Assembly (NCBI GenBank): GCA_013306675.1
Contig: JABLUY010000083.1
Coordinates: 62,001-126,000 of the forward strand
From: Thraustochytrium sp. TN22
Taxonomy: Eukaryota; Sar; Bigyra; Thraustochytrida; Thraustochytriidae
Length of the DNA stretch: 64,000 nt
Reading direction: 5' to 3'
Shown here: positions 1-64,000 of the stretch, piece after piece
How the letters are laid out: every line of letters begins with the position of its first letter
How positions within the stretch are numbered: the stretch's first letter is position 1
Position numbers and translations under genes: made by a program
The notes under the pieces: model-generated
The model's input: the letters and a program-made list of their open reading frames with translations, nothing else
Told to the model about the DNA's origin: nothing
Database searches by the model: none

Positions 1-390
1 ATTGTCATCATCACGGTGGCGGCGCGACGCCATGCCGCAGCAAAAGCGAGCAAGCGGGCAAGCGAGCGACCAAGCAAGCAAGAAAGAAACAAGACGGCGC
101 ACCCACGTCTCGGCACGTCTCGTGACAGGCGATCGCAGGCCAGGCTCGGGAACGCGGGATCGTAAACCGCATGATGCAAGCAAGGGATGCAAGCAAGGGA
201 TGCAAGCAAGGGATGCAAGCGAGCCAGAGAGCGAATGGCGAGCCTCGGAGCGACTCCTCCACGGACGCGTAGCCGTCCCGCCAGGGGATGGATCCAATGG
301 TCGCTCATTGGACTGATCGACCCCGGCCGCTCCGCTCACGCGGCAATCGATCGCGTGCGTCACGGCTCGCGCCATGCGCCAGCTCAGGCA

Positions 391-545
391 AGTTGACGGC
401 GCGCGAGTCGGGCCTGGCCTCCAGCGAGGTCTGCGCAACGAGCGTCACGGTTCGCGCCATGCACCCGCTCTGGCCGACCGGGCCGCATCCAAGCTGACGG
501 CGCGCGAGTCGAGCCTGGCCTCCAGCGAGGTCTGCGCAACGAGCG
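391..545. repeat. Direct repeat, about 54 bp, two copies 101 bp apart
   Basis: The segment beginning at 391 (TTGACGGCGCGCGAGTCG and following bases) recurs from 492 with only a few substitutions. The flanking CACGG(C/T)TCGCGCCATGC motif also occurs twice, near 361 and 445. This is a diverged tandem duplication in non-coding DNA. Confidence 0.75.
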
Positions 546-3500
546 AGTTCGAGGAGGCGGCGCCACGCTCTCGCGCGGCCTGCGACTTGCAGACCGACTG
601 CAGCCTCCCTCCAGCTTAAAGTTAGCTCGGCTTCCTCTCTGGCGCACTGCACTGCACTGCAGGCTGCGTTGCGCCGCGCCGCGCGTTGATCATCATCTCT
701 CGCCATCTCAGGCCTGGCCGACGGCGCACACGTACAAGTCTTGCATCAGCCATCATCATCACTGCCCGTGGCACTGCGCCGCTGCTGTGCCTGCCAGCCA
801 GCTGCTGGCTGCCTCCGTACTGCACTGTGTGGTACGGTAGTACTGTACTGCGTGCCCGGGCAGTGCAGTGCAGTGCAGTCCATCATGATGATGATGTGTC
901 AGATGTGCTCCTCAGCCCCGTGGTCCTGGAGCTCGAGCTCCGCGGCGGTGCCTGGGCGCCGACCCGAGACTGTCACGGTGGCCTGCACCGGCAGCCCAGC
1001 GAGGACGCGGGCGCCGGCAGCGTGCAGATGGCGAGGCTCCGGCGCGCAGCCGACGCACACGAGGCGAGGCGAAGACTCGAAGGCGCCCACTGCCTGCGCG
1101 CTGGGATGCAGGCGGGCCAGCGGACAGGGGCGCGTGCCTTCCCAATGGCGAGCCGTGGGGTTGTTGCGCGACGAGCTCGAGATCGATCGACCACGAGCGG
1201 CGCTGCGGCGGCGATCGCGTGAGCGGGCGAGCCTCGCGATCCATCGACCCGGCGACTCGCCCACCCATCCGCCCCGGTCGACGAGCCAAACGCCGCCGTC
1301 GGCGCGCGTGGCGAGCGTGGCGAGGCGAGCAGCTCGGCCCGCGATCGACGGGCTCAATCCGTCGTGGGTCCGCGGCGCAGCGGGCGCGACCCGTGGGCCG
1401 GCGGGCTCGGACGCCCAGCGTAGCTCGTGGCTCGTGGCTCGTGGTGGCTCGTGGCTAGAACTAGCTCGCAAGCGGGCCGAGCTCGCGGAGCTGGCGCGAG
1501 CTCGCTTTAGCTGCTGCCTGGTTGCCACGCACGCACGCACGCTCGCTCGCTCGCTCGTGATCGCACGCACGCACGCTCGCTCCCCATGCGGCCTGCTCCG
1601 CCGCACGCGCCTCCCAGGCTGCAGCGCCGCGGCGAGCTTGACGGAAGGCCAGGCCTCGCCCCCGGTCGAGCGGGATCCCAGCTGGCTGGTACTCCACGCT
1701 CGCCAGTGCCTGGCTCGAGCTCGCGCAGGCCGGCCTACCGTGGCGCCGGCACGCGACCCGTCGCCCCGCGGGAAGGCAGGCTGCCCCGCCACGCGCGTAG
1801 CACGCGGCTCGCGAGCCACGCCGTCCCAGAGCGTGAGAACCATGAGAAGAGATCTCAGCGCGCGAGATGGTAGCTTGGCAAGCAAAGCGCCTGGCAGGCT
1901 GGCTGCATGATTGATTCTCTCCTCGCTCGCCTCGCATCGCCTCGCCTCGCATCGGTCGATCAATCACTCCATCAGTCCATCGCCACGCGCAAGGCTTCGC
2001 CGCGCACGAGGTCCGTTTGCGCGAGCGCGAGCGGCTCGGCGCGGCCCGGCCTGGTGACCAGACATAGTAGCTCTAGCCGCCCGCTTCTTCCACTGGGTGC
2101 CGTCGCCATTGATGGACCCGGCCTGGCTGCTGCAGCCCGTCGCCGATTCCCCCTGGCAGCAGCCTCGAGGTCGCGTGCGCTCCGAGTCGGCCCCGCGCCG
2201 CCGACTCGCCTTGACTTGACTTGCCTTGGTGCGATCGAGCAGCCTGCCTGCCCGCCTCGCCCCGCCTCGCCTCGCCTCGTGACGACGATGCATGTGCGCC
2301 ACTTGCGTGCAGTGGCCGCCGCCGACGAAGACCTCCCCTGGAGACGACGAGTCCTCCTCGCCGGGTCCTAGCTAGCTGCGAGCGAGCTACGAGTCGCAGG
2401 ACATGGAGTTCGAGCGCGAGTGCCTGTGCAGCGGGCGAGCGACCACGACTCGGGCGCGGCGCGCGCTGCGCGTGGCGATCGATTGATGCGATGAGACGAC
2501 AACTTGAAGGCGGCTGGCCGGTCGACCACGGGACGAAGGCCTGGCGTGCGCGCCCGCGAGTGCTCTTCCGGCGGGCTGCACATGGTGATGGCAGGCATGG
2601 CAGCGAGCTTGTGTGGGTGGGCGAGCGGCCGCCAGCTTCGCGAGCCGAGCCAAGCTGAGCCGAGCCGAGCCGAGCCGAGCCGAGCCGAGCCGGGCGGGGC
2701 GGGGCGGAGCGGAGGGAAGCGGAGCCGAGCTTGGCAAGCTTGCGTCGCGTGGCCTTGCCTTGGCTTGCCTTGCGTTGGCTTGCCTTGCGTTGCGTTGGCT
2801 TGCGTTGCGTCGCGCTGTCACGTGAGGCGCGGCGAGGCGTCGCGTTGCGCTGGTTGCGTCGCGTCAACCTGCGTAGTACGGCGTCGCCCAGGCTCGGGCT
2901 CGGCGGCGTCCAGGCTCGATGACGACCACGATGGCGGTAAATCGGGTCGACCCCTCGCAGCCAGGAGCCTGCCTACGAAGGGCGGGCCATGGCATGGCAT
3001 GGCTTGGCATGGCATGGCATGGCATGGCCTGCCTTAGCTAGCTAGCACACGTGAGATCGCCGGGCGAGCCACGGCGCGGCGCAGCTGGCAGGCCGTCGAA
3101 ATGCGAGCATCATGCCAGAATCCGGTCGTGATCTTCCCCCTCGCGAGTCTCGTGCGCCTGGCAGCTGGCCTTGCTCGGGCCTGGCCTGCAGGCAGGTGAG
3201 ATGAGAAGCGAGAAGCGAAGCGATGAGATGAGATGAGATGAGATCGCCCGCGACCCGGCCGGTGGCGGGCCAGCGGCGCGGCGCGGCGCACCACGCTCCA
3301 CTCGAAGTCGCGCCTCCGCCTCGTTCGTTAGTTCGCGCCACGCGCCTGGCTGGCCAGCCGCGCGGCGCGGCCCGCCCGTCTGTGTCTTGCCGCTGTCGCA
3401 GCGCTCGTCTGCGCGCCTGCAGCCCGCCGCACGCGCCAGCCCGCGGCCTCGCCTCGCCTCGCGCGCCTCGCCTCGCCCGCCGCCCGCCCGCCTCCGCCGG

Positions 3501-4331
3501 CGCCCACGCGGCACCTCGCGCGCCTCGCCGCCCTCCGGCCTCGCGCAGCCGCGCTAGCTAGCTGGCCAGCAGCGGCAGCAGCAGCAGGCCAGGCAGCCGT
3601 GCGCGCACGCACTCGAAATGCCGCGGCCTCGTGCTCGTGCCGGACTCCTGCGGACCGCCGAGGGGACCGCGGCGCGGCGTCCCCCGGCTCGGAACGAGTG
3701 CCGGCTGGGCATCAAACTCGAAAAGCGCCGCGCGGCGGCGGGCTCGGGCGCGGCGGCGGCGCGCGGGAGGGCGCCGCGGGCGGGAGGGCGCGGCGCGGCA
3801 GGCGGCAGGCGGCGAGGGCGGCGCAGCGCGGCGCGGCGCGGCGCGGCGCGGCGCGGCGGCCGGCCGAGGCGGCAAAGCGCGCAAAGCGGGACGCGCCGCG
3901 GCATCGCGGGACGCGCCGCAGACGCCGCGCGGCGCGGCGGGCGCGCGCGCGGGCGCGCGGCGCGCGAGGGCGCGCGGGCGCGCGCGCGCGGAGGCAGCGG
4001 CGCGCGGAGGCGAGGCGAGGCGAGGCGAGGAGGCGGCGAGGCCGCGAGCAGGAGCGAGGCGCGCGCGGGGGAGGACGAGGCGGGCGAGGTGGGCGCCGAC
4101 AGCGGCGAGGCCCACGCGCTAACGGCGGCGAGGAACGCGGCGGCGGAAGGCAGGAGGGAGGGAGAGCAGGAGGCGCGCCGGCCGCGGCTCGACCCGCGCG
4201 CTGCGCCGAGCCTGCCCTGCCCTGCCGGCCTGCCGGCGACCTGCACAGGCACAGCCAGCTTGCTCGCTAGCTAGCTAGCTGGTGGCGCGGCATAGCGCCT
4301 CGGCGAGGCCGGGCGCGGCGAGCGCGAGCGC

Positions 4332-4337
<6 letters not shown>

Positions 4338-4372
<35 letters not shown>
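4338..4372. repeat. GA dinucleotide microsatellite
   Basis: An uninterrupted GAGAGA tract. Similar tracts occur at about 5940-5975 and just after the gene ending at 9569 (about 9617-9643). Confidence 0.85.
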
Positions 4373-4375
<3 letters not shown>

Positions 4376-7300
4376 ACAGAAGAGAGGCCGCGGCGGAGGA
4401 CACCGCAGGCCTGGGCGGCCGTCGCTGCCGGGCCTGGCGTGCCTGGCGTGCGCGGCGTGCGCGGGGCCGCCGGACGGCCCTTGTCGCAGCACAGACCGCC
4501 AAGCCCTCCCGAGCGCGCGGGCCGTGTATCGAGCAGAGCAGAGCAGAGCAGAGCCGAGCCGACCGAGCGCTAGCGGGCGGCGGTGGCCCTGCCGGCGCCG
4601 GTCCTGTCTGGCGACCTCTTCGTTGGACGACCTGGCAGCGGGGCGCAGCCGGAGCAGCAACGACAGCGGCTGCTGCAGCGTTGCAGGCCGAGCAGAGCAG
4701 AGCAGAGTAGAGCAGAGCAGAGGCCTCGCCTTGCCGCAGAGAGCAGCATACTGAGACGGCGGCGCGGCAGGAGGCACCAGGACGAGGTGCAGCGCGTGTA
4801 CAGCGGCCGCAAGACCACCGCCGCATAGCGCAGGCGGCCGGCGAGGGAGTCCGGCCGACCGTCGCGGGCAGCCCGCGCGCGCGCCTCTTGAGCAGGTGCA
4901 GCGCGGAAGGGAAGCCCAGCCCGCGGCGAGCGAACAGCTAGCGAGTAAGCTTGTCGTTGCCTACGACAGCGGCATCGCGCCACGCACGCGCGCGCGCGCG
5001 CGCGCGAGGGAGAGAGAAAGAGAAGAGAGAAAGAAGCGAGAGAGCAAAGCCGGGCCGCGCGGCACGCCGCGAGCACGTGAGCTCCGTCGGCGCGCCACCC
5101 GCAGGACCGGCCTCGGGCATCGCTCATCGCTCATTGATTGCCTGGCCATCGCTCATCGTCTGTCCATCGCATATCACAGCGAAGCAGCGACCGAGCGAGG
5201 TGGCCAGCGAGCGCGCCGCCCGCGCGCGCACGCCGCCGCGCGCCACCGCCGCGCGCGCGCCACACCGCGCGCCGCCGCCCTGCGGCAGCGTCGCCTGGTG
5301 TTTGCGCTTCTGCAGCAGCTCTGCTGCGCGTGCGGCTTGGCTTGCCTCACTGATTGACTGACTGTCTGTGTGAAGGGCAGCCGTGAGCGTGCCGTGGGGC
5401 GCCACGCCAGGGCACGCGCGCCGCGCCCTAGGCAGGGCAGGGCAGGCCAGCAGCGCCGCCGCGAACCCTGCGCGCCGCGCTCGCGGCGAGCACGGCGGTA
5501 CGAGTAAGCGAGCGAGCGAGCGTAGTTTTTGGCTGCGAGCCTTTTCTGCTCGGTGTTTGTATCGTGCACGGTAACGTGGGTAGGCAGTCAAGCAGCGCGA
5601 GGTGGACCTCCAGCTGCTCGCGCAGCGCTCGTGGGGCGCGTTCAAGACCAAGGCGGCGTTGCTTCTCGCCCTCCAAGCCGCCCTCCGCCCCGCCCGTCCG
5701 GCTCGGTGAGAGGACCGCGAGTCCATTTTGGCGCGTGGCCCGGCTGGACAGCCCGCAGCGCGCTCTGGACGTGACGTTTACCGAGAGTGGGCGACGCCTT
5801 CGGAAGCGTTTTATTTTGCTTGCTTGCTTGCTTGCCTGCAGTGAGCAAGCCAGTCAGTCGAGCGAGTGAACGAGGCCGGCCTGGACGAGGCGAGGCGAGG
5901 CGAGGCGAGACGAGACAGCAGCACAAGCGGAACACCCAGGAGAGAGAGAGGGAGAGAGAGAGACAGAGAGAGAGAGCTTCGCCCGCCCGCTCGTCACGAG
6001 ACCTGGAGGCGGACGTCTCCGGCTCCGCCAGCTAGCCTAGCTACCGCCAGCTCTCTAGCTTAGCTAGCTCAGAGGCTCGCGAGGAGTGGATTCTTCTTCC
6101 TCGACGCCGACGAAGTGGACTCGCGCGCGATCAAGCCGAGACCGACTCACGTCACGCCTCGCACACGAGGAGGGAAACCGAGGCAGAACCGCCACACAAC
6201 ACAACCCGTGTAGGCCAGCACGCAGACTTGGAGCATCTCCCGCTCCCGCGCGCCAGGAAGGACAGGAGACCAGGCGGGCCGCGCGCGCGGCCGGGGCGCG
6301 GGCCATTGGCCCCGCCGCCGGCCTGGTCGAGGTCTCGCAGGGCGCAGCGCAGCGCGCGCAGCGCAGCGCGCAGCGCAAAGTACGGCGATCCTGGATTCGT
6401 GGTTCGCATTCCAAGGCGAACCACTGCACTGCACTGCGCTGCACTGCACAGAGACTGGTAAGTCCAACCAACCAACGGTTGCTGGGTGGTTAGGTTAGGT
6501 AGGTGGGGTGGGTGGGTGGAGTCCGGCCGGCCGGCTGGCTGGGTGGCCAGGACAACGACGACGCGACCGACGACGTCCTGGGCATGGCCCCAGGGCCCGT
6601 GCGCCCGCCCTGCGCGGCAGTTCTGCGCGCCCGCCCTGCGCGCCCGCCTCCCGCCGGCCGGCCGCCCGGCCTGGCGTTGGATAGTGAAGATGGCGACCTA
6701 GCACGGGTGCACGTGGCCCTTCGCGGCTCGGATCCAGCGCGTGCCACTCAGTGGTGGCAGGGGAGGCGAGGGAGAGAAGGAGAGGGCGCGCGGGGCGCGC
6801 GGCGAAAGACCCGCGCGCGGCCGCCACCGCACGGGCCACGATGCTCGATCAATCGATCGAGCGAGCGTTGGTCGCGCGCACGAGCCTGCTGCTTGTGTCT
6901 CTGTCTGGGATGCGGGCAAGCGTGCAGACAAGCGGGCGGACGAGGCGCGCAGCAATGGCGGTGCTGCGGGAGTTGGATTGCGGACTAACGGCGAGAGCGA
7001 CAGCAGGAAGCAGGAAGCGGCTCTTTCAGTCCACTTCGGCGCCCCAGCGGCTAGCTTCGCTTGCGAGGCGTGGGCTTGGTTGCGCATCGTCAGCTAGCCC
7101 AGCGCCCCTGCCCCATCCCGTCCCGTCCCGTCCCGTCTCGTAAGCGAGTCAAGGCGAGGCGAGGCGAGGCGAGGCGGAGGTGCCGGCGAAGAGGTCCAGC
7201 AATCTGGATTCGCCGCCGGAGCCCGCGCAGCACCAGCCACGCGAGCGCTAGCCCAGCCCGGCCGGATTGGCGAGCCAGAGGTGAAGCCAGCACCAGCTGC

Positions 7301-7526
7301 CTGGAGCGCAAGGCGAGGCGAGACACGGCGAGACACGACACGGCACGGCACGGCACGAGGGCGACGAAGGCCACCGGGGGCTGTCAGATCGTCATCTGTC
7401 AGATCGTCATCACCAGCCGCACGCGATATCGCAAGGGACTCGGCACGCAGACAAGCAGCTCCAGCTCGCGAGAGCAACTGCTGCTTCGAATAGAAAGCAG
7501 CCGCCGCCCAGACCGACCGCCTGCCG

Positions 7527-9569
7527 ATGCTGCTGGCCGCGACGTATCCCAAGGACGCCGCAGCCGAGTGGAACTCAAGCACCGCCACCACCATCGACCA
7601 GCGTGGCCGCAACGAGCGCGGCGGTGGGCGCCAAACGCCGCCCATCGCCGCCAGCTCACCACCACCACCCACGCTCCCGCAAACGACGCTGCCTCTCGAG
7701 CAGCAACAGCAAGACCACCAGCGCCAGGCCCTGCAGCAGCAGCAGCAGCAGCATGACCAGGTGATCCTACGCCACTTCAGCCAACTAGACAGCCAGCATC
7801 ATCAGCACCAACTCCAACAACAACAACAACACCACCACCACCAGATGATTCAGGCCGCTTCCGGCGCCCAGGGCCTGTCCCCTACGCTTGGTGCCGATCT
7901 CTTCTCGCATCCGTGGGGGGCCGTGTCGCGGCTGCCGCCGCCGCCGCCGCCCCAGGTCTCCGGCGCTCTGCCCGCCATCCACACCACCATCTCGCCGCCC
8001 AGCGTGAGCGACCAGCTCATGCTCGGCTCGTCCCTGTCCTCCCCAGCCTCTGGAGCCACCGCGCTGCGTGAGCACCTGCACCAGCAGCAGTCGACACCCG
8101 CCAGCGGCAATGCGCCGCGCTTGCGCCGCCCGCAGCAGCAGCAGCAGCAGCACAATGCGGACGAGGAGGCCGAGGAGGAGGAGGTAGAGGAGGAAGAGGT
8201 AGAGGACGAGGATGGGGCCGAGGCGAACCAAGGGCATGAGTCCGAGATCACCGTCAAGGACGCCAACTGGTTCCTCGATGCTCTCGAGGTCTACCACAAG
8301 AGCGATCTCACCCCCGAGGAGCGCTCCGAGCTCGAGCTCTCCGGCCTGCGCGACAAGGCCAAACATCGCAACGCCGTCCTCTTCCAGGATGACCTCGCCT
8401 TTCTGCTCCGTGGGACCGAGCGCTACAGCTTCGACCCAATCGCCTTCTCGCGCAGCTCCACCTGCAGTGGCGACCAGCGCATCTTCAAGCTCCGCGAGTG
8501 CACCAAGCTCGTCCTGCGCGGCTATCGCCGCAGCCTTCGTAATGCGCCACCCGGGAGTTGCGTCTGGTCCGCGCTCATGTACCGCCTCGAGTACTTCATG
8601 CGCAACAAGTCCGGCATCGAGGGCGTACGAATGAGCGAGCGTGTCGAGGGGGTGCGCCACAAGGAGGCTACGCTCTTTGTCGAGGACTATCACATCTCGC
8701 GCAGCAACTTCGCCAAGCTCGCGCGTCAGGTTCTCAAAGCTGAGGACGATGCTGCAGGCGCCGCCTCCGCCTCATCTTCTTCGTCTTCCAACATCGTCCC
8801 TGTCGCGCCCAATGTGCCGCCTCCATCCGGCCTCGCCCCAGAGGTGGCGGCCCCTCCGGACGCATCCTCGCGCTTCAACACCGGCCGGAGGAGGCCGGCC
8901 TCGGCAAGCAGCTCCGCCAACACCGTCCCTGTCGCGCCCTCTGTGCCGCCTCCATCCGGCCCCGCCGCAGAGCTGGCGGCCCCTCCGGACGCATCTCCGC
9001 GCTTCAACACCGGCCGGAGGCCGGGCTCGGCAAGCAGCTCCGCCAGCACGGCTAAGAAGAAGCGCCCGGCTTCAGCGCGCGAGACCGCTGTGCGCCGACC
9101 CGCGCACCGCGAGCGTCGCAAGAGCGCCCCGGCCATCGGCTCGCCCACCAGCTACGGCGAGCCCATGCAGCAGGAGCCCGCGCTTCCGGACCAGGTGCCC
9201 TCCGTGCAGCCCACGCACGACCTTGCGCTCCACCAGCACCAACACCCCGCCGCGCCCGCCACGCACGACGAGGAGCATAAGCGCAATCTCGACGCGCGCG
9301 CAGAGTCTGATGACGCCCGCCCCTCGTTCAAGCGCCCGCGGAGCACCCCGATCTCGCCCACGTCCAGCCGCAAGGCCGACGACCTCAGCGCGCTCGTCGC
9401 CGGTCATCCAGGCCCTGTGGCTGCCTCAGCCTCCTCATCATCCACCTCAGCTGCCGCGCCTGCCGCAGCAGCTGGTGCGGAGGCTGCGCTGGAGGCGGCG
9501 GAGGTGGGACCAGCGTCCTCCGCTTTCTCGCCTTCCAACGCACGCCAAAAGCAAAGGAGGCGCAAGTAG
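7527..9569 (+). CDS. Gln-rich, acidic nuclear-type protein of unknown function (680 aa)
   Basis: I do not recognise this family. The frame starts at an ATG (7527) and runs 680 codons without interruption. Residues about 50-115 are rich in Gln and His with poly-Gln runs; residues about 211-231 are almost purely Glu/Asp. Residues about 238-404 are the only complex, globular-looking part, rich in charged, aromatic and aliphatic residues with no motif I can name. Residues about 422-508 contain a 43-residue in-frame tandem duplication (Pro/Ser/Ala-rich, each copy ending in RFNTGRR). A basic cluster AKKKRP near 512 and a C-terminal RQKQRRRK look like nuclear localisation signals. The pattern suggests a transcriptional or chromatin-associated protein, but that is inference from composition. 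No intron is needed. Confidence 0.7.
   Translation: MLLAATYPKDAAAEWNSSTATTIDQRGRNERGGGRQTPPIAASSPPPPTLPQTTLPLEQQQQDHQRQALQQQQQQHDQVILRHFSQLDSQHHQHQLQQQQQHHHHQMIQAASGAQGLSPTLGADLFSHPWGAVSRLPPPPPPQVSGALPAIHTTISPPSVSDQLMLGSSLSSPASGATALREHLHQQQSTPASGNAPRLRRPQQQQQQHNADEEAEEEEVEEEEVEDEDGAEANQGHESEITVKDANWFLDALEVYHKSDLTPEERSELELSGLRDKAKHRNAVLFQDDLAFLLRGTERYSFDPIAFSRSSTCSGDQRIFKLRECTKLVLRGYRRSLRNAPPGSCVWSALMYRLEYFMRNKSGIEGVRMSERVEGVRHKEATLFVEDYHISRSNFAKLARQVLKAEDDAAGAASASSSSSSNIVPVAPNVPPPSGLAPEVAAPPDASSRFNTGRRRPASASSSANTVPVAPSVPPPSGPAAELAAPPDASPRFNTGRRPGSASSSASTAKKKRPASARETAVRRPAHRERRKSAPAIGSPTSYGEPMQQEPALPDQVPSVQPTHDLALHQHQHPAAPATHDEEHKRNLDARAESDDARPSFKRPRSTPISPTSSRKADDLSALVAGHPGPVAASASSSSTSAAAPAAAAGAEAALEAAEVGPASSAFSPSNARQKQRRRK
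8793..9050 (+). repeat. 129-bp in-frame tandem duplication inside the Gln-rich protein gene
   Basis: Two adjacent 129-bp copies (about 8793-8921 and 8922-9050) encode near-identical 43-residue Pro/Ser/Ala-rich segments. The length is a multiple of three, so the frame is kept. Confidence 0.8.
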
Positions 9570-10381
9570 TCCCGTTGCACAGGCAAGACGTGAGAAGACG
9601 AGACCGAATTCAGAGTGAGCGAGAGAGAGAGAGAGAGAGAGGAAAAGAGAGCGCTCGCGCCGCGCGCGCGCGCGCCGCCGCCGCCGCCATGATTCCAAGC
9701 CGGACGGCCGCGACACGATGGAGTGCGCATTGCCCGCGAGTTCTTCTGCAGAGAGCACCTCGCTTGAGCTCGACTCCACATTGACTACTGTCTGATCATA
9801 CTTTTACATGAGTACGCGCTTTTCATATTTTTGCAAGTCATCTCCAAGTTGATGATGATTGACAGCGACGCTCTGGTACATGGCAGGCGGGGGCGACGGG
9901 CGCACACGGCAGACAGCATCTTATCCTTGCTCGCGCCGGCATCCCTCCCCAGCCTTACCGCGAGCACTTCACGTGTGCTTCCTTCATCTTCATGGACCCG
10001 AACTTGTTCATCTTCATGGACCCGAACTTGATGACAGTGCACGGCACGGCAGCTCTGCTAAATCTGTAAGGTCGCTCTGGACGGCCGGCCGTCACCGCCG
10101 TGACAACGTAGGAGTACTACTGTGACCACTACTTGTACGGCACGCCGTCGCGGCCTCACATGTCAGCGGCGTAGTGACTAACGCTAGTACTCAGCCCACT
10201 GCGGCCTGTCGTCGTTGACCACCGTGGCACCGTGCAACTGGGGACTCGGAGTCTCGGAACCCCCTCCTTCGGCGACCGACGGCCGCACTGCATGGGCAGC
10301 ATGGCAAACGGTTTTGGTTAGGCTCCCTCGTGTCTGCGCGGGCAGTCGGCGGCGGCGGCCGCGCGCCGCGCGTGGCTCGCC
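9570..10381. other. Intergenic region between two plus-strand genes
   Basis: This holds a GA tract at about 9617-9643, a CGC/GCC run near 9660-9690, then a less GC-rich part. An exact 24-bp tandem duplication (TTCATCTTCATGGACCCGAA...) occupies 9983-10006 and 10007-10030. I see no tRNA or conserved frame. The last few hundred bases presumably carry the promoter of the following gene. Confidence 0.5.
9983..10030. repeat. Exact 24-bp tandem duplication
   Basis: Two identical head-to-tail 24-bp units, beginning TTCATCTTCATGG, in intergenic DNA. Confidence 0.9.
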
Positions 10382-13300
10382 ATGGAGGTCGCGCTCACGT
10401 ACGAGGCGCGCGCGCTCAAGGCGCGCGAGCGGAGTAACGTGCTCAAGCGCTGGAAGCGCGTCGAGGCGCTCCGCTACAACGCGGGCGATGAGAGCGGCCA
10501 GGCTGACAAGGCCGCCAGCGTGCTTACGCTCGCGGCCAGGTGCCCTGGCGGCGCAGGCACCGACGCGCGGCTGTACTCGCTGCATAGCGGTGCCCACGGC
10601 GTCGTGCGACGCAAGACCAAGCTACGCAAGGTCGATGGACTCGCGCTCGCTCGCTCCGGCCGCTTCGCGGCCGCCGCGCTCCGCGACTCGCGCGCCGTGC
10701 GGCTCATCGACCTCGACACGCTCGACCACCCGATCGTATGCGAGCTGCCCTTTCCGGGCGACAATGCACGCCTGCAGGTTGTCGCGCTTGAGGTCTCCGA
10801 TGACGCGCGCTGCGTGCTCGCACGGACCACCGACGAGACGGACGCCTGCCAGCTATGGGTGCACGCCGACGGCGCCTGGCACTTGCTCGCCGCCTCCCCC
10901 GTGCAGCCGCGCGCGCTCCAGGCGCGCTGGCTGTGCACCGAGGCCGGCCGCGTCGCCCTGCACCTCGCCCAGGTCTTCGCAGCGCCCGTGCGGACCAAGG
11001 GCAAGACGCTCCTGGCCTTCACCGGCGCCTTCGCCGAGTGGGACGGCTGGCGAGCTACGTTTGGCAAGCGCGCCGCACACGCGTCCGAAGCCACCCTCGC
11101 GCACCAGCCCCACGTGCCAGACGCCGTCCGCTCCGTGCTGCTGGCACCCAGGACCGCCACAGACAGGGGCGCCGCTCTCGCCTGCTTCGGGCCTGCCGCC
11201 TGTGCGGTGAACTTTCACCCCACCGCTCAACGCGCCGCGGTTCTCCTCATTGCCGCGCAGGCCGCCGCGGCGGACCGTGCCGTGGTCGTCGATCTGCCGG
11301 AAACGCTGCGCGCCTCGCCAGACGCCCTGGTCTGCGACCTGTGCTGGGTCGCGAGCGACGCCTTGCTCGCGATTGCCCTGTCGGACGGCTCCTTCAGCCT
11401 CCTCACGGCCGCTGGCGTCCCAATTGTGCTTGCAGACCGCGGCTTCCGACTTTTCTTCCGCGACCTGGAGCCCTTCGAGTCACAGAGCAAGGTCGACCCC
11501 TGCTTCTCGCTCGCGGCGCACGCTGAGCGGCCCGAGGTTACCTGGTGCGACGGCAATCGCAACCTGGTCCATGTGGCGCTTCCCGGCGTGCCGGGCCACG
11601 ACACCATGCTCTCGGCGAGCGTGCGCGCGCTCCTTGCTCCCGATCTCCTCGACGAGCTCAGCGATGAAGAAGAAGACAATGACGAGGAAGTCGAGGAGGA
11701 CGAGGAGTCTCCCCTCCATACCATGGAGACTCATGAGCAGGAGAGCGCCTTTGGCGCTGACAGTGGCGACGGCGGCGGCGACGATGGCAGAGGCAGTGAC
11801 GACGTGCTCGAGACGTCCCAAAGCCCAATGCGGACGCCACCGCGAAGCTCGGCAGCGCGCCTCCGTCGAGCCCTCCAGGCCTGGTCGCTCTGCGTGCTCG
11901 CGACCACACCCGACGCCACGGCGCTCACGACGCAAGCTGCACACTACCTCTCACGGGCCGCTCAGGCACGCGCGCGAGAGCACCCGCTCGAAGCCCTGGC
12001 CGCCACCACCCGTGCCTTTGCGCTGCTCGGCGTGACTCCGGAGCCGAGCCGCGTCGCGCTCGAGCAGGCCGCGCTGCTCGCGCAGGGCCTGCTGCGCGCC
12101 TGCGTCCGCCACCAGCATTTTTACGTCGCGCTACACATTCTGCGCATCGCCGAGGCGGCCCTCCACCGCGTTGGCCTCCAGGTGCCCGGCTCTGACGCTG
12201 TCGCGCTCGACCGCCAATGGTGGGACCTTGGCAGCCAGGCGCGCCTACAAGGCTCCGCTCCCCACGAGGCCGATGCGGTGCTCGCCTACGCGCACCAGCG
12301 CCGCGTTGCCTGGACTTCAGCGCGCGCTGAGGGCGCCGCGCCGCGCGCGCTGCTCGTAGCCCTCGCCGACTCGGACCAAGAAGGCTTGGTACAGGTCCTC
12401 CCGGACAACCCCCCGGTCGCCCTCGTGCCACGGGGCGACGACCTCTTCCTCCGAGGCCTCTACGACGAGGCGGAGGGCGCCTACGCTGACGACGACCGCG
12501 GCGCGTACTCGCTCATGTGCGTGCTCCTCCGCCGACTCAAGCTTAACCAAGCGCTACAGGCGGCGCAGGACTGGTGGGCCAGTGCTGATGCGCGCCATGC
12601 ACACGCCGCCGCGCTCGGACTGCTCGGCACCGTCATGGCTGCCCTCTTCCTCAACGAGCCGGATCTCGCTGCGGTGCCGAGCCCCTGTGCGCACCCCACG
12701 CGACGCTCCGTGCGCTGGCTCGATCTCGGGCTCTTGGAGCGCCGCAGCCGCCGCATTCCACGCTGGACACCGGCGCCTGCCGCATGCTTCCTCGTCGCGG
12801 CGGGCCGCGTTGCCCTCGCGCACCGTTTGCTCGCGGCCGTCCGCGATCCCCGCGAAGTGCTGCGCGTCTTCGACCGAGACTCCATCCGGCTCCGCTTCAC
12901 GCCGGACCAGCGAGCGCATGTTCTGCAGCGTCACCTCGTCGCGCAACTCGTGGTGCGCGACTTGCGCGCATGTGCACGCATCGTCCTCTACGTGCGCGAG
13001 GCGCCCGAGGAGCCCGCCGTGCGTCTCTCGCTTCTGTGGATCTTGCTCGCCGACCTCGACATGGTCGAGCTGCCCGACAAGGCACCGCACTTTGCGCTCG
13101 CGGCCCAGCGCCTGCAGATTGGCCAGACGCGCACCACACACACCACCGTCTTCATCGGCAAGCTCGCGCTCCTGCTCGCCTGGTCCTCGGGATGCGACCA
13201 GGCCTGGCGCGTGCAGCTCTTTGAGAGCGACGCGAACCGCGAAGGGACTCTTGCACTATGGCGCCCGGCGTTGAGACTGCTCGTCTACCACATCTGGCGT

Positions 13301-15376
13301 CTCACTGTGCAGCATGCACCGGACCCTCTCCTTAAGGCCTTCGTGCGCGATCGCGGGCGTCACCTTCCGGGCGAGGTCTCCCAAGCCCTGGACCACGTGC
13401 TTACCGCGCTCGCCCACAGCGGCGATGCTGACTTTGCGGAGATCGTGGACGTCCTTCTGAACGGCGCGGCCAAGGTCGACCTTGACCTTGAGCTCCTTAC
13501 ACTCTCCACGTCTCAGGCCGTCGTCGACGACGACGCCGTCACCTATGAGCAGACTCCTGCCGAGCACCCGGACGAGGATGATCTCCCATTTGGGGAGAAC
13601 GCATCACAAGATCCTACCGAGAGCCCAGAGACGGCCGCGGAGATGCACAGCGCCGGGGATGAACCCAGCCTCGAAGTGATGTCTGACACTGCCGAAGACA
13701 CCTCGCAAGAGGCGAACGAGACGCCTGTCAGGGCAGACCAGGACGAGCTTGCTCTCGAGGATCTCGACGCCGACGAAAGCGAAGAATGCGAGAGCGAAGC
13801 CGCCGACGACGACCTCAATGTCCTCGCATCGCCGCTCGAGGAACGCAAGGCCTTTCCTGCGCCGGTCGAAGACGATGTGAGCAGCGTGGACGACGACCTG
13901 GCGAGTATACGGTCTGGGGCAACCGAGAACAGTCTCGAGGATAGCGGAGGCGGCAAGGAGTTCGAGGGCCTCAGAAGTATTGGCTCGTCTGGGAGCAGCC
14001 ACCTGCACCAAGAGTCCGACAGTGAGGACCTCGGCACGAAGGACGACAGGGAATACCCGAGCCCATGGATCTTTCGTGCGACGCACGATGACACCAAGGT
14101 CCTCGACCGTCTGCGTGCGCAAAATGCGGAGATGCGCGCCGTGTTGGAGCGCCTCTCGTCACGACAGGAGGATAGCCAGAAAAGACACAATGAGCAGGTG
14201 CGGCACGCACTGGACGCGCTCGCTGCGCGCCTGGATGCCTTCGCACAGGCGAAACACCACGATGCTGCTTCTGCGCCCTCTGCCATGCAAGCGTCGCTTT
14301 CCACTGAGCCTCCGGCACATGCGCAAGTTGCGGAGATCAACGACGGTGATCACGCCTCGATTTCGAGCAGCGATATCTCGGACGAGATGGCCGCCTCGGA
14401 CGACGACGGGTTTGTGGTTGCATCGGGCTTGGCCGCGAGAGCGTTCCTAAAGCGCGTCGGCCGGCGTTTACCCCTAGCAGCTCCCGCTGAGGCACCCGAA
14501 GTCGGTTTTCGCCAGCAATTCGAGGCGGGCGCTCGCCGTGATGCGCGGGAGGATTCGCCGATGAGGGTGGCGTCGCGAAGGCACCGCCGCGAGACATTGC
14601 TGCCGCCGCGTCTTGATTTACTTCCTCCGCTCCTCGGCGTACATCCCACGACGCAGCAGACGGCACGCATGCATACACTTCGCGTCAAGACAGTGCAGCG
14701 GGCAAGCACGGGGACTCAGACACAGCCACAGCCACGGCCACAGCCACAGCTACCTGTAGCTTGGGGGCCTGAGCTCATGGCTCCTACGCTCACGCCTTCT
14801 TCGCGCGCGCAGCCGGTGCCTTCGTTTGAGCTGCCTCCCTCTTCGCCGCCGCCGCCGCCGCCGCCACCGCTGGGTTCGCCTCCCCCTTCTCCGCCGCCTC
14901 CGCCACCTCCGCCGCATCCTCCTCATTTTCACCCTCTTCCTCCGGCGAATGATGTGCGAGACGTCCAAGTTCACGTCGAGCCCGAGCGGGCGTCCATGGC
15001 CGTCCAGGCAACCATGAGCCCCCCCGAACCGGCGGTCCGTACGGTGGGGCCACTCACCAGTCGTCGCCTCGTCAAGGGCGCGAAAGCGCCCCCGCAAGCG
15101 GCAGTAGACCTGGACGATGATCCACTTCACGGGCAGCTCAGCATGCTCGTCCCCCATGCTGCACCTGAGGTCTACCTCCAGGTGCGCGCGCAAGGCACTG
15201 TATCCAAGCATCAGGCGTGGCTGCGTCGATCCACCACAAAACGTAGCTTCCTTCACGTCGCGCAACTCGATGAGAGCTCCTCGTGCTTTGCGAACCTGCG
15301 TCAGCAAAGGTCCGAACGAGGTGGCCACGGTGGGGATGGAAGAGAGCCCGCGGGCCGCTTTCGCGGCATCTTTTAG
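10382..15376 (+). CDS. WD-repeat/helical protein, probable CPLANE1 (JBTS17)-like ciliary protein, 1664 aa
   Basis: A single intronless frame from ATG 10382 to TAG 15374-15376. Residues about 1-420 read as a degenerate beta-propeller. The order of blocks (RGAALACFGP, then VCDLCWVASDALLAIALSDGSF, then a later FSLAAHAERPEVTWCDG) matches my memory of the N-terminus of human CPLANE1, where a similar SDISW...LFLVCMLKRGSLVLL block precedes FSIKAHPRLPYLIVSDG. An acidic linker follows (about 423-480), then a long helical region (about 490-1060), an acidic Ser-rich stretch (about 1065-1235), a coiled coil (about 1240-1290) and a Pro-rich tract (about 1486-1518) with long poly-Pro runs. CPLANE proteins act at the ciliary base in intraflagellar transport. 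This protein is about half the length of human CPLANE1. Another WD/TPR-like protein is possible. The stop codon lies inside a TAGCTAGC motif. Confidence 0.55.
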   Translation: MEVALTYEARALKARERSNVLKRWKRVEALRYNAGDESGQADKAASVLTLAARCPGGAGTDARLYSLHSGAHGVVRRKTKLRKVDGLALARSGRFAAAALRDSRAVRLIDLDTLDHPIVCELPFPGDNARLQVVALEVSDDARCVLARTTDETDACQLWVHADGAWHLLAASPVQPRALQARWLCTEAGRVALHLAQVFAAPVRTKGKTLLAFTGAFAEWDGWRATFGKRAAHASEATLAHQPHVPDAVRSVLLAPRTATDRGAALACFGPAACAVNFHPTAQRAAVLLIAAQAAAADRAVVVDLPETLRASPDALVCDLCWVASDALLAIALSDGSFSLLTAAGVPIVLADRGFRLFFRDLEPFESQSKVDPCFSLAAHAERPEVTWCDGNRNLVHVALPGVPGHDTMLSASVRALLAPDLLDELSDEEEDNDEEVEEDEESPLHTMETHEQESAFGADSGDGGGDDGRGSDDVLETSQSPMRTPPRSSAARLRRALQAWSLCVLATTPDATALTTQAAHYLSRAAQARAREHPLEALAATTRAFALLGVTPEPSRVALEQAALLAQGLLRACVRHQHFYVALHILRIAEAALHRVGLQVPGSDAVALDRQWWDLGSQARLQGSAPHEADAVLAYAHQRRVAWTSARAEGAAPRALLVALADSDQEGLVQVLPDNPPVALVPRGDDLFLRGLYDEAEGAYADDDRGAYSLMCVLLRRLKLNQALQAAQDWWASADARHAHAAALGLLGTVMAALFLNEPDLAAVPSPCAHPTRRSVRWLDLGLLERRSRRIPRWTPAPAACFLVAAGRVALAHRLLAAVRDPREVLRVFDRDSIRLRFTPDQRAHVLQRHLVAQLVVRDLRACARIVLYVREAPEEPAVRLSLLWILLADLDMVELPDKAPHFALAAQRLQIGQTRTTHTTVFIGKLALLLAWSSGCDQAWRVQLFESDANREGTLALWRPALRLLVYHIWRLTVQHAPDPLLKAFVRDRGRHLPGEVSQALDHVLTALAHSGDADFAEIVDVLLNGAAKVDLDLELLTLSTSQAVVDDDAVTYEQTPAEHPDEDDLPFGENASQDPTESPETAAEMHSAGDEPSLEVMSDTAEDTSQEANETPVRADQDELALEDLDADESEECESEAADDDLNVLASPLEERKAFPAPVEDDVSSVDDDLASIRSGATENSLEDSGGGKEFEGLRSIGSSGSSHLHQESDSEDLGTKDDREYPSPWIFRATHDDTKVLDRLRAQNAEMRAVLERLSSRQEDSQKRHNEQVRHALDALAARLDAFAQAKHHDAASAPSAMQASLSTEPPAHAQVAEINDGDHASISSSDISDEMAASDDDGFVVASGLAARAFLKRVGRRLPLAAPAEAPEVGFRQQFEAGARRDAREDSPMRVASRRHRRETLLPPRLDLLPPLLGVHPTTQQTARMHTLRVKTVQRASTGTQTQPQPRPQPQLPVAWGPELMAPTLTPSSRAQPVPSFELPPSSPPPPPPPPLGSPPPSPPPPPPPPHPPHFHPLPPANDVRDVQVHVEPERASMAVQATMSPPEPAVRTVGPLTSRRLVKGAKAPPQAAVDLDDDPLHGQLSMLVPHAAPEVYLQVRAQGTVSKHQAWLRRSTTKRSFLHVAQLDESSSCFANLRQQRSERGGHGGDGREPAGRFRGIF

Positions 15377-15530
15377 CTAGCTTTCGGGAAAGCATAGCCT
15401 TGCACAGGTCTGAGCTGTGAAGATGGCGCGGAGCCTCGTTGGTTTTCTTCTCCTTTCTTGGAACACCATCTTATAACATGATTGACAAAATTGAGGCGGT
15501 GTTGCCAAGTCTACGTGGTACTGGTACCTC

Positions 15531-18500
15531 CTAGTGAGGAATAGGCTGGACACCCACGTCGCGCTCAAACGCCCACATGCGCGGTCGGTGATCTGGGTCC
15601 GGGGTAGCGCCACCGTTTTGTGTGGGCTCCTTGTACTGAATGATGCCGAGGTCGCGTCGAATGCTCCTCGCCCGCTCAAAGCTCCAGCCGCTCTCGATGA
15701 TGTAGCTCTTGATGACGCGCAAGGGACAGGGGCCCGAGCCGAGCTTGGTCTCCAGGTAGTCTTTGATAAGAGCGTCTTCCGGAGATGACGGCAGCTGGCT
15801 TAGGGGCGTCCCGGGCGACAGCGGCGAGGTCGCCCGCAGCGCCGCCGACTCTGAGGTTGACGTGGGCCTGCTGAGCGGCGCCTGTCGCTGCGAGGGGTCG
15901 GTGCCGAGCTTATTGGGCGCCGCGGACGCTTTCCCGTCGCCCTTGGCGAGCCCAGCGGAGCTTGGCGACACGGTCTTCAACTGTTCTGTGGACAGCATCC
16001 CGTTGCTCTTTGTTGCTTTCCTGTGCTTGGCGAGGTTGAGCGGCTGCAGCTCTGGCACGGAAGGCCGCTGGTTCTTGGCCTGTGCGTGAGCAGCGTCCGC
16101 CTCATCGCTGGACTGGATATTGAAGTGGGCAAGAAGCAGGTTGACTTTGGCTTCCAGCGTGTGTAGTTGGTCTGCGTCCTTGCTCGCGCGGTCGCGGGAG
16201 GAAGCTCGCTCGACACTCTCCATGGGCGCATGGTGATCGTAGTGCTTAGCGCTCTTGCGCTTCACGGGACTGCTCTCCCCCGCGAGGTGCCTGCTCTCGC
16301 CGCGAGCATTAATGCCCGAACCTGCCCCGTCGCCAGGTGCATCGCCGTAGTCGGCATCATCTGCGGTGTTTAGTGCCACCGGGTCGAGGATGTCGTCAGG
16401 CTTCCAGTAGTTGAGGTCGTCGCGGTCCTTGTGCAGGTGCTTGTCGTACATGCGCAGGCTGTGCTCGATGCTCTCGGTGACGAGCTGCTCCCACATGGAG
16501 TCGCTCGCCTCGCGCTCCTTCGGGTAGACGTCTGTCACGATGGCAATGAGTAGGTTGACGGAGATAGACGTGAAGAGAATAAAGGTCGCTGTGGCTAGAA
16601 GGCCGGCCCAAGACGCCGAGGCGATGTAAGTGAGGCCGTCCCATGACTCGACAAAGGGCGTGTAGAAGAGAGCGTAAAAGGTACCCCAGACGGTGACCCA
16701 CTCCGCGACGCTGGAGCCAAAGCCGACGTGAAAGGTGAGTGCCAGCATGTAGCTGCAGGCCGCAAGCACGACCAGGTAGATGCGCACGGCGAGATTGCCG
16801 AAGGTGTTGATGAGAGCCACGACCACTGGACCGACGTTGGGCAGCGAGCGAGCCGCACGCACAAGCGGCACAGTGCACATGAGATAAAGTGCCGCCACGA
16901 CGAGCTGCTCGACGCGGAGGATGGAGTGGTGCCGCTCCCAGGATGCAAAGTCGGCCGGACCCACGCCTTCCTTGAGCCCACGCGTCTGGTTGTACACGAA
17001 GACGTCGAGGCCTAGAACGCCGAGAAGGAGCGAGGCAGCAATAATCATGACGAGCGGGGGCTGGCGCGAGCGGTAGCGCGTGAGGTAAGCCAATGGCCAG
17101 CGCACGAGGATGAAGGACGCTACGGCGCATACGATGGTGATTTGGAAAGCACGCGAGGGCGGGAAACGGCCATAGTCTACACGGAAGTTGAAAATGTCAA
17201 CGTGGTGGCTGATGCCCGCGTAGTAGCTGGTCTCCATGGAAATGCGCACGATGCCGTGAATGTTGTGCAGAGGATTGAAGACGTTGAACTCCAGCTGAAT
17301 GCTCTCGAGGCCGCTTGCGTTCGCGAGCCTCGCTTGGGCCTCGATGTCTGCGGCCATGACGGCTCCAGGGCCTTGCGCGATGATGTGCGTGTGGGTCTGA
17401 CTGGGCAGCAGAAAGGTGCCTTCGCTAGCCGTGCGCCAGTCAAAGTCCGAAGCAAAGATGCTGTGGTCGGAGCGCTTCACCATGATGGCGCCGATGACCC
17501 GGTTGAAGTCGAAGACCAAGAGTGTCTGATGCTCCTCGTCATAGTGGAGGTCACCGGGCAGATCATCCCGGACCCAGCGACGCAGGTCGTCGAAGGAAGC
17601 CTGGTCGCCCATGCTGGCCAGAACCTCAGCGCGCATGTGTTCCTGCCAGGCTAGCTCCGACGGCACGTCATAGTCCGGTGAGATGGGCGTCATGATGGCG
17701 AAGGTGATCATGATGCCGAGGATCAGCGTCGTCTCGAGAAGGAACTGCTTGAAGGCGCGCTTCTTGCGCCAGCGACGCACGGTTTGCGCCTTGTTCAGAA
17801 CGGCGATCATCTTCTTGGAATCCTCAAAGCGCGTCTCCTGCTTCTTGAGACTCTGCTGCAGGTTGTGCATGTTCAGGGTGCCGGAGGGCTCCCCGGAGGT
17901 CTCGCCCACGAGAGCTGTCGTCGCGGCGGCAAGAAGACCCGTTGCGCCATCGGCTTGGGTTGATGCCGCTGCGCCGTTGGACATGGCACTGGCCCCGACA
18001 CTGGCACTGGCACTGGCACTGGCAGCCGCAGCGGCAGCGGCGGCCGGCGTGTCGGCAGCAGAGGCAGCCGCAGTTCCGATCGCTTTCCTTGGGTTGACCA
18101 TGGCGCGGACCGCGCCGACACTGTCCTCATCGAAGAACTTGGAGGTGGACTTGCGCACGTAGGGTGTACCGAACGCGGCGCTGGGAAAGCCCCACATGTC
18201 GGTGGCTCGAATCTCCTCGCGCAGGCGGCTCAGCGCGTCGGCGATACGGATGTGACGTGAGAGAGCACGGTAGTATGGCGTGAAGACAATGCTGAGATGC
18301 TTGAGCTCCGCAAGGATTGGGTTCGCCGAGAGCCGCAGCAGCGTCTCAACCGTGTCAATCTTGCCGTGCTGGATGGCCAGGCAGAGTGGGGAGTACTCCG
18401 TCATTCGCTCCACGAGGCTCCCTGGGTCGCCGGCGTCGTGCAGGCTGCCGTGCGGGTGGACTGCCGCACCGGAGATGAGCTTGTCCCTGACCGCGCCCCA

Positions 18501-21500
18501 GGCGCGGTGCGTGGAGCTACGCAGCTTGCGCAGCGACGGCTTGGACACGAGCTTCCTGCGCGAAGAGTTGAGGTGCACGACATCGCGCTCAGTCTCGCTC
18601 TGCGGGCGGGCGTGAATGCCGTCCGAAAAGTCGCCCTTGCCAGAGGATCCCAGGTCGACGTCGCGACCGAGGCTCTTGAGCACGGTCGCGTTGAGGTCGA
18701 CGAGCTGGTCGGACTGGTTGAGCCGCTGCAGGTGGCTGACAAGGAACTCGCAGCAGGCTGTGTGGCCACGCGAGGCGGCGTGGTGCAGCGCCGTGTAGCC
18801 GCGGTTGTCCGGGATGAGCACGTTGACCCCATTCTCCGCCTCGACCAGGAGTTTGCACATGTCCAAGTCGCCCTGGTACGCCGCGAGCGCGAGCGCGGTG
18901 AAGCCGTTGCGGTCGCGGTGGTCCGGTTTGACGCGCAGGCGCAGCAGGTGCTGCGCCGTGCTAAGGTGGCCGCGCATGGCGGCCAGGGACAGCGCAGACC
19001 GGCCGCGGTCGTCCGTCACGTTGAGGTTGATTCCAGCACGCTGCGCCGACAGCGAGCTGCCCTGGTGCGCGAGGATGATGTTGATGGAGATGAGGTGGCC
19101 GCGGCGCACGGCCGCCAGGAAAAAGGCCGTGAGCAAGCGCTGGCGCACCTGTGGCACGTTATGGTTGGCAAGGGTGTCGCGGGAAACGTCGACGGAGGCG
19201 CGGCGCGCGCGCTCATGCGCCTTGCTGATGACGCGGTCCGTGACGTACTTGCTCATCTGAATGCGCCAGCCAAAGCTGTAGGCGCCCTTGACAATAGACT
19301 CGGCGCTGGCGCGCAGGTCGTGATGCTCCTTCTCGTTGAGTTCAGCATAGGGAACGAGCGAGTGGCTGAGCTGCAAGCCGGGCAGGATGTTGCGCTCCGG
19401 GGCGTAGCGGTAGCCCTCTTTGATTCTCGCCCGTGCCCACACCTCGTGCGAGTTGACGGCCATACAGGCGAGGAGGCCCTCGAGGCCGTCCGGGAGCGGT
19501 CCGTCCAGCTCAATGGGCCTGCAGCCCGGTCGGTCTTCATCCCACTGTTGATCCGCGTACTTGAGCGTGCCGCGCCGTGCCTCTGGGATGGCGGCGGCGG
19601 AAGGGGAGCGCTTCTGCTGCTGCTCTCTCTGGTCCGCTGAGGGCGGCACAAGCTGGCAACCGAGGGTGAGGATGACCTTGAGCGCTTCGTTGACGATGTC
19701 GATGTTACATTTGCGGCTCGTTTCGGAGATGTTCTCGAAGGGGAGCAGGTCCGGGTGCAGCTTTGTCTCGTTGTTCCGTGTGGGCGCGTACTGCCAGCCG
19801 TACTGCACCTTGTTGCGGCACCACACGTTGTGCAAATTGCGCGCGAGGCGGCGCGCCAGCTCCGTTGTGGCATCGTTGAAGACGATGTCGTGCGTAACGA
19901 GCGGCGTCGGGTTGAAAGAAAGCGCGGCCGCCTCGCGGCGATCGGGCGGACGCCGCGCGTTGCACACCTGGCCGGAGCTATCACACTGGCAGTTGGAGCG
20001 CATGATGCCGCGGCGCTGGAGCGGGTTCTCCATCTCACCATGCTTGTGACAACGGTCCTTGCACACCAGGCAGACCTCGACCTTGCAGACTGTGCAATAG
20101 TACATGTACTGGTACATGCGACCAAATTCGGCGCACTCCACCGTGCAGGTCTCTCCGCGGTCCAGACGCGTGGTGAGCGCCACGAGCGCCTGGTCAATGC
20201 GGATGGCGTTCTTCTCGGCGTTCTTAAGCAGCATCTCGCAGCCGTCTACGTCGCTCATGAGCACGAGACGATGAAGAAGCTCCTGCATGTGGTCGCCGCG
20301 CCGCGCTGACGCATGGCAGCCCATGCGCAAAAGTAGGCGCGCTGTTTCCAGATGACCCTTGCGAAGAGCCAGGTCCAGCTCGGTTTGCGAACGGCGCTCG
20401 CCAGTGTCGCCCAGGGGCGCGCGCACGCGCAGATTGCGCATCATGCCATTAACAAGGCGACTGTCCCCTGCGAGGCCCTCGCGCTCGTCCGAGAGCTCCA
20501 GCAACGTGCGGAGGACTTCGGCATGACCGTTCTCCGCGGCAAGATGCAGAAAGGAGAAGCCCGCCTCGGTAAGGCGGTCCAGCGGCAGCTTCTGCGTTGG
20601 CGCATCCTTAAAGATGCGGTGCCACGCGAGCCGTACGAAGACGCCGCTGCGCGCCGCGTAGTGCATTGCGTTCCAGCCACCGTTGTCTTCGTCGTCAATC
20701 CGCGCGAGCACGGCCTCCTCGCTCAGCAGGCGGGATGCCACCATCTTGTGCTCCTCGGTGTCCTGCGAGAGTGCCAACATCAGCGCCGTACGACCGTGGT
20801 CGTCCCTGCGCAGTAGGTGCTCGGGTGCGTCACAGACGTCCATGATAGCCTCCAGGAGCTCCAAATTGCCCTGCTCCGCGGCGAGCATGAGAGCGGTCTG
20901 GCTGGACGGCGGGTATTTATCCGTCGGCATGCGCCGCCGCAGCTCCGGGCTCGCCTCCATGAGTAGGCGCAGCACCTTAACGCGGCTCGCCACCGGCGAG
21001 AAGAGCAGACCCAGGGCCAAGGGTGTCAGGCCGTCGCTGTCCTCGACCAATGGGTCGGGCTTGGGGTCCAGATGAGTGCGCAGGAGAAAGTCCAGCGTCT
21101 CCACGTTGCCTGCGAAGCAGCACGCGTGCAAGATCGTCCGCTGGGCCGGGCCCACACGCGTGTTCACATCGGAGATGGCTCGCAGATGCGCCGGATCGAG
21201 CACGAGCTGGTCGCTACGTGAAATCATGTGCAAGGCAGTCTCCAACCCCTTCCAGGGGCGACCTTGGCCGCCGTTCGGGCTCGAGACATTCACTTGGTCC
21301 GTGAAGATTGGCTTGATGCGAGCGTCCTCCTTCGCGCCGCCGCCACTTAGAGTCCGGCTCGACGACTCGTGATCCTCGACGTCACTCGTGGTCGGATCGT
21401 GAAAACAGGCGTCCTCTACAATGTACACCACTGTATCGGAGGTCTTGGTCAGCACTTCCAGCGCCGTGTTGGTCGCAGTGTGATAGGCCCCGCACAGGTA

Positions 21501-22178
21501 GAGGTCGCAATTCTGAATGTCCATCTTTGAGTTGAGCCGGTTGGCGCCCTTGTCACGCAGGGCCGAGTACGTATCACGGCGCGGGTGCGCGCCGCTGAAG
21601 ATCACCCTGTAGTCGATGCCCCGGCACAGCGTGGTGGCTCCCGGCGTGCCGGCCACGCACTCTTCCTTGCGCATACGAATCGTGTCGCCCAGCTGCAAGA
21701 TGTAGCGCCACTCGCCCCGGCGCGCGCCCGGGTGATTTTCTTCGAACGAGCAGTGTGTGCATGGATGCCACTTGAGACAGACGGCCACCTCGTCGAAGGA
21801 GCCCGTGGCGGCGAGCTGCCTGATCTTCTCCAGCACTTCATCGCGCTCGTTGGCCGCCGTGCGCTCCGCCACGTCCTGCTGAACGTGGACTAGGATCAGC
21901 TTGCGCTCCCTGCGCGCGTGTGGTAGTCGAGGTTCTGCCGCGAACGAGGGCAGGGAAAGTGTTTTGACTGGCGGCTGCGTGCGTCTGCCGCTCGCGGTGC
22001 TGTCCTTGCTGACAGCGCCCGCGACGGAGGCCTGTTCCTGCCTCTTTTCCGCCTCCATCTCCAGCTTCATCTGCTGCTGCTGCTGCTGCTGTTGCTGCGT
22101 TGGTGCCTGCGCTGCACCCTGCGCTGTAGATGACGCCTGCGCGCCTGGCGCCCGCGCGGCGCCGCCGCGAACCTCCAT
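15531..22178 (-). CDS. Ankyrin/RyR/polycystin-type cation channel with N-terminal nicotinamidase-like domain (2215 aa)
   Basis: One intronless minus-strand frame from ATG 22178 to TAG 15531. Domains in order: a Gln-rich leader (1-90, poly-Gln 28-36); a nicotinamidase/isochorismatase-fold domain (about 93-262) with LILVHVQQD, CVAGTPGA, DTYSAL, CDLYLCGAYHTATNTALE and VYIVEDAC; ankyrin-like repeats (about 345-660); a UBR-box-like Cys/His cluster (about 678-739); two RyR domains (about 764-845 and 898-975) with LHNVWCRNKVQYGWQYAPTR and SHEVWARARIKEGYRYAPER; a second ankyrin block (about 1010-1310); an Ala-rich linker; then a six-helix channel core. TM1 lies near 1475-1500, a large extracellular loop of polycystin type follows, TM2 begins near 1680, and the pore plus last helix lie near 1820-1880 (TYIASASWAGLLATATFILF). 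A short predicted coiled coil lies in the C-terminal tail. The likely role is a Ca2+-permeable sensory channel. The family placement (polycystin-like TRP) rests on topology and pore-region resemblance. It is convergent with the preceding gene, with 154 bp between stops. Confidence 0.8.
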   Translation of the reverse strand: MEVRGGAARAPGAQASSTAQGAAQAPTQQQQQQQQQMKLEMEAEKRQEQASVAGAVSKDSTASGRRTQPPVKTLSLPSFAAEPRLPHARRERKLILVHVQQDVAERTAANERDEVLEKIRQLAATGSFDEVAVCLKWHPCTHCSFEENHPGARRGEWRYILQLGDTIRMRKEECVAGTPGATTLCRGIDYRVIFSGAHPRRDTYSALRDKGANRLNSKMDIQNCDLYLCGAYHTATNTALEVLTKTSDTVVYIVEDACFHDPTTSDVEDHESSSRTLSGGGAKEDARIKPIFTDQVNVSSPNGGQGRPWKGLETALHMISRSDQLVLDPAHLRAISDVNTRVGPAQRTILHACCFAGNVETLDFLLRTHLDPKPDPLVEDSDGLTPLALGLLFSPVASRVKVLRLLMEASPELRRRMPTDKYPPSSQTALMLAAEQGNLELLEAIMDVCDAPEHLLRRDDHGRTALMLALSQDTEEHKMVASRLLSEEAVLARIDDEDNGGWNAMHYAARSGVFVRLAWHRIFKDAPTQKLPLDRLTEAGFSFLHLAAENGHAEVLRTLLELSDEREGLAGDSRLVNGMMRNLRVRAPLGDTGERRSQTELDLALRKGHLETARLLLRMGCHASARRGDHMQELLHRLVLMSDVDGCEMLLKNAEKNAIRIDQALVALTTRLDRGETCTVECAEFGRMYQYMYYCTVCKVEVCLVCKDRCHKHGEMENPLQRRGIMRSNCQCDSSGQVCNARRPPDRREAAALSFNPTPLVTHDIVFNDATTELARRLARNLHNVWCRNKVQYGWQYAPTRNNETKLHPDLLPFENISETSRKCNIDIVNEALKVILTLGCQLVPPSADQREQQQKRSPSAAAIPEARRGTLKYADQQWDEDRPGCRPIELDGPLPDGLEGLLACMAVNSHEVWARARIKEGYRYAPERNILPGLQLSHSLVPYAELNEKEHHDLRASAESIVKGAYSFGWRIQMSKYVTDRVISKAHERARRASVDVSRDTLANHNVPQVRQRLLTAFFLAAVRRGHLISINIILAHQGSSLSAQRAGINLNVTDDRGRSALSLAAMRGHLSTAQHLLRLRVKPDHRDRNGFTALALAAYQGDLDMCKLLVEAENGVNVLIPDNRGYTALHHAASRGHTACCEFLVSHLQRLNQSDQLVDLNATVLKSLGRDVDLGSSGKGDFSDGIHARPQSETERDVVHLNSSRRKLVSKPSLRKLRSSTHRAWGAVRDKLISGAAVHPHGSLHDAGDPGSLVERMTEYSPLCLAIQHGKIDTVETLLRLSANPILAELKHLSIVFTPYYRALSRHIRIADALSRLREEIRATDMWGFPSAAFGTPYVRKSTSKFFDEDSVGAVRAMVNPRKAIGTAAASAADTPAAAAAAAASASASASVGASAMSNGAAASTQADGATGLLAAATTALVGETSGEPSGTLNMHNLQQSLKKQETRFEDSKKMIAVLNKAQTVRRWRKKRAFKQFLLETTLILGIMITFAIMTPISPDYDVPSELAWQEHMRAEVLASMGDQASFDDLRRWVRDDLPGDLHYDEEHQTLLVFDFNRVIGAIMVKRSDHSIFASDFDWRTASEGTFLLPSQTHTHIIAQGPGAVMAADIEAQARLANASGLESIQLEFNVFNPLHNIHGIVRISMETSYYAGISHHVDIFNFRVDYGRFPPSRAFQITIVCAVASFILVRWPLAYLTRYRSRQPPLVMIIAASLLLGVLGLDVFVYNQTRGLKEGVGPADFASWERHHSILRVEQLVVAALYLMCTVPLVRAARSLPNVGPVVVALINTFGNLAVRIYLVVLAACSYMLALTFHVGFGSSVAEWVTVWGTFYALFYTPFVESWDGLTYIASASWAGLLATATFILFTSISVNLLIAIVTDVYPKEREASDSMWEQLVTESIEHSLRMYDKHLHKDRDDLNYWKPDDILDPVALNTADDADYGDAPGDGAGSGINARGESRHLAGESSPVKRKSAKHYDHHAPMESVERASSRDRASKDADQLHTLEAKVNLLLAHFNIQSSDEADAAHAQAKNQRPSVPELQPLNLAKHRKATKSNGMLSTEQLKTVSPSSAGLAKGDGKASAAPNKLGTDPSQRQAPLSRPTSTSESAALRATSPLSPGTPLSQLPSSPEDALIKDYLETKLGSGPCPLRVIKSYIIESGWSFERARSIRRDLGIIQYKEPTQNGGATPDPDHRPRMWAFERDVGVQPIPH

Positions 22179-23350
22179 CGCAGCACCGTCTACGCGAGGC
22201 TGACGTGCTGCTGCTGCTGCTGCTGCTGCTGCTGTCGCTGCTCTTGCGTACGCTGCGTCCCTCCCACCAGTCAGCCATCATGGGTAGGTGCGGCCAAGTC
22301 CTGCAGCAGCAGCAGCCATAGGCCCAAAGCTGGAGGATGTACAATGAGAAGGTCGAATTGTGGACGAGGGCTGCCTGCCGTACCGGTCAAATGTGCATGC
22401 TCAAGCTCGAGGCTGAGCTCGCGCTGTCGCCCGTGGCCGAGCAAGTAACTATGAAGAGCACAGACGCTAGTGCAACGCTGCGCAGAATGCCACGCGTCAG
22501 CGGGACAGCCGCCGCCGCCGCCGCCGCCGCCGTCGCCGCCGCCGCCGCCCCCCGCGCGGCGCGCGTCCCAGCGCGTCCCAGCTCCAGCGGGGGCGGCGAC
22601 TGTGCGCCGTACGCGAACACGAGAACTCCGCATTCGCACACTTTCCATGGAGTGATTCACCGCAGTGACCGAGCCTAGCTCGCTTCACCTCGGGCGCGAC
22701 CTCCGAGTCTCCGGCGCGGCGCGGGCGGCTGTCGGGCCCGAGCTCTCCGAGGCTGACGGCGCAGGGCGACGCTGCTGAGCCGGCCGCGGCTCCGCTCCCG
22801 CTCCCTCACTGTCATCAAGAAGCAGCCGCCGTGCGAAGCGGGTAGACGAAGCCAGCTGCGACTCGGAGCGTAGTACACCCAGCGTCCGTACTAGGCCTAA
22901 TACCCCGTATCTGCAGTGGCCCGTCGGGCGCTCCGGCTGCTGGCTGACGTGGCGGTCATCCTAGTTGGCAAGCGCGAGGATGAAGCACTGCGGCGCGTGT
23001 CGAGGTCGCAACTTGACGGCGATGCATCATCTTTGACTTCGTGCAGTCACTGCAGTGCAAGGCAGTCGCCAGTCGCTGGTCGCAGTGCAGCGCGCAGTGC
23101 GTGTGCAGCTGGCAGCTTGGCAGCCAGATCTCCGCGTCACAGTGTCACTAGCTAGCCTAGGTACGTAGTAGCTCTCATCAGCCTGGCGAGGTGGCGCGCA
23201 GCCTGGCAGGAGATAGCGCATACGCCTCGACTGCATCCATACCGACAACGCGAAGCGAGGATCACGGGCGCGGCGTGGGCGGGTCGGGCGGGCGGACGCG
23301 CGGCAGCACTCGTGAGAGCAGGGAACGGCGCGACGCGAGGCGCCGGAAGG
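22179..23350. other. Divergent intergenic/promoter region
   Basis: This separates the minus-strand channel gene from the plus-strand phosphoglucomutase gene, so it should hold both promoters. It contains TGCTGC and GCCGCC trinucleotide runs (about 22205-22235 and 22505-22550), a cluster of GCAGTGCA motifs (about 23040-23105) and a TAGCTAGCCTAG element at 23149-23160. I see no conserved frame. Confidence 0.5.
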
Positions 23351-25102
23351 ATGGGGTCTCCCAAGGTGAATGTGGTGAGCACGGAGCCGTACGAGGGCCA
23401 GAAGCCCGGGACGTCGGGCCTGCGCAAGAAGGCCAAGGTGTTCATGCAGGAGAACTACGTGGAGAACTTCGTGCAGGCGACCTTTGACGCGCTGGACGGC
23501 AAGGCCAACCCGGCGGGAGAGACGCTGGTGCTGGGCGGCGATGGGCGGTACTTCAACAAGGAGATGGCGCAGACCATCATCCGCATGGCGTGCGCGAACG
23601 GCGTGGCCAAGGTGATCGTGGGCCAGGACGGCCTCGTCTCGACGCCGGCGGTGAGCCACCTGATCCGGTCGCGCGGCGCGGCCGGTGGCTTCATCATGAC
23701 GGCCAGCCACAACCCGGCCGGCCCGGACGAGGACTGCGGGCTCAAGTACAACTCGCGGAACGGCGGGCCGGCGCCGGAGTCCGTGACGAGCGCCATCTTC
23801 GATCGCACCAAGTCGATCTCCGAGTACAAGATCGCCGACCTGCCGGACGTGGACCTGGACAAGCTGGGCGAGGTAAGCTTCGGCGAGAGCTTCTCGGTCG
23901 AGGTGGTGGACGCCACCGAGACGTACGCGCAGCTCATGAACGAGGTCTTTGAGCTGCACGAGATCAAGGCGTTCCTGTCGCGGCCCGACTTTGACTTTAC
24001 CTACGACGCCATGTCCGGCGTGGCCGGTCCTTTCGCGAAGCGCATCTTTCACGAGGAGCTCGGCGTGCCGCTCGACCAGCTGCGCAACTGCGAGCCGCTG
24101 GAGGACTTTGGCGGCGGCCACCCGGACCCGAACCTCACCTACGCGCACGATCTCGTGGAGCGCATGGGCCTCGACTCCAAGGGTCTGCCGCTGCCGGACG
24201 CCGACCCGGCCGCGCTGCCGGACTTTGGCGCCGCCGCCGACGGCGATGCCGACCGCAACATGATCCTCGGCAAGCAGTTCTTCGTCACGCCCTCGGACTC
24301 GCTTGCCGTCATCGCCAACAACGCCGAGTGCATCAAGTTCTTCAAGGACGGCCTCAAGACCGTCGCGCGTAGCATGCCCACCTCGGGCGCCGCAGACCGC
24401 GTCGTGGAGGCCAAGGGCATGGAGTTCTTCGAGACGCCCACGGGTTGGAAGTACTTCGGCAACCTCATGGACGCCGACGAGATCACGGACGGCGCCAAGG
24501 ACTTCAACCCGGTGCTCTGCGGCGAGGAGTCCTTTGGCACGGGCTCCAGCCACATCCGCGAGAAGGACGGTATCTTCGCCGTGCTCTGCTGGCTCAACAT
24601 CCTCGCCGCCAAGAACCCGGACCCGAACCAGCCCCTTGTCACCGTCGAGGACATCGTGCGCGAGCACTGGGCCACCTATGGCCGCAACTACTACACGCGC
24701 TACGACTACGAGAACGTCGACGCGGCGCTCGCGCAGCAGGTCATGTCGCGCCTCAACGGCGCCATCTTCATGTTCCAGGTTTCCGGCAGCAAGCCCGTCG
24801 AGATCGGCGCCGGCTTCACCCTTGTCAACTGTGACGAGTTCGAGTTCACTGACGAGGTCGATGGCTCCGTCTCGCCGCACCAGGGCTGGCGCTTCCTCAT
24901 GAATGACGGCTCTCGCTTCGTCTTCCGCCTCTCCGGCACCGGTTCCGTCGGCGCCACCATCCGCCTCTACATCGAGCGCTTTAACAAGGACGACACTGCC
25001 CAGCCCACCGCTGACGCTCTCGAGTCGCTCGTGCAGCTCGCCCTCGACTTCTCCGACCTCCACGCCATCACCGGCCGTGAGGGCCCGACCGTGATCACCT
25101 GA
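23351..25102 (+). CDS. PGM: Phosphoglucomutase (alpha-D-phosphohexomutase), 583 aa
   Basis: It interconverts glucose-1-phosphate and glucose-6-phosphate in the cytosol through a phosphoserine enzyme. All four active-site signatures are present: the phosphoserine loop TASHNPAG (about residues 116-123), the Mg2+ loop DGDADRN (about 296-302), the sugar-binding GEESFG (about 391-396) and the phosphate-binding RLSGTGS (about 527-533). The N-terminal PGTSGLRKK is also typical of PGM1-type enzymes. I chose the ATG at 23351 (MGSPKVNVVST) because homology begins there; the frame stays open upstream without support. The length is close to the usual 560-600 residues. No intron is needed. Its product feeds the UDP-sugar pyrophosphorylase encoded near 53 kb. 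Confidence 0.97.
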   Translation: MGSPKVNVVSTEPYEGQKPGTSGLRKKAKVFMQENYVENFVQATFDALDGKANPAGETLVLGGDGRYFNKEMAQTIIRMACANGVAKVIVGQDGLVSTPAVSHLIRSRGAAGGFIMTASHNPAGPDEDCGLKYNSRNGGPAPESVTSAIFDRTKSISEYKIADLPDVDLDKLGEVSFGESFSVEVVDATETYAQLMNEVFELHEIKAFLSRPDFDFTYDAMSGVAGPFAKRIFHEELGVPLDQLRNCEPLEDFGGGHPDPNLTYAHDLVERMGLDSKGLPLPDADPAALPDFGAAADGDADRNMILGKQFFVTPSDSLAVIANNAECIKFFKDGLKTVARSMPTSGAADRVVEAKGMEFFETPTGWKYFGNLMDADEITDGAKDFNPVLCGEESFGTGSSHIREKDGIFAVLCWLNILAAKNPDPNQPLVTVEDIVREHWATYGRNYYTRYDYENVDAALAQQVMSRLNGAIFMFQVSGSKPVEIGAGFTLVNCDEFEFTDEVDGSVSPHQGWRFLMNDGSRFVFRLSGTGSVGATIRLYIERFNKDDTAQPTADALESLVQLALDFSDLHAITGREGPTVIT

Positions 25103-25466
25103 AACCTCGCGTCACCTCGGGCTACCGGGTACTACTACCACCATCACATGGCATCCAGGCTGAGAAAGGAAGAAGCACCGTGCAGTCAGAGAGCGCACAG
25201 CACACCACGTAACCAGCGTAGAAGTAAAGCATCTGTTCATCTCCCAGTGCGATCCGCCTGCAAGCCATCTGACGAGCGAGTCGAGTCGCTTGCAGGCTCT
25301 CTCGCTCCGCGTGTTGATGATCGTCAGAGGCAAATGGCCTACGGCTGGTCTGCTCGTCCCGTGTTCCCGCCCCTCCCGGCCTCGCTCTGCCTCGCCTTGG
25401 CCTCGTCCCGATTGTCGCACCATCTTTTCCCCCGCCACCTCCTCCTCCTCCTCCTCCTCCTCCTCC

Positions 25467-25528
<62 letters not shown>

Positions 25529-25927
25529 CTCCTCGTCCTCCTCCTTGTCGCTCGCCTTGTTCGCCTCCTCGACGCGACGCGGCGCGACCCGGAGCGAAGC
25601 AAACCCCGGCCTAGCTCGACGCTGCGCGGCGGCGCGGCGGCGCGGCGGCGCGGCGGAGCGGCGGCGGCGCGGCGGCGGGCGCCCAAGCCCGCGGCGCGCA
25701 GCTCCGGCCAGCCGCAGCGGGTGCGGCGGCGTGGCAGCGGCGGCGAGCGACGCCTGACGTGGCGGCGAGGCTGCCCAAACGTCGGCGACGAGCCTGCCCC
25801 GAGACTGCGACGGCCGCGGCGCGGCCCGCGCGCCGGCCCCAGCGACCGGGAGGGGAGGCGCAGGCGAGGCACGCGGAGGCGAGACCCTTGCCCTCTCGTC
25901 GCCGGTGCCTTAGCGGCGTCGGAAACC
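25103..25927. other. Leader/promoter region of the ARF-GEF gene, pyrimidine-rich repeats
   Basis: Between the phosphoglucomutase stop and the chosen ARF-GEF start. It contains a long imperfect CTC/CGTCCT trinucleotide tract (about 25436-25560) and a GGCGGCGCG run (about 25625-25680). The frame of the next gene stays open through it but would encode Leu/Val/Arg low complexity, so I treat it as 5' flank and not as coding. Confidence 0.6.
25436..25560. repeat. CTC/GTCCTC trinucleotide repeat tract
   Basis: An imperfect run of CTC and CGTCCT units about 125 bp long on the plus strand, upstream of the ARF-GEF start. Confidence 0.85.
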
Positions 25928-28900
25928 ATGGACGGCGCGCAGGTGCTCAACTGCGTGCGCAGCGAGATCCACAATGTGCTCTCGACGATGCGGCGCAACG
26001 GGCGGTGGGCGAGCGAGGAGCGATTCGTGCGCGAAATCCCTAGCGACTTCGAGAACCCGATGATCCGGTCGCTGCGCACCCTGCACGATTACCTGCAGCC
26101 ATTCGAAGATATCAGCGACGTGGACGCTGTCGCTTACCTACAGCCGTTCCTGGACGTGGTGGCGTTTCCGAACACGAACGGTGCCATGACGGGGCGCGCG
26201 CTGTCGAGCGTGAACAAGTTCCTGCTGTACGGCGCTGTGACGAAGGAGTCGCCGCGCGGACGCGAGGCCATCAACCTGGCGGTTGCCAGCGTCGTGGAAT
26301 GCAAGTTCGAGGCGACCAACTCGTACAGCGACGAGGTGGTGCTCATGCAGCTGCTGGAGGTGCTAGTGAACCTGCTACGGTGCCAAGCCGGCAGCTACAT
26401 TAGTGATACGAACGTATGGAAGATGGTGGAGACGTGCTACAGGCTCAAGACGGAGTCTGGCACGAGCCAGCTGCTGCGTAGCACGGCGGCCAACAGCCTC
26501 ACGCACCTGATTCTCACGCTCTTCTCGCGGTCCTCGGAGCTCATCACCGTGGAGGCCGTCAGCGCCATGGAGACTCGTCTGCAGGCCTTTGCTGGCACGC
26601 GCGAGGAGTACCTGGAGACGGCGCTTTCGCACGGGCGCGCTAGGCGCCAGAGTGAGAGCGGAGATGACTTCGCCGCGGACGACCTCGACGACGAGGAGGA
26701 CGACGAGGAGGACGAGGAAAATGGCGACAGCGACGAGGGAAGCAGCCTCGGCGCCGGCGACGAGGACGGTGACGCCTACGCGGCGCCCGGCCAGCGCGCG
26801 ACGGGCACGCCTAGATCATCACTTCCGACGAGCGCCACGGGCGACCTGGCGGCTGCAGATTTGCGGCAGGCGCAGCGGCAGGTGCAGCTGGCTGGCGCGC
26901 TCTCGCCCCTGGCGGCTGTCAACACTGGCGGCGGTGGCAGCGGCGGCGGCGGCGGCAGTAGCAGCAGCCGGACCGGCGGCCATCAGCGAGCGCACAGCGA
27001 GGACCCGGACGAGGCGCTGTACCGTATGCTACAGCCGATACGGGCGAGCAATCCGTCTTCGCAGCCGCTGCGCGCCCGCGCGCATCAGGGCGCGGCGGAA
27101 TCATACGGGCTGCCTGTGCTGGTCAAGGTGCTGGACTTTTTGGCACAGCTCACGGACCCGTCGTACAACAGCGAGTCAGCGCGCGTGTTCGCGCTGCAGC
27201 TCATCAACATTGTGCTGGAGAGCGGTGGCGAGAGCCTGGCGGTGTCTGCCCCGCCGCAGGAGTCGTCGCCCATTATCTCGGTGCTGCAGGGCGACATGTG
27301 CAAGCACCTGCTGCAGAACTCGCAGTCGGGGGACCTCTCGGTGCTCTCGCTCACGCTGCGGGTCATCTTTAACTTATTCAACGCGATGAAAGGTCACCTC
27401 AAGGTGCAGCTGGAGGTCTTTCTGACCAGCGTGCACCTGCGCATCGCCGAGTCGCCATCCGCCACGTACGAGCGCAAGGAGCTCGCGCTCGAGTCGCTGC
27501 TAGACTTTTGCCGCGAGCCCGCCCTTATGCTCGACCTGTACACGAACTACGACTGCGACTTTCGCTGCACAAATCTCTTCGAGACGCTGTGCAAGTGCCT
27601 GTGCCGGTGCTCCATCCCGCTGCACGTGCTGTCGAGCAACTCGCGCATCGCCTACATCACTGGCCTAGACACGGACGAGGAGATGGGCCCTGCGGAGCAC
27701 GCCGCGGTGTCGGCGGAGGACTTCGCGTCGAGCCTGGACTCCATCATGGAGCTCGGCAACGAGATTGACCCGAACGACGACACTACGGGCATTACTGTCC
27801 TGGAGGGCATCTCGCTCGAGGGCGTGCTTGCTGTCATCGATTCCATTGCGCGCCGCTGCGTCGCGGAAGCCCCGGAGGACGCCGCCGCGCAGGCCGGCGG
27901 CCCGCCCTCGGCGGCGGCGACGCAGGCTGCTGCTGCTGCTGCCGCGGCTCGCGCTGCGGGCGTCGACGAGGACGAGGCTGGCCGCACCTCGCCGGACGAC
28001 TGGGTCACCGCCGGGGACGCGGAGGCTCGGGCAGGCGGCGAGGGCCTGCAGTGGCTGGCGATCGCCAATGCGCGCGAGCGCCGCGCCGAGATGCTGCGCG
28101 AGCGCAAGCGCATGAAGCGGCGTTTGCTCCTGGCGGCGCGCCAGTTCAACAAAAAGCCCAACAAGAGCTACTGGCTCGAGTACGCGCAGGATCTAGGCAT
28201 CCTCCCAACGCCAGTCACGCCCAAGGACGTGGCGGCATTCTTCCTCAACACGCCGGGCCTCGACAAGTCCGCCGTGGGCGAGTACCTTTCCGAAGACCCC
28301 GCTTGGAAGCCTTTCAACGGTGAGGTGATGCAGGCCTACATCCAGAGTTTCGACTTCACTGGCGTCCGCATCGACCGCGGCCTACGCATGCTCCTGGAGA
28401 GCTTTCGTCTGCCCGGCGAGGCGCAGCGCGTCGATCGCATCATGGAGGCCTTTGGCAACGAAATCTTCCAGCAGAACAAGGCCTCCGAGGAGCGCGATAC
28501 GGCAGCGGAAGCGGCGGAAGCGGCAGCGGTGGCGACAGCGGTGCCGCAGGCCGGCGAGAATGCCGCCGACGCGCAGCCCGGCACTGGCGCCGACGCGCCG
28601 GCGCCTGCGGAGGACGCACCGCAGCCCGCCGAGGGCGAGGCTCGTCAGGAGGACCCGGACGCCATGGGCGTCTTCAAGTCCGCGGACGCGGCCTTCATCT
28701 TCTCGTTTTCCATCATCCTGCTGCACACCGATCTGCACAACCCGGGCGTGGCGCCGGAGAAAAAGATGAAACTTCACGAATTCATCCGCAACAACCGCAA
28801 CATCAATGCGGGCGAGAATTTGCCCGAGTCGCTCCTGCGCAACGTGTACGAGGCGATCCGCGACGAGGAGATGCGCATGCTGTATGACCCGCATGCGCAC

Positions 28901-31687
28901 TCCTCGGTGATGCAGCTGGAGCAGCAGAATGATGCGTCGACGGCGGCGCGCAACTCGCTGACGGGCGTGGGCACGACCTGGGATACGGTGCTTCGGCACT
29001 CGCAGGTGGTGGACAAGGCGCTCTTCACGCCCCGCGCTTTTGGCCGGCTCGGTCTCCTGCGCGCCGGTGTCCACGAGCGCGACATGTACACGATCCTCTT
29101 TGACCCGTCGATGCAGGCCATTTCGGTCATGTTCGAGATGACGCGCGACGGCAAGATGGCGGCGCGCGCTCTCGAGGGCTTCCGCAACCTCGGCAAGATC
29201 GCCGTCTTCTTTCGGCTCCCGGACCACTTCAACCGCATCATGATCACGCTGTGCAAGTACTTCATTCGCTTCTTCCCGGCGTTGCAGGAGGGCGCGCAGA
29301 CGCAGTCGGACCTGGAGGGCCTCGAGGCGCTGCGTGATGCCACGGTGTACTCGGCGCAGGGCAGCCGCAAGCGACACAAGCTGGCGGCGGCCTTGGCCAA
29401 GGGTGAGCGCTTCGCGGCCTACCCTGCGTGCCGCGCTCTGCTCACCTTCCGTGCGCTGCTCTCGCTAACCAAGCAGTATGGCAGCCTCATGCGCGAGTCC
29501 TGGCGCAACTTTGTGCAGACGCTGCTCGTCATGCACGAGTTGGACCTTTTGCCATCGAGCTTCGTCGAGGTGGATGATGTCGTGGACCAGCACGGCCATC
29601 GCCTGCCGACGAGCGCGGCGCTCCTGGTGCACGCCTCGGACAGCAACGGGCCTGCGGAGGGCGGCGCGGAGCCGCACTCTGGCGGCGGCTCGAGCGGGCC
29701 GGACTCGCCGGGGGAGGCGCAGCCCTCGCCAGCGCCGGCCAAGCGGGGCGGCTTCTTCAGCGCACTGACTTCGCTGATCTGGTCCGAGGACGACGGCGTC
29801 GACGAACGTTTCTTGGAGTGCCGCGAGCTTGTGCACGAGACGCTGACGGCGTGTCGGCTGAGCACGGTGTTCTCCAAGTCCAAGTCGCTCTCGCAGACGT
29901 CGCTGCTGCTCCTGGTGGACGCGCTCCTGGTTCCGGTGGAGGATCCACGCGTGAGCGAGGAGGCGGCGCTTGCAGCGGGCGTGGGCGGCGGCGAGGCCGG
30001 TGACGGCAGCTCCTTCGAGCAGAACACCATCTTGTGCGTGGAGCTGCTGACGGAGGTGGCGCTGGCCAACAAGGAGCGCATCGCGAGCGTGTGGCCCCTC
30101 CTGCACCGCGCGTATCGACAGGTGCTGGTGAACGCCGGCGCGCTACCGCCGGGCGTGGACGAGGCGATGGGCGCCCTGGGCGCGATGCCGGCGCCGTTGC
30201 GGGCGCGGCCTGCGCACTTTGCTCGTGTGGGCGCCTGCTCGCTCTTTGTCGTGGAACGCGTTGTGGTGAACCTGCTGCGCATTAGCGTGCAGGTTCTGGA
30301 TCGACTGGACATGCTGTCGCCGCTCCTGTCGGCGCTGAGCTGGCTGGGCGACTTCGCGGACGACCTATGCGCGCCGCTCGCCGCGCGCATCGGCTCGGGC
30401 CTGTCGACGGTGCTGCGCTTCCACGCGGGCCATGTGCAGGCCGCGCAGGACTGGCGCATTGTGTGCCGTCTGCTGGACCGCTTTGCGCACTTCCGCGACT
30501 CCGTGGACGCCACCTGGAACATCGTCTGCACGATCGTGCGCAGCGGCCACGTGAATCGCGTCAACATGAACGCGCTCGTGGACACCATCGCGCTCTTCAT
30601 TCGGGATGACGAGCGCGCGGCGCTGCCGAGCGTAGAGCCGGGCGCGCCCTCGCCCGAGGCGCGCGCAGCCGAGGCAGTGGCGCTCATCTACGAGATCTCC
30701 GGCCAGGTGTATTCGCGCGATCCGGACTTTTGCGGCGACAACGCTGCCGGGGCCGAGTTTGCGGAGGACCCGCGTCGGGCAAGAGCTGCCGCTGCCGAGC
30801 AGCAGCAGCAGGAGGACGGGGCAGGAGAGGCGCCGGTGGATGCGCGCACGCTCGCCGGGTCGCCGCCTTCAGACATGGAGGACAGCGCGACGAGTCCGAT
30901 GCACAAGACGGTGAACGGGCGGTACGTGGTGGAGGGCCCGCGCGCGTCGCTGATGCCGGACCGCGACAAGTGCTGGATGCTGCTGGTGCTCCAGCTGCGG
31001 CAGTGGTTCGCGGACCGGCGGCCCGAGGTGGCTGCCGCCGCGACGCAGAGCCTGCAGAGGGCGCTCTGGTCGCCGCCGGCGCGCATCGAGCCGGCGCGGT
31101 GGCCGCACATCTTCAACAAGATCCTTTTCCCGCTGGTGGAGGATACGGCACGCCAGGGCGCTCGGAAGGAGCAATCGTCAATCCGCGCCGTGAATCTGCT
31201 CACGCGCACCTTCCTTCACAATGTGACGGTTCTGGGCCAGTCGCCCGACCTGCGCGACCTGTGGCTGCGCACCGTGGAGCTCTTGAGCGACTCGCTCGCG
31301 CGTGGTGGTATCGAGCGCGAGACTACGCTGGAAAGCCTTCGCAACCTGATGCTCGTCATGCGCGGCGACGACCTCTTTGCGGAGGACGAGGGCGAGCTGT
31401 GGGAGCTCACCTGGGCGACCGTCGAGGCGCGTGCGCCAGGCGTTCGCGCGCAGATCGAGGAGTCCCTGCTCGCCATGGAGGGCGGCGTCGGCGACGCTGG
31501 GATGGACGTGGGCGCGCCTGGGGCGAATGGCGGTCTGCCGCCTCCGCAGCAGGAGCAGCACCAGCAGCACCAGCAGCACCAGCAGATTATGCCACCGCAC
31601 GAGGGCGACTCGCCGGAGCCTGCGCAACAGTACGAGCGCGATGACGACGAGGTCCATGAGGACGACGCGCAACTCCAGATCGTTTAG
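25928..31687 (+). CDS. GBF1: Large Sec7-domain ARF guanine-nucleotide exchange factor, GBF1/Gea/GNOM type (1919 aa)
   Basis: It activates ARF GTPases at Golgi membranes to recruit coat proteins. The start chosen is the ATG at 25928 (MDGAQVLNCVRSEI), where similarity to the GBF1/Gea N-terminal dimerisation domain begins (MRRNGRW, ALSSVNKFLLYG, SDEVVLMQLLEVL). The Sec7 domain lies at about 760-970, with the glutamic finger in FRLPGEAQRVDR (Glu near 831) and the downstream AFIFSFSIILLHTDLHNP. A roughly 55-65-residue Ala/Glu/Pro insertion (about 857-912) splits the Sec7 domain between its usual helices. An acidic stretch and a poly-Gly/Ser stretch occur near 250-350. C-terminal HDS-like helical regions extend to a Gln/His-rich tail. 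Human GBF1 is of similar size (about 1860 aa). No intron is needed. It is convergent with LSM6, 111 bp apart. Confidence 0.93.
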   Translation: MDGAQVLNCVRSEIHNVLSTMRRNGRWASEERFVREIPSDFENPMIRSLRTLHDYLQPFEDISDVDAVAYLQPFLDVVAFPNTNGAMTGRALSSVNKFLLYGAVTKESPRGREAINLAVASVVECKFEATNSYSDEVVLMQLLEVLVNLLRCQAGSYISDTNVWKMVETCYRLKTESGTSQLLRSTAANSLTHLILTLFSRSSELITVEAVSAMETRLQAFAGTREEYLETALSHGRARRQSESGDDFAADDLDDEEDDEEDEENGDSDEGSSLGAGDEDGDAYAAPGQRATGTPRSSLPTSATGDLAAADLRQAQRQVQLAGALSPLAAVNTGGGGSGGGGGSSSSRTGGHQRAHSEDPDEALYRMLQPIRASNPSSQPLRARAHQGAAESYGLPVLVKVLDFLAQLTDPSYNSESARVFALQLINIVLESGGESLAVSAPPQESSPIISVLQGDMCKHLLQNSQSGDLSVLSLTLRVIFNLFNAMKGHLKVQLEVFLTSVHLRIAESPSATYERKELALESLLDFCREPALMLDLYTNYDCDFRCTNLFETLCKCLCRCSIPLHVLSSNSRIAYITGLDTDEEMGPAEHAAVSAEDFASSLDSIMELGNEIDPNDDTTGITVLEGISLEGVLAVIDSIARRCVAEAPEDAAAQAGGPPSAAATQAAAAAAAARAAGVDEDEAGRTSPDDWVTAGDAEARAGGEGLQWLAIANARERRAEMLRERKRMKRRLLLAARQFNKKPNKSYWLEYAQDLGILPTPVTPKDVAAFFLNTPGLDKSAVGEYLSEDPAWKPFNGEVMQAYIQSFDFTGVRIDRGLRMLLESFRLPGEAQRVDRIMEAFGNEIFQQNKASEERDTAAEAAEAAAVATAVPQAGENAADAQPGTGADAPAPAEDAPQPAEGEARQEDPDAMGVFKSADAAFIFSFSIILLHTDLHNPGVAPEKKMKLHEFIRNNRNINAGENLPESLLRNVYEAIRDEEMRMLYDPHAHSSVMQLEQQNDASTAARNSLTGVGTTWDTVLRHSQVVDKALFTPRAFGRLGLLRAGVHERDMYTILFDPSMQAISVMFEMTRDGKMAARALEGFRNLGKIAVFFRLPDHFNRIMITLCKYFIRFFPALQEGAQTQSDLEGLEALRDATVYSAQGSRKRHKLAAALAKGERFAAYPACRALLTFRALLSLTKQYGSLMRESWRNFVQTLLVMHELDLLPSSFVEVDDVVDQHGHRLPTSAALLVHASDSNGPAEGGAEPHSGGGSSGPDSPGEAQPSPAPAKRGGFFSALTSLIWSEDDGVDERFLECRELVHETLTACRLSTVFSKSKSLSQTSLLLLVDALLVPVEDPRVSEEAALAAGVGGGEAGDGSSFEQNTILCVELLTEVALANKERIASVWPLLHRAYRQVLVNAGALPPGVDEAMGALGAMPAPLRARPAHFARVGACSLFVVERVVVNLLRISVQVLDRLDMLSPLLSALSWLGDFADDLCAPLAARIGSGLSTVLRFHAGHVQAAQDWRIVCRLLDRFAHFRDSVDATWNIVCTIVRSGHVNRVNMNALVDTIALFIRDDERAALPSVEPGAPSPEARAAEAVALIYEISGQVYSRDPDFCGDNAAGAEFAEDPRRARAAAAEQQQQEDGAGEAPVDARTLAGSPPSDMEDSATSPMHKTVNGRYVVEGPRASLMPDRDKCWMLLVLQLRQWFADRRPEVAAAATQSLQRALWSPPARIEPARWPHIFNKILFPLVEDTARQGARKEQSSIRAVNLLTRTFLHNVTVLGQSPDLRDLWLRTVELLSDSLARGGIERETTLESLRNLMLVMRGDDLFAEDEGELWELTWATVEARAPGVRAQIEESLLAMEGGVGDAGMDVGAPGANGGLPPPQQEQHQQHQQHQQIMPPHEGDSPEPAQQYERDDDEVHEDDAQLQIV

Positions 31688-31798
31688 AGGTTTGTTGTGG
31701 AGGGCCAGCAACAACAGCCATAACAACAACAACAACAACAAGGTGTAGTAGAAGGAAATCAAGACGCAGGGAACCACTTTTGCTTGACTTGCCAATTC

Positions 31799-32167
31799 TT
31801 AGCTCGCTGCGCTCAAGTAGAGCACGTTGTTGCCGCGCAGGAAGCACTCGTTGTAGTGCTGCGTCTTGGCGCCGTCGACGACCTCGTCGGCCTGCTCCAG
31901 CGCAATGTTCATGAAGCCGTCGAGGCAGCTGAGCACGCCGTGGTACTCAACGCCCGAGTTGAGCTTGACCACGACCGGCAGCCCGATCACCTGCGCGCGC
32001 ACGCCGTCGTCCTCGTCAGCTTGCGGCCTGCCTCGGCTGCCTTGCCTGCCCCATCATCACCACCTCCTCCTTGCCCCTCTTTTCCGCGCGAGTGGGCGGG
32101 CACGTACCTGCTTGAGAAAGTCAGACGGCGTGCGCTTGGCCGTGGCGCCGCCCTCTGCCGCCGACAT
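31799..32167 (-). CDS. LSM6: U6 snRNA-associated Sm-like protein LSm6, two exons (83 aa)
   Basis: A subunit of the Lsm1-7 (mRNA decay) and Lsm2-8 (U6 snRNP) rings. Exon 1 is 32108-32167 on the minus strand, encoding MSAAEGGATAKRTPSDFLKQ. Exon 2 is 31799-31990, encoding VIGLPVVVKLNSGVEYHG onward to the TAA. The intron (31991-32107, 117 nt, phase 0) starts GTACGT and ends GCGCGCAG. The joined protein aligns end to end with LSm6 (TPSDFLKQIIGRPVVVKLNSGVDY in human), including the Sm1 motif and the Sm2 motif FLRGNNVLYLS. Without splicing the conserved TPSDFLKQ would be lost, which fixes the intron. It is divergent from the GDP-sugar transporter. Confidence 0.96.
31991..32107 (-). other. Spliceosomal intron in LSM6 (117 nt)
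   Basis: A phase 0 GT-AG intron between the codons for Gln20 and Val21. The donor is CAG|GTACGTG and the acceptor GCGCGCAG|GTG. The boundary is set by homology of both exons to LSm6. Confidence 0.93.
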
Positions 32168-32515
32168 GGCGCGCGCGCAGCCGTGGCGGGCTGGCTGGCT
32201 GAGGCAATTGATTGATTGATTGATTGATCGATTGATTGCTGATCCAAGCCAGGCCATCGCCGCAAGTCGGCTATGGGCGCGCTTGCAAGTGCGCTACGCG
32301 CGGCGCGCAAGTGTTCGCCGCCGGTTTGGCCCACTTGCGACGGGCAACCGCCGCAGCGCCGCTTGGCGCAGACTCCTCCGCTCCGCGCGCTCCGCTGTGC
32401 TGCGCTGTGCTGTGCTGCGCTGCGCTGCGCTGGGCTAGCAGCGCGTCGCGGTTGCGGTCGCCTCCCCGCCGCCGTCGCCGCGCCGGGCGCCTCACGGGCC
32501 GTGGGCCCAGGCAAG
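32168..32515. other. Short bidirectional promoter region
   Basis: 348 bp between divergent LSM6 and the GDP-sugar transporter gene. It contains a TTGA/TTGATCGA tetranucleotide run (about 32200-32235) and a GCTGTGCTGCGCTG run (about 32395-32433). Confidence 0.55.
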
Positions 32516-33448
32516 ATGCGCAAGGACAAGACCGAGGACGCCGTGCCGGGCAGGCTCTCGTCCGCGTACGCCATTATGGGGTACATGGCGTGCTCGGCCG
32601 GCATGCTGCTGGTGAACAAGCTGGCCGTGCACCACCTCCCGGCGCCGAGCTTCGTGCTGCTGTGCCAGCTGGCGGCGTCGGCGCTCTTCACGTGGGGGGC
32701 CGGCAAGATGGGGTCCATCGAGGTGGACGCACTGGAGATGGAGAAGGTGCGCAGATTCTGGCTGGTGCCGGTGGCATTCCTGATGACGGTGTTCGCGAAC
32801 ATGAAGATCCTGCAGTACTCCAACGTGGAAACCTTTATCACGTTCCGCGCGTCCACGCCGCTCATCCTCTCGTTGCTGGACGCCGCACTCATGGGCCGCG
32901 AGCTGCCGTCGCCCAAGTCCTGGGTCTGCCTCTTTGGGCTCTTGGTGGGCGCGGCGCTGTACCTGTACTTTGAAAAGGGCGCCATGACGGCCAACTCGTA
33001 CTTTTGGGTGGCTTGCTGGTACTGCGTCTTCATCTTCGACCAGATCTTCATCAAGCACGTCACGGACACCGTGAAGATGACCACCTGGGGCCGCGTGTAC
33101 TACACGAACCTGCTGCCGCTGCTGCCGTTGTGTGTGCTGCTGTACGTCAATGGCGAGCTGAGCGCGCTGCAGGAGACTGCGCTCACGTTCGCGTCGCTTT
33201 TCTGGCTCTTGGTGAGCAGCATGTGCGGCGTCGCCATTGCGTACTTTGCCTTTTTGGCGCGCGCCGCCATTTCCGCCACTTACTTTACGGTCGTCGGCAA
33301 CACGTGCAAGGTCATCACCGTCTCGCTCAACATCGCCGTCTGGGACAAGCACGCGACGCCTGAGGGGATCATGGCGCTCCTGCTCTGCCTGGCGTGCGCC
33401 TTCTTTTATGAGCAGGCTCCCAAGAGGACAAGTGGGCTTCCGCGATAG
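32516..33448 (+). CDS. Golgi GDP-sugar transporter, GONST/GFT1-like (310 aa)
   Basis: A multi-spanning drug/metabolite-superfamily nucleotide-sugar transporter that brings GDP-fucose or GDP-mannose into the Golgi lumen in exchange for GMP. About ten hydrophobic segments fill the protein. Diagnostic stretches are NVETFITFRASTPLILSLLD, ISATYFTVVGNTCKVITVSL and NIAVWDKHATPEG, which closely resemble plant GONST3/GONST4-GFT1 transporters (FRSSTPLLVAI, INVMIWDKHASP). The ATG at 32516 (MRKDKTEDAVPG) is chosen because the first membrane helix follows soon after; the frame upstream is low complexity. A short basic C-terminal tail (KRTSGLPR) follows. The substrate cannot be decided from sequence alone. 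The stop TAG lies within a TAGCTAGCT motif. Confidence 0.9.
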   Translation: MRKDKTEDAVPGRLSSAYAIMGYMACSAGMLLVNKLAVHHLPAPSFVLLCQLAASALFTWGAGKMGSIEVDALEMEKVRRFWLVPVAFLMTVFANMKILQYSNVETFITFRASTPLILSLLDAALMGRELPSPKSWVCLFGLLVGAALYLYFEKGAMTANSYFWVACWYCVFIFDQIFIKHVTDTVKMTTWGRVYYTNLLPLLPLCVLLYVNGELSALQETALTFASLFWLLVSSMCGVAIAYFAFLARAAISATYFTVVGNTCKVITVSLNIAVWDKHATPEGIMALLLCLACAFFYEQAPKRTSGLPR

Positions 33449-33730
33449 CTAGCTGGCTAGCGAGCGAGCGAGCGAGCAAGCGAGCAAGGCAGGAAGGCGA
33501 TCACTGCATATATGTTGACAGAGGGTGACGCGAAGGACGATCGCGACCCAGCCCTATGGACCCGCGCACACGCTCGCGCAGCGAGTGATCTGATCACAAA
33601 CTATCTGAAACTCCTTTCTTGCATTCTCTTTTTCTTTTTCCTTTCTTTCATCTCAAATGGCAGACTCTCTTACGACCCGCCTGCAACGCTCGCCACCAGC
33701 TGAAGCTCTCTGCTCAGCTTGAGAGAAAAG

Positions 33731-36700
33731 CTAGCCGACAGGACGAATGAGGCCCGTGCGCTGGTCGAAGATAAGCTTCTCGTCATCAACGAGGGAGTGC
33801 ACGGCCTTCATGACCTGGTCCTGCGTGACGTGATTGGAACTCTGCGCGCTGAGCGCGGAGGTCAGGGCAAAGGCGCGGATGCCTTCGCGCGGGATGAGCG
33901 CAAAGAGCTCCTGTCCGAGGGCCTCATTCATAGCGCGCTCCGTGGCGCCGACGCCCGTAGTGATGGCATCCATATCGATGGTGCCGGTGCGCGGGTCGAC
34001 GGCGGCGGTCTGCGTGGCGACGTGCATGAGGCGCAGCGCCTCATCGACGTCGACCTCGGTGACGATGTTGGACAAGTGCAATTTGGCGTGGGCCTCGGCG
34101 ATACGGATAAGGGACTCGAGCTGACGCGGCGTGGCGGAGATGGTCTTTTTGCCGTTGTTGAGCGAGCCGGCCTGGCGCATCTGCACGTAGCCTTGCACGA
34201 GCTTGCGTACGGCGCTGTCACTGATCTGCGGGAAGCATGTGCGGCGGCAGTAGGCGATGTAGGCGCGCAGCGTGACGCGGTCGACGATGGCACCGCGCGC
34301 CTGGGGGTTGCGGAAGTAGAGCTGTACGAGGTGGCGCGCGAGGCGGCGGTCGGTGGCCGGGTCAGGCTTGTCGAGAACGAGGTAGATGAGGTCGAATCGC
34401 GAGATGAGCGTGGGTGGGAGCTGGATGTTTTGCACAATGGAGAGGCGCGGGTTGTAGCGGCTCTCGACCGGGTTGGCGCTGGCGAGGATGGAGGTGCGCG
34501 CATTGAGCGTGGCGATGATGCCGGCCTTGGCGATGGAGATGGTCTGCTGCTCCATGCACTCGTGGAGGATAGCGCGCGTGGTGTCGCTCATCTTGTCGAA
34601 CTCGTCGATGCAGCAGACGCCGCGGTCGCTGAGCACGAGCGCGCCGCTCTCGAGAATGAGCTCCTTGGTGTCCGGGTCCTTGGAGATGTACGCGGTGAGG
34701 CCGACGGCACTGCTGCCCTTGCCCGAGGTGTAGATGCCGCGCGGCGCAAGTTTGTGCACGTAGCCGAGGATTTGCGATTTGGACGTGCCGGGGTCGCCGC
34801 AGAGAAGGACGTTGATCTCGCCGCGCGACCGCATGCGGTGCGTGGACCGCACCTCGCCAGCCTGCTGGCTGACCTCCTTGTTGGTGCCGCCCATGAGCTG
34901 CAGCAGCACGCCCTTCTTGATGTCGTCCAGCTCCCAGATGGAGGGCGCCACCGAGTGCGCGAGTTTGGTGTAGATGTCCGGGTCTCGCGCCATCTCGCGG
35001 AAGACCGCCTGCTGCTCAGCCTCATCGATGAGCTCGTCGCCGTCGTCGTCGCGCGCGCCCGCGCCCGCGCCGGCGTGGCCGTCATTGGCCTCGTCCATGA
35101 GGTCGTCGTCCTCGTCGTCGCTATCGTGGTCGGCGCCGGCCGCGCGCTGCTGCTCGCGCTGCTGGCGGCGCAGCAGGCGCGTGCGGATTGTGTCCAGGTC
35201 GCGGTCGCGTGCCTGCAGGTTGGCGCCCTTTTGGATGGGGCGGAAGTGCAAAACGTCCAGAAAGGTCTTATAGATGGCCTGCGTCGTGCGCTGCGTGGCG
35301 ATCTTGCGCACCGCCGAGGCGCGGAAGATGGCTGTAACCTCGACGCGGTCGCCCGGCTTGGCCACGTCCACCAGGCCGTCGTAGGCGTACATGGAGATGG
35401 TCTGGGGCGTCTCGCCCTCGGGGATGTTCTCCGGCGCCTCTTGCAGCTTGACCATTTGCTTGTCGCTGAAGAGGCAGAGGTTGTGGATGATCTGCATGAC
35501 GTGTTTCTGGCGGCAATTCGAGCATTGCTTGGGCTCTTCGATAACGCCGCGGTCAATGTTGGCCTCGTCCTCGTGGTTGCACATGGTGCAGCGGAACTTT
35601 GCCGTCTTCATGTCTGGGATCACGGGCGACACGCGCACTACCATGCCGCGCAGGGCCACGACCATGTCAATGTCCTCCGGGTCTAGCTGGCGCATGCGGC
35701 TCAACCGGTGCAGGTTGAAGGTGCGCACTTGAATGCGCTCGCCGGACTCCAAGGTAGGGTCCTGCGGGAACATGGTGATGAACTGCTGGTAGACGGCGAG
35801 ATCCAGCGCCGGGATCATCTCGTTCGGGTACTGGATCAGCTTCTTGTACAGCTGCAGGTACTCGAGGTCCGACCCGTACAGGTCCTCGCAGTCGATGTTG
35901 ATGACCAGCTCGCGCGTCTCGTGGATCTCCGCCAGCCGCTGCCGGTAAAAGGGCTCGTCGGCGCCGCGCCGCGTGTAGCTGTCGAGAAAGCGCCGGAATG
36001 TCGCGATCTCCCGCTGCACCTGCACCGTCGTACCGTAAATGACGGCCTCCTCGCCGTCCATGTCATCGTCCAGCTGCATCGCAGCGGCGCCAGCCGCGTC
36101 CGCCGCTGCCGCGGCTGGCGGCGCATCCAAGTCATCCTCGTCGCCGTCGCCGCGCGCGGCCGAGGACGCGGGGCTCTGGGGCATGAGCAGGCGCCGCGGC
36201 GCGCCGCCCGCCAGGTCACCGCGCGGCAGAGCCGCCCGCCGCCCTGGCGAGTCCAGCGGGTCCGCAGAGCTCGCCGGCGAGGCGGGTGAGTCCTCCAGCG
36301 CGCGCGGCCGCCGCACGTGCGACCTCGGCGACCCCGGCGAGTCTTGTGGCTGCCTCCTTGCGCGTGCAGGGTCCAGCTCGTCGTCGTCACTGTCTGCGGC
36401 GCTTTGCTGCGACTCAGACGCCACCGCCGTCTCGAAGATGCGTGGCCGCTGCGGTGCGGGATGCTCCTCGCCTTCGCTCTCCTCGTCACCAGACTCGGAG
36501 CCCACCGCCGTCTCGGTGATGCGCGGCCGCCGCGACAAGTAGTCCTCGTCCTCGTCTGCACTCTCCTGCGACGGCGAGGCGACCGCGGTAGCCGAGATGG
36601 GCGGGCGAGCAGAAGCCTGCGGGCGAGCGCGAGCCGCATCCTCGTTCTCGCTGTCGTCGTCTGCCATGGCCGCGTCGGGGCGGCGGGCGCGAGCTGCATC

Positions 36701-36967
36701 CTCGTTCTCGCTGTCATCGAGGCGGCCATCATGAGCCGCGCCCTCGTCCTCGCCGTCGTCGAGGCGGCGATCATGAGCCGCGCCCTCGTCCTCGCTGTCG
36801 TCATCGGCCATGACCGCGTCCAGCCCGCTCAGCGCCGCCGCGCGCGGCGTGGCGTCGTTGGGCGCACGGCCGCCTGCGCGGCCATCGTCCTCGACCGGGC
36901 GCTCGCCGGCCTCGCGAGCAGGGTCGCCGTCCGGGCCCGTGTGGCCCGCGCCGCCGTCGTCCGCCAT
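33731..36967 (-). CDS. MCM4: DNA replication licensing factor MCM4 (1078 aa)
   Basis: A subunit of the MCM2-7 replicative helicase. An intronless minus-strand frame from ATG 36967. The C4 zinc site CTMC...CSNC lies near residues 460-490, Walker A GDPGTSKSQ near 725, Walker B CCIDEFDKM near 785 and the arginine finger SRFD near 855, followed by the winged-helix end (QVMKAVHSLVDDEKLIFD). Overall identity is clearly MCM4 type (IRSLRGM-like region, GGTNKEVSQQAG). The N-terminal about 300 residues are acidic and contain repeated DDSENEDAARAR-like and PRI(T/F)ETAV(A/G)SES blocks with many Ser-Pro sites. That is typical of the DDK/CDK-regulated MCM4 tail but about 200 residues longer than in human MCM4 (863 aa). 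An internal Met could serve as a start, but the acidic region seems genuine. Confidence 0.96.
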   Translation of the reverse strand: MADDGGAGHTGPDGDPAREAGERPVEDDGRAGGRAPNDATPRAAALSGLDAVMADDDSEDEGAAHDRRLDDGEDEGAAHDGRLDDSENEDAARARRPDAAMADDDSENEDAARARPQASARPPISATAVASPSQESADEDEDYLSRRPRITETAVGSESGDEESEGEEHPAPQRPRIFETAVASESQQSAADSDDDELDPARARRQPQDSPGSPRSHVRRPRALEDSPASPASSADPLDSPGRRAALPRGDLAGGAPRRLLMPQSPASSAARGDGDEDDLDAPPAAAAADAAGAAAMQLDDDMDGEEAVIYGTTVQVQREIATFRRFLDSYTRRGADEPFYRQRLAEIHETRELVINIDCEDLYGSDLEYLQLYKKLIQYPNEMIPALDLAVYQQFITMFPQDPTLESGERIQVRTFNLHRLSRMRQLDPEDIDMVVALRGMVVRVSPVIPDMKTAKFRCTMCNHEDEANIDRGVIEEPKQCSNCRQKHVMQIIHNLCLFSDKQMVKLQEAPENIPEGETPQTISMYAYDGLVDVAKPGDRVEVTAIFRASAVRKIATQRTTQAIYKTFLDVLHFRPIQKGANLQARDRDLDTIRTRLLRRQQREQQRAAGADHDSDDEDDDLMDEANDGHAGAGAGARDDDGDELIDEAEQQAVFREMARDPDIYTKLAHSVAPSIWELDDIKKGVLLQLMGGTNKEVSQQAGEVRSTHRMRSRGEINVLLCGDPGTSKSQILGYVHKLAPRGIYTSGKGSSAVGLTAYISKDPDTKELILESGALVLSDRGVCCIDEFDKMSDTTRAILHECMEQQTISIAKAGIIATLNARTSILASANPVESRYNPRLSIVQNIQLPPTLISRFDLIYLVLDKPDPATDRRLARHLVQLYFRNPQARGAIVDRVTLRAYIAYCRRTCFPQISDSAVRKLVQGYVQMRQAGSLNNGKKTISATPRQLESLIRIAEAHAKLHLSNIVTEVDVDEALRLMHVATQTAAVDPRTGTIDMDAITTGVGATERAMNEALGQELFALIPREGIRAFALTSALSAQSSNHVTQDQVMKAVHSLVDDEKLIFDQRTGLIRPVG

Positions 36968-38489
36968 GTCGTCCCCGCCGTGCGCGTCTGCCGCGCGCGG
37001 CGCGGCGAGGCAGTGCGGCCGGCCGCGGGGCGAGGCGGGGCGCAGGAGCTCGTTCGTTAGGCTGCGCCTTCAACTTGACGTGCCTTCACTGTCAAGTCGA
37101 GCGGCGGCGGTCGTTAGGTTGCGGGCAACCAGCAGATCAAGTCGCGGGTCGCGTTCGCTGAGCACACCGCATGCGCGGGCGGTGCGCGGACAGGACAGCG
37201 CTTGTATTGCTGGCGCGCGTGTGCGTATGACACATGGGGTGCCGCCGCAGCGTGCCGCAGGCGCCGGGTGATGGATGATGTCTTCAAAGGGATGGCTGCC
37301 GCCGGTCACGGCGCCGAACTTGCACGCTCTCGTTAGCTAGCTAGCTAGCTAGCTAGCTAGCTAGCGCCCAGGCATGACGTGACGACCGCACGACAGAGGC
37401 TTCGCGCGCGGCTCGATGCCGCACGATGCCGATGCGGCTGTGCTCCTACTAGTCGGCGCAACTGCCGCAGCGCGTGACGAGCAGCCAGTGGCAGGCTAGC
37501 CGGCGGCCCGGCCCCAAGCCTGACCCGCCAGGAGGCCAGGAGGAGGTAGGCTACATGGTGCGCGTGTTGGCTTGTTAGTTAGCCTGGCGCTTGTTGCCAT
37601 CACCACCACCACCACGGCGGCCGATCCAATCCGTGGCCCTCCGCGACCGCGCGCTGGACCGCAAGCTAACCGGCCGCTCACAGCACTGTGACAGCAGTGC
37701 CAGCACGATCAAGCCTCCAGGCGCGCGAGGCGCTCGCGCGTCACAGCCTCCGTCTTGCACGCCTTCTACTCTAGCTAGCTAGCTCCAGGCTCCAGCAGCT
37801 AGGCCTCTACTAGTAGTAGGCACGCCTTCGGCCGCGGCTGCGGCGCGGAAGCTGCTTCGACTCGCGCTCCGACCTGCCGCTGAGCCCGTTTGGCGTGCGC
37901 GTGGCGCAGCCTGCGCTCGCCTCGCCCCACTGGTGATGGCAGGCTCTCCTCGCTCTCGCGCCGGCCGGCCCCGCCGCCGCGGCCAGCTCGTCCAGCGCGA
38001 GCTGGGCGGCCACGCCCACCCTGCTATGCAGCATCCGCGGCCGCCGCTGCGCGTGCGTAGGTAGTACAGCAAGGCACGCCCAGGCAAGGCGCGCCAAGAC
38101 GCAAGCCCAGCATTGCCCGCAAGCCGCGCAAGCCCAGGGGCTCGCTTCAGGCAGGCCAGTCATCATCAGCAGCTCGTCCAGACCCGATCAAGTTCTGTGC
38201 GCGCGCTCTTGTCGCCGCTCCTTTTGCCAAGGCTTGCCGCTCTTTGCCGCAAGTTGTGCGCCTGCGCTCGGCCAAGGCGGTCTTCGCAGTGCGGCGCCCT
38301 GCACGCGCCGCGGCGCACGCACTTCCAGCGCGCGAGCCGCGAGCTACAGACGTCAACAGACTGCGATCACGAGGCGCGCGACCAAGAGGCGCGCGGCGGC
38401 AGAGCAAAGCCGAAGCGGGGAGCAGCGGCGCAGACGCGGCGAGCGAGCGAGCGAGCGGGCGAGCGGGCCGCGGGCAGGCGGCGGGCAGG
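36968..38489. other. Intergenic region with 32-bp TAGC array
   Basis: A divergent spacer between MCM4 and the first Cys-rich gene. It carries eight perfect TAGC units at 37334-37365 and a second run at 37772-37784. I see no conserved frame, tRNA or mobile element. Confidence 0.55.
37334..37365. repeat. (TAGC)8 tetranucleotide array
   Basis: Eight perfect TAGC units. The sequence is its own reverse complement when shifted and carries TAG in all six reading frames. Shorter versions occur at many gene boundaries in the window. Confidence 0.95.
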
Positions 38490-38756
38490 ATGGCGGAGAC
38501 GGCGGACGACAACCGCAAGTCGAGGGTGCTGGTGAGCTTTGCGGACGTGGCCGAGCCCGAGGCGCACATGGACCCGCGCGTCAAGAGGAAACACCTGGAG
38601 CCCGGCGGCACGGTCGTCACGGAGACGTACTGCGGCGTCATCAGCTGGGCCATCGCTATCTGCTGCGCGTTCCCGCTCATCTGCTGCTGCCCGTGTGATG
38701 AGCGCGACGTCTACATCGAGCAAACGGGCAAGCGCCATCACCTCCCGCGCAAGTGA
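38490..38756 (+). CDS. Small Cys-rich membrane protein, paralogue 1 (88 aa, most diverged)
   Basis: First of seven paralogues in 38-48 kb. It has MDPRVKRK, then EPGGTVVTETYCG, a hydrophobic segment of about 18 residues, then LICCCPCDERDVYIEQTGK. The family pattern is DPRV-x(1,2)-RGG-x-PGG-x-Y-x-x-E-x-YCG, a single hydrophobic helix, then FPCxCCCPCDERxVYxxPsGRR. This copy lacks the RGG and the FPC and keeps the rest. The ATG at 38490 fits the length of its relatives. The Cys cluster beside a single helix could be S-acylated or bind metal. The topology suggests a small membrane-anchored protein, and function is unknown. Confidence 0.8.
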   Translation: MAETADDNRKSRVLVSFADVAEPEAHMDPRVKRKHLEPGGTVVTETYCGVISWAIAICCAFPLICCCPCDERDVYIEQTGKRHHLPRK

Positions 38757-39423
38757 GGCAGGCGCCTGATGGAGACGGGCACGGAGCGCACAAGCCCGAG
38801 CCCGAGCCGAGCTGCTTGAGCGCCTGCTAGTGGGCGCAAGGACCTGCCAGTGAGCGCGAGCGCGAGCACGAGCGAGATGAGTGTTGGGCAGATCGACGTG
38901 AAGATTGGAAAAGAAGAAGATGATGAATCACCGTCGCCGCGCGCGAATTCTGACGCATCATCATGCCAGAGGCAACGCTACACGTGGCACACGCCGTGCC
39001 CCTGTTGGCTGGCCGGCGCAGTCAGAGCTCGCGGATGGATCAATTTATATTCTAATTCTGTGTCATGTCGAGGCGCGGGGGCGTCAAAAGGCGTGGAGCA
39101 GCTGCTGCAGCTGGACCTGGCTCGGCAGCTGCCTCTGGCCGGGCAGAGGCGCTTCCACAGACTCGTCGCGGTCGGCAGCGAAGGGCTCGTAGGTTTTCGA
39201 GCAACAGTGTGCGTGTGTAGGGTACAACATTCGCGGCGCTTGGAAAGCAACCTGCGTGGATCAGCAAGTGAGCACCCCAAGGTCGCTTTGGCCCGGTCCA
39301 AACGCAGCGGCAATGTGTGCAGCAGTGCGGCACGCTGCGCGGAGGAGAGGAGATGCTTGTGGTGGGGAGCGGCAGAGAGCTCCCTTGCTAGCCAGGAACG
39401 AGAGCTCTTGCTGGGTTGCAGCC
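38757..39423. other. Convergent spacer between Cys-rich paralogues 1 and 2
   Basis: No conserved frame is visible. The stretch is of moderate GC with an AT-rich patch around 39040-39062. Confidence 0.5.
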
Positions 39424-39809
39424 CTAGGTGAGCACCAAACGCCTGCCGTTCGGCTCCAGATATACTTGACGCTCATCGCACGGGCAGCAGCAGATGAAGA
39501 CGCCGCAAGGGCAAAAGAGGATGGCGCAGCAGAGGCTGACGGTACCACAGTAGGTCTCCGTCTTGTAGATGCCACCGGGTTTCTGTGTCGTTGCGCCGAT
39601 CTGTCAGAATGACCTCGTGTGCGGGAGCAGCAGCAGCCATGGCAGAGCCTGCGCGAACTCACGCCTCCGCGTACGGCGACGCGTGGGTCCACCGTGAGGA
39701 AGTCCTGCCGATCCACGGGCTTCGCGCCAATGGGCTGCGCCATGGGCACACGCTCATCCAGTGCCGCCGGCGCTTGCGCGCCTTGCGCGCCTTCTCGCTC
39801 CAAGCTCAT
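39424..39809 (-). CDS. Small Cys-rich membrane protein, paralogue 2, spliced (101 aa)
   Basis: This member lies on the opposite strand and is broken by an intron, so no single frame shows it. Exon 1 (39663-39809, minus) encodes 49 residues ending TVDPRVAVRGG. Exon 2 (39424-39582, minus) encodes 52 residues beginning KPGGIYKTETYCG, then a hydrophobic stretch ending FCPCGVFICCCPCDERQVYL, then EPNGRRLVLT and TAG. The 80-nt intron (39583-39662) starts GTGAGT and ends ACACAG, phase 0. The junction RGG|KPGG matches the family's continuous RGG-x-PGG exactly. The start may instead be the internal ATG giving MAQPIGAKPV, which resembles the leaders of paralogues 6 and 7. Confidence 0.87.
39583..39662 (-). 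other. Spliceosomal intron in Cys-rich paralogue 2 (80 nt)
   Basis: GGC|GTGAGT donor and ACACAG|AAA acceptor, phase 0, inside the conserved RGG-x-PGG motif. The intronless paralogues supply the expected joined sequence. Confidence 0.88.
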
Positions 39810-41491
39810 CTTAGCGGCCGGATGTCACGCGCTCTGGTCCGCGACTGCAGTCGCGGTCTCCGGGGCGGCTCCTGCCGGGCGGAGCTCCGGCGCGTAGTAG
39901 CTCTGGTTGCCTCCGCCGGCCTGCAAGGCAGTGCAGTGCAGTGCAGTGGACTGGTCATGCCGCTGGCAGCTCCGCTTGGTCTGCCACTGGCACGCGTGTG
40001 ACTCTGGTCAAGGGCGAGCGCTCAGTGACGCACGCCGTCAGGCTCTGGCAGCTCAGGCTCTGGCTCAGGGACAGTCACGTGGCTAGCTGCGGCGAGCACG
40101 TCCAAGGCGCGCCCGGTCGCCCTGACAGCATCTGATCGCCTCCAGTGGGCCTGAGTCTGTGAGCTGGAATGCTAATGGTAATGGTACCACTCGTACATGT
40201 TGGTGGTACCAACCAGCCGTAGTACCACTGCCTGCACGTAAGTGACTCACAGTCAGCCTCGGACTTGTGCCACTCGCCGGACTTCAAGTCGGACTCGCAA
40301 CTCGCAGCCGTCATTGGTAGATAATGGCGGCATGGGCAGTGTCAATAAGAGATCGCGCTAGCTCGCCGCCAGAGCTGGCGCGTTAAGGCCCGAATGGCCT
40401 TGATGCCGCCGTGACCAAGGAGCGAGAGCGATGAGCATGCGCTTGCAGCAGTTGTGCCTCTGTGAGGGAGGTTCAGATAAGGACACCCATGGCGCTCGCC
40501 ATGTATGTGGGTGGGCGTGTCCTGGTACGCGCTGCACGAGACGCCATGGCTCATGGATTGGTGCCTACCACCAGCCTCAGTTGTTTGCATTGGGCGCGGA
40601 CCACTCCTCAGGCCGCGAGCGCTTTTCGCGGGAGTGCGAAGACCCTGAATGCCGCAATACTTCTGGCGTCGGTCGCAGCGGGCCGGGTGCCTCCATGTAC
40701 GTACGTACAAAGATCCGCCCTCGATCAGGTGGGAGATCGGGCGCTTTGCACAATCAGACGTGGCACAGTCTGCGCTCTCAGTTCTTGGAGGAGGGAGGGG
40801 GTACTTTGCACGATCTTCGCGCCGCGCGTGCTGCGCTTGCGGCTGCGGTGCACGTCCCGTTCTCGAGCGCTGGTTGCTCTGTCGTGCATCACGAGTCGAT
40901 CAACGCAAGACGTCGGCGTGCGGCGCGACACGCCATTGGCGTGACGCACGCCGTGGATCAAGGCATGTGCTAGCTAGCCAGCTTAGCTCTGTGCAATAGC
41001 CAGGACCTTTTGTTCAATGACTCTGACTGCGCTACAATTGGATCTGAATGATGCCCTGGCAGGGGGCGCGCGTGCGTGCTGCTCCTCAATTCTCCAGGCT
41101 CTGAAACTGGTCGCTCGGAGGTAGGCTGTCTCCGGTGACGCGCTCGCCGCTCGCCGCTCGCTTACCAAAGCTTGTTGCTTAGTTAGGCGGCCGCGGCTAG
41201 GCGAAACCTCAGTAACCTTGGGGGGGGGGGGCAACTACGCTTCGCTCGCACTGCAACTCGCTGCAATGAATCACCTCTGACTCGGATCTCCCCGTACCAA
41301 GCGCGTTCCTCCCCTACTCAGACTCGGTTCGATGCTCCCTCGGAGCCTCTGTTTTGCCGCACACGCCTGACTGTGAATGCGGCTACGTCGTTGTTTTGCC
41401 GCACACGCCTGAGTGCGGCAAAACTGCGTCGTGTAGCTGCGGGCTTGCCGCGAAATGGTTGGTTGGTTGGTTTGACTGCAGACCCGTTCTC

Positions 41492-42255
41492 CCTTCCAAC
41501 GTACGGCGCGTGCGCCGTGCAGACGACTCACTGTCAATGTAGAATAGGAGAGAAGAAATTTCGCGAAAAAACACCACAGCAATCACATGTGATCAGGGTT
41601 CCAAGGGGCCGATCGATCCGAGTCTGAGTCTCGAGAGATTAGTTTCTGAAGAGGAACGCATTTGGCCCGGGCAGGGAGCAGCGAGCTGGAGGACTGGAAG
41701 CAGCGAGCGGCGAGCGCGTCCCCGGAGACTACAGACGTCTGACGTTCTCCCTTCAAACTTCCACCGTGTCGGCTAGGCGCGTGCGCCGTTGAGGGCATCG
41801 AGCCTGATCGAGAACAAGGGATGTCCCGTTGGGTCGGAGAGAGAGAAAACCAACCACAGCAATCACCTTCCAACGTACGGCGCGTGCGCCGTGCAGACGA
41901 CTCACTGTCAATGTAGAATAGGAGAGAAGAAATTTCGCGAAAAAACACCACAGCAATCACATGTGATCAGGGTTCCAAGGGGCCGATCGATCCGAGTCTG
42001 AGTCTCGAGAGATTAGTTTCTGGAGAGGAACGCATTCGGCCCGGGGAGGGAGCAGCGAGCTGGCGGACTGGAAGCAGCGAGCGGCGAGCGCGTCCTCGGA
42101 GACTACAGACGTTCTCCCTTCAAACAACTTACACCGTGTCTAGTGCGCCGTTCAGGGCATCGAGCCTTATCGAGAACAAGGGATGACCCGTTGGGTCGGA
42201 GAGAACGCACTTTTGTGAGAGAAAACCAACCACAGCAATGATCAATCACATGTGA
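41492..42255. repeat. 374-bp tandem repeat, two near-full copies with palindromic core
   Basis: Copy 1 starts at about 41492 and copy 2 at about 41866, an exact offset of 374 bp checked at several points, with few differences over the first about 250 bp and a more diverged remainder. Each unit carries the perfect 12-bp palindrome ATCACATGTGAT (41582-41593 and 41956-41967), and a third copy of the palindrome core lies at about 42243-42254 at the array end. There is no coding capacity. This is a satellite-like local duplication upstream of a Cys-rich gene. Confidence 0.88.
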
Positions 42256-42334
42256 TCCGGGTCGGGCGGCTCCTGACATCTGCAGACCGATGGCGGTCAC
42301 GGTGGTCACATGCGATCCGGGTCGGGCGGCTCCT
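42249..42334. repeat. 27-bp direct repeat
   Basis: CATGTGATCCGGGTCGGGCG and following bases at about 42249-42275 recur with one change at about 42308-42334, next to the end of the 374-bp array. Confidence 0.8.
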
Positions 42335-42565
42335 GCCCAACGGCGTTGGAAAGGGAAATCAAATATCCTTGTCAAGAAGGGAAAGGGGGGCAACGTGGAC
42401 GACTAGCAAAGGAGCCGGGATCGGAGGCGAGCCTGGATTTTGCCGTGCGGCTGGGCGCGGCGCTGCGGCAAACCGCAAACTCGAGCAGCAAATCGAAAAC
42501 TCCAAGAGCGGCATCAGCAGCATCAGCAGCACAAGCAGTCAACAGCCAAGGCAAGACAAACCAAA

Positions 42566-42796
42566 ATGGCTGACAAGACGGCCGGAGCGTCACCGCAGGC
42601 GCAGGTGATGGTGGACCCCCGCGTGGCGATGAGGGGCGGCGAGCCCGGCGGCACGTATGAGATGGAGAAGTACTGCGGCCTTTTCAGCCTCATCGTCTGC
42701 ATGGGCTTCTGCTGCCCGTGCGTGTACTGCTGCCCGTGCGACGAGCGCGAGGTCTATGTCGAGCCCAGCGGCCGCCGCATGGTGCTGGGCAAGTAA
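42566..42796 (+). CDS. Small Cys-rich membrane protein, paralogue 3 (76 aa)
   Basis: It has the full family pattern: QVMVDPRVAMRGGEPGG, then YEMEKYCG, a short hydrophobic helix that itself contains extra Cys (MGFCCPCVYCCPCDERE), then VYVEPSGRRMVLGK. The ATG at 42566 (MADKTAG) is preceded by a CAG/GCAGCA-rich leader whose sequence around 42480-42510 closely resembles the leader of paralogue 4, evidence of recent tandem duplication. The function is unknown; the likely state is a single-pass membrane protein with a cytosolic or lumenal Cys cluster. Confidence 0.88.
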   Translation: MADKTAGASPQAQVMVDPRVAMRGGEPGGTYEMEKYCGLFSLIVCMGFCCPCVYCCPCDEREVYVEPSGRRMVLGK

Positions 42797-44843
42797 TGTG
42801 TTCCCTCGGGCTCAACTTAGGGTCGGTAAGAAATGAACCTCACGTGTCATCGAGTCTCTGTTGCTGCGTCTTGCTCGAAGCGTTCGCTTGCACCCTCTGG
42901 CCTCTGCATTTTGGGCGGCATGAATGGGCAAAGCAGGGCAAGGCTGGCGGCGGATCGCCGATGCGAGTGCGTCGGCTCGCCACAGACTTCTCAGTCATGT
43001 CGGGATCGGGATTGGCCCTTTATTGGACGGATGGCACAAGCCGGCCGACGCCGCGATGCCTTTTCAAGCAAGAGGACACGGCCGCAGTGCGTGGTGCGTG
43101 GTGCGTGGTGCTTGCACCGACGCAGACGTAGCCGTCTTTCTTCGCGGACCCATTGCGTGCAATTTGCTGTGCGACAAGAACGGCGACTGCATGTACAGCC
43201 TGAGGCCCAAAGCCATGGAAGGTGAAGCGTGCCCGCTGGCGCCGCTGGCAGGAACCAGAACGACTTGGACACGGCATCGCCGCCGGTGCCGGCGCCGCCG
43301 TTCTCCACCTCCACAGTGACGAACGACAGGAGGCACTTGCAGTGCAGTGGAGGAGCGCCGCGCAGATGACCGAGCGACGCAGCACAGCCTGCCAGTGAGG
43401 GTGAGTACCATTACGCAAGATCGACGAGTCAATCAGTTCGGCCAAGCGATTCTAACAAGAAAGAGGCTGTCCAGCAGTGACTCAGGAGGTCACCGCGTCG
43501 CCTGCGGAGAGGTACATGTTTCTCGTCGCAACCTTGCCAAGCGCGCCGCATGAGATAGATACTGATAAGTACAGCGGGAGGCGACGACATTTGAAAAGCC
43601 AGCGGGCGGGGCACGAAAGCGTAGCTCAGCAGACGCTGACGCAGAAGGGCTCGCAGCTCCGTCACCAAGCCAGTCCGCCGCCGTCCGCGTCGTGGTCAGG
43701 ATGGTAGCTCTCGGCTCGGCCGGCGAGCGCATATGTACGAACTGGTACGTGCTCAACGTCTCGCGACGTCTCGCGACTCGTCCCAACCACGGCCAGCGTA
43801 CTGATTGGATCTGCTGCGCATCGGCCTTCGCGAACTGCGAGCGACGCATCGTGATGGACTATCCAGGGGCTGGTGACGATAGGGGAGCCTCCTAATCTGC
43901 ACCGCGTGGCCACGTGCCAGGTTAAGTTGGGTAGCCCCGATCGCCGCCGTCTCCGCGCACTAAATACCTCCTCGCCGCGCGGCTGAGCTAGGACTCGTAG
44001 CGAACCGTGGCTAGTGCCGCGACCAGGGTGCTGGAGCGGTCGGGCTGGGCTGGGCTACTCAAGCATGCCGTGAATGCAAAGGTCCGGTCGGTCTGGTGCT
44101 GCGCACTGTGCTCAGGCTGCGGCCGGCACCTCTGCATGTATGTCCCATCGGACCCATCCCACCCGTCGTCCGAGCCAGCGCGACCTTCCTCAAAGGACCT
44201 CAATGTCCGAGTGAAGCGACTCAAGCCGCTTGCTAAAGCTTGCAGGGTAGGAGGGGCTCGGGATGGCCGCAGCCTGGTGCAGGCTGTTGCGTGTGTAGGC
44301 CTAGTGCGCGTTGAAAGCTTGCGCTCGCTCGCGCTCAGATCAGCTCCCTCGCTCGTGCAGTGGTCGCCGCCGCGCAGTCGCGGGCGCTCACTCAGGCCTG
44401 TGGCTGCAGGTGATGTCCGTGAGCGCGCGCCAACTCCTGCTAGCGAACAAGAAGAGATTACGAAGACGGGCGCGTTAGGGCTTGGAGCTCCGCCGCTCAG
44501 CGGTGGGCTTCGACACGCAGCGCCGCGCAGCCGCCGCGAGCGAGCGAGGGATGCCGCCGCGACGACTCGGCGACGAACCCTGGCCCCGAGAGACTGCGGC
44601 CAGCGGACGGCCCGGGGCGGAGGGGTAATCTCGGCGGTGCGCGCTGCCTGGTAGCTCTGGCACTTCCAAGTCTTCCCTCGCGGAGTTGGTGGAGCCAGAG
44701 CGGCTGACGGGCGAGGAGGCCGCGCCGGCCGCCGGAGCTGAGTCGAGCACGAGGCAGAAGCAAACCTTCGAGCGGCAAATCGCAAACTCCAGCCAGCAGA
44801 ACAGCAGCAGCAGCAGCAGCAGCAAGGCCAAGCAGAAGGCAAG
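42797..44843. other. Intergenic region between Cys-rich paralogues 3 and 4
   Basis: I see no conserved frame on either strand; the longer open frames are low complexity and antisense to nothing recognisable. The final about 120 bases form a CAG-rich leader (about 44780-44830) homologous to that of paralogue 3. Confidence 0.5.
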
Positions 44844-45056
44844 ATGGACAAGCAGGTCGCGGCGCCCGGCGGGACGGTGGACCCCCGTGTGGCGATGCGC
44901 GGCGGCCAGCCCGGCGGCGTGTACGAGACTGAGAAGTACTGCGGCGTGATCTCGCTCGTGATCGGCTTCTGTCTCTTCCCGTGCATTTGCTGCTGCCCGT
45001 GCGACGAGCGCGAGGTGTACATTGATCCCAGCGGCCGCCGCATTGTGCTCAAGTAG
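44844..45056 (+). CDS. Small Cys-rich membrane protein, paralogue 4 (70 aa, shortest)
   Basis: The most compact family member: MDKQVAAPGGTVDPRVAMRG, then GQPGGVYETEKYCG, a hydrophobic run VISLVIGFCLFPCICCCPCD, then EREVYIDPSGRRIVLK and TAG. It shows that the minimal unit is the DPRV/RGG motif, one helix and the Cys cluster. A possible AATAAA polyadenylation signal lies 20 nt after the stop. Confidence 0.9.
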   Translation: MDKQVAAPGGTVDPRVAMRGGQPGGVYETEKYCGVISLVIGFCLFPCICCCPCDEREVYIDPSGRRIVLK

Positions 45057-45624
45057 ACGCGTGCTCCACCTCGTCAATAAATACATGTGTGATGATTTGC
45101 ATCTGTCTGGCCTTGTTCAAGAAAAGAAATTTTAACTTGGGGCTGCCAGGCACGGTACCGCCGGCGAGAGACATCGTCAGCCTCTGTATGTCGCTCGAAG
45201 CGCGCGGCGATGCGATCATGATGACGACTCGCCTTGCGGTAACTAGCGGCGAGCCTGTTCGAGCCTCTGCTGATGCACGGCTCGCCAGCGCCCATTCGCC
45301 TGCGCTCCGTGGCCGAGTCCGAGTCGCTGCAGGCGGAGGAGTCGGGCTTGAGCTCGGCGGCGCAGCCTGTGCCCGGCCTGAGCGGGTGCCAGCGGGTGCC
45401 ACCACGGCACCACTGGCGCTTGGCGGTGTGACGCACGCCTTGCCGGCCACGGCACGGCAGTGACGGCAGTGACGGCACGCGCCTGAGCTACCCTTCGCGG
45501 CCCTTCGCTGAGAGGGCGCCGCAGCAGCAGCAGACCTGCAAACGCGCTCGCCGGCGGCCACGCGGAGCGAGCGGGCCGAGCGAGAGGCGAGAGGGCGGGC
45601 GGGCGAGAGAGACAGAGCGGCGAC
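45057..45624. other. Spacer between Cys-rich paralogues 4 and 5
   Basis: No gene seen. It ends in a GAGCGAGCGGGCC-type purine-rich leader immediately before the next ATG. Confidence 0.5.
45076..45081 (+). promoter_or_regulatory. Possible AATAAA polyadenylation signal
   Basis: AATAAA begins 20 nt past the stop of Cys-rich paralogue 4 in otherwise GC-rich DNA. Polyadenylation signals of this lineage are not known to me, so this is tentative. Confidence 0.35.
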
Positions 45625-45903
45625 ATGGACTCGGACACCAAGGTCGTGGCCGTGGCGCAGGCGGTGCCGGTGAAGGGCCAGGGGTATGGGGCCCAGGCCA
45701 CCGCGCCGCAGGGCAACGTCTTCGTGGACCCGCGCGTGCAGTTCCGCGGCGGCGCGCCCGGTGGCGTGTACGTGCGCGAAAATTACTGCGGCATCTTGAC
45801 GATCTTGATCGGTGTCTGCATCTTTCCCTGCGTATGCTGCTGCCCGTGCGACGAGCGCGAAGTCTACATCGAACCGTCGGGCCGCCGCATCATCCTAGAC
45901 TAG
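45625..45903 (+). CDS. Small Cys-rich membrane protein, paralogue 5 (92 aa)
   Basis: Starts MDSDTKVVAVAQAVPVKGQG, a leader similar to that of paralogue 7. Then VFVDPRVQFRGGAPGG, VYVRENYCG, the hydrophobic ILTILIGVCIFPCVCCCPCD and EREVYIEPSGRRIILD. It is almost identical to paralogue 7 from YCG onward, suggesting that 5 and 7 are the closest pair. The ATG at 45625 lies in a GACAGAGCGGCGACATGG context. Confidence 0.9.
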   Translation: MDSDTKVVAVAQAVPVKGQGYGAQATAPQGNVFVDPRVQFRGGAPGGVYVRENYCGILTILIGVCIFPCVCCCPCDEREVYIEPSGRRIILD

Positions 45904-46626
45904 TTGTACGAGAAGCGGCACGCCAACCCGGGCTAACGCAGAAGCCGAACGAGACCAAGCAGGGCCCGGGCTGTCCTTTAAGTGTGCTGTCTTTTACGTG
46001 GTTCAACATCTCTCGTCGCGTCGCGTCGCGTCGCGTCGCGTCGCATCGCATCGCTTCGCTTCGGGTCGCGTCGAGCTGAGCTGAGTCGGGTCGCTTTGGG
46101 ACGCCTCTTATGTGATGAAAGATTTGTTGATGTGCATGAATGATGTCCTCTTCGCGCGTAACTACTTGTCGAGCCGAGCTGAGCCCAAGTCGGGTCGCTT
46201 CGTGACGCCCCTTGTGTGACGAATGATTCTGCATGAACGTATCCTCTTCGTGCGCTTCGTTCGTACTTGCCGCCATTTTCGCCCCCCACCCCCGCCCCCC
46301 GCGCCCGCCCCCCCCCCCTTTTCCATTGCTGCGTTAGTTCGATCACTCCGACGAGGCTCGTTGCAGGCGGTCGGGACGTTTTTTAGCATGCCCACTAGGC
46401 TGCCCGGGGGTGGGCATCCTCACCGCACATGTGCTTGTCATGCCACGAGCCGCCATGGGAACCCGGTGCGGCATCCTGCTTGCTTGCTTGCTTGCTTCTC
46501 ACATAAATCAAGTGGAGCTCGCTGCCCACCTCCAAAGGAGGCCCTGTTCTTGGCGCGGCAGCAAACTTGCAACTCGCGCATCGCTCGCTTTCGTCGTTGT
46601 TCCTGCAGTGCAGCAGCGTCCTCGCC
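45904..46626. other. Spacer with CGTCG pentanucleotide run and diverged direct repeat
   Basis: A CGTCG run spans about 46014-46050. A segment with AGTCGGGTCGCTT near 46084 recurs diverged near 46188, a 104-bp offset. A poly-C tract lies near 46300-46319. No gene seen. Confidence 0.6.
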
Positions 46627-46872
46627 ATGGACGGCAAGGGCGCGCCCATTGCGCAGGCCATGCCGGTCGGCCAGCAGCAGCAGCAGGTGATGGTGGACCC
46701 GCGCGTGGCAATGCGCGGCGGCTCGCCAGGCGGCGCCTACGAGAATGAGAAATACTGCGGTCCCATCACCTGGCTTATCGGCTGCTTTGTCTTTCCTTGC
46801 ATTTGCTGCTGCCCGTGCGACGAGCGCGAGGTGTACCACGACCCTTCTGGCCGCCGCATCATCCTGTCGTGA
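46627..46872 (+). CDS. Small Cys-rich membrane protein, paralogue 6 (81 aa)
   Basis: Starts MDGKGAPIAQAMPVGQQQQQ, then VMVDPRVAMRGGSPGG, AYENEKYCG, hydrophobic PITWLIGCFVFPCICCCPCD and EREVYHDPSGRRIILS. The Gln run in the N-terminal leader is variable among paralogues, whereas the helix plus Cys cluster is nearly invariant, implying selection on that part. The stop is TGA. Confidence 0.9.
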   Translation: MDGKGAPIAQAMPVGQQQQQVMVDPRVAMRGGSPGGAYENEKYCGPITWLIGCFVFPCICCCPCDEREVYHDPSGRRIILS

Positions 46873-47717
46873 GTATGGGCGCCGGCCGCGCCGATATTGG
46901 TGACAGTACGCCTAGCCTCAGGCCTAAGCTAACCTAACAGTAGGCCTAGGCCTAAGTGCCAGTGAATGATGTATCTCGTCCATCGCGCAACCTTGATGCA
47001 CGGCCTAGCAGATGTGCTGCCGTTCTTGCGTCGTCCCAGCAGTGCGCGACCTGCCAGTTCAGCCGCATCGAGTTCCATCACGATGAGCAAACCAAACCCG
47101 GCCGCGTGGCGACCTCTTGTCCCGTGTCCGGCGGGTCTCGCCTCCTCAGCTCAGCAGCAGCTCGCCCTGCTCGCCGTGCAGTGCCGCCGGGACCAACGGC
47201 CACGAACCGGCAAGTCCCAAGTACGTCTCCGAGTCCAAGTTCGACCAGAGCCAGGCCTGGCTGACTTGGAGCTGAGCTGCGCCGTGCGGGCCGTTGGGCC
47301 TCTACTTAGGCCGCGGGCAGCAGCCAGCGCTCGAGTGCGCTGAGCCCCGCTGGCTTCGAAGATGATCGCCGCGCCGCCAAAGTCCAGTTCTTTTCAGTCA
47401 ACGCTGCGCTCGGCGGAGCCACCATGGCCAGCCTGGGGCCCGTGGCTGGCGGGCGGACGGCGCGCTTCGCCTGGCAGCTGTGACTGGCGGCTGGCCAGTG
47501 ATTATTCGTCGTCGGCCCCGGCTGGCTTCTGGCTGGCTGACAGTGAGTCAGGCCTGAACTTCTCGTGGAAAGGCGCTTGACAGACAGAGAGGAAGGCTGA
47601 GGTGCGAAAGACGTGGCGGCCAGCTTGCAGCAGAACCGCAATCGAAGAGCAAAGCGAGCAAAGCACCCGAGAGCGAGAGAGCGAGAGCGGCAGGGCGAGG
47701 AGCAGAGCGAGAGGACG
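46873..47717. other. Spacer between Cys-rich paralogues 6 and 7
   Basis: No gene seen. A CCTAGGCCTAAGCTAACC-like stretch of short AGGCCT repeats lies near 46912-46955. The final part is a GA-rich leader (about 47640-47717). Confidence 0.5.
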
Positions 47718-47996
47718 ATGATGGAGGACAAGAACGGCATCCCGGTGGCCGTGGCCCAGCCCGTGCAGGCGACACCGTACCATGCGCAGCAGCAGGCGCC
47801 GCAGCCGCAGGTCATGGTGGATCCGCGGGTGGCGATGCGCGGCGGCTCGCCCGGCGGCAGGTACGAGCGTGAGAACTATTGCGGCGTCATCACGATCCTC
47901 ATCGGCGTCTTCATCTTTCCCTGCGTGTGCTGCTGCCCGTGCGACCAGCGTGAGGTCTACCACGACCCGTCCGGCCGCCGCATCATCCTCGACTAA
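47718..47996 (+). CDS. Small Cys-rich membrane protein, paralogue 7 (92 aa)
   Basis: Starts MMEDKNGIPVAVAQPVQATP with a Gln/Pro/His-rich leader, then VMVDPRVAMRGGSPGG, RYERENYCG, hydrophobic VITILIGVFIFPCVCCCPCD, QREVYHDPSGRRIILD and TAA. Two consecutive ATGs (47718 and 47721) are possible starts. One substitution in the Cys cluster neighbourhood (DQRE for DERE) is the only departure from consensus. Confidence 0.9.
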   Translation: MMEDKNGIPVAVAQPVQATPYHAQQQAPQPQVMVDPRVAMRGGSPGGRYERENYCGVITILIGVFIFPCVCCCPCDQREVYHDPSGRRIILD

Positions 47997-49146
47997 CCAG
48001 GCGACCATGGCACGCGCTGTATCATACCACGTAGTTGTACAAACATTTAGATTCGACGTAGAGGCTTTGTGTGGTGTATCATGATGATGCGAGAAGGCCG
48101 CGCACGCCTGGAGGAGTGAGAGATGGCGTGAGCTTCCCGGTATCAACCATGTGGTGCGCGCTTGGAATGCCCAGACAAGGTACGGCGCTGTGCTTTTGCC
48201 CTGGCAAGGGCCGGGGCTATGGTGCGCGCTTGGAATGCCCAGACAAGGTACGGCGCTGTGCTTTTTAGGAATGCCCTGGCAAGGGCCGGCGCTATGGTTA
48301 CCGGTACTTTTTGGGGGGGCGGGGGGATGAGGGGGATGGGTCAGTCAGCGCTCTCTTGCTCTTCATCTTCTATTTCGTCGATCGGGATACCCACGAGGCG
48401 TCGATAGGTGTCGATGGTGCTCGTCCAGGTCTCGCAGGCAAGCTGAGCAAGCTGAGACGGCCCCGAACACGCGTCCTCACGAAGCCGGCAACCATATTCT
48501 CCTGCACATCATGCAGTGGCGTAAGGTATCGTCGGCCAGCCACAGGCGTGCGCCAGTCGCCTGACAGTGAGTGACGAATCTGCAAGGGTCAGAGGCCCAG
48601 CAGCTCCCGTCTTGACCCTAGCTAGCTAGCCGGCCCGCAGGACTCGTCCATCGACCGGTCACGGTGATCCGATCGTCCGCTGCCGCAGGCGTGGCGCAGT
48701 CGGCCCCGCGCGGGGCGATGTGACGTCCGGCAGACGCCTACTTGGGCCCTCCTCGCGCCCCACTCCGCTGGCTGGTGCTAGCTGGTGGGGTGCTACTGGT
48801 AGTACCGGCAGTCCCCCGCGGCGCTGTTCTCTCTCCTCTTTCCAGCCAGCTCCAGGCGCGCGCCCGGCTAGCCAGCGCGCGGCGGGCGGGCGGCGCGAGC
48901 GCGGCGACTGCGCGCGGCGGCGCGGGCCGGCGAGCGCGCGCGGCGGCGCGGGCGCGGCGGCGCGGCGCGCGCGGCGGCGCTCAAGCGCGGCGCGCGGGGC
49001 AGCGGGGCAGGCCGGAGATGGGCGGCGGCCAGGGCGGGCCCTTCAATTGAAGGGGCGCGGTTGGCGGCGGCGCGCTCGTCCCCAGACCCCAGACCGAGCA
49101 CGCGGCGGGCGCGGCGGGCGTGGCTTCGCGAGCGCGCGCGCGCGCG
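47997..49146. other. Intergenic region with 68-bp tandem repeat and TAGC run
   Basis: Contains the 68-bp repeat (48152-48298), a poly-G stretch near 48308-48325, a TAGCTAGCTAGC at 48619-48630 and a GCGGCG-rich leader before the MYND gene. No conserved frame seen. Confidence 0.55.
48152..48298. repeat. 68-bp tandem repeat, about 2.2 copies
   Basis: TGGTGCGCGCTTGGAATGCC and following bases start at 48152 and again at 48220. A partial third copy (CCCTGGCAAGGGCCGGCGC) ends near 48298. The first two copies are almost identical. Confidence 0.88.
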
Positions 49147-50607
49147 ATGGGGTGCGCGCAGAGCAAGGCGACGCGCGAGGCGGCGGAGGCGTCGGCCGCC
49201 GGCCCCCCGCGCGCGGAAGCGGCCGGCGCGGCGGCGGCGGCGGCGGCCAAGGATGGAGCGGGCGCGGCGGCGGACGAGGGCGGCGCGGCGCAGGGGGCGC
49301 TCGCCGCGCTCGACAAGGCGCAGGAGACCGGCGCGAAGCTGCAGGAGCAGGCCGCAGAGGCGAGCGAGCTCGTGAAGGAGCAGCAGGCCAAGGCCGAGGA
49401 GCTGGCCGCGCAGGCGGACCCCAGCGAGGACATCAAGGCGGGGGCTGAGGCGGCCGCCGCCAAGGCGCAGGACGCCTACGAGAAGACCGTGGAGACCGCG
49501 CGCGAGGCCGACGACGCCTCCAAGGAGGTGGCGGCTGCCGTGGAAGAGCTTGTGAGCCCGGCCGACGCCAACGCCGAGGCTGCTTCGCCTGCTGCTGCTG
49601 CTGCTGCTGCTGCTCCTGCTGCTGCTGCTCCTGTGGCGGCGGCGACGGCGGCGCCGGCGCAAGAGGAGGAGGAGCAGACTCCGGCGACGGATTCCAAGGA
49701 GACTGCCGAGGCCCCGCAGGAGGCCAGCGAGGACGCGACCGGCGCTGGCGCTGCGGCTGTTGTGGCGCCCACAGACAGCGAGGCTGTCGACGCCAAGCTC
49801 GTGCCGGATCCGTCTCCGGAGGACGCCTCCGGCCCGGTGGCGAGCGCCAGCCCGCTGCCTGCCGACGACGCGGGGGCGTCTGGCGCGGGCGCCGCCGCAC
49901 CTGAGCCCGCTGCGACCGTGGATGCCAAGGTGCTTACCGCGGAGGAGGTGGCCGACCCTTCCGCTGCCGCTGCCGCTGACGCCGACGCTGACGCCGGCGC
50001 TGACGCTGGCGCCACCTCCGCCGCCGCCGCCGCCGCCCCATCTGAGGCCCAGCCCCAGGCCAACGGCGTGGAGGCCACCGAGGCGTCCGTGGCGCCCGTG
50101 GCCGCCGAGGCGACGCCCGAGGTGCCCGTGGCCGACGAGGCGCCCGTGGCCGCGGCCGTCGCCGCGCCTGTGGCCGAGGCGGCCCAAGAGGAGTCTGCCG
50201 CGGTGCCGGTCGCAGATGGCAGCACCAAGACCCTGCCCGTCGACGGCAGCACCAAGTCCCTGGCCTCGACGCCGCCGCTGGCCGCCGCCGAGGCCAGCTC
50301 GCCCGCCGCGCCGCTCACGCCGGCCGAGCCGGCCGTTGCCACGCCCTCCAAGGAGAAGGACCCCGCCAATCTGACCAAGACGCGCTCCTCTGGTTCCGTG
50401 CGCGCTCTGCCACAGGAGATTTGCTGCGAGCCCACCTGCAGCAAGGAGGCCAAGAAGCTCTGCGCGCAGTGTCTGCAGCAGAGCTACTGCAGCCGTGAGT
50501 GCCAGGTCAAGCACTGGAAGGGTGGCCATAAGGCTGTGTGCAAGCAGCTCAAGGCTGCTGCTGCGTCTTCTGCTGACGCCCCCACCAACGGCACTTCCGC
50601 CACTTGA
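49147..50607 (+). CDS. MYND zinc-finger protein with N-terminal acylation motif (486 aa)
   Basis: The ATG at 49147 gives MGCAQSK, a strong N-myristoylation motif (Gly2, Ser6) with a palmitoylatable Cys3, so membrane anchoring is expected. That motif decides the start over the upstream ATG. Residues about 10-400 are Ala/Glu/Pro low complexity with predicted helical segments near 60-140. The C-terminus (about residues 420-470) is a MYND finger, CCEPTCSKEAKKLCAQC, then QQSYCSRECQVKHWKGGHKA and VCKQL, with all expected Cys/His. MYND fingers bind Pro-rich peptides in partner proteins. The combination suggests a lipid-anchored adaptor. The Ala-rich middle is reminiscent of MARCKS-like proteins by composition only. 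Confidence 0.82.
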   Translation: MGCAQSKATREAAEASAAGPPRAEAAGAAAAAAAKDGAGAAADEGGAAQGALAALDKAQETGAKLQEQAAEASELVKEQQAKAEELAAQADPSEDIKAGAEAAAAKAQDAYEKTVETAREADDASKEVAAAVEELVSPADANAEAASPAAAAAAAAPAAAAPVAAATAAPAQEEEEQTPATDSKETAEAPQEASEDATGAGAAAVVAPTDSEAVDAKLVPDPSPEDASGPVASASPLPADDAGASGAGAAAPEPAATVDAKVLTAEEVADPSAAAAADADADAGADAGATSAAAAAAPSEAQPQANGVEATEASVAPVAAEATPEVPVADEAPVAAAVAAPVAEAAQEESAAVPVADGSTKTLPVDGSTKSLASTPPLAAAEASSPAAPLTPAEPAVATPSKEKDPANLTKTRSSGSVRALPQEICCEPTCSKEAKKLCAQCLQQSYCSRECQVKHWKGGHKAVCKQLKAAAASSADAPTNGTSAT

Positions 50608-51252
50608 GAGCCTAGCCTAGCCCAAACCAAGCTGAGCCGAGCCGAGCCGAGCCAAGCAAGAGCGTTTCTTCCGCTAAGTAGGTAGTGGTCATTCGATCGT
50701 TGATTGCAGTTGCCGAGTTTCCTTTCTCCTGCGCGCCGATCATCGGCTCCGCCCAAACTAAGCTGAGCCGAGCCGAGCCGAGCCAAGCAAGAGCGTTTCT
50801 TCCGCAAAGTAGGTAGTGATCATTCGATCGTTTATTGCAATTGCCGAGTCTCCTTTCTCCTGCGCGCCGATCATCGGCTCCTACTGCACAACTACAACTC
50901 GGGGTGCTCATCGAAGAACCGGTTGAAGTCACCTTGCGAGTGCCAAGCTGCCAAGCGAATTGAAGAGCCAGTTGAAGTCACCTTGCTCCCTGCTGTGCGT
51001 CGGTGCCAAGTCTTCTCTGTGCGTCTGCAAACGCTTCGCTGACACCACCACCAATTATTATTATATTCTCTGACGCAGGCTCGATGTCACGATCCAAGTA
51101 TCGTGGACGCACCTCGCACCTCGCACGGACGCACACACGCAAATAAAGCAGTGCACGCACGCACGCACGCACTGCACACACACAACGACGACAACCAACA
51201 CACTCCCAGAGGTCTGCCTCCTTGCCCATGCCGCGTGTGAGCCCAGCGCTGC
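50608..51252. other. Convergent spacer with 131-bp tandem duplication
   Basis: Between the stops of the MYND gene (plus) and the GDT1-like gene (minus). It holds the 131-bp duplication, a second weak repeat (GTTGAAGTCACCTTGC, near 50921 and 50970) and a CGCA/CACG run near 51152-51185. AATAAA occurs at 51142. Confidence 0.6.
50621..50881. repeat. 131-bp tandem duplication in the 3' flank of the MYND gene
   Basis: Copy 1 is 50621-50751 and copy 2 is 50752-50881, differing at about ten positions. Each begins with CCCAAAC(C/T)AAGCTGAG and a GAGCC pentanucleotide run and ends GCGCGCCGATCATCGGCTCC, which includes the palindrome CCGATCATCGG. Confidence 0.9.
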
Positions 51253-52056
51253 TTACTTGGAGAGGTTCATCAGCGCGAACACAAAGAAGGTGAAGCTACC
51301 GGCCAGCGCAACGGTGCGCTGACTGATCTGCGTGGCGATCAGACGTCCGCCAAAGACGGCGATCGTGGTGCAAATGGTGTGGCCCACCATGCCGCCAATG
51401 GTGACGCCGACCGGGTCGTTGTGCGCCGACAGTGTGATGGTGGCGATCTGGCTGCGATCGCCCCACTCGGCCAGAAAGGTGAGGATGAAGGCCTCGATGA
51501 AGACGGGCGTGAGGATGCGGCCGAGCGCGGCGCGCCAGCCCGACTTCTTCTTGCCCTCGCGCAGCGCCTTCTCGACCTCCTCGATCTCGTCGTCGTCGTC
51601 GTCACCAGCGTTGTAGGCGATGTACAGCAGGCGGAAGCCGAAGAAGAAGTACATGAAGGTGGCGATCTTGTGGGTGAGCGCCGGGCTGATGAGCTTGGGC
51701 ATGACAAAGCCCATGGCCGCCGAGAGCACCGTCATCACGTACAGCGCGCCCAGCGCGCCGGCCAGCACCACGGCGCGAGGGTACCGCATGGCCATGATGG
51801 CGGCGATGATGAAGGTCTCGTCGCCCAGCTCCGACACGATGATCATGGCGAACGACCGCAGCGTCGCCTCCGTAAACGACCCGTACGGCTCCTCGTCGCC
51901 ATCGCCGGCCGACTGCATCAGGCCGTTCATGAGCGCGCCGCGGAGGTTGCCGCCGGCCTCGGGCTCCTGCGCCGCTGCGCCGCCCGGCAGCACCGCCACG
52001 CCCACCAGCGCGGCCAGCGCCACGGCGGCGGCCGTCATGCTCGAGGCCCTCGTCAT
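51253..52056 (-). CDS. GDT1: GDT1/TMEM165-family (UPF0016) Mn2+/Ca2+ transporter (267 aa)
   Basis: A Golgi or vacuolar cation/proton exchanger that supplies Mn2+ for glycosyltransferases. The two hallmark ExGD motifs are present: SELGDETF in the first half and AEWGDRSQ in the second. The halves are joined by an acidic linker (GDDDDDEIEEVEKALREGKK), as in the family. About six to seven hydrophobic helices follow a cleavable-looking signal peptide (MTAAAVALAALVGVAVLPGG, cleavage after AAA). I chose the ATG at 52056 (MTRASSM); the ATG at 52038 is the alternative. The frame upstream is low complexity. The length matches yeast Gdt1 (280 aa). Confidence 0.94.
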   Translation of the reverse strand: MTRASSMTAAAVALAALVGVAVLPGGAAAQEPEAGGNLRGALMNGLMQSAGDGDEEPYGSFTEATLRSFAMIIVSELGDETFIIAAIMAMRYPRAVVLAGALGALYVMTVLSAAMGFVMPKLISPALTHKIATFMYFFFGFRLLYIAYNAGDDDDDEIEEVEKALREGKKKSGWRAALGRILTPVFIEAFILTFLAEWGDRSQIATITLSAHNDPVGVTIGGMVGHTICTTIAVFGGRLIATQISQRTVALAGSFTFFVFALMNLSK

Positions 52057-52745
52057 TGTCGCTCCTCCACGCGAGCGCGGCCGGCCGCGCGAGACGGGAA
52101 AGCGCGCGGGGGCGGCAGCCGACCGACCGGGCACTCGCGCGGGCTCGCGTCCGGGCCGGGCCGCGCCGCGCCGAGTCGCGTCGAGCCAAGTCGGGTCGCC
52201 GCAAGCCGCTCTGCCGTGGCGCGCGAGCGGCTCCTCGCGCTGCCAGCCGTCAGGGCCCCCCCAGCTTCGCTCGCCCCTTTGCAGGCCGGGTAACGCTTCA
52301 AAGCGGAAAATAAACAGGTGCCCCCCCCAGCCGTATCGGCGCCCTTGCCGCGGCGCGCGGAACCCTGGCCGCGGCCTGCGCAACGCGAGCCGCACGACCG
52401 TGCGAGCACTGCAGCCCTGATGACTCGATCTCGAGTCGCTCAATCGCTGTTCAATCTCGAGTCGCTCTCAAGAACCTGGATGCTCGCTCTCTGCTCAAGT
52501 TGCTCTCTCTGATCACTGTCAATCGCTCGAGAACCTGGATTGCTCGCTCTGCTCGCTCTGCTCGCTCTGCTCGCTCTGCGCGCTCTGGCACGTGACTGCG
52601 CTGTGCCGCCACGGCGCCATGCAGAGTCGCAACTGACGTGAAAGCAACGCTTGCCAAGCAGTGGTAGCCTGCTTGCCTGCCTGCCTGCGTGCCTGCGTGC
52701 CTGCCTGCCTGCGTGCCTGCCTGCCTGCGCGCCGCCTGCGCCGAG
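52057..52745. other. Divergent promoter region, GDT1-like and UDP-sugar pyrophosphorylase genes
   Basis: Contains a five-fold GCTCGCTCTG decamer repeat (about 52542-52592) and a TGCC/TGCG tetranucleotide run (about 52670-52735) immediately before the pyrophosphorylase start. Confidence 0.6.
52542..52592. repeat. 10-bp GCTCGCTCTG tandem repeat
   Basis: About five head-to-tail copies of the decamer upstream of the UDP-sugar pyrophosphorylase gene. Confidence 0.85.
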
Positions 52746-54605
52746 ATGAGCGGCGTGGCGGAGCGGCTGGCCGCCGAGGAGGGCCAGGTGCAGCTGGTGG
52801 GCGGGCCCGACGCCAAGGGCCGCGCGCGGCTGGAGGCGCAGCTGCAGACGCTGGACGCGAGCTACCCAGGCGGCCTGGCGGCCTATGTGCGACGCGCGCG
52901 GGAGCTGCTGGGCCAGAGCAAACGCGGCGAGAACCCGTTCGAGGGGTACACCCCAGCTGTGCCCGAGTGCGTGAGCTTCCCGTTTGCGGCCACGGACGAG
53001 GACCTGCGTGAGGCCGAAGCCGAGGGCGCCAAGGCGTTCAAGAATGCCGCCTGCGTGCTCGTGGCCGGCGGCCTCGGCGAGCGTCTTGGGTACTCCGGCA
53101 TCAAGGTGGAGCTTCCCAGCGAGATCACCTCCGGGACCAGCTTCCTCGGGCTCTACTGCCAGTACATCGCGGCGCTCCAGGACCCGGACGCACCCGTGCC
53201 CTTCGCCATCATGACGTCCGACGACACGCACGCCAAGACGCAGGAGCTGCTGGAGCGCGAGGCGTACTTTGGGCTCAAGCCGGACCAGGTGCACCTCATG
53301 AAGCAGGAGAAGGTTGCCTGCCTGGCAGATGACCAGGCACACCTCGCGCTGGACCCGGACGATCCGTACCGCGTCCTCACCAAGCCGCACGGCCACGGCG
53401 ACGTGCACCTGCTGCTGCAGCAGACGGGGCTCGCGCAGCAGTGGGCCGACGAGGGTCGCGACTGGGTGCTCTTCTTCCAGGACACCAACCCGCTCTCCTT
53501 CCGCACCATGCCGGCGGCGCTCGGCGTCAGCGCCATGCGCGACCTGCACGTGAACTCCGTGGCCATCCCGCGCAAGGCCAAGGCCGCCGCCGGCGCGCTC
53601 ATGCGCCTCTGCCACGAGGACGGCCACGAGATCACCATCAACGTCGAGTACAACTACATCGACAGCCTGCTGCGCGCCACGGTGAGTCCGGACGAAGGCG
53701 ACGTCAATGGGGCCGACGGCTACTCGGCCTTTCCGGGCAACATGAACCAGCTCATCTTCAAGCTCGCGCCCTACGTCGCCACGCTCGCCAAGACCGGCGG
53801 CGTCATCCCGGAGTTCGTCAACCCCAAGTACGCCGACGACTCGCGCACCGCCTTCAAGTCGCCCACGCGCCTCGAGTGCATGATGCAGGACTACCCGCTC
53901 ACGCTGCGCGACCTCGGCGAGCCGCCCGCACCAGGCACCATCGGCGTCACCGTCTTTCACGACGCCGGCGAGCTGGAGACCAGCCTCGTGTCTGGCCCGC
54001 CCAGCCTTACGCACCGCCTCTACGCTCCGGCCAAGAACAACCTGCGCGAGGCCGCTGCCAAGGCGGCCAAGGGCATCCCGGACGCCAGCTGCGCCTCCAC
54101 CGAGCTCGCCATTTACGCCTGCAACGCGCTCATGCTGCGCGACCTTGGCGCCGACCTCGGCGCCCCCGCCAACGCAGCCTACGGCGGCTTCGAGCAGCCC
54201 GAGTGGCCGCACGTTGTGCTGCTGCCCAGCTTCTGCCCGCTATACTCGCAGCTCGGCTCGCGCTTCACATCGCCCGACCAAGTGCGCATCGCACCGGGCT
54301 CCACGCTCGTCGTCTCGGGCGATGTCACGTTTGACGGGCCCGTCGACCTCGACGGCACGCTCGTTATCCTCGCGGCGCCTGGGGCCCGCGTCCAGCTGCG
54401 CTCCGTCCGTGTCAGCAACCGCAGCGCAGCCTTCGTGCCGGTCGACGTTGACGACGATGCCGAGCCGGAGGTCTTTCGCATTCGCGGCTTCAAGCTCGAC
54501 CGCCCCGTGCTCTTCGACCTCTCCCCGGACGAGGTTGATCCTGACTTCATTGTGCGCTACGAGGACCCTGGCGATCATGAACTCGACCTCGAGCTCATGG
54601 ACTGA
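52746..54605 (+). CDS. USP: UDP-sugar pyrophosphorylase (plant/algal USP type, 619 aa)
   Basis: It converts UTP plus various sugar-1-phosphates (Glc, Gal, GlcA, Xyl, Ara) to UDP-sugars. The nucleotide-binding loop LVAGGLGERLGYSGIKVELP lies at about residues 104-122. Other family blocks are MTSDDTHAKT, QVHLMKQEKVACL, TKPHGHGDVH, WVLFFQDTNPLSF, HVNSVAIPRKAK, NVEYNYID, AFPGNMNQLIF and TRLECMMQDYPLTL, all near-identical to plant USP. The C-terminal left-handed beta-helix-like part is present. The ATG at 52746 (MSGVAERLAAEEGQ) is chosen; the frame upstream is a TGCC repeat. The length matches plant USP (about 600-615 aa). It acts downstream of phosphoglucomutase in nucleotide-sugar supply. Confidence 0.97.
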   Translation: MSGVAERLAAEEGQVQLVGGPDAKGRARLEAQLQTLDASYPGGLAAYVRRARELLGQSKRGENPFEGYTPAVPECVSFPFAATDEDLREAEAEGAKAFKNAACVLVAGGLGERLGYSGIKVELPSEITSGTSFLGLYCQYIAALQDPDAPVPFAIMTSDDTHAKTQELLEREAYFGLKPDQVHLMKQEKVACLADDQAHLALDPDDPYRVLTKPHGHGDVHLLLQQTGLAQQWADEGRDWVLFFQDTNPLSFRTMPAALGVSAMRDLHVNSVAIPRKAKAAAGALMRLCHEDGHEITINVEYNYIDSLLRATVSPDEGDVNGADGYSAFPGNMNQLIFKLAPYVATLAKTGGVIPEFVNPKYADDSRTAFKSPTRLECMMQDYPLTLRDLGEPPAPGTIGVTVFHDAGELETSLVSGPPSLTHRLYAPAKNNLREAAAKAAKGIPDASCASTELAIYACNALMLRDLGADLGAPANAAYGGFEQPEWPHVVLLPSFCPLYSQLGSRFTSPDQVRIAPGSTLVVSGDVTFDGPVDLDGTLVILAAPGARVQLRSVRVSNRSAAFVPVDVDDDAEPEVFRIRGFKLDRPVLFDLSPDEVDPDFIVRYEDPGDHELDLELMD

Positions 54606-54971
54606 CAGTGAATCTCTTTGTCGTGCGTGTGTGTGTGTGTTGTTGTCTGTCAATAGATGGGAGGCCCGTGGCACTCTGTTTTTTTTTGTCTGGGTCATGC
54701 AACTGCTGCTTGGACGAGCCGAGCATCGACGACGCCGGCGCGGCGACTGCGACGGCCACGACGCGGCGCTCAGGGCGCTGACGCTGGCGGTGAAGCGGCC
54801 GAGCGCCGCGCAGAGCTCGACTCGCCAGGGGAGAAGCGCGGCGGCGATTGCGACGACGACGGGCAGAGCATGGCTGGCAAGCTACTGAGCGCCGCGCAGA
54901 GCTCGACTCGCCAGGGGAGAAGCGCGGCGGCGATTGCGACGACGACGGGCAGAGCATGGCTGGCAAGCTAC
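54606..54971. other. 3' flank and 86-bp duplication at the edge of a LINE fragment
   Basis: After the pyrophosphorylase stop come a TGTGTG run (about 54625-54645) and a poly-T run (about 54679-54687). The 86-bp tandem duplication at 54801-54972 follows. No gene seen. Confidence 0.55.
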
Positions 54972-54972
54972 T
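54801..54972. repeat. Exact 86-bp tandem duplication
   Basis: Units 54801-54886 and 54887-54972 (GAGCGCCGCGCAGAGCTCGA and following bases) look identical. The second copy runs straight into the LINE-like coding remnant. Confidence 0.92.
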
Positions 54973-55695
54973 TCGTGGTTCAAGTTCGTGAACGAACTTG
55001 AGACTGCAGTGATGGACCCAGGCATAGCGCAGGCGGCAGAAGAGGCGGCCGCGAGGTGGGCAGAGCACTAGGTCAGTCGGCGGGAGGCGACCAAGGCCAA
55101 GAAACAGCACGAGCGCAACGCGTGAGAGAACAAGATGGCCGAGCTGGGCGCTTACGCGCGCACGGACCCCCAGGGAGCTATGGGGCTGGATCGCGACGCA
55201 GGCGGGCCTCAAGACGAGGGCGAAGACGAGCGGCGCCCAACCGGTAAGACGGTCGAGCTCCTGCACAACGACGACGAGATTGCAGGCGCGTGGGCCCGGC
55301 ACTACGGGCGGCTAGCAGAGGAGGGTACGACAGGGCATGTACAAGACGCGGCGCACTGGAAGGGGCTCTGTGACGACGACGACATAGGGTGGAACGAGCT
55401 GCGGAAGCTGGACAAGGACATCAGCGCGGAGGAGATGCTGGAGGCGCTGCGAAAGACCAAGACCAACAAGCCACCTGGCCCGGACGGCGTCCCGACTGAG
55501 TTTCTGAAGGTGATTGCGGCGAAGGGCCTTGGGCAGGACGAGGGCAACGAGGCACGGCGAGCGCTGCTCACCATCCTGCAGACCCTTGTGGCACGACTCG
55601 CCGTATCATTGGGGATGGGGAGGACATCGCGAGGGACGGCCCGCCGGTCCAGCGAGAAGCCTCTGACCGCCGCGCCAAGCACCGCAACATCCTGA
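54972..55695 (+). mobile_element. Fragment of a non-LTR (LINE) retrotransposon, N-terminal RT region
   Basis: A reading frame beginning with WFKFVNELETAVMDPG and continuing through KKQHERNA and HNDDEIAGAWARHYGRLAEE to LRKTKTNKPPGPDGVPTEFL matches the linker and first RT motif of LINE ORF2 proteins (KAPGPDGIPAEF type). The frame contains at least two stops near 55070-55125 and then an ATG-initiated stretch of 186 codons (55135-55695). The catalytic YADD part of the RT, the endonuclease and a poly-A tail are absent, so this is a truncated, inactive copy. The clade cannot be assigned from this piece. Confidence 0.75.
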
Positions 55696-55700
55696 TCTGA

Positions 55701-56412
55701 TCTCGTCTGATCTTGTCGTGCGTGTCGTCATCGCCACGCCGCCGCCGGCAGTGCGTAGCAGCCGCAGGAACTACTTAGCGAGCAGCAGTTAAATTTAGAG
55801 GCATTTTGAGAGAGCGAGCGAACCGAGAGCGCTCGCATGGCAACCGAGAGCGCTCGCTTGGCAACCGAGAGCGCTCGCATGGCAACCGAGAGCGCTCGCA
55901 TGGCACCGAGCGCGCTCGCATGGCATCCGCGTTTCCTCCGTTTCGCGCGATTAATCCTCGGCCGCCGCCGACGTAGCCTCGGTCACACGCGCCAGCCTTG
56001 CCGACAGCACCCCGCGGTCTGCCCCGAGCTTAGCTCGGCCCCGCCCGACCCGCCCTCCCCCGCCGCCGACGCATCCTCGCAGCTCGCCGACGGATCCTCG
56101 GCGCCCCGCCGAGGTTTCTCGCCTGGCCACCGAGCCTTCTCGCCTGGCCACTGGCCTCGGCTCCGACTTACCGTCACTTGCCAACCGAGGTTTCTCGGTT
56201 TTTTCACCAATTTTTCCTCGGCGGCTGTGACCGAGGTCTCTCGGGTAGTGTGGTGACTACTAGACGCCACGTGCCGTCTGCTGAGTGCAGTAGAACGCAT
56301 TCGGAGCGAGGGATGGAGGCGCGCGGGCGCGCGGCGAGGCGGGAGGGGAGGGGGCAACGCGCGAAGCAGCGCGAGGGGAGGGGGGGAAGAGGACAGGGCG
56401 CCACCAGCGAAG
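55701..56412. repeat. Minisatellite and field of CCGAG/CTCGG short repeats
   Basis: About five copies of a 21-bp unit (AACCGAGAGCGCTCGCATGG plus C) lie at 55820-55923. The following about 330 bp carries scattered CCGAG...CTCGG motifs, often as short imperfect inverted repeats (for example ACCGAGGTTTCTCGGTT near 56185), then a GCGAGG-rich stretch. A 139-codon frame across it is low complexity and not supported as a gene. Confidence 0.7.
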
Positions 56413-58330
56413 ATGCCGCTCCCACCTGGCAACCTGCCTGTGGCACGGTGGGGTCATGATGAACTCGCCGCGCTTGATTCGTTGGACGTCCTCGAGATGG
56501 ACGACGAACTAGTCATCGAGGTCGCGAAGCACGTGTCGGATGGCGACTTCTGGCACTCCATGAAGTCAGCCGCTCGAAAGGATCTTCGGTGGCTCGCCGC
56601 GTCGGTGGAGGCTCGCAAGAAGGATGAGCTACGTCGCAAGAAGGCTGAAGAAATTATAGCTCAGTGTGGTGCGCGCGTGGATGTCGCGTTTGCGCGTCCA
56701 ATTTACCTTGGCGAGTCAGATGCAAACTGCCCCAATGCAAAGTGAGACCACGGACGCAGAACTCGCCCAGACCAACGTGCGTCCCTGGGCTGTGCCTGTG
56801 AGAAATCTGGAAACGTGGGACCTGGACTACTCAAAGATCACCGATGATGCTCGCGCCATTTTCATAGTCTCGACCCCACTCGATGATGAAGGACCGCTCA
56901 TGCTACGCGGAAGCGAGGGTTCCGCGTTTCACTTGTTCCATCAGAACATCCAACGTCCATGCCGGGATGCGTTCTGCCAACACTTCAAGAGCGGCAGCTT
57001 GCAATTCAGTCTCGGGGAAAAGTGGCCCGCGTTCAACACGGAGGCGGCTGGCGTCTGGGAGCTTCATTCCAATGAAGATTACAAGAGGAGCGTGTTCGCT
57101 ATCCATGAGCACAAGCCTATCGCAGGCATGCCCATCCCAGAAAGTCGCGACGAACTGTTGGCGACGTGGCGCGAGGACTCCGACATTCAGGAGGTACTCG
57201 CCCAGGTATACGGCGCCATGATCTCGCTTGGACTCAAGTACGCCGCTCTCTCTACGACCCAGCTGACGTGGTTTTTCCGCCGCGACCGGGACGACACGAG
57301 CGAACCGGTGCTGCAGGTGACGAGGGCGTACCGGGGCACGGCCAGGGGCACGGGCGTAGGCCCAGACTGGCATGGCGAGTCTGCTCGTGCGGCTTACCTG
57401 GTCTTCCTCTTCACCGCCTTCACTGCCTTCACCGCGCGGACGGACGCGGCGCCGAGGCCGGTGGAAAACACGACACTTTTCGAACACGTCCTCGCGGCAT
57501 GGGCCGGCCGAACACCACAGCCGGGCTGGCGCAAGCGGGCTACGGCCGATGCAGAGGCTTGGCTCAGGTCCCTCTCTCGCCTCGCCACGAGTGAAACAAG
57601 GAGCGTCTCGCGCTGCTCCAGCCACCAGCGGCGACACGCTAACGCCAAAGTCGACGCCGACGTCACCGCCAGTGGCACGGCAACAGCGAACACGATGCCA
57701 CACGACCTCTTCGCGACTCTCCAGCCCCTCCCCTGGGACCCGCGATACACGCCTATGTACAGGAACGCGTTCTGCTGCGTCACAAAACTGGCGCTTGGGG
57801 ACGGGCTACCTGTCGTGTACATCAAGGAGGCCAGGCCGTACGAGCTCGCTGCTCCCGCTATCTCGTGCAACGAGGCGGAGATGTCTGCGTACGAGGGCAT
57901 GCGACACCTGCAGGGGACGGCCATACCCGTGCTCGTTTTCGCGGGGCCCTTGTCCGGCTGGCGCCACGTGATTGCCACGCTGGAGGCGGGGGAGTCGCTC
58001 TCGTCGGGTGGCGTAGCCATCACGGCGGCGGTCCACCAGTCGGCCACCTCCGCTCTGGCGGCGGTCCACGAGGCCGGGTTCCTGCACAACGACGTGGCGC
58101 TGGACAATATCGTGTGGGACGCCGCCAAATCGAAGGCTGCCATAATTGACTTTGGCATGGCCACTCGCAGTAGCTCCAAGGTGGGCAAGAAGAAGGAGAT
58201 GGAGCAGCTGGAAAAGGCGTTCCGCGAGGCGATGTGCACGGCGCAAGCGCGGTACAGAGCGCAGGGGGCAGCGGCGGGGGCGGCGACGGCGACGGCGGCG
58301 TCGACGGTCTCAGTGGCGCTTGATGAATGA
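56413..58330 (+). CDS. Atypical protein kinase-like protein, probably spliced (about 615 aa)
   Basis: The main frame (up to 58330) ends in a kinase-like C-lobe: AGPLSGWRHVIATLEAGESL, then AAVHEAGFLHNDVALDNIVW with HND for HRD and the Asn four residues on, then KAAIIDFGMATRS with a normal DFG. This resembles small atypical kinases expanded in fungi and oomycetes. An upstream frame from ATG 56413 (MPLPPGNLPVARWGHDELAA) overlaps it in another phase. A 73-nt GT-AG intron at 56670-56742 would join them in frame (IIAQC|ETTDAEL). The size fits the other introns here, but the join is inferred. If it is wrong, the start lies inside the second frame. Codon use is less GC-biased than in neighbours and the gene sits in a mobile-element island, which hints at recent acquisition. 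Confidence 0.55.
56670..56742 (+). other. Possible 73-nt intron in the kinase-like gene
   Basis: Donor TG|GTGCGC and acceptor TGCAAAG|TGAG would restore one frame between two overlapping coding-like frames. It is supported only by frame logic and size. Confidence 0.35.
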
Positions 58331-58349
58331 TTCGAGTCACTCAAGGGTT

Positions 58350-58880
58350 GCAGCAGATGATGCAGTACTTAGCGCGGTTCATGCAGCGACGAGGAACGAG
58401 AACGAGCTCGCGTACGGAACCAATTCAACTTCGACGTCGAAATACATGATTGAGAGCGAAGTGTACATGCAGTTGCCGGTTGTCAGCAAGTTGGCGAGCT
58501 GCTGCGTCGTGCAGAGGTTGAAGTATACGTCGTGCATGATGCCATGCACCTCAAGGTAGCCAGCCCTCTGGACGCCAGTGACGTCGGGCTGTCGCAAGTG
58601 AGCTCGTCCATCTTGACACGAACACGTGTCTGCGCACCGCCCTTGATCTCGTAGGACGAGTCGTCGAAGTGGTAATGTGCTGTAGTGCAAAAAGGCGGCA
58701 CGGGTGGTGGTCCTACATTTCGATGCGATTCGAGCGCGCACCGCTCGACGCCAACAAGCAGGGCGGCCTCGTTCTGCTTGCCCCCGAAGATAGTCGAGTA
58801 GCCTGCCGTGGTACATGTTGACGTCGATCTCCAAAGTGGCCACCTTGCACTGTTAGACGTTGTTGCCAAGGGCCGCTGTC
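58350..58880 (-). pseudogene. Decayed coding region of unknown family
   Basis: On the minus strand, protein-like stretches occur in two different frames in succession: VNMYHGRLLDYL, then LLVGVERCALESHRNVGPPP and AHYHFDDSSYEIKGGAQTRV, then GYLEVHGIMHDVYFNLCTT. The alternation suggests either a broken gene or undetected short introns. I do not recognise the family. Codon bias is weaker than in neighbouring genes. It lies directly after the kinase-like gene in the same disturbed island. Confidence 0.35.
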
Positions 58881-58958
58881 GTTTGCTCGCCAGTCATCAC
58901 AAAACCTGTCATCGTTGCTCACGTCTACTTCGTCATGGCAATGCCACCACCATCAGGC

Positions 58959-59367
58959 TCAGCTCGGGATCTGCGGCTTGTTGCCCGCGCGGTGAAAGAG
59001 ATTGCGGTAGTGGAGGAGTGGTGTGTCGCCGTGGAAGCAAGAGGTCCAGCCGCGGTCGCTCTGCTTGTTCTTGTAAATTTTGCGTTTGCAGTAGAGGGCG
59101 AAGCTCGGGGGCGAGATGAAAAAGTTCGACTCGAACTCGATCAGACCATCCTTGTTGATGACGCCCTCGAAGCGGTGCTTGTTCAGGTACGGCACGCAGA
59201 TCTTGTCCCCCGGCTTGAGGTAGCCGTGCTCCACGAGGTCCACGATGGTGGTCTGGTGCGGGTTGCGCTTGAGCATGAGCTCGCTCTTGAACTCGTACTT
59301 GCGCCGCTTCGCGTCGCTGCTGTTGCTGGCGGTGCCGGACTTTGACATCCCGCCACCGCTGTTGTTG

Positions 59368-59408
<41 letters not shown>

Positions 59409-61622
59409 TCCACCTGCTGGGGCCGTGGCGCTGCGGGAAGAAACGGCGCTCGACGTGCTACAGATGCTGCCGCGGCGCCTGGACAGCCGCCCCACCGGCT
59501 CCGCAGCCTCGCTCCTCGTGTCTGCAGCGCTTGTGGCGGGAGGAGCTGTTGGAGCAGCAGCTTGGCCCGACGCAGCCGCGGCGGGAGGGGCAGCAGCAGC
59601 AGTGTCAGCGGTCTCCGGGAGCAAGTGCGAAAGCGAGCGGCGCGAGCCTTTGGAGCGTGACTGCTGGTGCACGCGCTCGAGGTGCTTGATGGTGGGCGCG
59701 ATGCAGGCGTGGCAGAACCAGGGCTCCGGCAGCGCGACGTGCTCGCCGCCCTCAAAAGATACACAGCGGCGATGGAACCAGTTCGAGCACGCGGCGAAGT
59801 CACAGCCCACAGCGTCGGCAAAGTCCTTCTCCTCGATGAGCTTGGCGCAGACCGAGCACAAGGTCGGCACGGCTTCCAGGTCCTCGTCCTCGTCGTGGGC
59901 CTTGCGCGACTCCGCCTTGAAGGCCTCGACGGCGGCGCAGGCGGCGCGCCTCCGCGACCGCTTGCGCGTCGGCTCTCCGGCGCTGGCGACAACCACGGGC
60001 GCCGAGGCCTCCTCGCGGCCCCGCTTGCGCTGCGCGCCGCGAACGTCCACGCCGTCGTTGTCTTCGTTGTCTTCGTCAGCATTGGTGGTGGTTGTGCGGT
60101 GGCGGCGGTGGACGTCGTCGTCTTCCTCCTCGACGCCTTCGTTCTCGTTGTCCTCGTCTTGGTCGTCAGCGTGCTCGAACTCGTCCTCGCGCAAGGCGCC
60201 GTCGTGGCGGCGTTGCATGGAGGAGAGGCCAGCGTCGACGGGTTTCTTTCCCGCGCCGTGCGCCGCGTCCGTGTTTGCGGACGCCACGGGTGGCGCTGTT
60301 TGTCCAGCCGAGGCGGTGGTCCCCGGCGCGGCTCTGCTGTTGCTGTGCAGCTCGGCGTTGGCGACCATGGCGAGCGCGGAGCGCGGCGTGAGCGCGGCAC
60401 GGCGCGGCGTAAGCAGCGCGCGCGCCGACTTAAACTGCGCGAGGCTGGAAAGGAGCTCCAGCGTGGCGCGCTCGCTCGCGTCAATGTCCATGTCCTCGGT
60501 GGGCGGCGCCTGGGTGGCGGCCCGCGCGGCCGAGTCCGAGTCCTCGTCCGAGGCGTGGGCCGCGGCGGCGGCTAGAGCCATGCTCGGGCCGCGGTTCCCG
60601 GCGTCGAGCGCGTTTTCTTGGTTGGCCGGGGCAGCGTGGTCGGGGTAATCGTCGTCGGCGCGGTCGCCGGCGGTGGCGGTGGCGGTGGCCGCGTCCGCGA
60701 GGGCGCCGCTGGCCTTGAAGCCCTGGGTGACGAGGCGCTGCACGAGCGGCGAGGCGCCAGCGTAGGCGGCGAGCGACTGCTGGCCTGCCTTGGCGAGCGC
60801 GTCCGGCACGGAGCGGCACTCGGCGACGAGCTTGCTGGCGGCGATGGCGCTGATGGAGGCGGCGGCCGCCATGACCTGGTTCTTGTCGCGCGCCTTGGCG
60901 AGCAGCTGGCTGGCGCGGCCCTGATTGCGCGGCGAGAAGAGCCCGCACAGGCTCTGCTCCATGAGGCGCTTGAGGTCGTTTGGGTCCTTGACCTTTTGCA
61001 CGCTCTCCACGCCGGCGCGGAACTGGTCCCAAAGCGGGAAGAAGGCGCGCAGCGGGTGCGCCGGGGGCGCGCCGTCCTGCTGCTGGCTGCTGCTGCCGGC
61101 GGCAGCCTTGGCGGCGGCGGCGGTGGCGGCAGCGGCGTCGAGGCAGCGCGCCTCCTCGCGCGCCTCCTCCACAACCTGCACGAGGCGGGCCCACTCGGCG
61201 CGGCAGGTCGGGTCCTGGCGCATCGCAAAGTACTCGGGTCCCTTGGAGGAGAACTCGCGCAGCAGCACGTCCACGACGGGCGCCTGCGCGCCCTGCCGCT
61301 TCCACTGCGCAATGCTGCCGAGGATTTCAATGTACAGCTCGAACAGGTTCAGCTCCGCCATGCGCTCGCCGCGCAGCCGCTCGCCGCCCGCGGCCGTCGT
61401 TGCCGCCGCCGCCGCCGCCGTCGCCGTCGCCGTCGCCGTCGTTGTCGCGGGGCACGGCGCCGCGCTGGCCGGCGAGGGCACCTCCAGCGGGCTGGGCCGC
61501 CGCGACACCGACGGGGGCCGCCCTGGCGCGCCGCTGCCGCCGCCCAGCGCGCGCGCCGCCGCCGCGCCGCCCGCGCCCGCGCGCCCAACGGCGCCCATGG
61601 CCATGCCCGATGCGACCTCCAT
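58959..61622 (-). CDS. PHD finger plus RAMA-domain chromatin protein (about 887 aa)
   Basis: A minus-strand intronless frame. Near residue 88 starts a helical region (MAELNLFELYIEILGSIAQW). Acidic and Ala-rich linkers follow. A C4HC3 PHD finger lies at about 584-640: LCSVCAKL, then VGCDFAACSNWFHRRCV and PWFCHACI. The C-terminus (about 779-870) reads as a RAMA domain: TIVDLVEHGYLKPGDKICVP, then FEGVINKDGLIEF, SPPSFALYCKR and GWTSCFHGD. PHD fingers read histone H3 tails. RAMA domains are predicted to recognise modified DNA, notably N6-methyladenine. A Ser/Asn homopolymer separates the two. The ATG at 61622 (MEVASGMAMG) is chosen; the frame stays open to 62237 but is Arg/Ala low complexity, and MAELNLF is an alternative start. 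Confidence 0.8.
59345..59410. repeat. Trinucleotide repeat encoding Asn then Ser homopolymers
   Basis: GTTGTTGTT followed by GCTGCTGCT on the plus strand, read on the minus strand as Asn and Ser runs between the PHD and RAMA domains. Confidence 0.85.
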
Positions 61623-63285
61623 GGGGCCCACCGCCGCCGCGCCGCGCCGCGGCCCGGGCTGGCGCGCGCGCGGAGGGCGGCGCTCGCGCGGCGCTCGCGC
61701 GCGCGCGGGCGGGCGGGCGGGAGGCGCGGGCGGGAGGGCGCGAGGGCGCGGGAGGCCGCGAGCGCGGCAGGGAGGGCGGGAGGCGCGGCGGAGGGACTCG
61801 CGCGATGCGATGCGATGGCGGCGCGGCGAGGCCCGCGGCCGGCGGCTCGTCGCCGGCCGGCTGCCTGGCGGCGGCGCGCTGCCTGCGCGCCTGCCTGCGC
61901 CTGCCTGCCTGCCTGCCCGCGCGGCGGGCCGGCGCGCTGCTGCCGCGCGTCGGGCTGCGCGGCGGCGGCGGAGGCCTTCTGCTCCTCGACGCCCGTGCCG
62001 GCGGCGGCGGCGCGCGGACGCGCAGCGTGCACCCCGGTTCGCCTGCCTAGGCCCCGGCGCGCGCGCGCCGCGGCGCGGGTTGCGGACGAGCAGACCCCCC
62101 AGCTGCGCGCGCCCCGGCGCCAAGCAGGGCAGTTTCCGGCCGTTGGGCGCCGCCGGCCGGGCAGACGTGCACCCTGCCCCCCGGGGGACGAGCGAAGGCG
62201 AGGAAGGAAGAGAGGCTGCGAAGAGTTGCGGCGCCAAGGTCGAAGGAAAGCTGACTGAGAGCGAGCACTGGCCGGGCTTGGCGGGGCGGGACCGCTTGTC
62301 GGGGCTGGCAGAGCAGAGCAGCCAGCTGATGCGAGGTGGCTGGCACTGCCGCGGCTTTTTTCGAGCAAAGTACTTGTGCGAGGACGCAAGTTGGCTGCGA
62401 GCAGCGGTGCCTCGATCAAACTAACACTTGGAAAAGCTTGCGGACGAAGACGCTCCCACAGAAGGCTTTTTAACTTTCTGCACTCAAGATTGCTGCCAGG
62501 CCAGGCCGGTCAGCGGCCGTCCGGCCCCGGCGTGCCTGCCTCGCATCAAGCTGAGCAGCCGCGCCGGCGAGCTGAGACGATTAGGCACACCAGCCAGGCA
62601 GGATCTTTGCAGTGCTGTCGGCGGTTGGAAGGAAGCTGGCCCACTGCAGCCACAGCAAGCAGCAGCTACCTGGCCGCGCCTGGCCGCGGGCGCGAGTACG
62701 CGCTGACGTGCGCTGCCATGCGCTGCCACTGCATGCTGACCTAACATCGTTGCCAACGCCTGCCAGTGCCAGCCAACCTTGCCAACGGCCGCCCGCTCGT
62801 TCCAGCGCTCGCCATCTGCTCCTCATCAATGTTCGGCCTCAAGGCCTCGCCTCTCTCGCCTCCCTGATCAAAGGCTCGCGCTTGCCGTGCGCCTTGGCCG
62901 CGCGCTCCTTGCCTTGCCCTGGCTCGCGACCCCGTCGCCCTGGTCGCGGTCAAGGCCCTGCGCGACCTGCTCGCCCGCCCTGCCTGCCGGGCGGCGGCGC
63001 TGCTGGTACCGGCCGGCGCCCTGGGCGTCGACGTAGTCCTCGACGTCGTCCTCCTCGGCCGCCTCAGCCGGCAGCTCGTACCTGCGGCCACGCGGCGGCG
63101 CGCGGCGCGGCGCGGCGCGGCGCGGCGCGGCGCGCGCGCGGCGCGGCGGCGCGCGCGCGGCGGCGGCAGAGCGGGTCGGCGGCGCGGCGCGCAGGCAGGC
63201 GGCGGCGGCGGCATCTGCAGCGGCGGCGGGCGGCGCGCGGCGCGGCGGCGGCAGGCGGGCGGCGGCGCGCGGCAGAACCCTTTCG
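61623..63285. other. Divergent spacer, extremely GC-rich, no clear gene
   Basis: Between the PHD-RAMA gene (minus) and the GOLD-kinase gene (plus). Long frames on both strands are Arg/Ala/Pro low complexity. It holds TGCC/TGCG runs near 61885-61915 and a GGCGCGGCGC pentanucleotide-like run near 63085-63150. I see no RNA gene. Confidence 0.55.
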
Positions 63286-64000
63286 ATGCCGAGGGCGGCC
63301 GTGCGCGAGGCGCGGCGGCAGGCGCGCGCGGCGCGCGTGGCGGACGAGGAGCTCGCGGGCGAGACGGCGGCGCTGGAGGCGCGGCGCGAGGAGCTGGCGG
63401 CTGCGCGGCTGGCGGCGCTGCGGCCGGCGGCCAAGGGCGCGCGCAGCGAGGGCGGCGAGGATACGCCGGCGCTGGTGGGCGACGCGGAGGAGCGCGGCGT
63501 CAAGTCCATGTCGCACACGACGGTGGAGGTGCAGGCGGGAGCCGTGCACGAGGTGTCGCTGCACGCGGAGGAGGGCGATGAGGTGCACTGGGCGTTCAGG
63601 ACCGAGGGCGGCGACATCGCCTTCTGCGTGCTGCTGGAGCGCGAGGACGGTAACGTGCAGACGCTCTTGGCCAAGGACAGGATCGGGTCCGACGTGGAGC
63701 CCGTCAAGGGCAAGGCGACGGCGCCGCATGGCGGGACCATCTGGCTGCAATTCGACAACTCGTACAGCTGGATCACCAACAAGACGCTGACCTTCTCGGT
63801 CTCGCACGGCGGCGCTGCGCCCACGCCGCCCGCCGCCTCGCCGGCCGCAGCGGCGCCGCAGGCCGCTGCCGCCGCCGCGCCCGCGCCCGCGCCCGCGTCG
63901 CAGCCGGCGCAGGGGCAGCAGCAGGCCCCGGCGGCGACAGCCCCGACAACGTCCAGCAAGGTGCTCTTCATCCTGGGCGCGCCCGGGTCCGGCAAGGGCA
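63286..64000 (+). CDS. GOLD-domain/nucleotide monophosphate kinase fusion, 5' part only
   Basis: The frame is open from ATG 63286 to the window end (238 codons) without a stop. Residues 1-45 are Arg/Ala/Glu-rich and probably helical. Residues about 75-180 form a GOLD beta-sandwich: TVEVQAGAVHEVSLHAEEGD, HWAFRTEGGDIAFCVLLE, then IWLQFDNSYSWITNKTLTFS, a classic GOLD signature. After an Ala/Pro/Gln linker the P-loop KVLFILGAPGSGKG begins at about residue 224, as in adenylate or UMP-CMP kinases. The rest of the kinase lies beyond 64000. GOLD domains act in Golgi membrane trafficking or lipid-linked targeting, so the domain may localise a nucleotide kinase. A GCC-rich stretch upstream might hide an earlier start. 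Confidence 0.8.
   Translation, partial: MPRAAVREARRQARAARVADEELAGETAALEARREELAAARLAALRPAAKGARSEGGEDTPALVGDAEERGVKSMSHTTVEVQAGAVHEVSLHAEEGDEVHWAFRTEGGDIAFCVLLEREDGNVQTLLAKDRIGSDVEPVKGKATAPHGGTIWLQFDNSYSWITNKTLTFSVSHGGAAPTPPAASPAAAAPQAAAAAAPAPAPASQPAQGQQQAPAATAPTTSSKVLFILGAPGSGKG

Follow-up and report, generated by a model that had tools for sequence, protein, structure and literature searches.

One open reading frame within the 64,000-nucleotide stretch of DNA analysed here (hereafter the window) encodes a candidate ion channel, in which a nicotinamidase-like domain lacking its catalytic residues and a tandem pair of RyR domains precede a putative six-helix pore. We read the protein as a TRP-superfamily cation channel, probably of the polycystin type, tetrameric and gated by nucleotide or NAD-related ligands, and assign this reading a probability of about one half. 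The composition suggests a channel that reads the NAD or energy state of the cell. The order of modules claimed in the preliminary description of this DNA holds along the whole chain, namely a nicotinamidase fold, ankyrin repeats, a UBR-box-like Cys/His module, two RyR domains, further ankyrin repeats and the six-helix pore segment (Table 1).

Table 1. Features of the candidate channel, with residue numbers and positions in the window.
Feature	Residues	Positions	Strand	Basis
Whole open frame, candidate ion channel	2215 aa	15531..22178	-	ORF scan, stop-run test, codon GC
Gln/Ala-rich N-terminus, probably disordered	1-84	21927..22178	-	Sequence composition
Putative pseudo-nicotinamidase (isochorismatase fold)	91-276	21351..21908	-	NCBIfam, PDB search, alignment, model of residues 85-335
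Ankyrin block 1	about 340-655	20214..21161	-	Ank_2 2.2e-32 in residues 330-665
Cys/His module resembling the UBR4 UBR box	672-742	19953..20165	-	PDB UBR4 E 0.043, residue spacing
RyR domain 1, with W786, K790, R801	755-843	19650..19916	-	Pfam, RyR1 match, alignment
RyR domain 2, with W914, R918, R929	894-975	19254..19499	-	RyR structure matches, alignment
Ankyrin block 2	about 1014-1290	18309..19139	-	Ank 4.6e-25 in residues 1000-1300
Ala/Ser-rich linker	1371-1435	17874..18068	-	Sequence composition
S1 transmembrane helix	1477-1500	17679..17750	-	Hydropathy
S1-S2 loop domain, end resembling polycystin-domain end	1501-1673	17160..17678	-	Polycystin_dom below cut-off
S2 to S6 and pore	1674-1886	16521..17159	-	Hydropathy, Ion_trans
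Candidate selectivity filter ESWDG	1844-1848	16635..16649	-	Weak alignment to polycystin-2 LGD
Possible C-terminal coiled coil	2004-2026	16101..16169	-	By eye, unscored

The frame lies on the minus strand at positions 15531-22178, starts with ATG and ends with TAG, and the claim of a single frame of 2215 codons is borne out by an uninterrupted reading and a high GC content at third codon positions throughout (0.69-0.90 across 100-codon blocks). The longest stop-free run in the 64-kb window amounts to 2248 codons, against a maximum of 724 in 40 order-3 Markov windows. Another 33 open codons lie 5' of the ATG, which leaves the true start uncertain. Against the lack of any stop and the sustained third-position GC, it is very improbable that two genes run together in this frame, or that it conceals introns, so that sensor and channel would be separate proteins. 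What speaks for such a split is the Ala/Ser-rich stretch between the sensor half and the channel half, together with another frame in the window (56666-58327, plus strand), where only a central part of a protein kinase domain is found (profile positions 106-153 of 263; 25.7 bits, below the cut-off of 31.7), so that local genes may be intron-split. A single protein is also favoured by the place of one ankyrin block, between the RyR pair and the pore, which is comparable to that in ankyrin-bearing TRP channels. The C-terminal end of the channel protein (15534-16481, minus strand; residues ~2149-2182) resembles a small helix-turn-helix by eye and has no Pfam match at E 1.

Among the neighbours of the channel frame are a Sec7-domain exchange factor with GBF1/BIG-type flanking domains (25148-31687, plus strand), an MCM helicase with an MCM4 winged-helix match below cut-off (33731-36967, minus strand) and a GDT1 transporter (51253-52443, minus strand), all of which are ordinary eukaryotic nuclear genes. 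A further frame (58962-62237, minus strand) combines a RAMA domain (1.6e-11) with a PHD finger (24.1 bits against a cut-off of 24), and possibly encodes a eukaryotic reader joining histone marks and DNA modification. Two other long frames, at 10382-15376 (plus strand, 1664 aa) and 7527-9569 (plus strand, 680 aa), have no Pfam match above cut-off. Scans of the window for Rfam families (gathering thresholds) and for tRNA genes both came back empty.

The N-terminal domain matches the NCBIfam profile PRK11609 (PncA) at 1.3e-4 and 21.9 bits, against an equivalog cut-off of 174, and finds two solved nicotinamidases in the PDB at 6.7e-9 and 5.1e-8. For a model of residues 85-335 (pLDDT 79.7), the top 11 Foldseek matches were all nicotinamidases or pyrazinamidases, the best at 2.1e-11; the model was built on a nicotinamidase alignment that pulls it toward this fold, and the Foldseek result is thus not independent of the PDB match. 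The nicotinamidase fold proposed at the outset therefore stands on the NCBIfam and PDB matches, but the Pfam family PF00857, on which that proposal had been staked, gave no match up to E 10, where the HMMER filters drop most weak matches; E. coli PncA as a control reached 1.4e-34. On these sequence matches, the kinship of the domain with nicotinamidases is solid. A scan of viral_contigs with a nicotinamidase profile matched 11 contigs.

Sequence alignment with 42 bacterial PncA relatives and E. coli PncA revealed that the active site of the domain has been dismantled. In E. coli PncA numbering, we take D10, K111 and C156 to be the catalytic triad and D52, H54 and H86 to be the metal ligands. 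The triad residues are kept in all 43 comparison sequences, and their counterparts in the channel domain are H98, S195 and T234. Likewise, D52 and H86 (43/43) are replaced by K136 and E173, leaving only the metal-ligand position H54 (43/43) occupied by a His, H138; H142 is kept too. The channel domain also bears a two-residue deletion immediately before the Cys position, and its nearest Cys, C229, lies one residue before the invariant glycine and not at the nucleophile position. The relatives were drawn from the 80 loci listed out of 263 relatives, and 56 of the 80 were chosen, those left out by eye being mostly near-duplicates; ten were then dropped for a length outside 150-300 residues and four more as short (three) or redundant (one). 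The seed patterns used to find them allowed D or H at D10 and D or K at D52, and left K111, C156 and H86 untouched. Because the catalytic residues and two metal ligands are replaced despite their conservation in 43/43 relatives, we regard the domain, as judged from the alignment, as a pseudoenzyme. An intact nicotinamidase fused to a channel is accordingly rejected. The paired replacement of Asp by Lys and of His by Glu could swap the metal for a salt bridge. Loss of the triad is as would be expected of a sensor or scaffold. In nicotinamidases the metal site is the known anchor of nicotinamide; with this site lost, the channel domain may bind a ligand other than nicotinamide, or none at all.

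The RyR pair is beyond doubt. PF02026 matches two stretches above cut-off at 6.5e-35, which confirms the two RyR domains claimed earlier by the very profile search set as their test; the pair matches RyR1 at 5.4e-43, and repeat 2 alone also finds RyR structures. In RyR3, W880, K884 and R895 of repeat 1 and R1018 of repeat 2 are reported to contact AMP-PCP, W994 stacks on a drug, and ATP closes the clamshell of the R12 domain (PMC12627627). Four of these five ligand-contact positions are kept in our protein: W786, K790 and R801 align with W880, K884 and R895, W914 is the fourth, and the position of R1018 is occupied by Ser. In repeat 2, R929 takes the place equivalent to R801 of repeat 1. A chain named RyR1 chimera has the same set of a Trp, a basic residue at +4 and an Arg at +15 in each of its two repeats, so that the set may reflect a constraint of the fold; among the four RyR1 repeats in the RyR1 alignment, the +15 Arg is confined to the first. 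Taken at the level of sequence, nucleotide binding by the tandem RyR domain is plausible. MIR, RIH and SPRY are absent from the Pfam matches of the whole protein at E 1, and membership in the ryanodine/IP3 receptor family is rejected for want of MIR or RIH. RyR matches occur in 6 of 50,697 phage records and 1 of 72,556 plasmid records, spanning 21-42% of the query, or about one repeat, and a scan of viral_contigs by exact short peptide patterns, which finds close relatives, returned no relatives of the pair.

The RyR pair is flanked by the two ankyrin blocks, both of which Pfam detects separately, in agreement with the earlier claim of ankyrin repeats before and after it. Over the whole protein the ankyrin match reaches 1.5e-48 and is beyond doubt; the last repeat, which follows a linker of ~100 residues, is weak (18.7 bits, cut-off 21.1). 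Between ankyrin block 1 and the RyR pair, 10 Cys and 2 His fall within residues 678-739 (C678, C682, C695, C698, C703, C706, C710, H711, H713, C730, C732 and C739), with a spacing like that of the UBR4 UBR box. In the PDB search of this module UBR4 (E 0.043) ranked second to ribosomal protein S26 (0.0044), an implausible match. The zinc module described beforehand is thus seen in its Cys and His residues and in the UBR4 match, but the profile search proposed for a UBR box found neither zf-UBR nor any other zinc-finger family in Pfam up to E 10, where the filters drop weak matches. The module resembles a UBR box and is termed UBR-like here, without being called one.

The pore is weakly identified as an ion channel from its sequence. 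Hydropathy analysis shows six hydrophobic peaks at residues 1477-1886, the first two of which are ~170 residues apart. Six helices with a long first loop are the layout of polycystins and mucolipins. Ion_trans scores 25.2 bits over the whole protein and 27.5 and 28 on pore segments, against a cut-off of 25. The six-helix channel of the preliminary description is supported by these peaks, the long first loop and, weakly, Ion_trans, but as to its polycystin-like character the PKD_channel family that was to be searched gave no Pfam match to the whole protein or to pore segments, and Polycystin_dom, aligned at the expected loop end over profile positions 159-194 of 199, remained below cut-off at 0.22-0.3. 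In a PDB search with the pore, PKD1L3 (E 2.3) was the only channel among five matches, the four others being dihydroorotase chains that scored equally or better; with a shorter query (residues 1652-1900) no channel came up at E 10. Pairwise comparison leaned towards polycystin-2. Its alignment score was reached by 4 of 1000 shuffles, a figure that overstates the PKD2 case since shuffling breaks up the hydrophobic segments, and that of TRPML1 by 179 of 1000, so mucolipin membership is not favoured. HMMER, run on one-sequence databases, returned E 0.0023 for the fragment of PKD2 and 0.25 for that of TRPML1. For scale, polycystin-2 is reached by a mucolipin query only at E 0.19 (a polycystin-2 query reaches mucolipins at 1.7e-5), and such weak scores therefore do not exclude polycystin kinship. 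The structural model of the pore is poor (pLDDT 44.1), and all 641 of its Foldseek matches stay weaker than E 0.001. The list is headed by ribosome-assembly factors and acetyl-CoA carboxylase; among the best 50 of the 641 there are eight polycystin/mucolipin entries and no other ion channels that we noticed, with TM-scores of 0.07-0.13 for the polycystin/mucolipin entries, as unreliable as matches of a poor model are. On these data the polycystin kinship of the pore is only suggestive. In the weak alignment, WDG inside ESWDG lies opposite the LGD filter of PKD2, so that the putative filter would retain acidic residues. Neither the pore nor the whole protein has relatives in viral_contigs by exact short peptide patterns, a scan that finds close relatives.

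Given these modules, we propose a putative model for gating of the channel. That it is ligand-gated and carries Ca2+, as the preliminary description had it, is inferred. In a tetrameric assembly, ~1450 residues of a presumably cytosolic sensor would precede each pore segment, an orientation that we infer. The nicotinamidase domain, its catalysis lost, would now serve as a regulatory module for ligand binding or interaction. The tandem RyR domain would bind an adenine nucleotide and close around it, as the R12 clamshell does in ryanodine receptors. Movement of these domains would be relayed by the ankyrin blocks, the second of which would connect to the gate, and this coupling would lead to cation conduction. 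A more specific version is unlikely. Cleavage of NAD+ yields nicotinamide and an ADP-ribose moiety; the channel could be a coincidence detector of NAD+ breakdown, in which the pseudo-nicotinamidase senses nicotinamide or a related pyridine, the RyR clamshell senses ADP-ribose or ATP/ADP, and the two jointly open a Ca2+-permeable channel. If true, the TRPM2 principle would have been invented here a second time and independently, from an isochorismatase-fold pseudoenzyme.

The main rival to ligand gating holds that the channel is gated by voltage, force or Ca2+, and that the pseudo-nicotinamidase, UBR-like and RyR modules merely assemble or tether it. We consider this doubtful, if clearly less so than the other alternatives. 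Nicotinamidases are commonly oligomeric, and long ankyrin arrays tether channels such as NOMPC, which is itself among the ankyrin matches of the protein. Furthermore, RyR domains have been proposed as protein-interaction sites in the PKDRR channels of oomycetes (PMC4820453). On the other side, the Trp, Lys and Arg of the nucleotide site are kept in RyR repeat 1, which mere tethering does not require, though a fold constraint might. In this candidate channel the tandem RyR unit, which keeps most of its nucleotide-site residues, stands next to a dead NAD-salvage enzyme and so offers a link, open to test, from RyR domains to nucleotide sensing and NAD metabolism.

With nicotinamidases (PncA/PNC1; solved structures 2wt9, 9u8m and 2h0r) the N-terminal domain shares its sequence, at 6.7e-9, and its modelled fold; it differs in lacking the D/K/C triad and two metal ligands, and in its fusion to a channel. 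With the R12 domain of ryanodine receptors the protein has in common the tandem RyR repeats and, in repeat 1, the adenine-stacking Trp and both basic contacts to phosphate, whereas the Arg1018 contact is missing and the pore is different. TRPM2 is a channel fused to NUDT9-H, a Nudix fold at its C-terminus derived from a nucleotide-metabolising enzyme. The analogy drawn earlier to this metabolic-enzyme domain turned sensor is strengthened by the loss of the catalytic triad; here an isochorismatase fold stands at the N-terminus, while TRPM2 carries its Nudix domain at the C-terminus of a channel with a pore of another family. After TRPM2, ours would be the second enzyme of nucleotide metabolism turned channel sensor, with a different fold. 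We know of no nicotinamidase-like domain in the TRPV channels OSM-9/OCR-4 and Nan/Iav. These invertebrate channels are gated by nicotinamide (PMC5064019), and hence are TRP channels that respond to an NAD-derived metabolite with a TRPV pore. Among the matches listed in the open-licence PMC literature, by titles and abstract starts, none describes a nicotinamidase-like domain in an ion channel, and PMC9503650 makes no mention of RyR, isochorismatase, nicotinamidase or TRPM.

The closest known systems are the oomycete PKDRR channels. Most of these are described as a single PKD-type pore with two RyR domains, and some as carrying extra domains (PMC7399828, PMC4820453); the function of their RyR domains is called unknown (PMC7399828). 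P. infestans PKDRR B was observed at the surface of cells, and the agonists tried on it in HEK cells elicited no Ca2+ response (PMC7399828). The main text of that paper is free of the terms isochorismatase, nicotinamid-, zinc and UBR, and mentions ankyrin once, for IP3 receptor homologues. Our protein and PKDRR (Zheng et al. 2020) are alike in joining two tandem RyR domains to a polycystin/TRP-type pore, weakly supported here, in a eukaryotic microbe. This likeness would suit a member of the PKDRR family with lineage-specific N-terminal additions, a rearranged order and no new kind of gating, an explanation that we hold to be improbable. Against it stand the missing PKD_channel match, the absence of the above terms from that main text, and the order of domains: the RyR pair at residues 755-975 precedes the pore at 1477-1886, whereas in PKDRR it lies near the C-terminus (PMC4820453). 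The preliminary description had called the architecture one not met before; the combination of a PKD-type pore with tandem RyR domains was already known from PKDRR, but the reversed order, the pseudo-nicotinamidase and the UBR-like module do differ. If the host is not an oomycete, the protein would contradict the statement that RyR-bearing PKD-type channels occur only in oomycetes. Compared with PKDRR, our candidate ligand-gated channel thus has three further kinds of module, namely the putative pseudo-nicotinamidase, the UBR-like module and both ankyrin blocks; its pore rises above cut-off only for the generic Ion_trans, and its candidate filter reads WDG where the PKDRR filters read LGA or AG(D/E) (PMC7399828).
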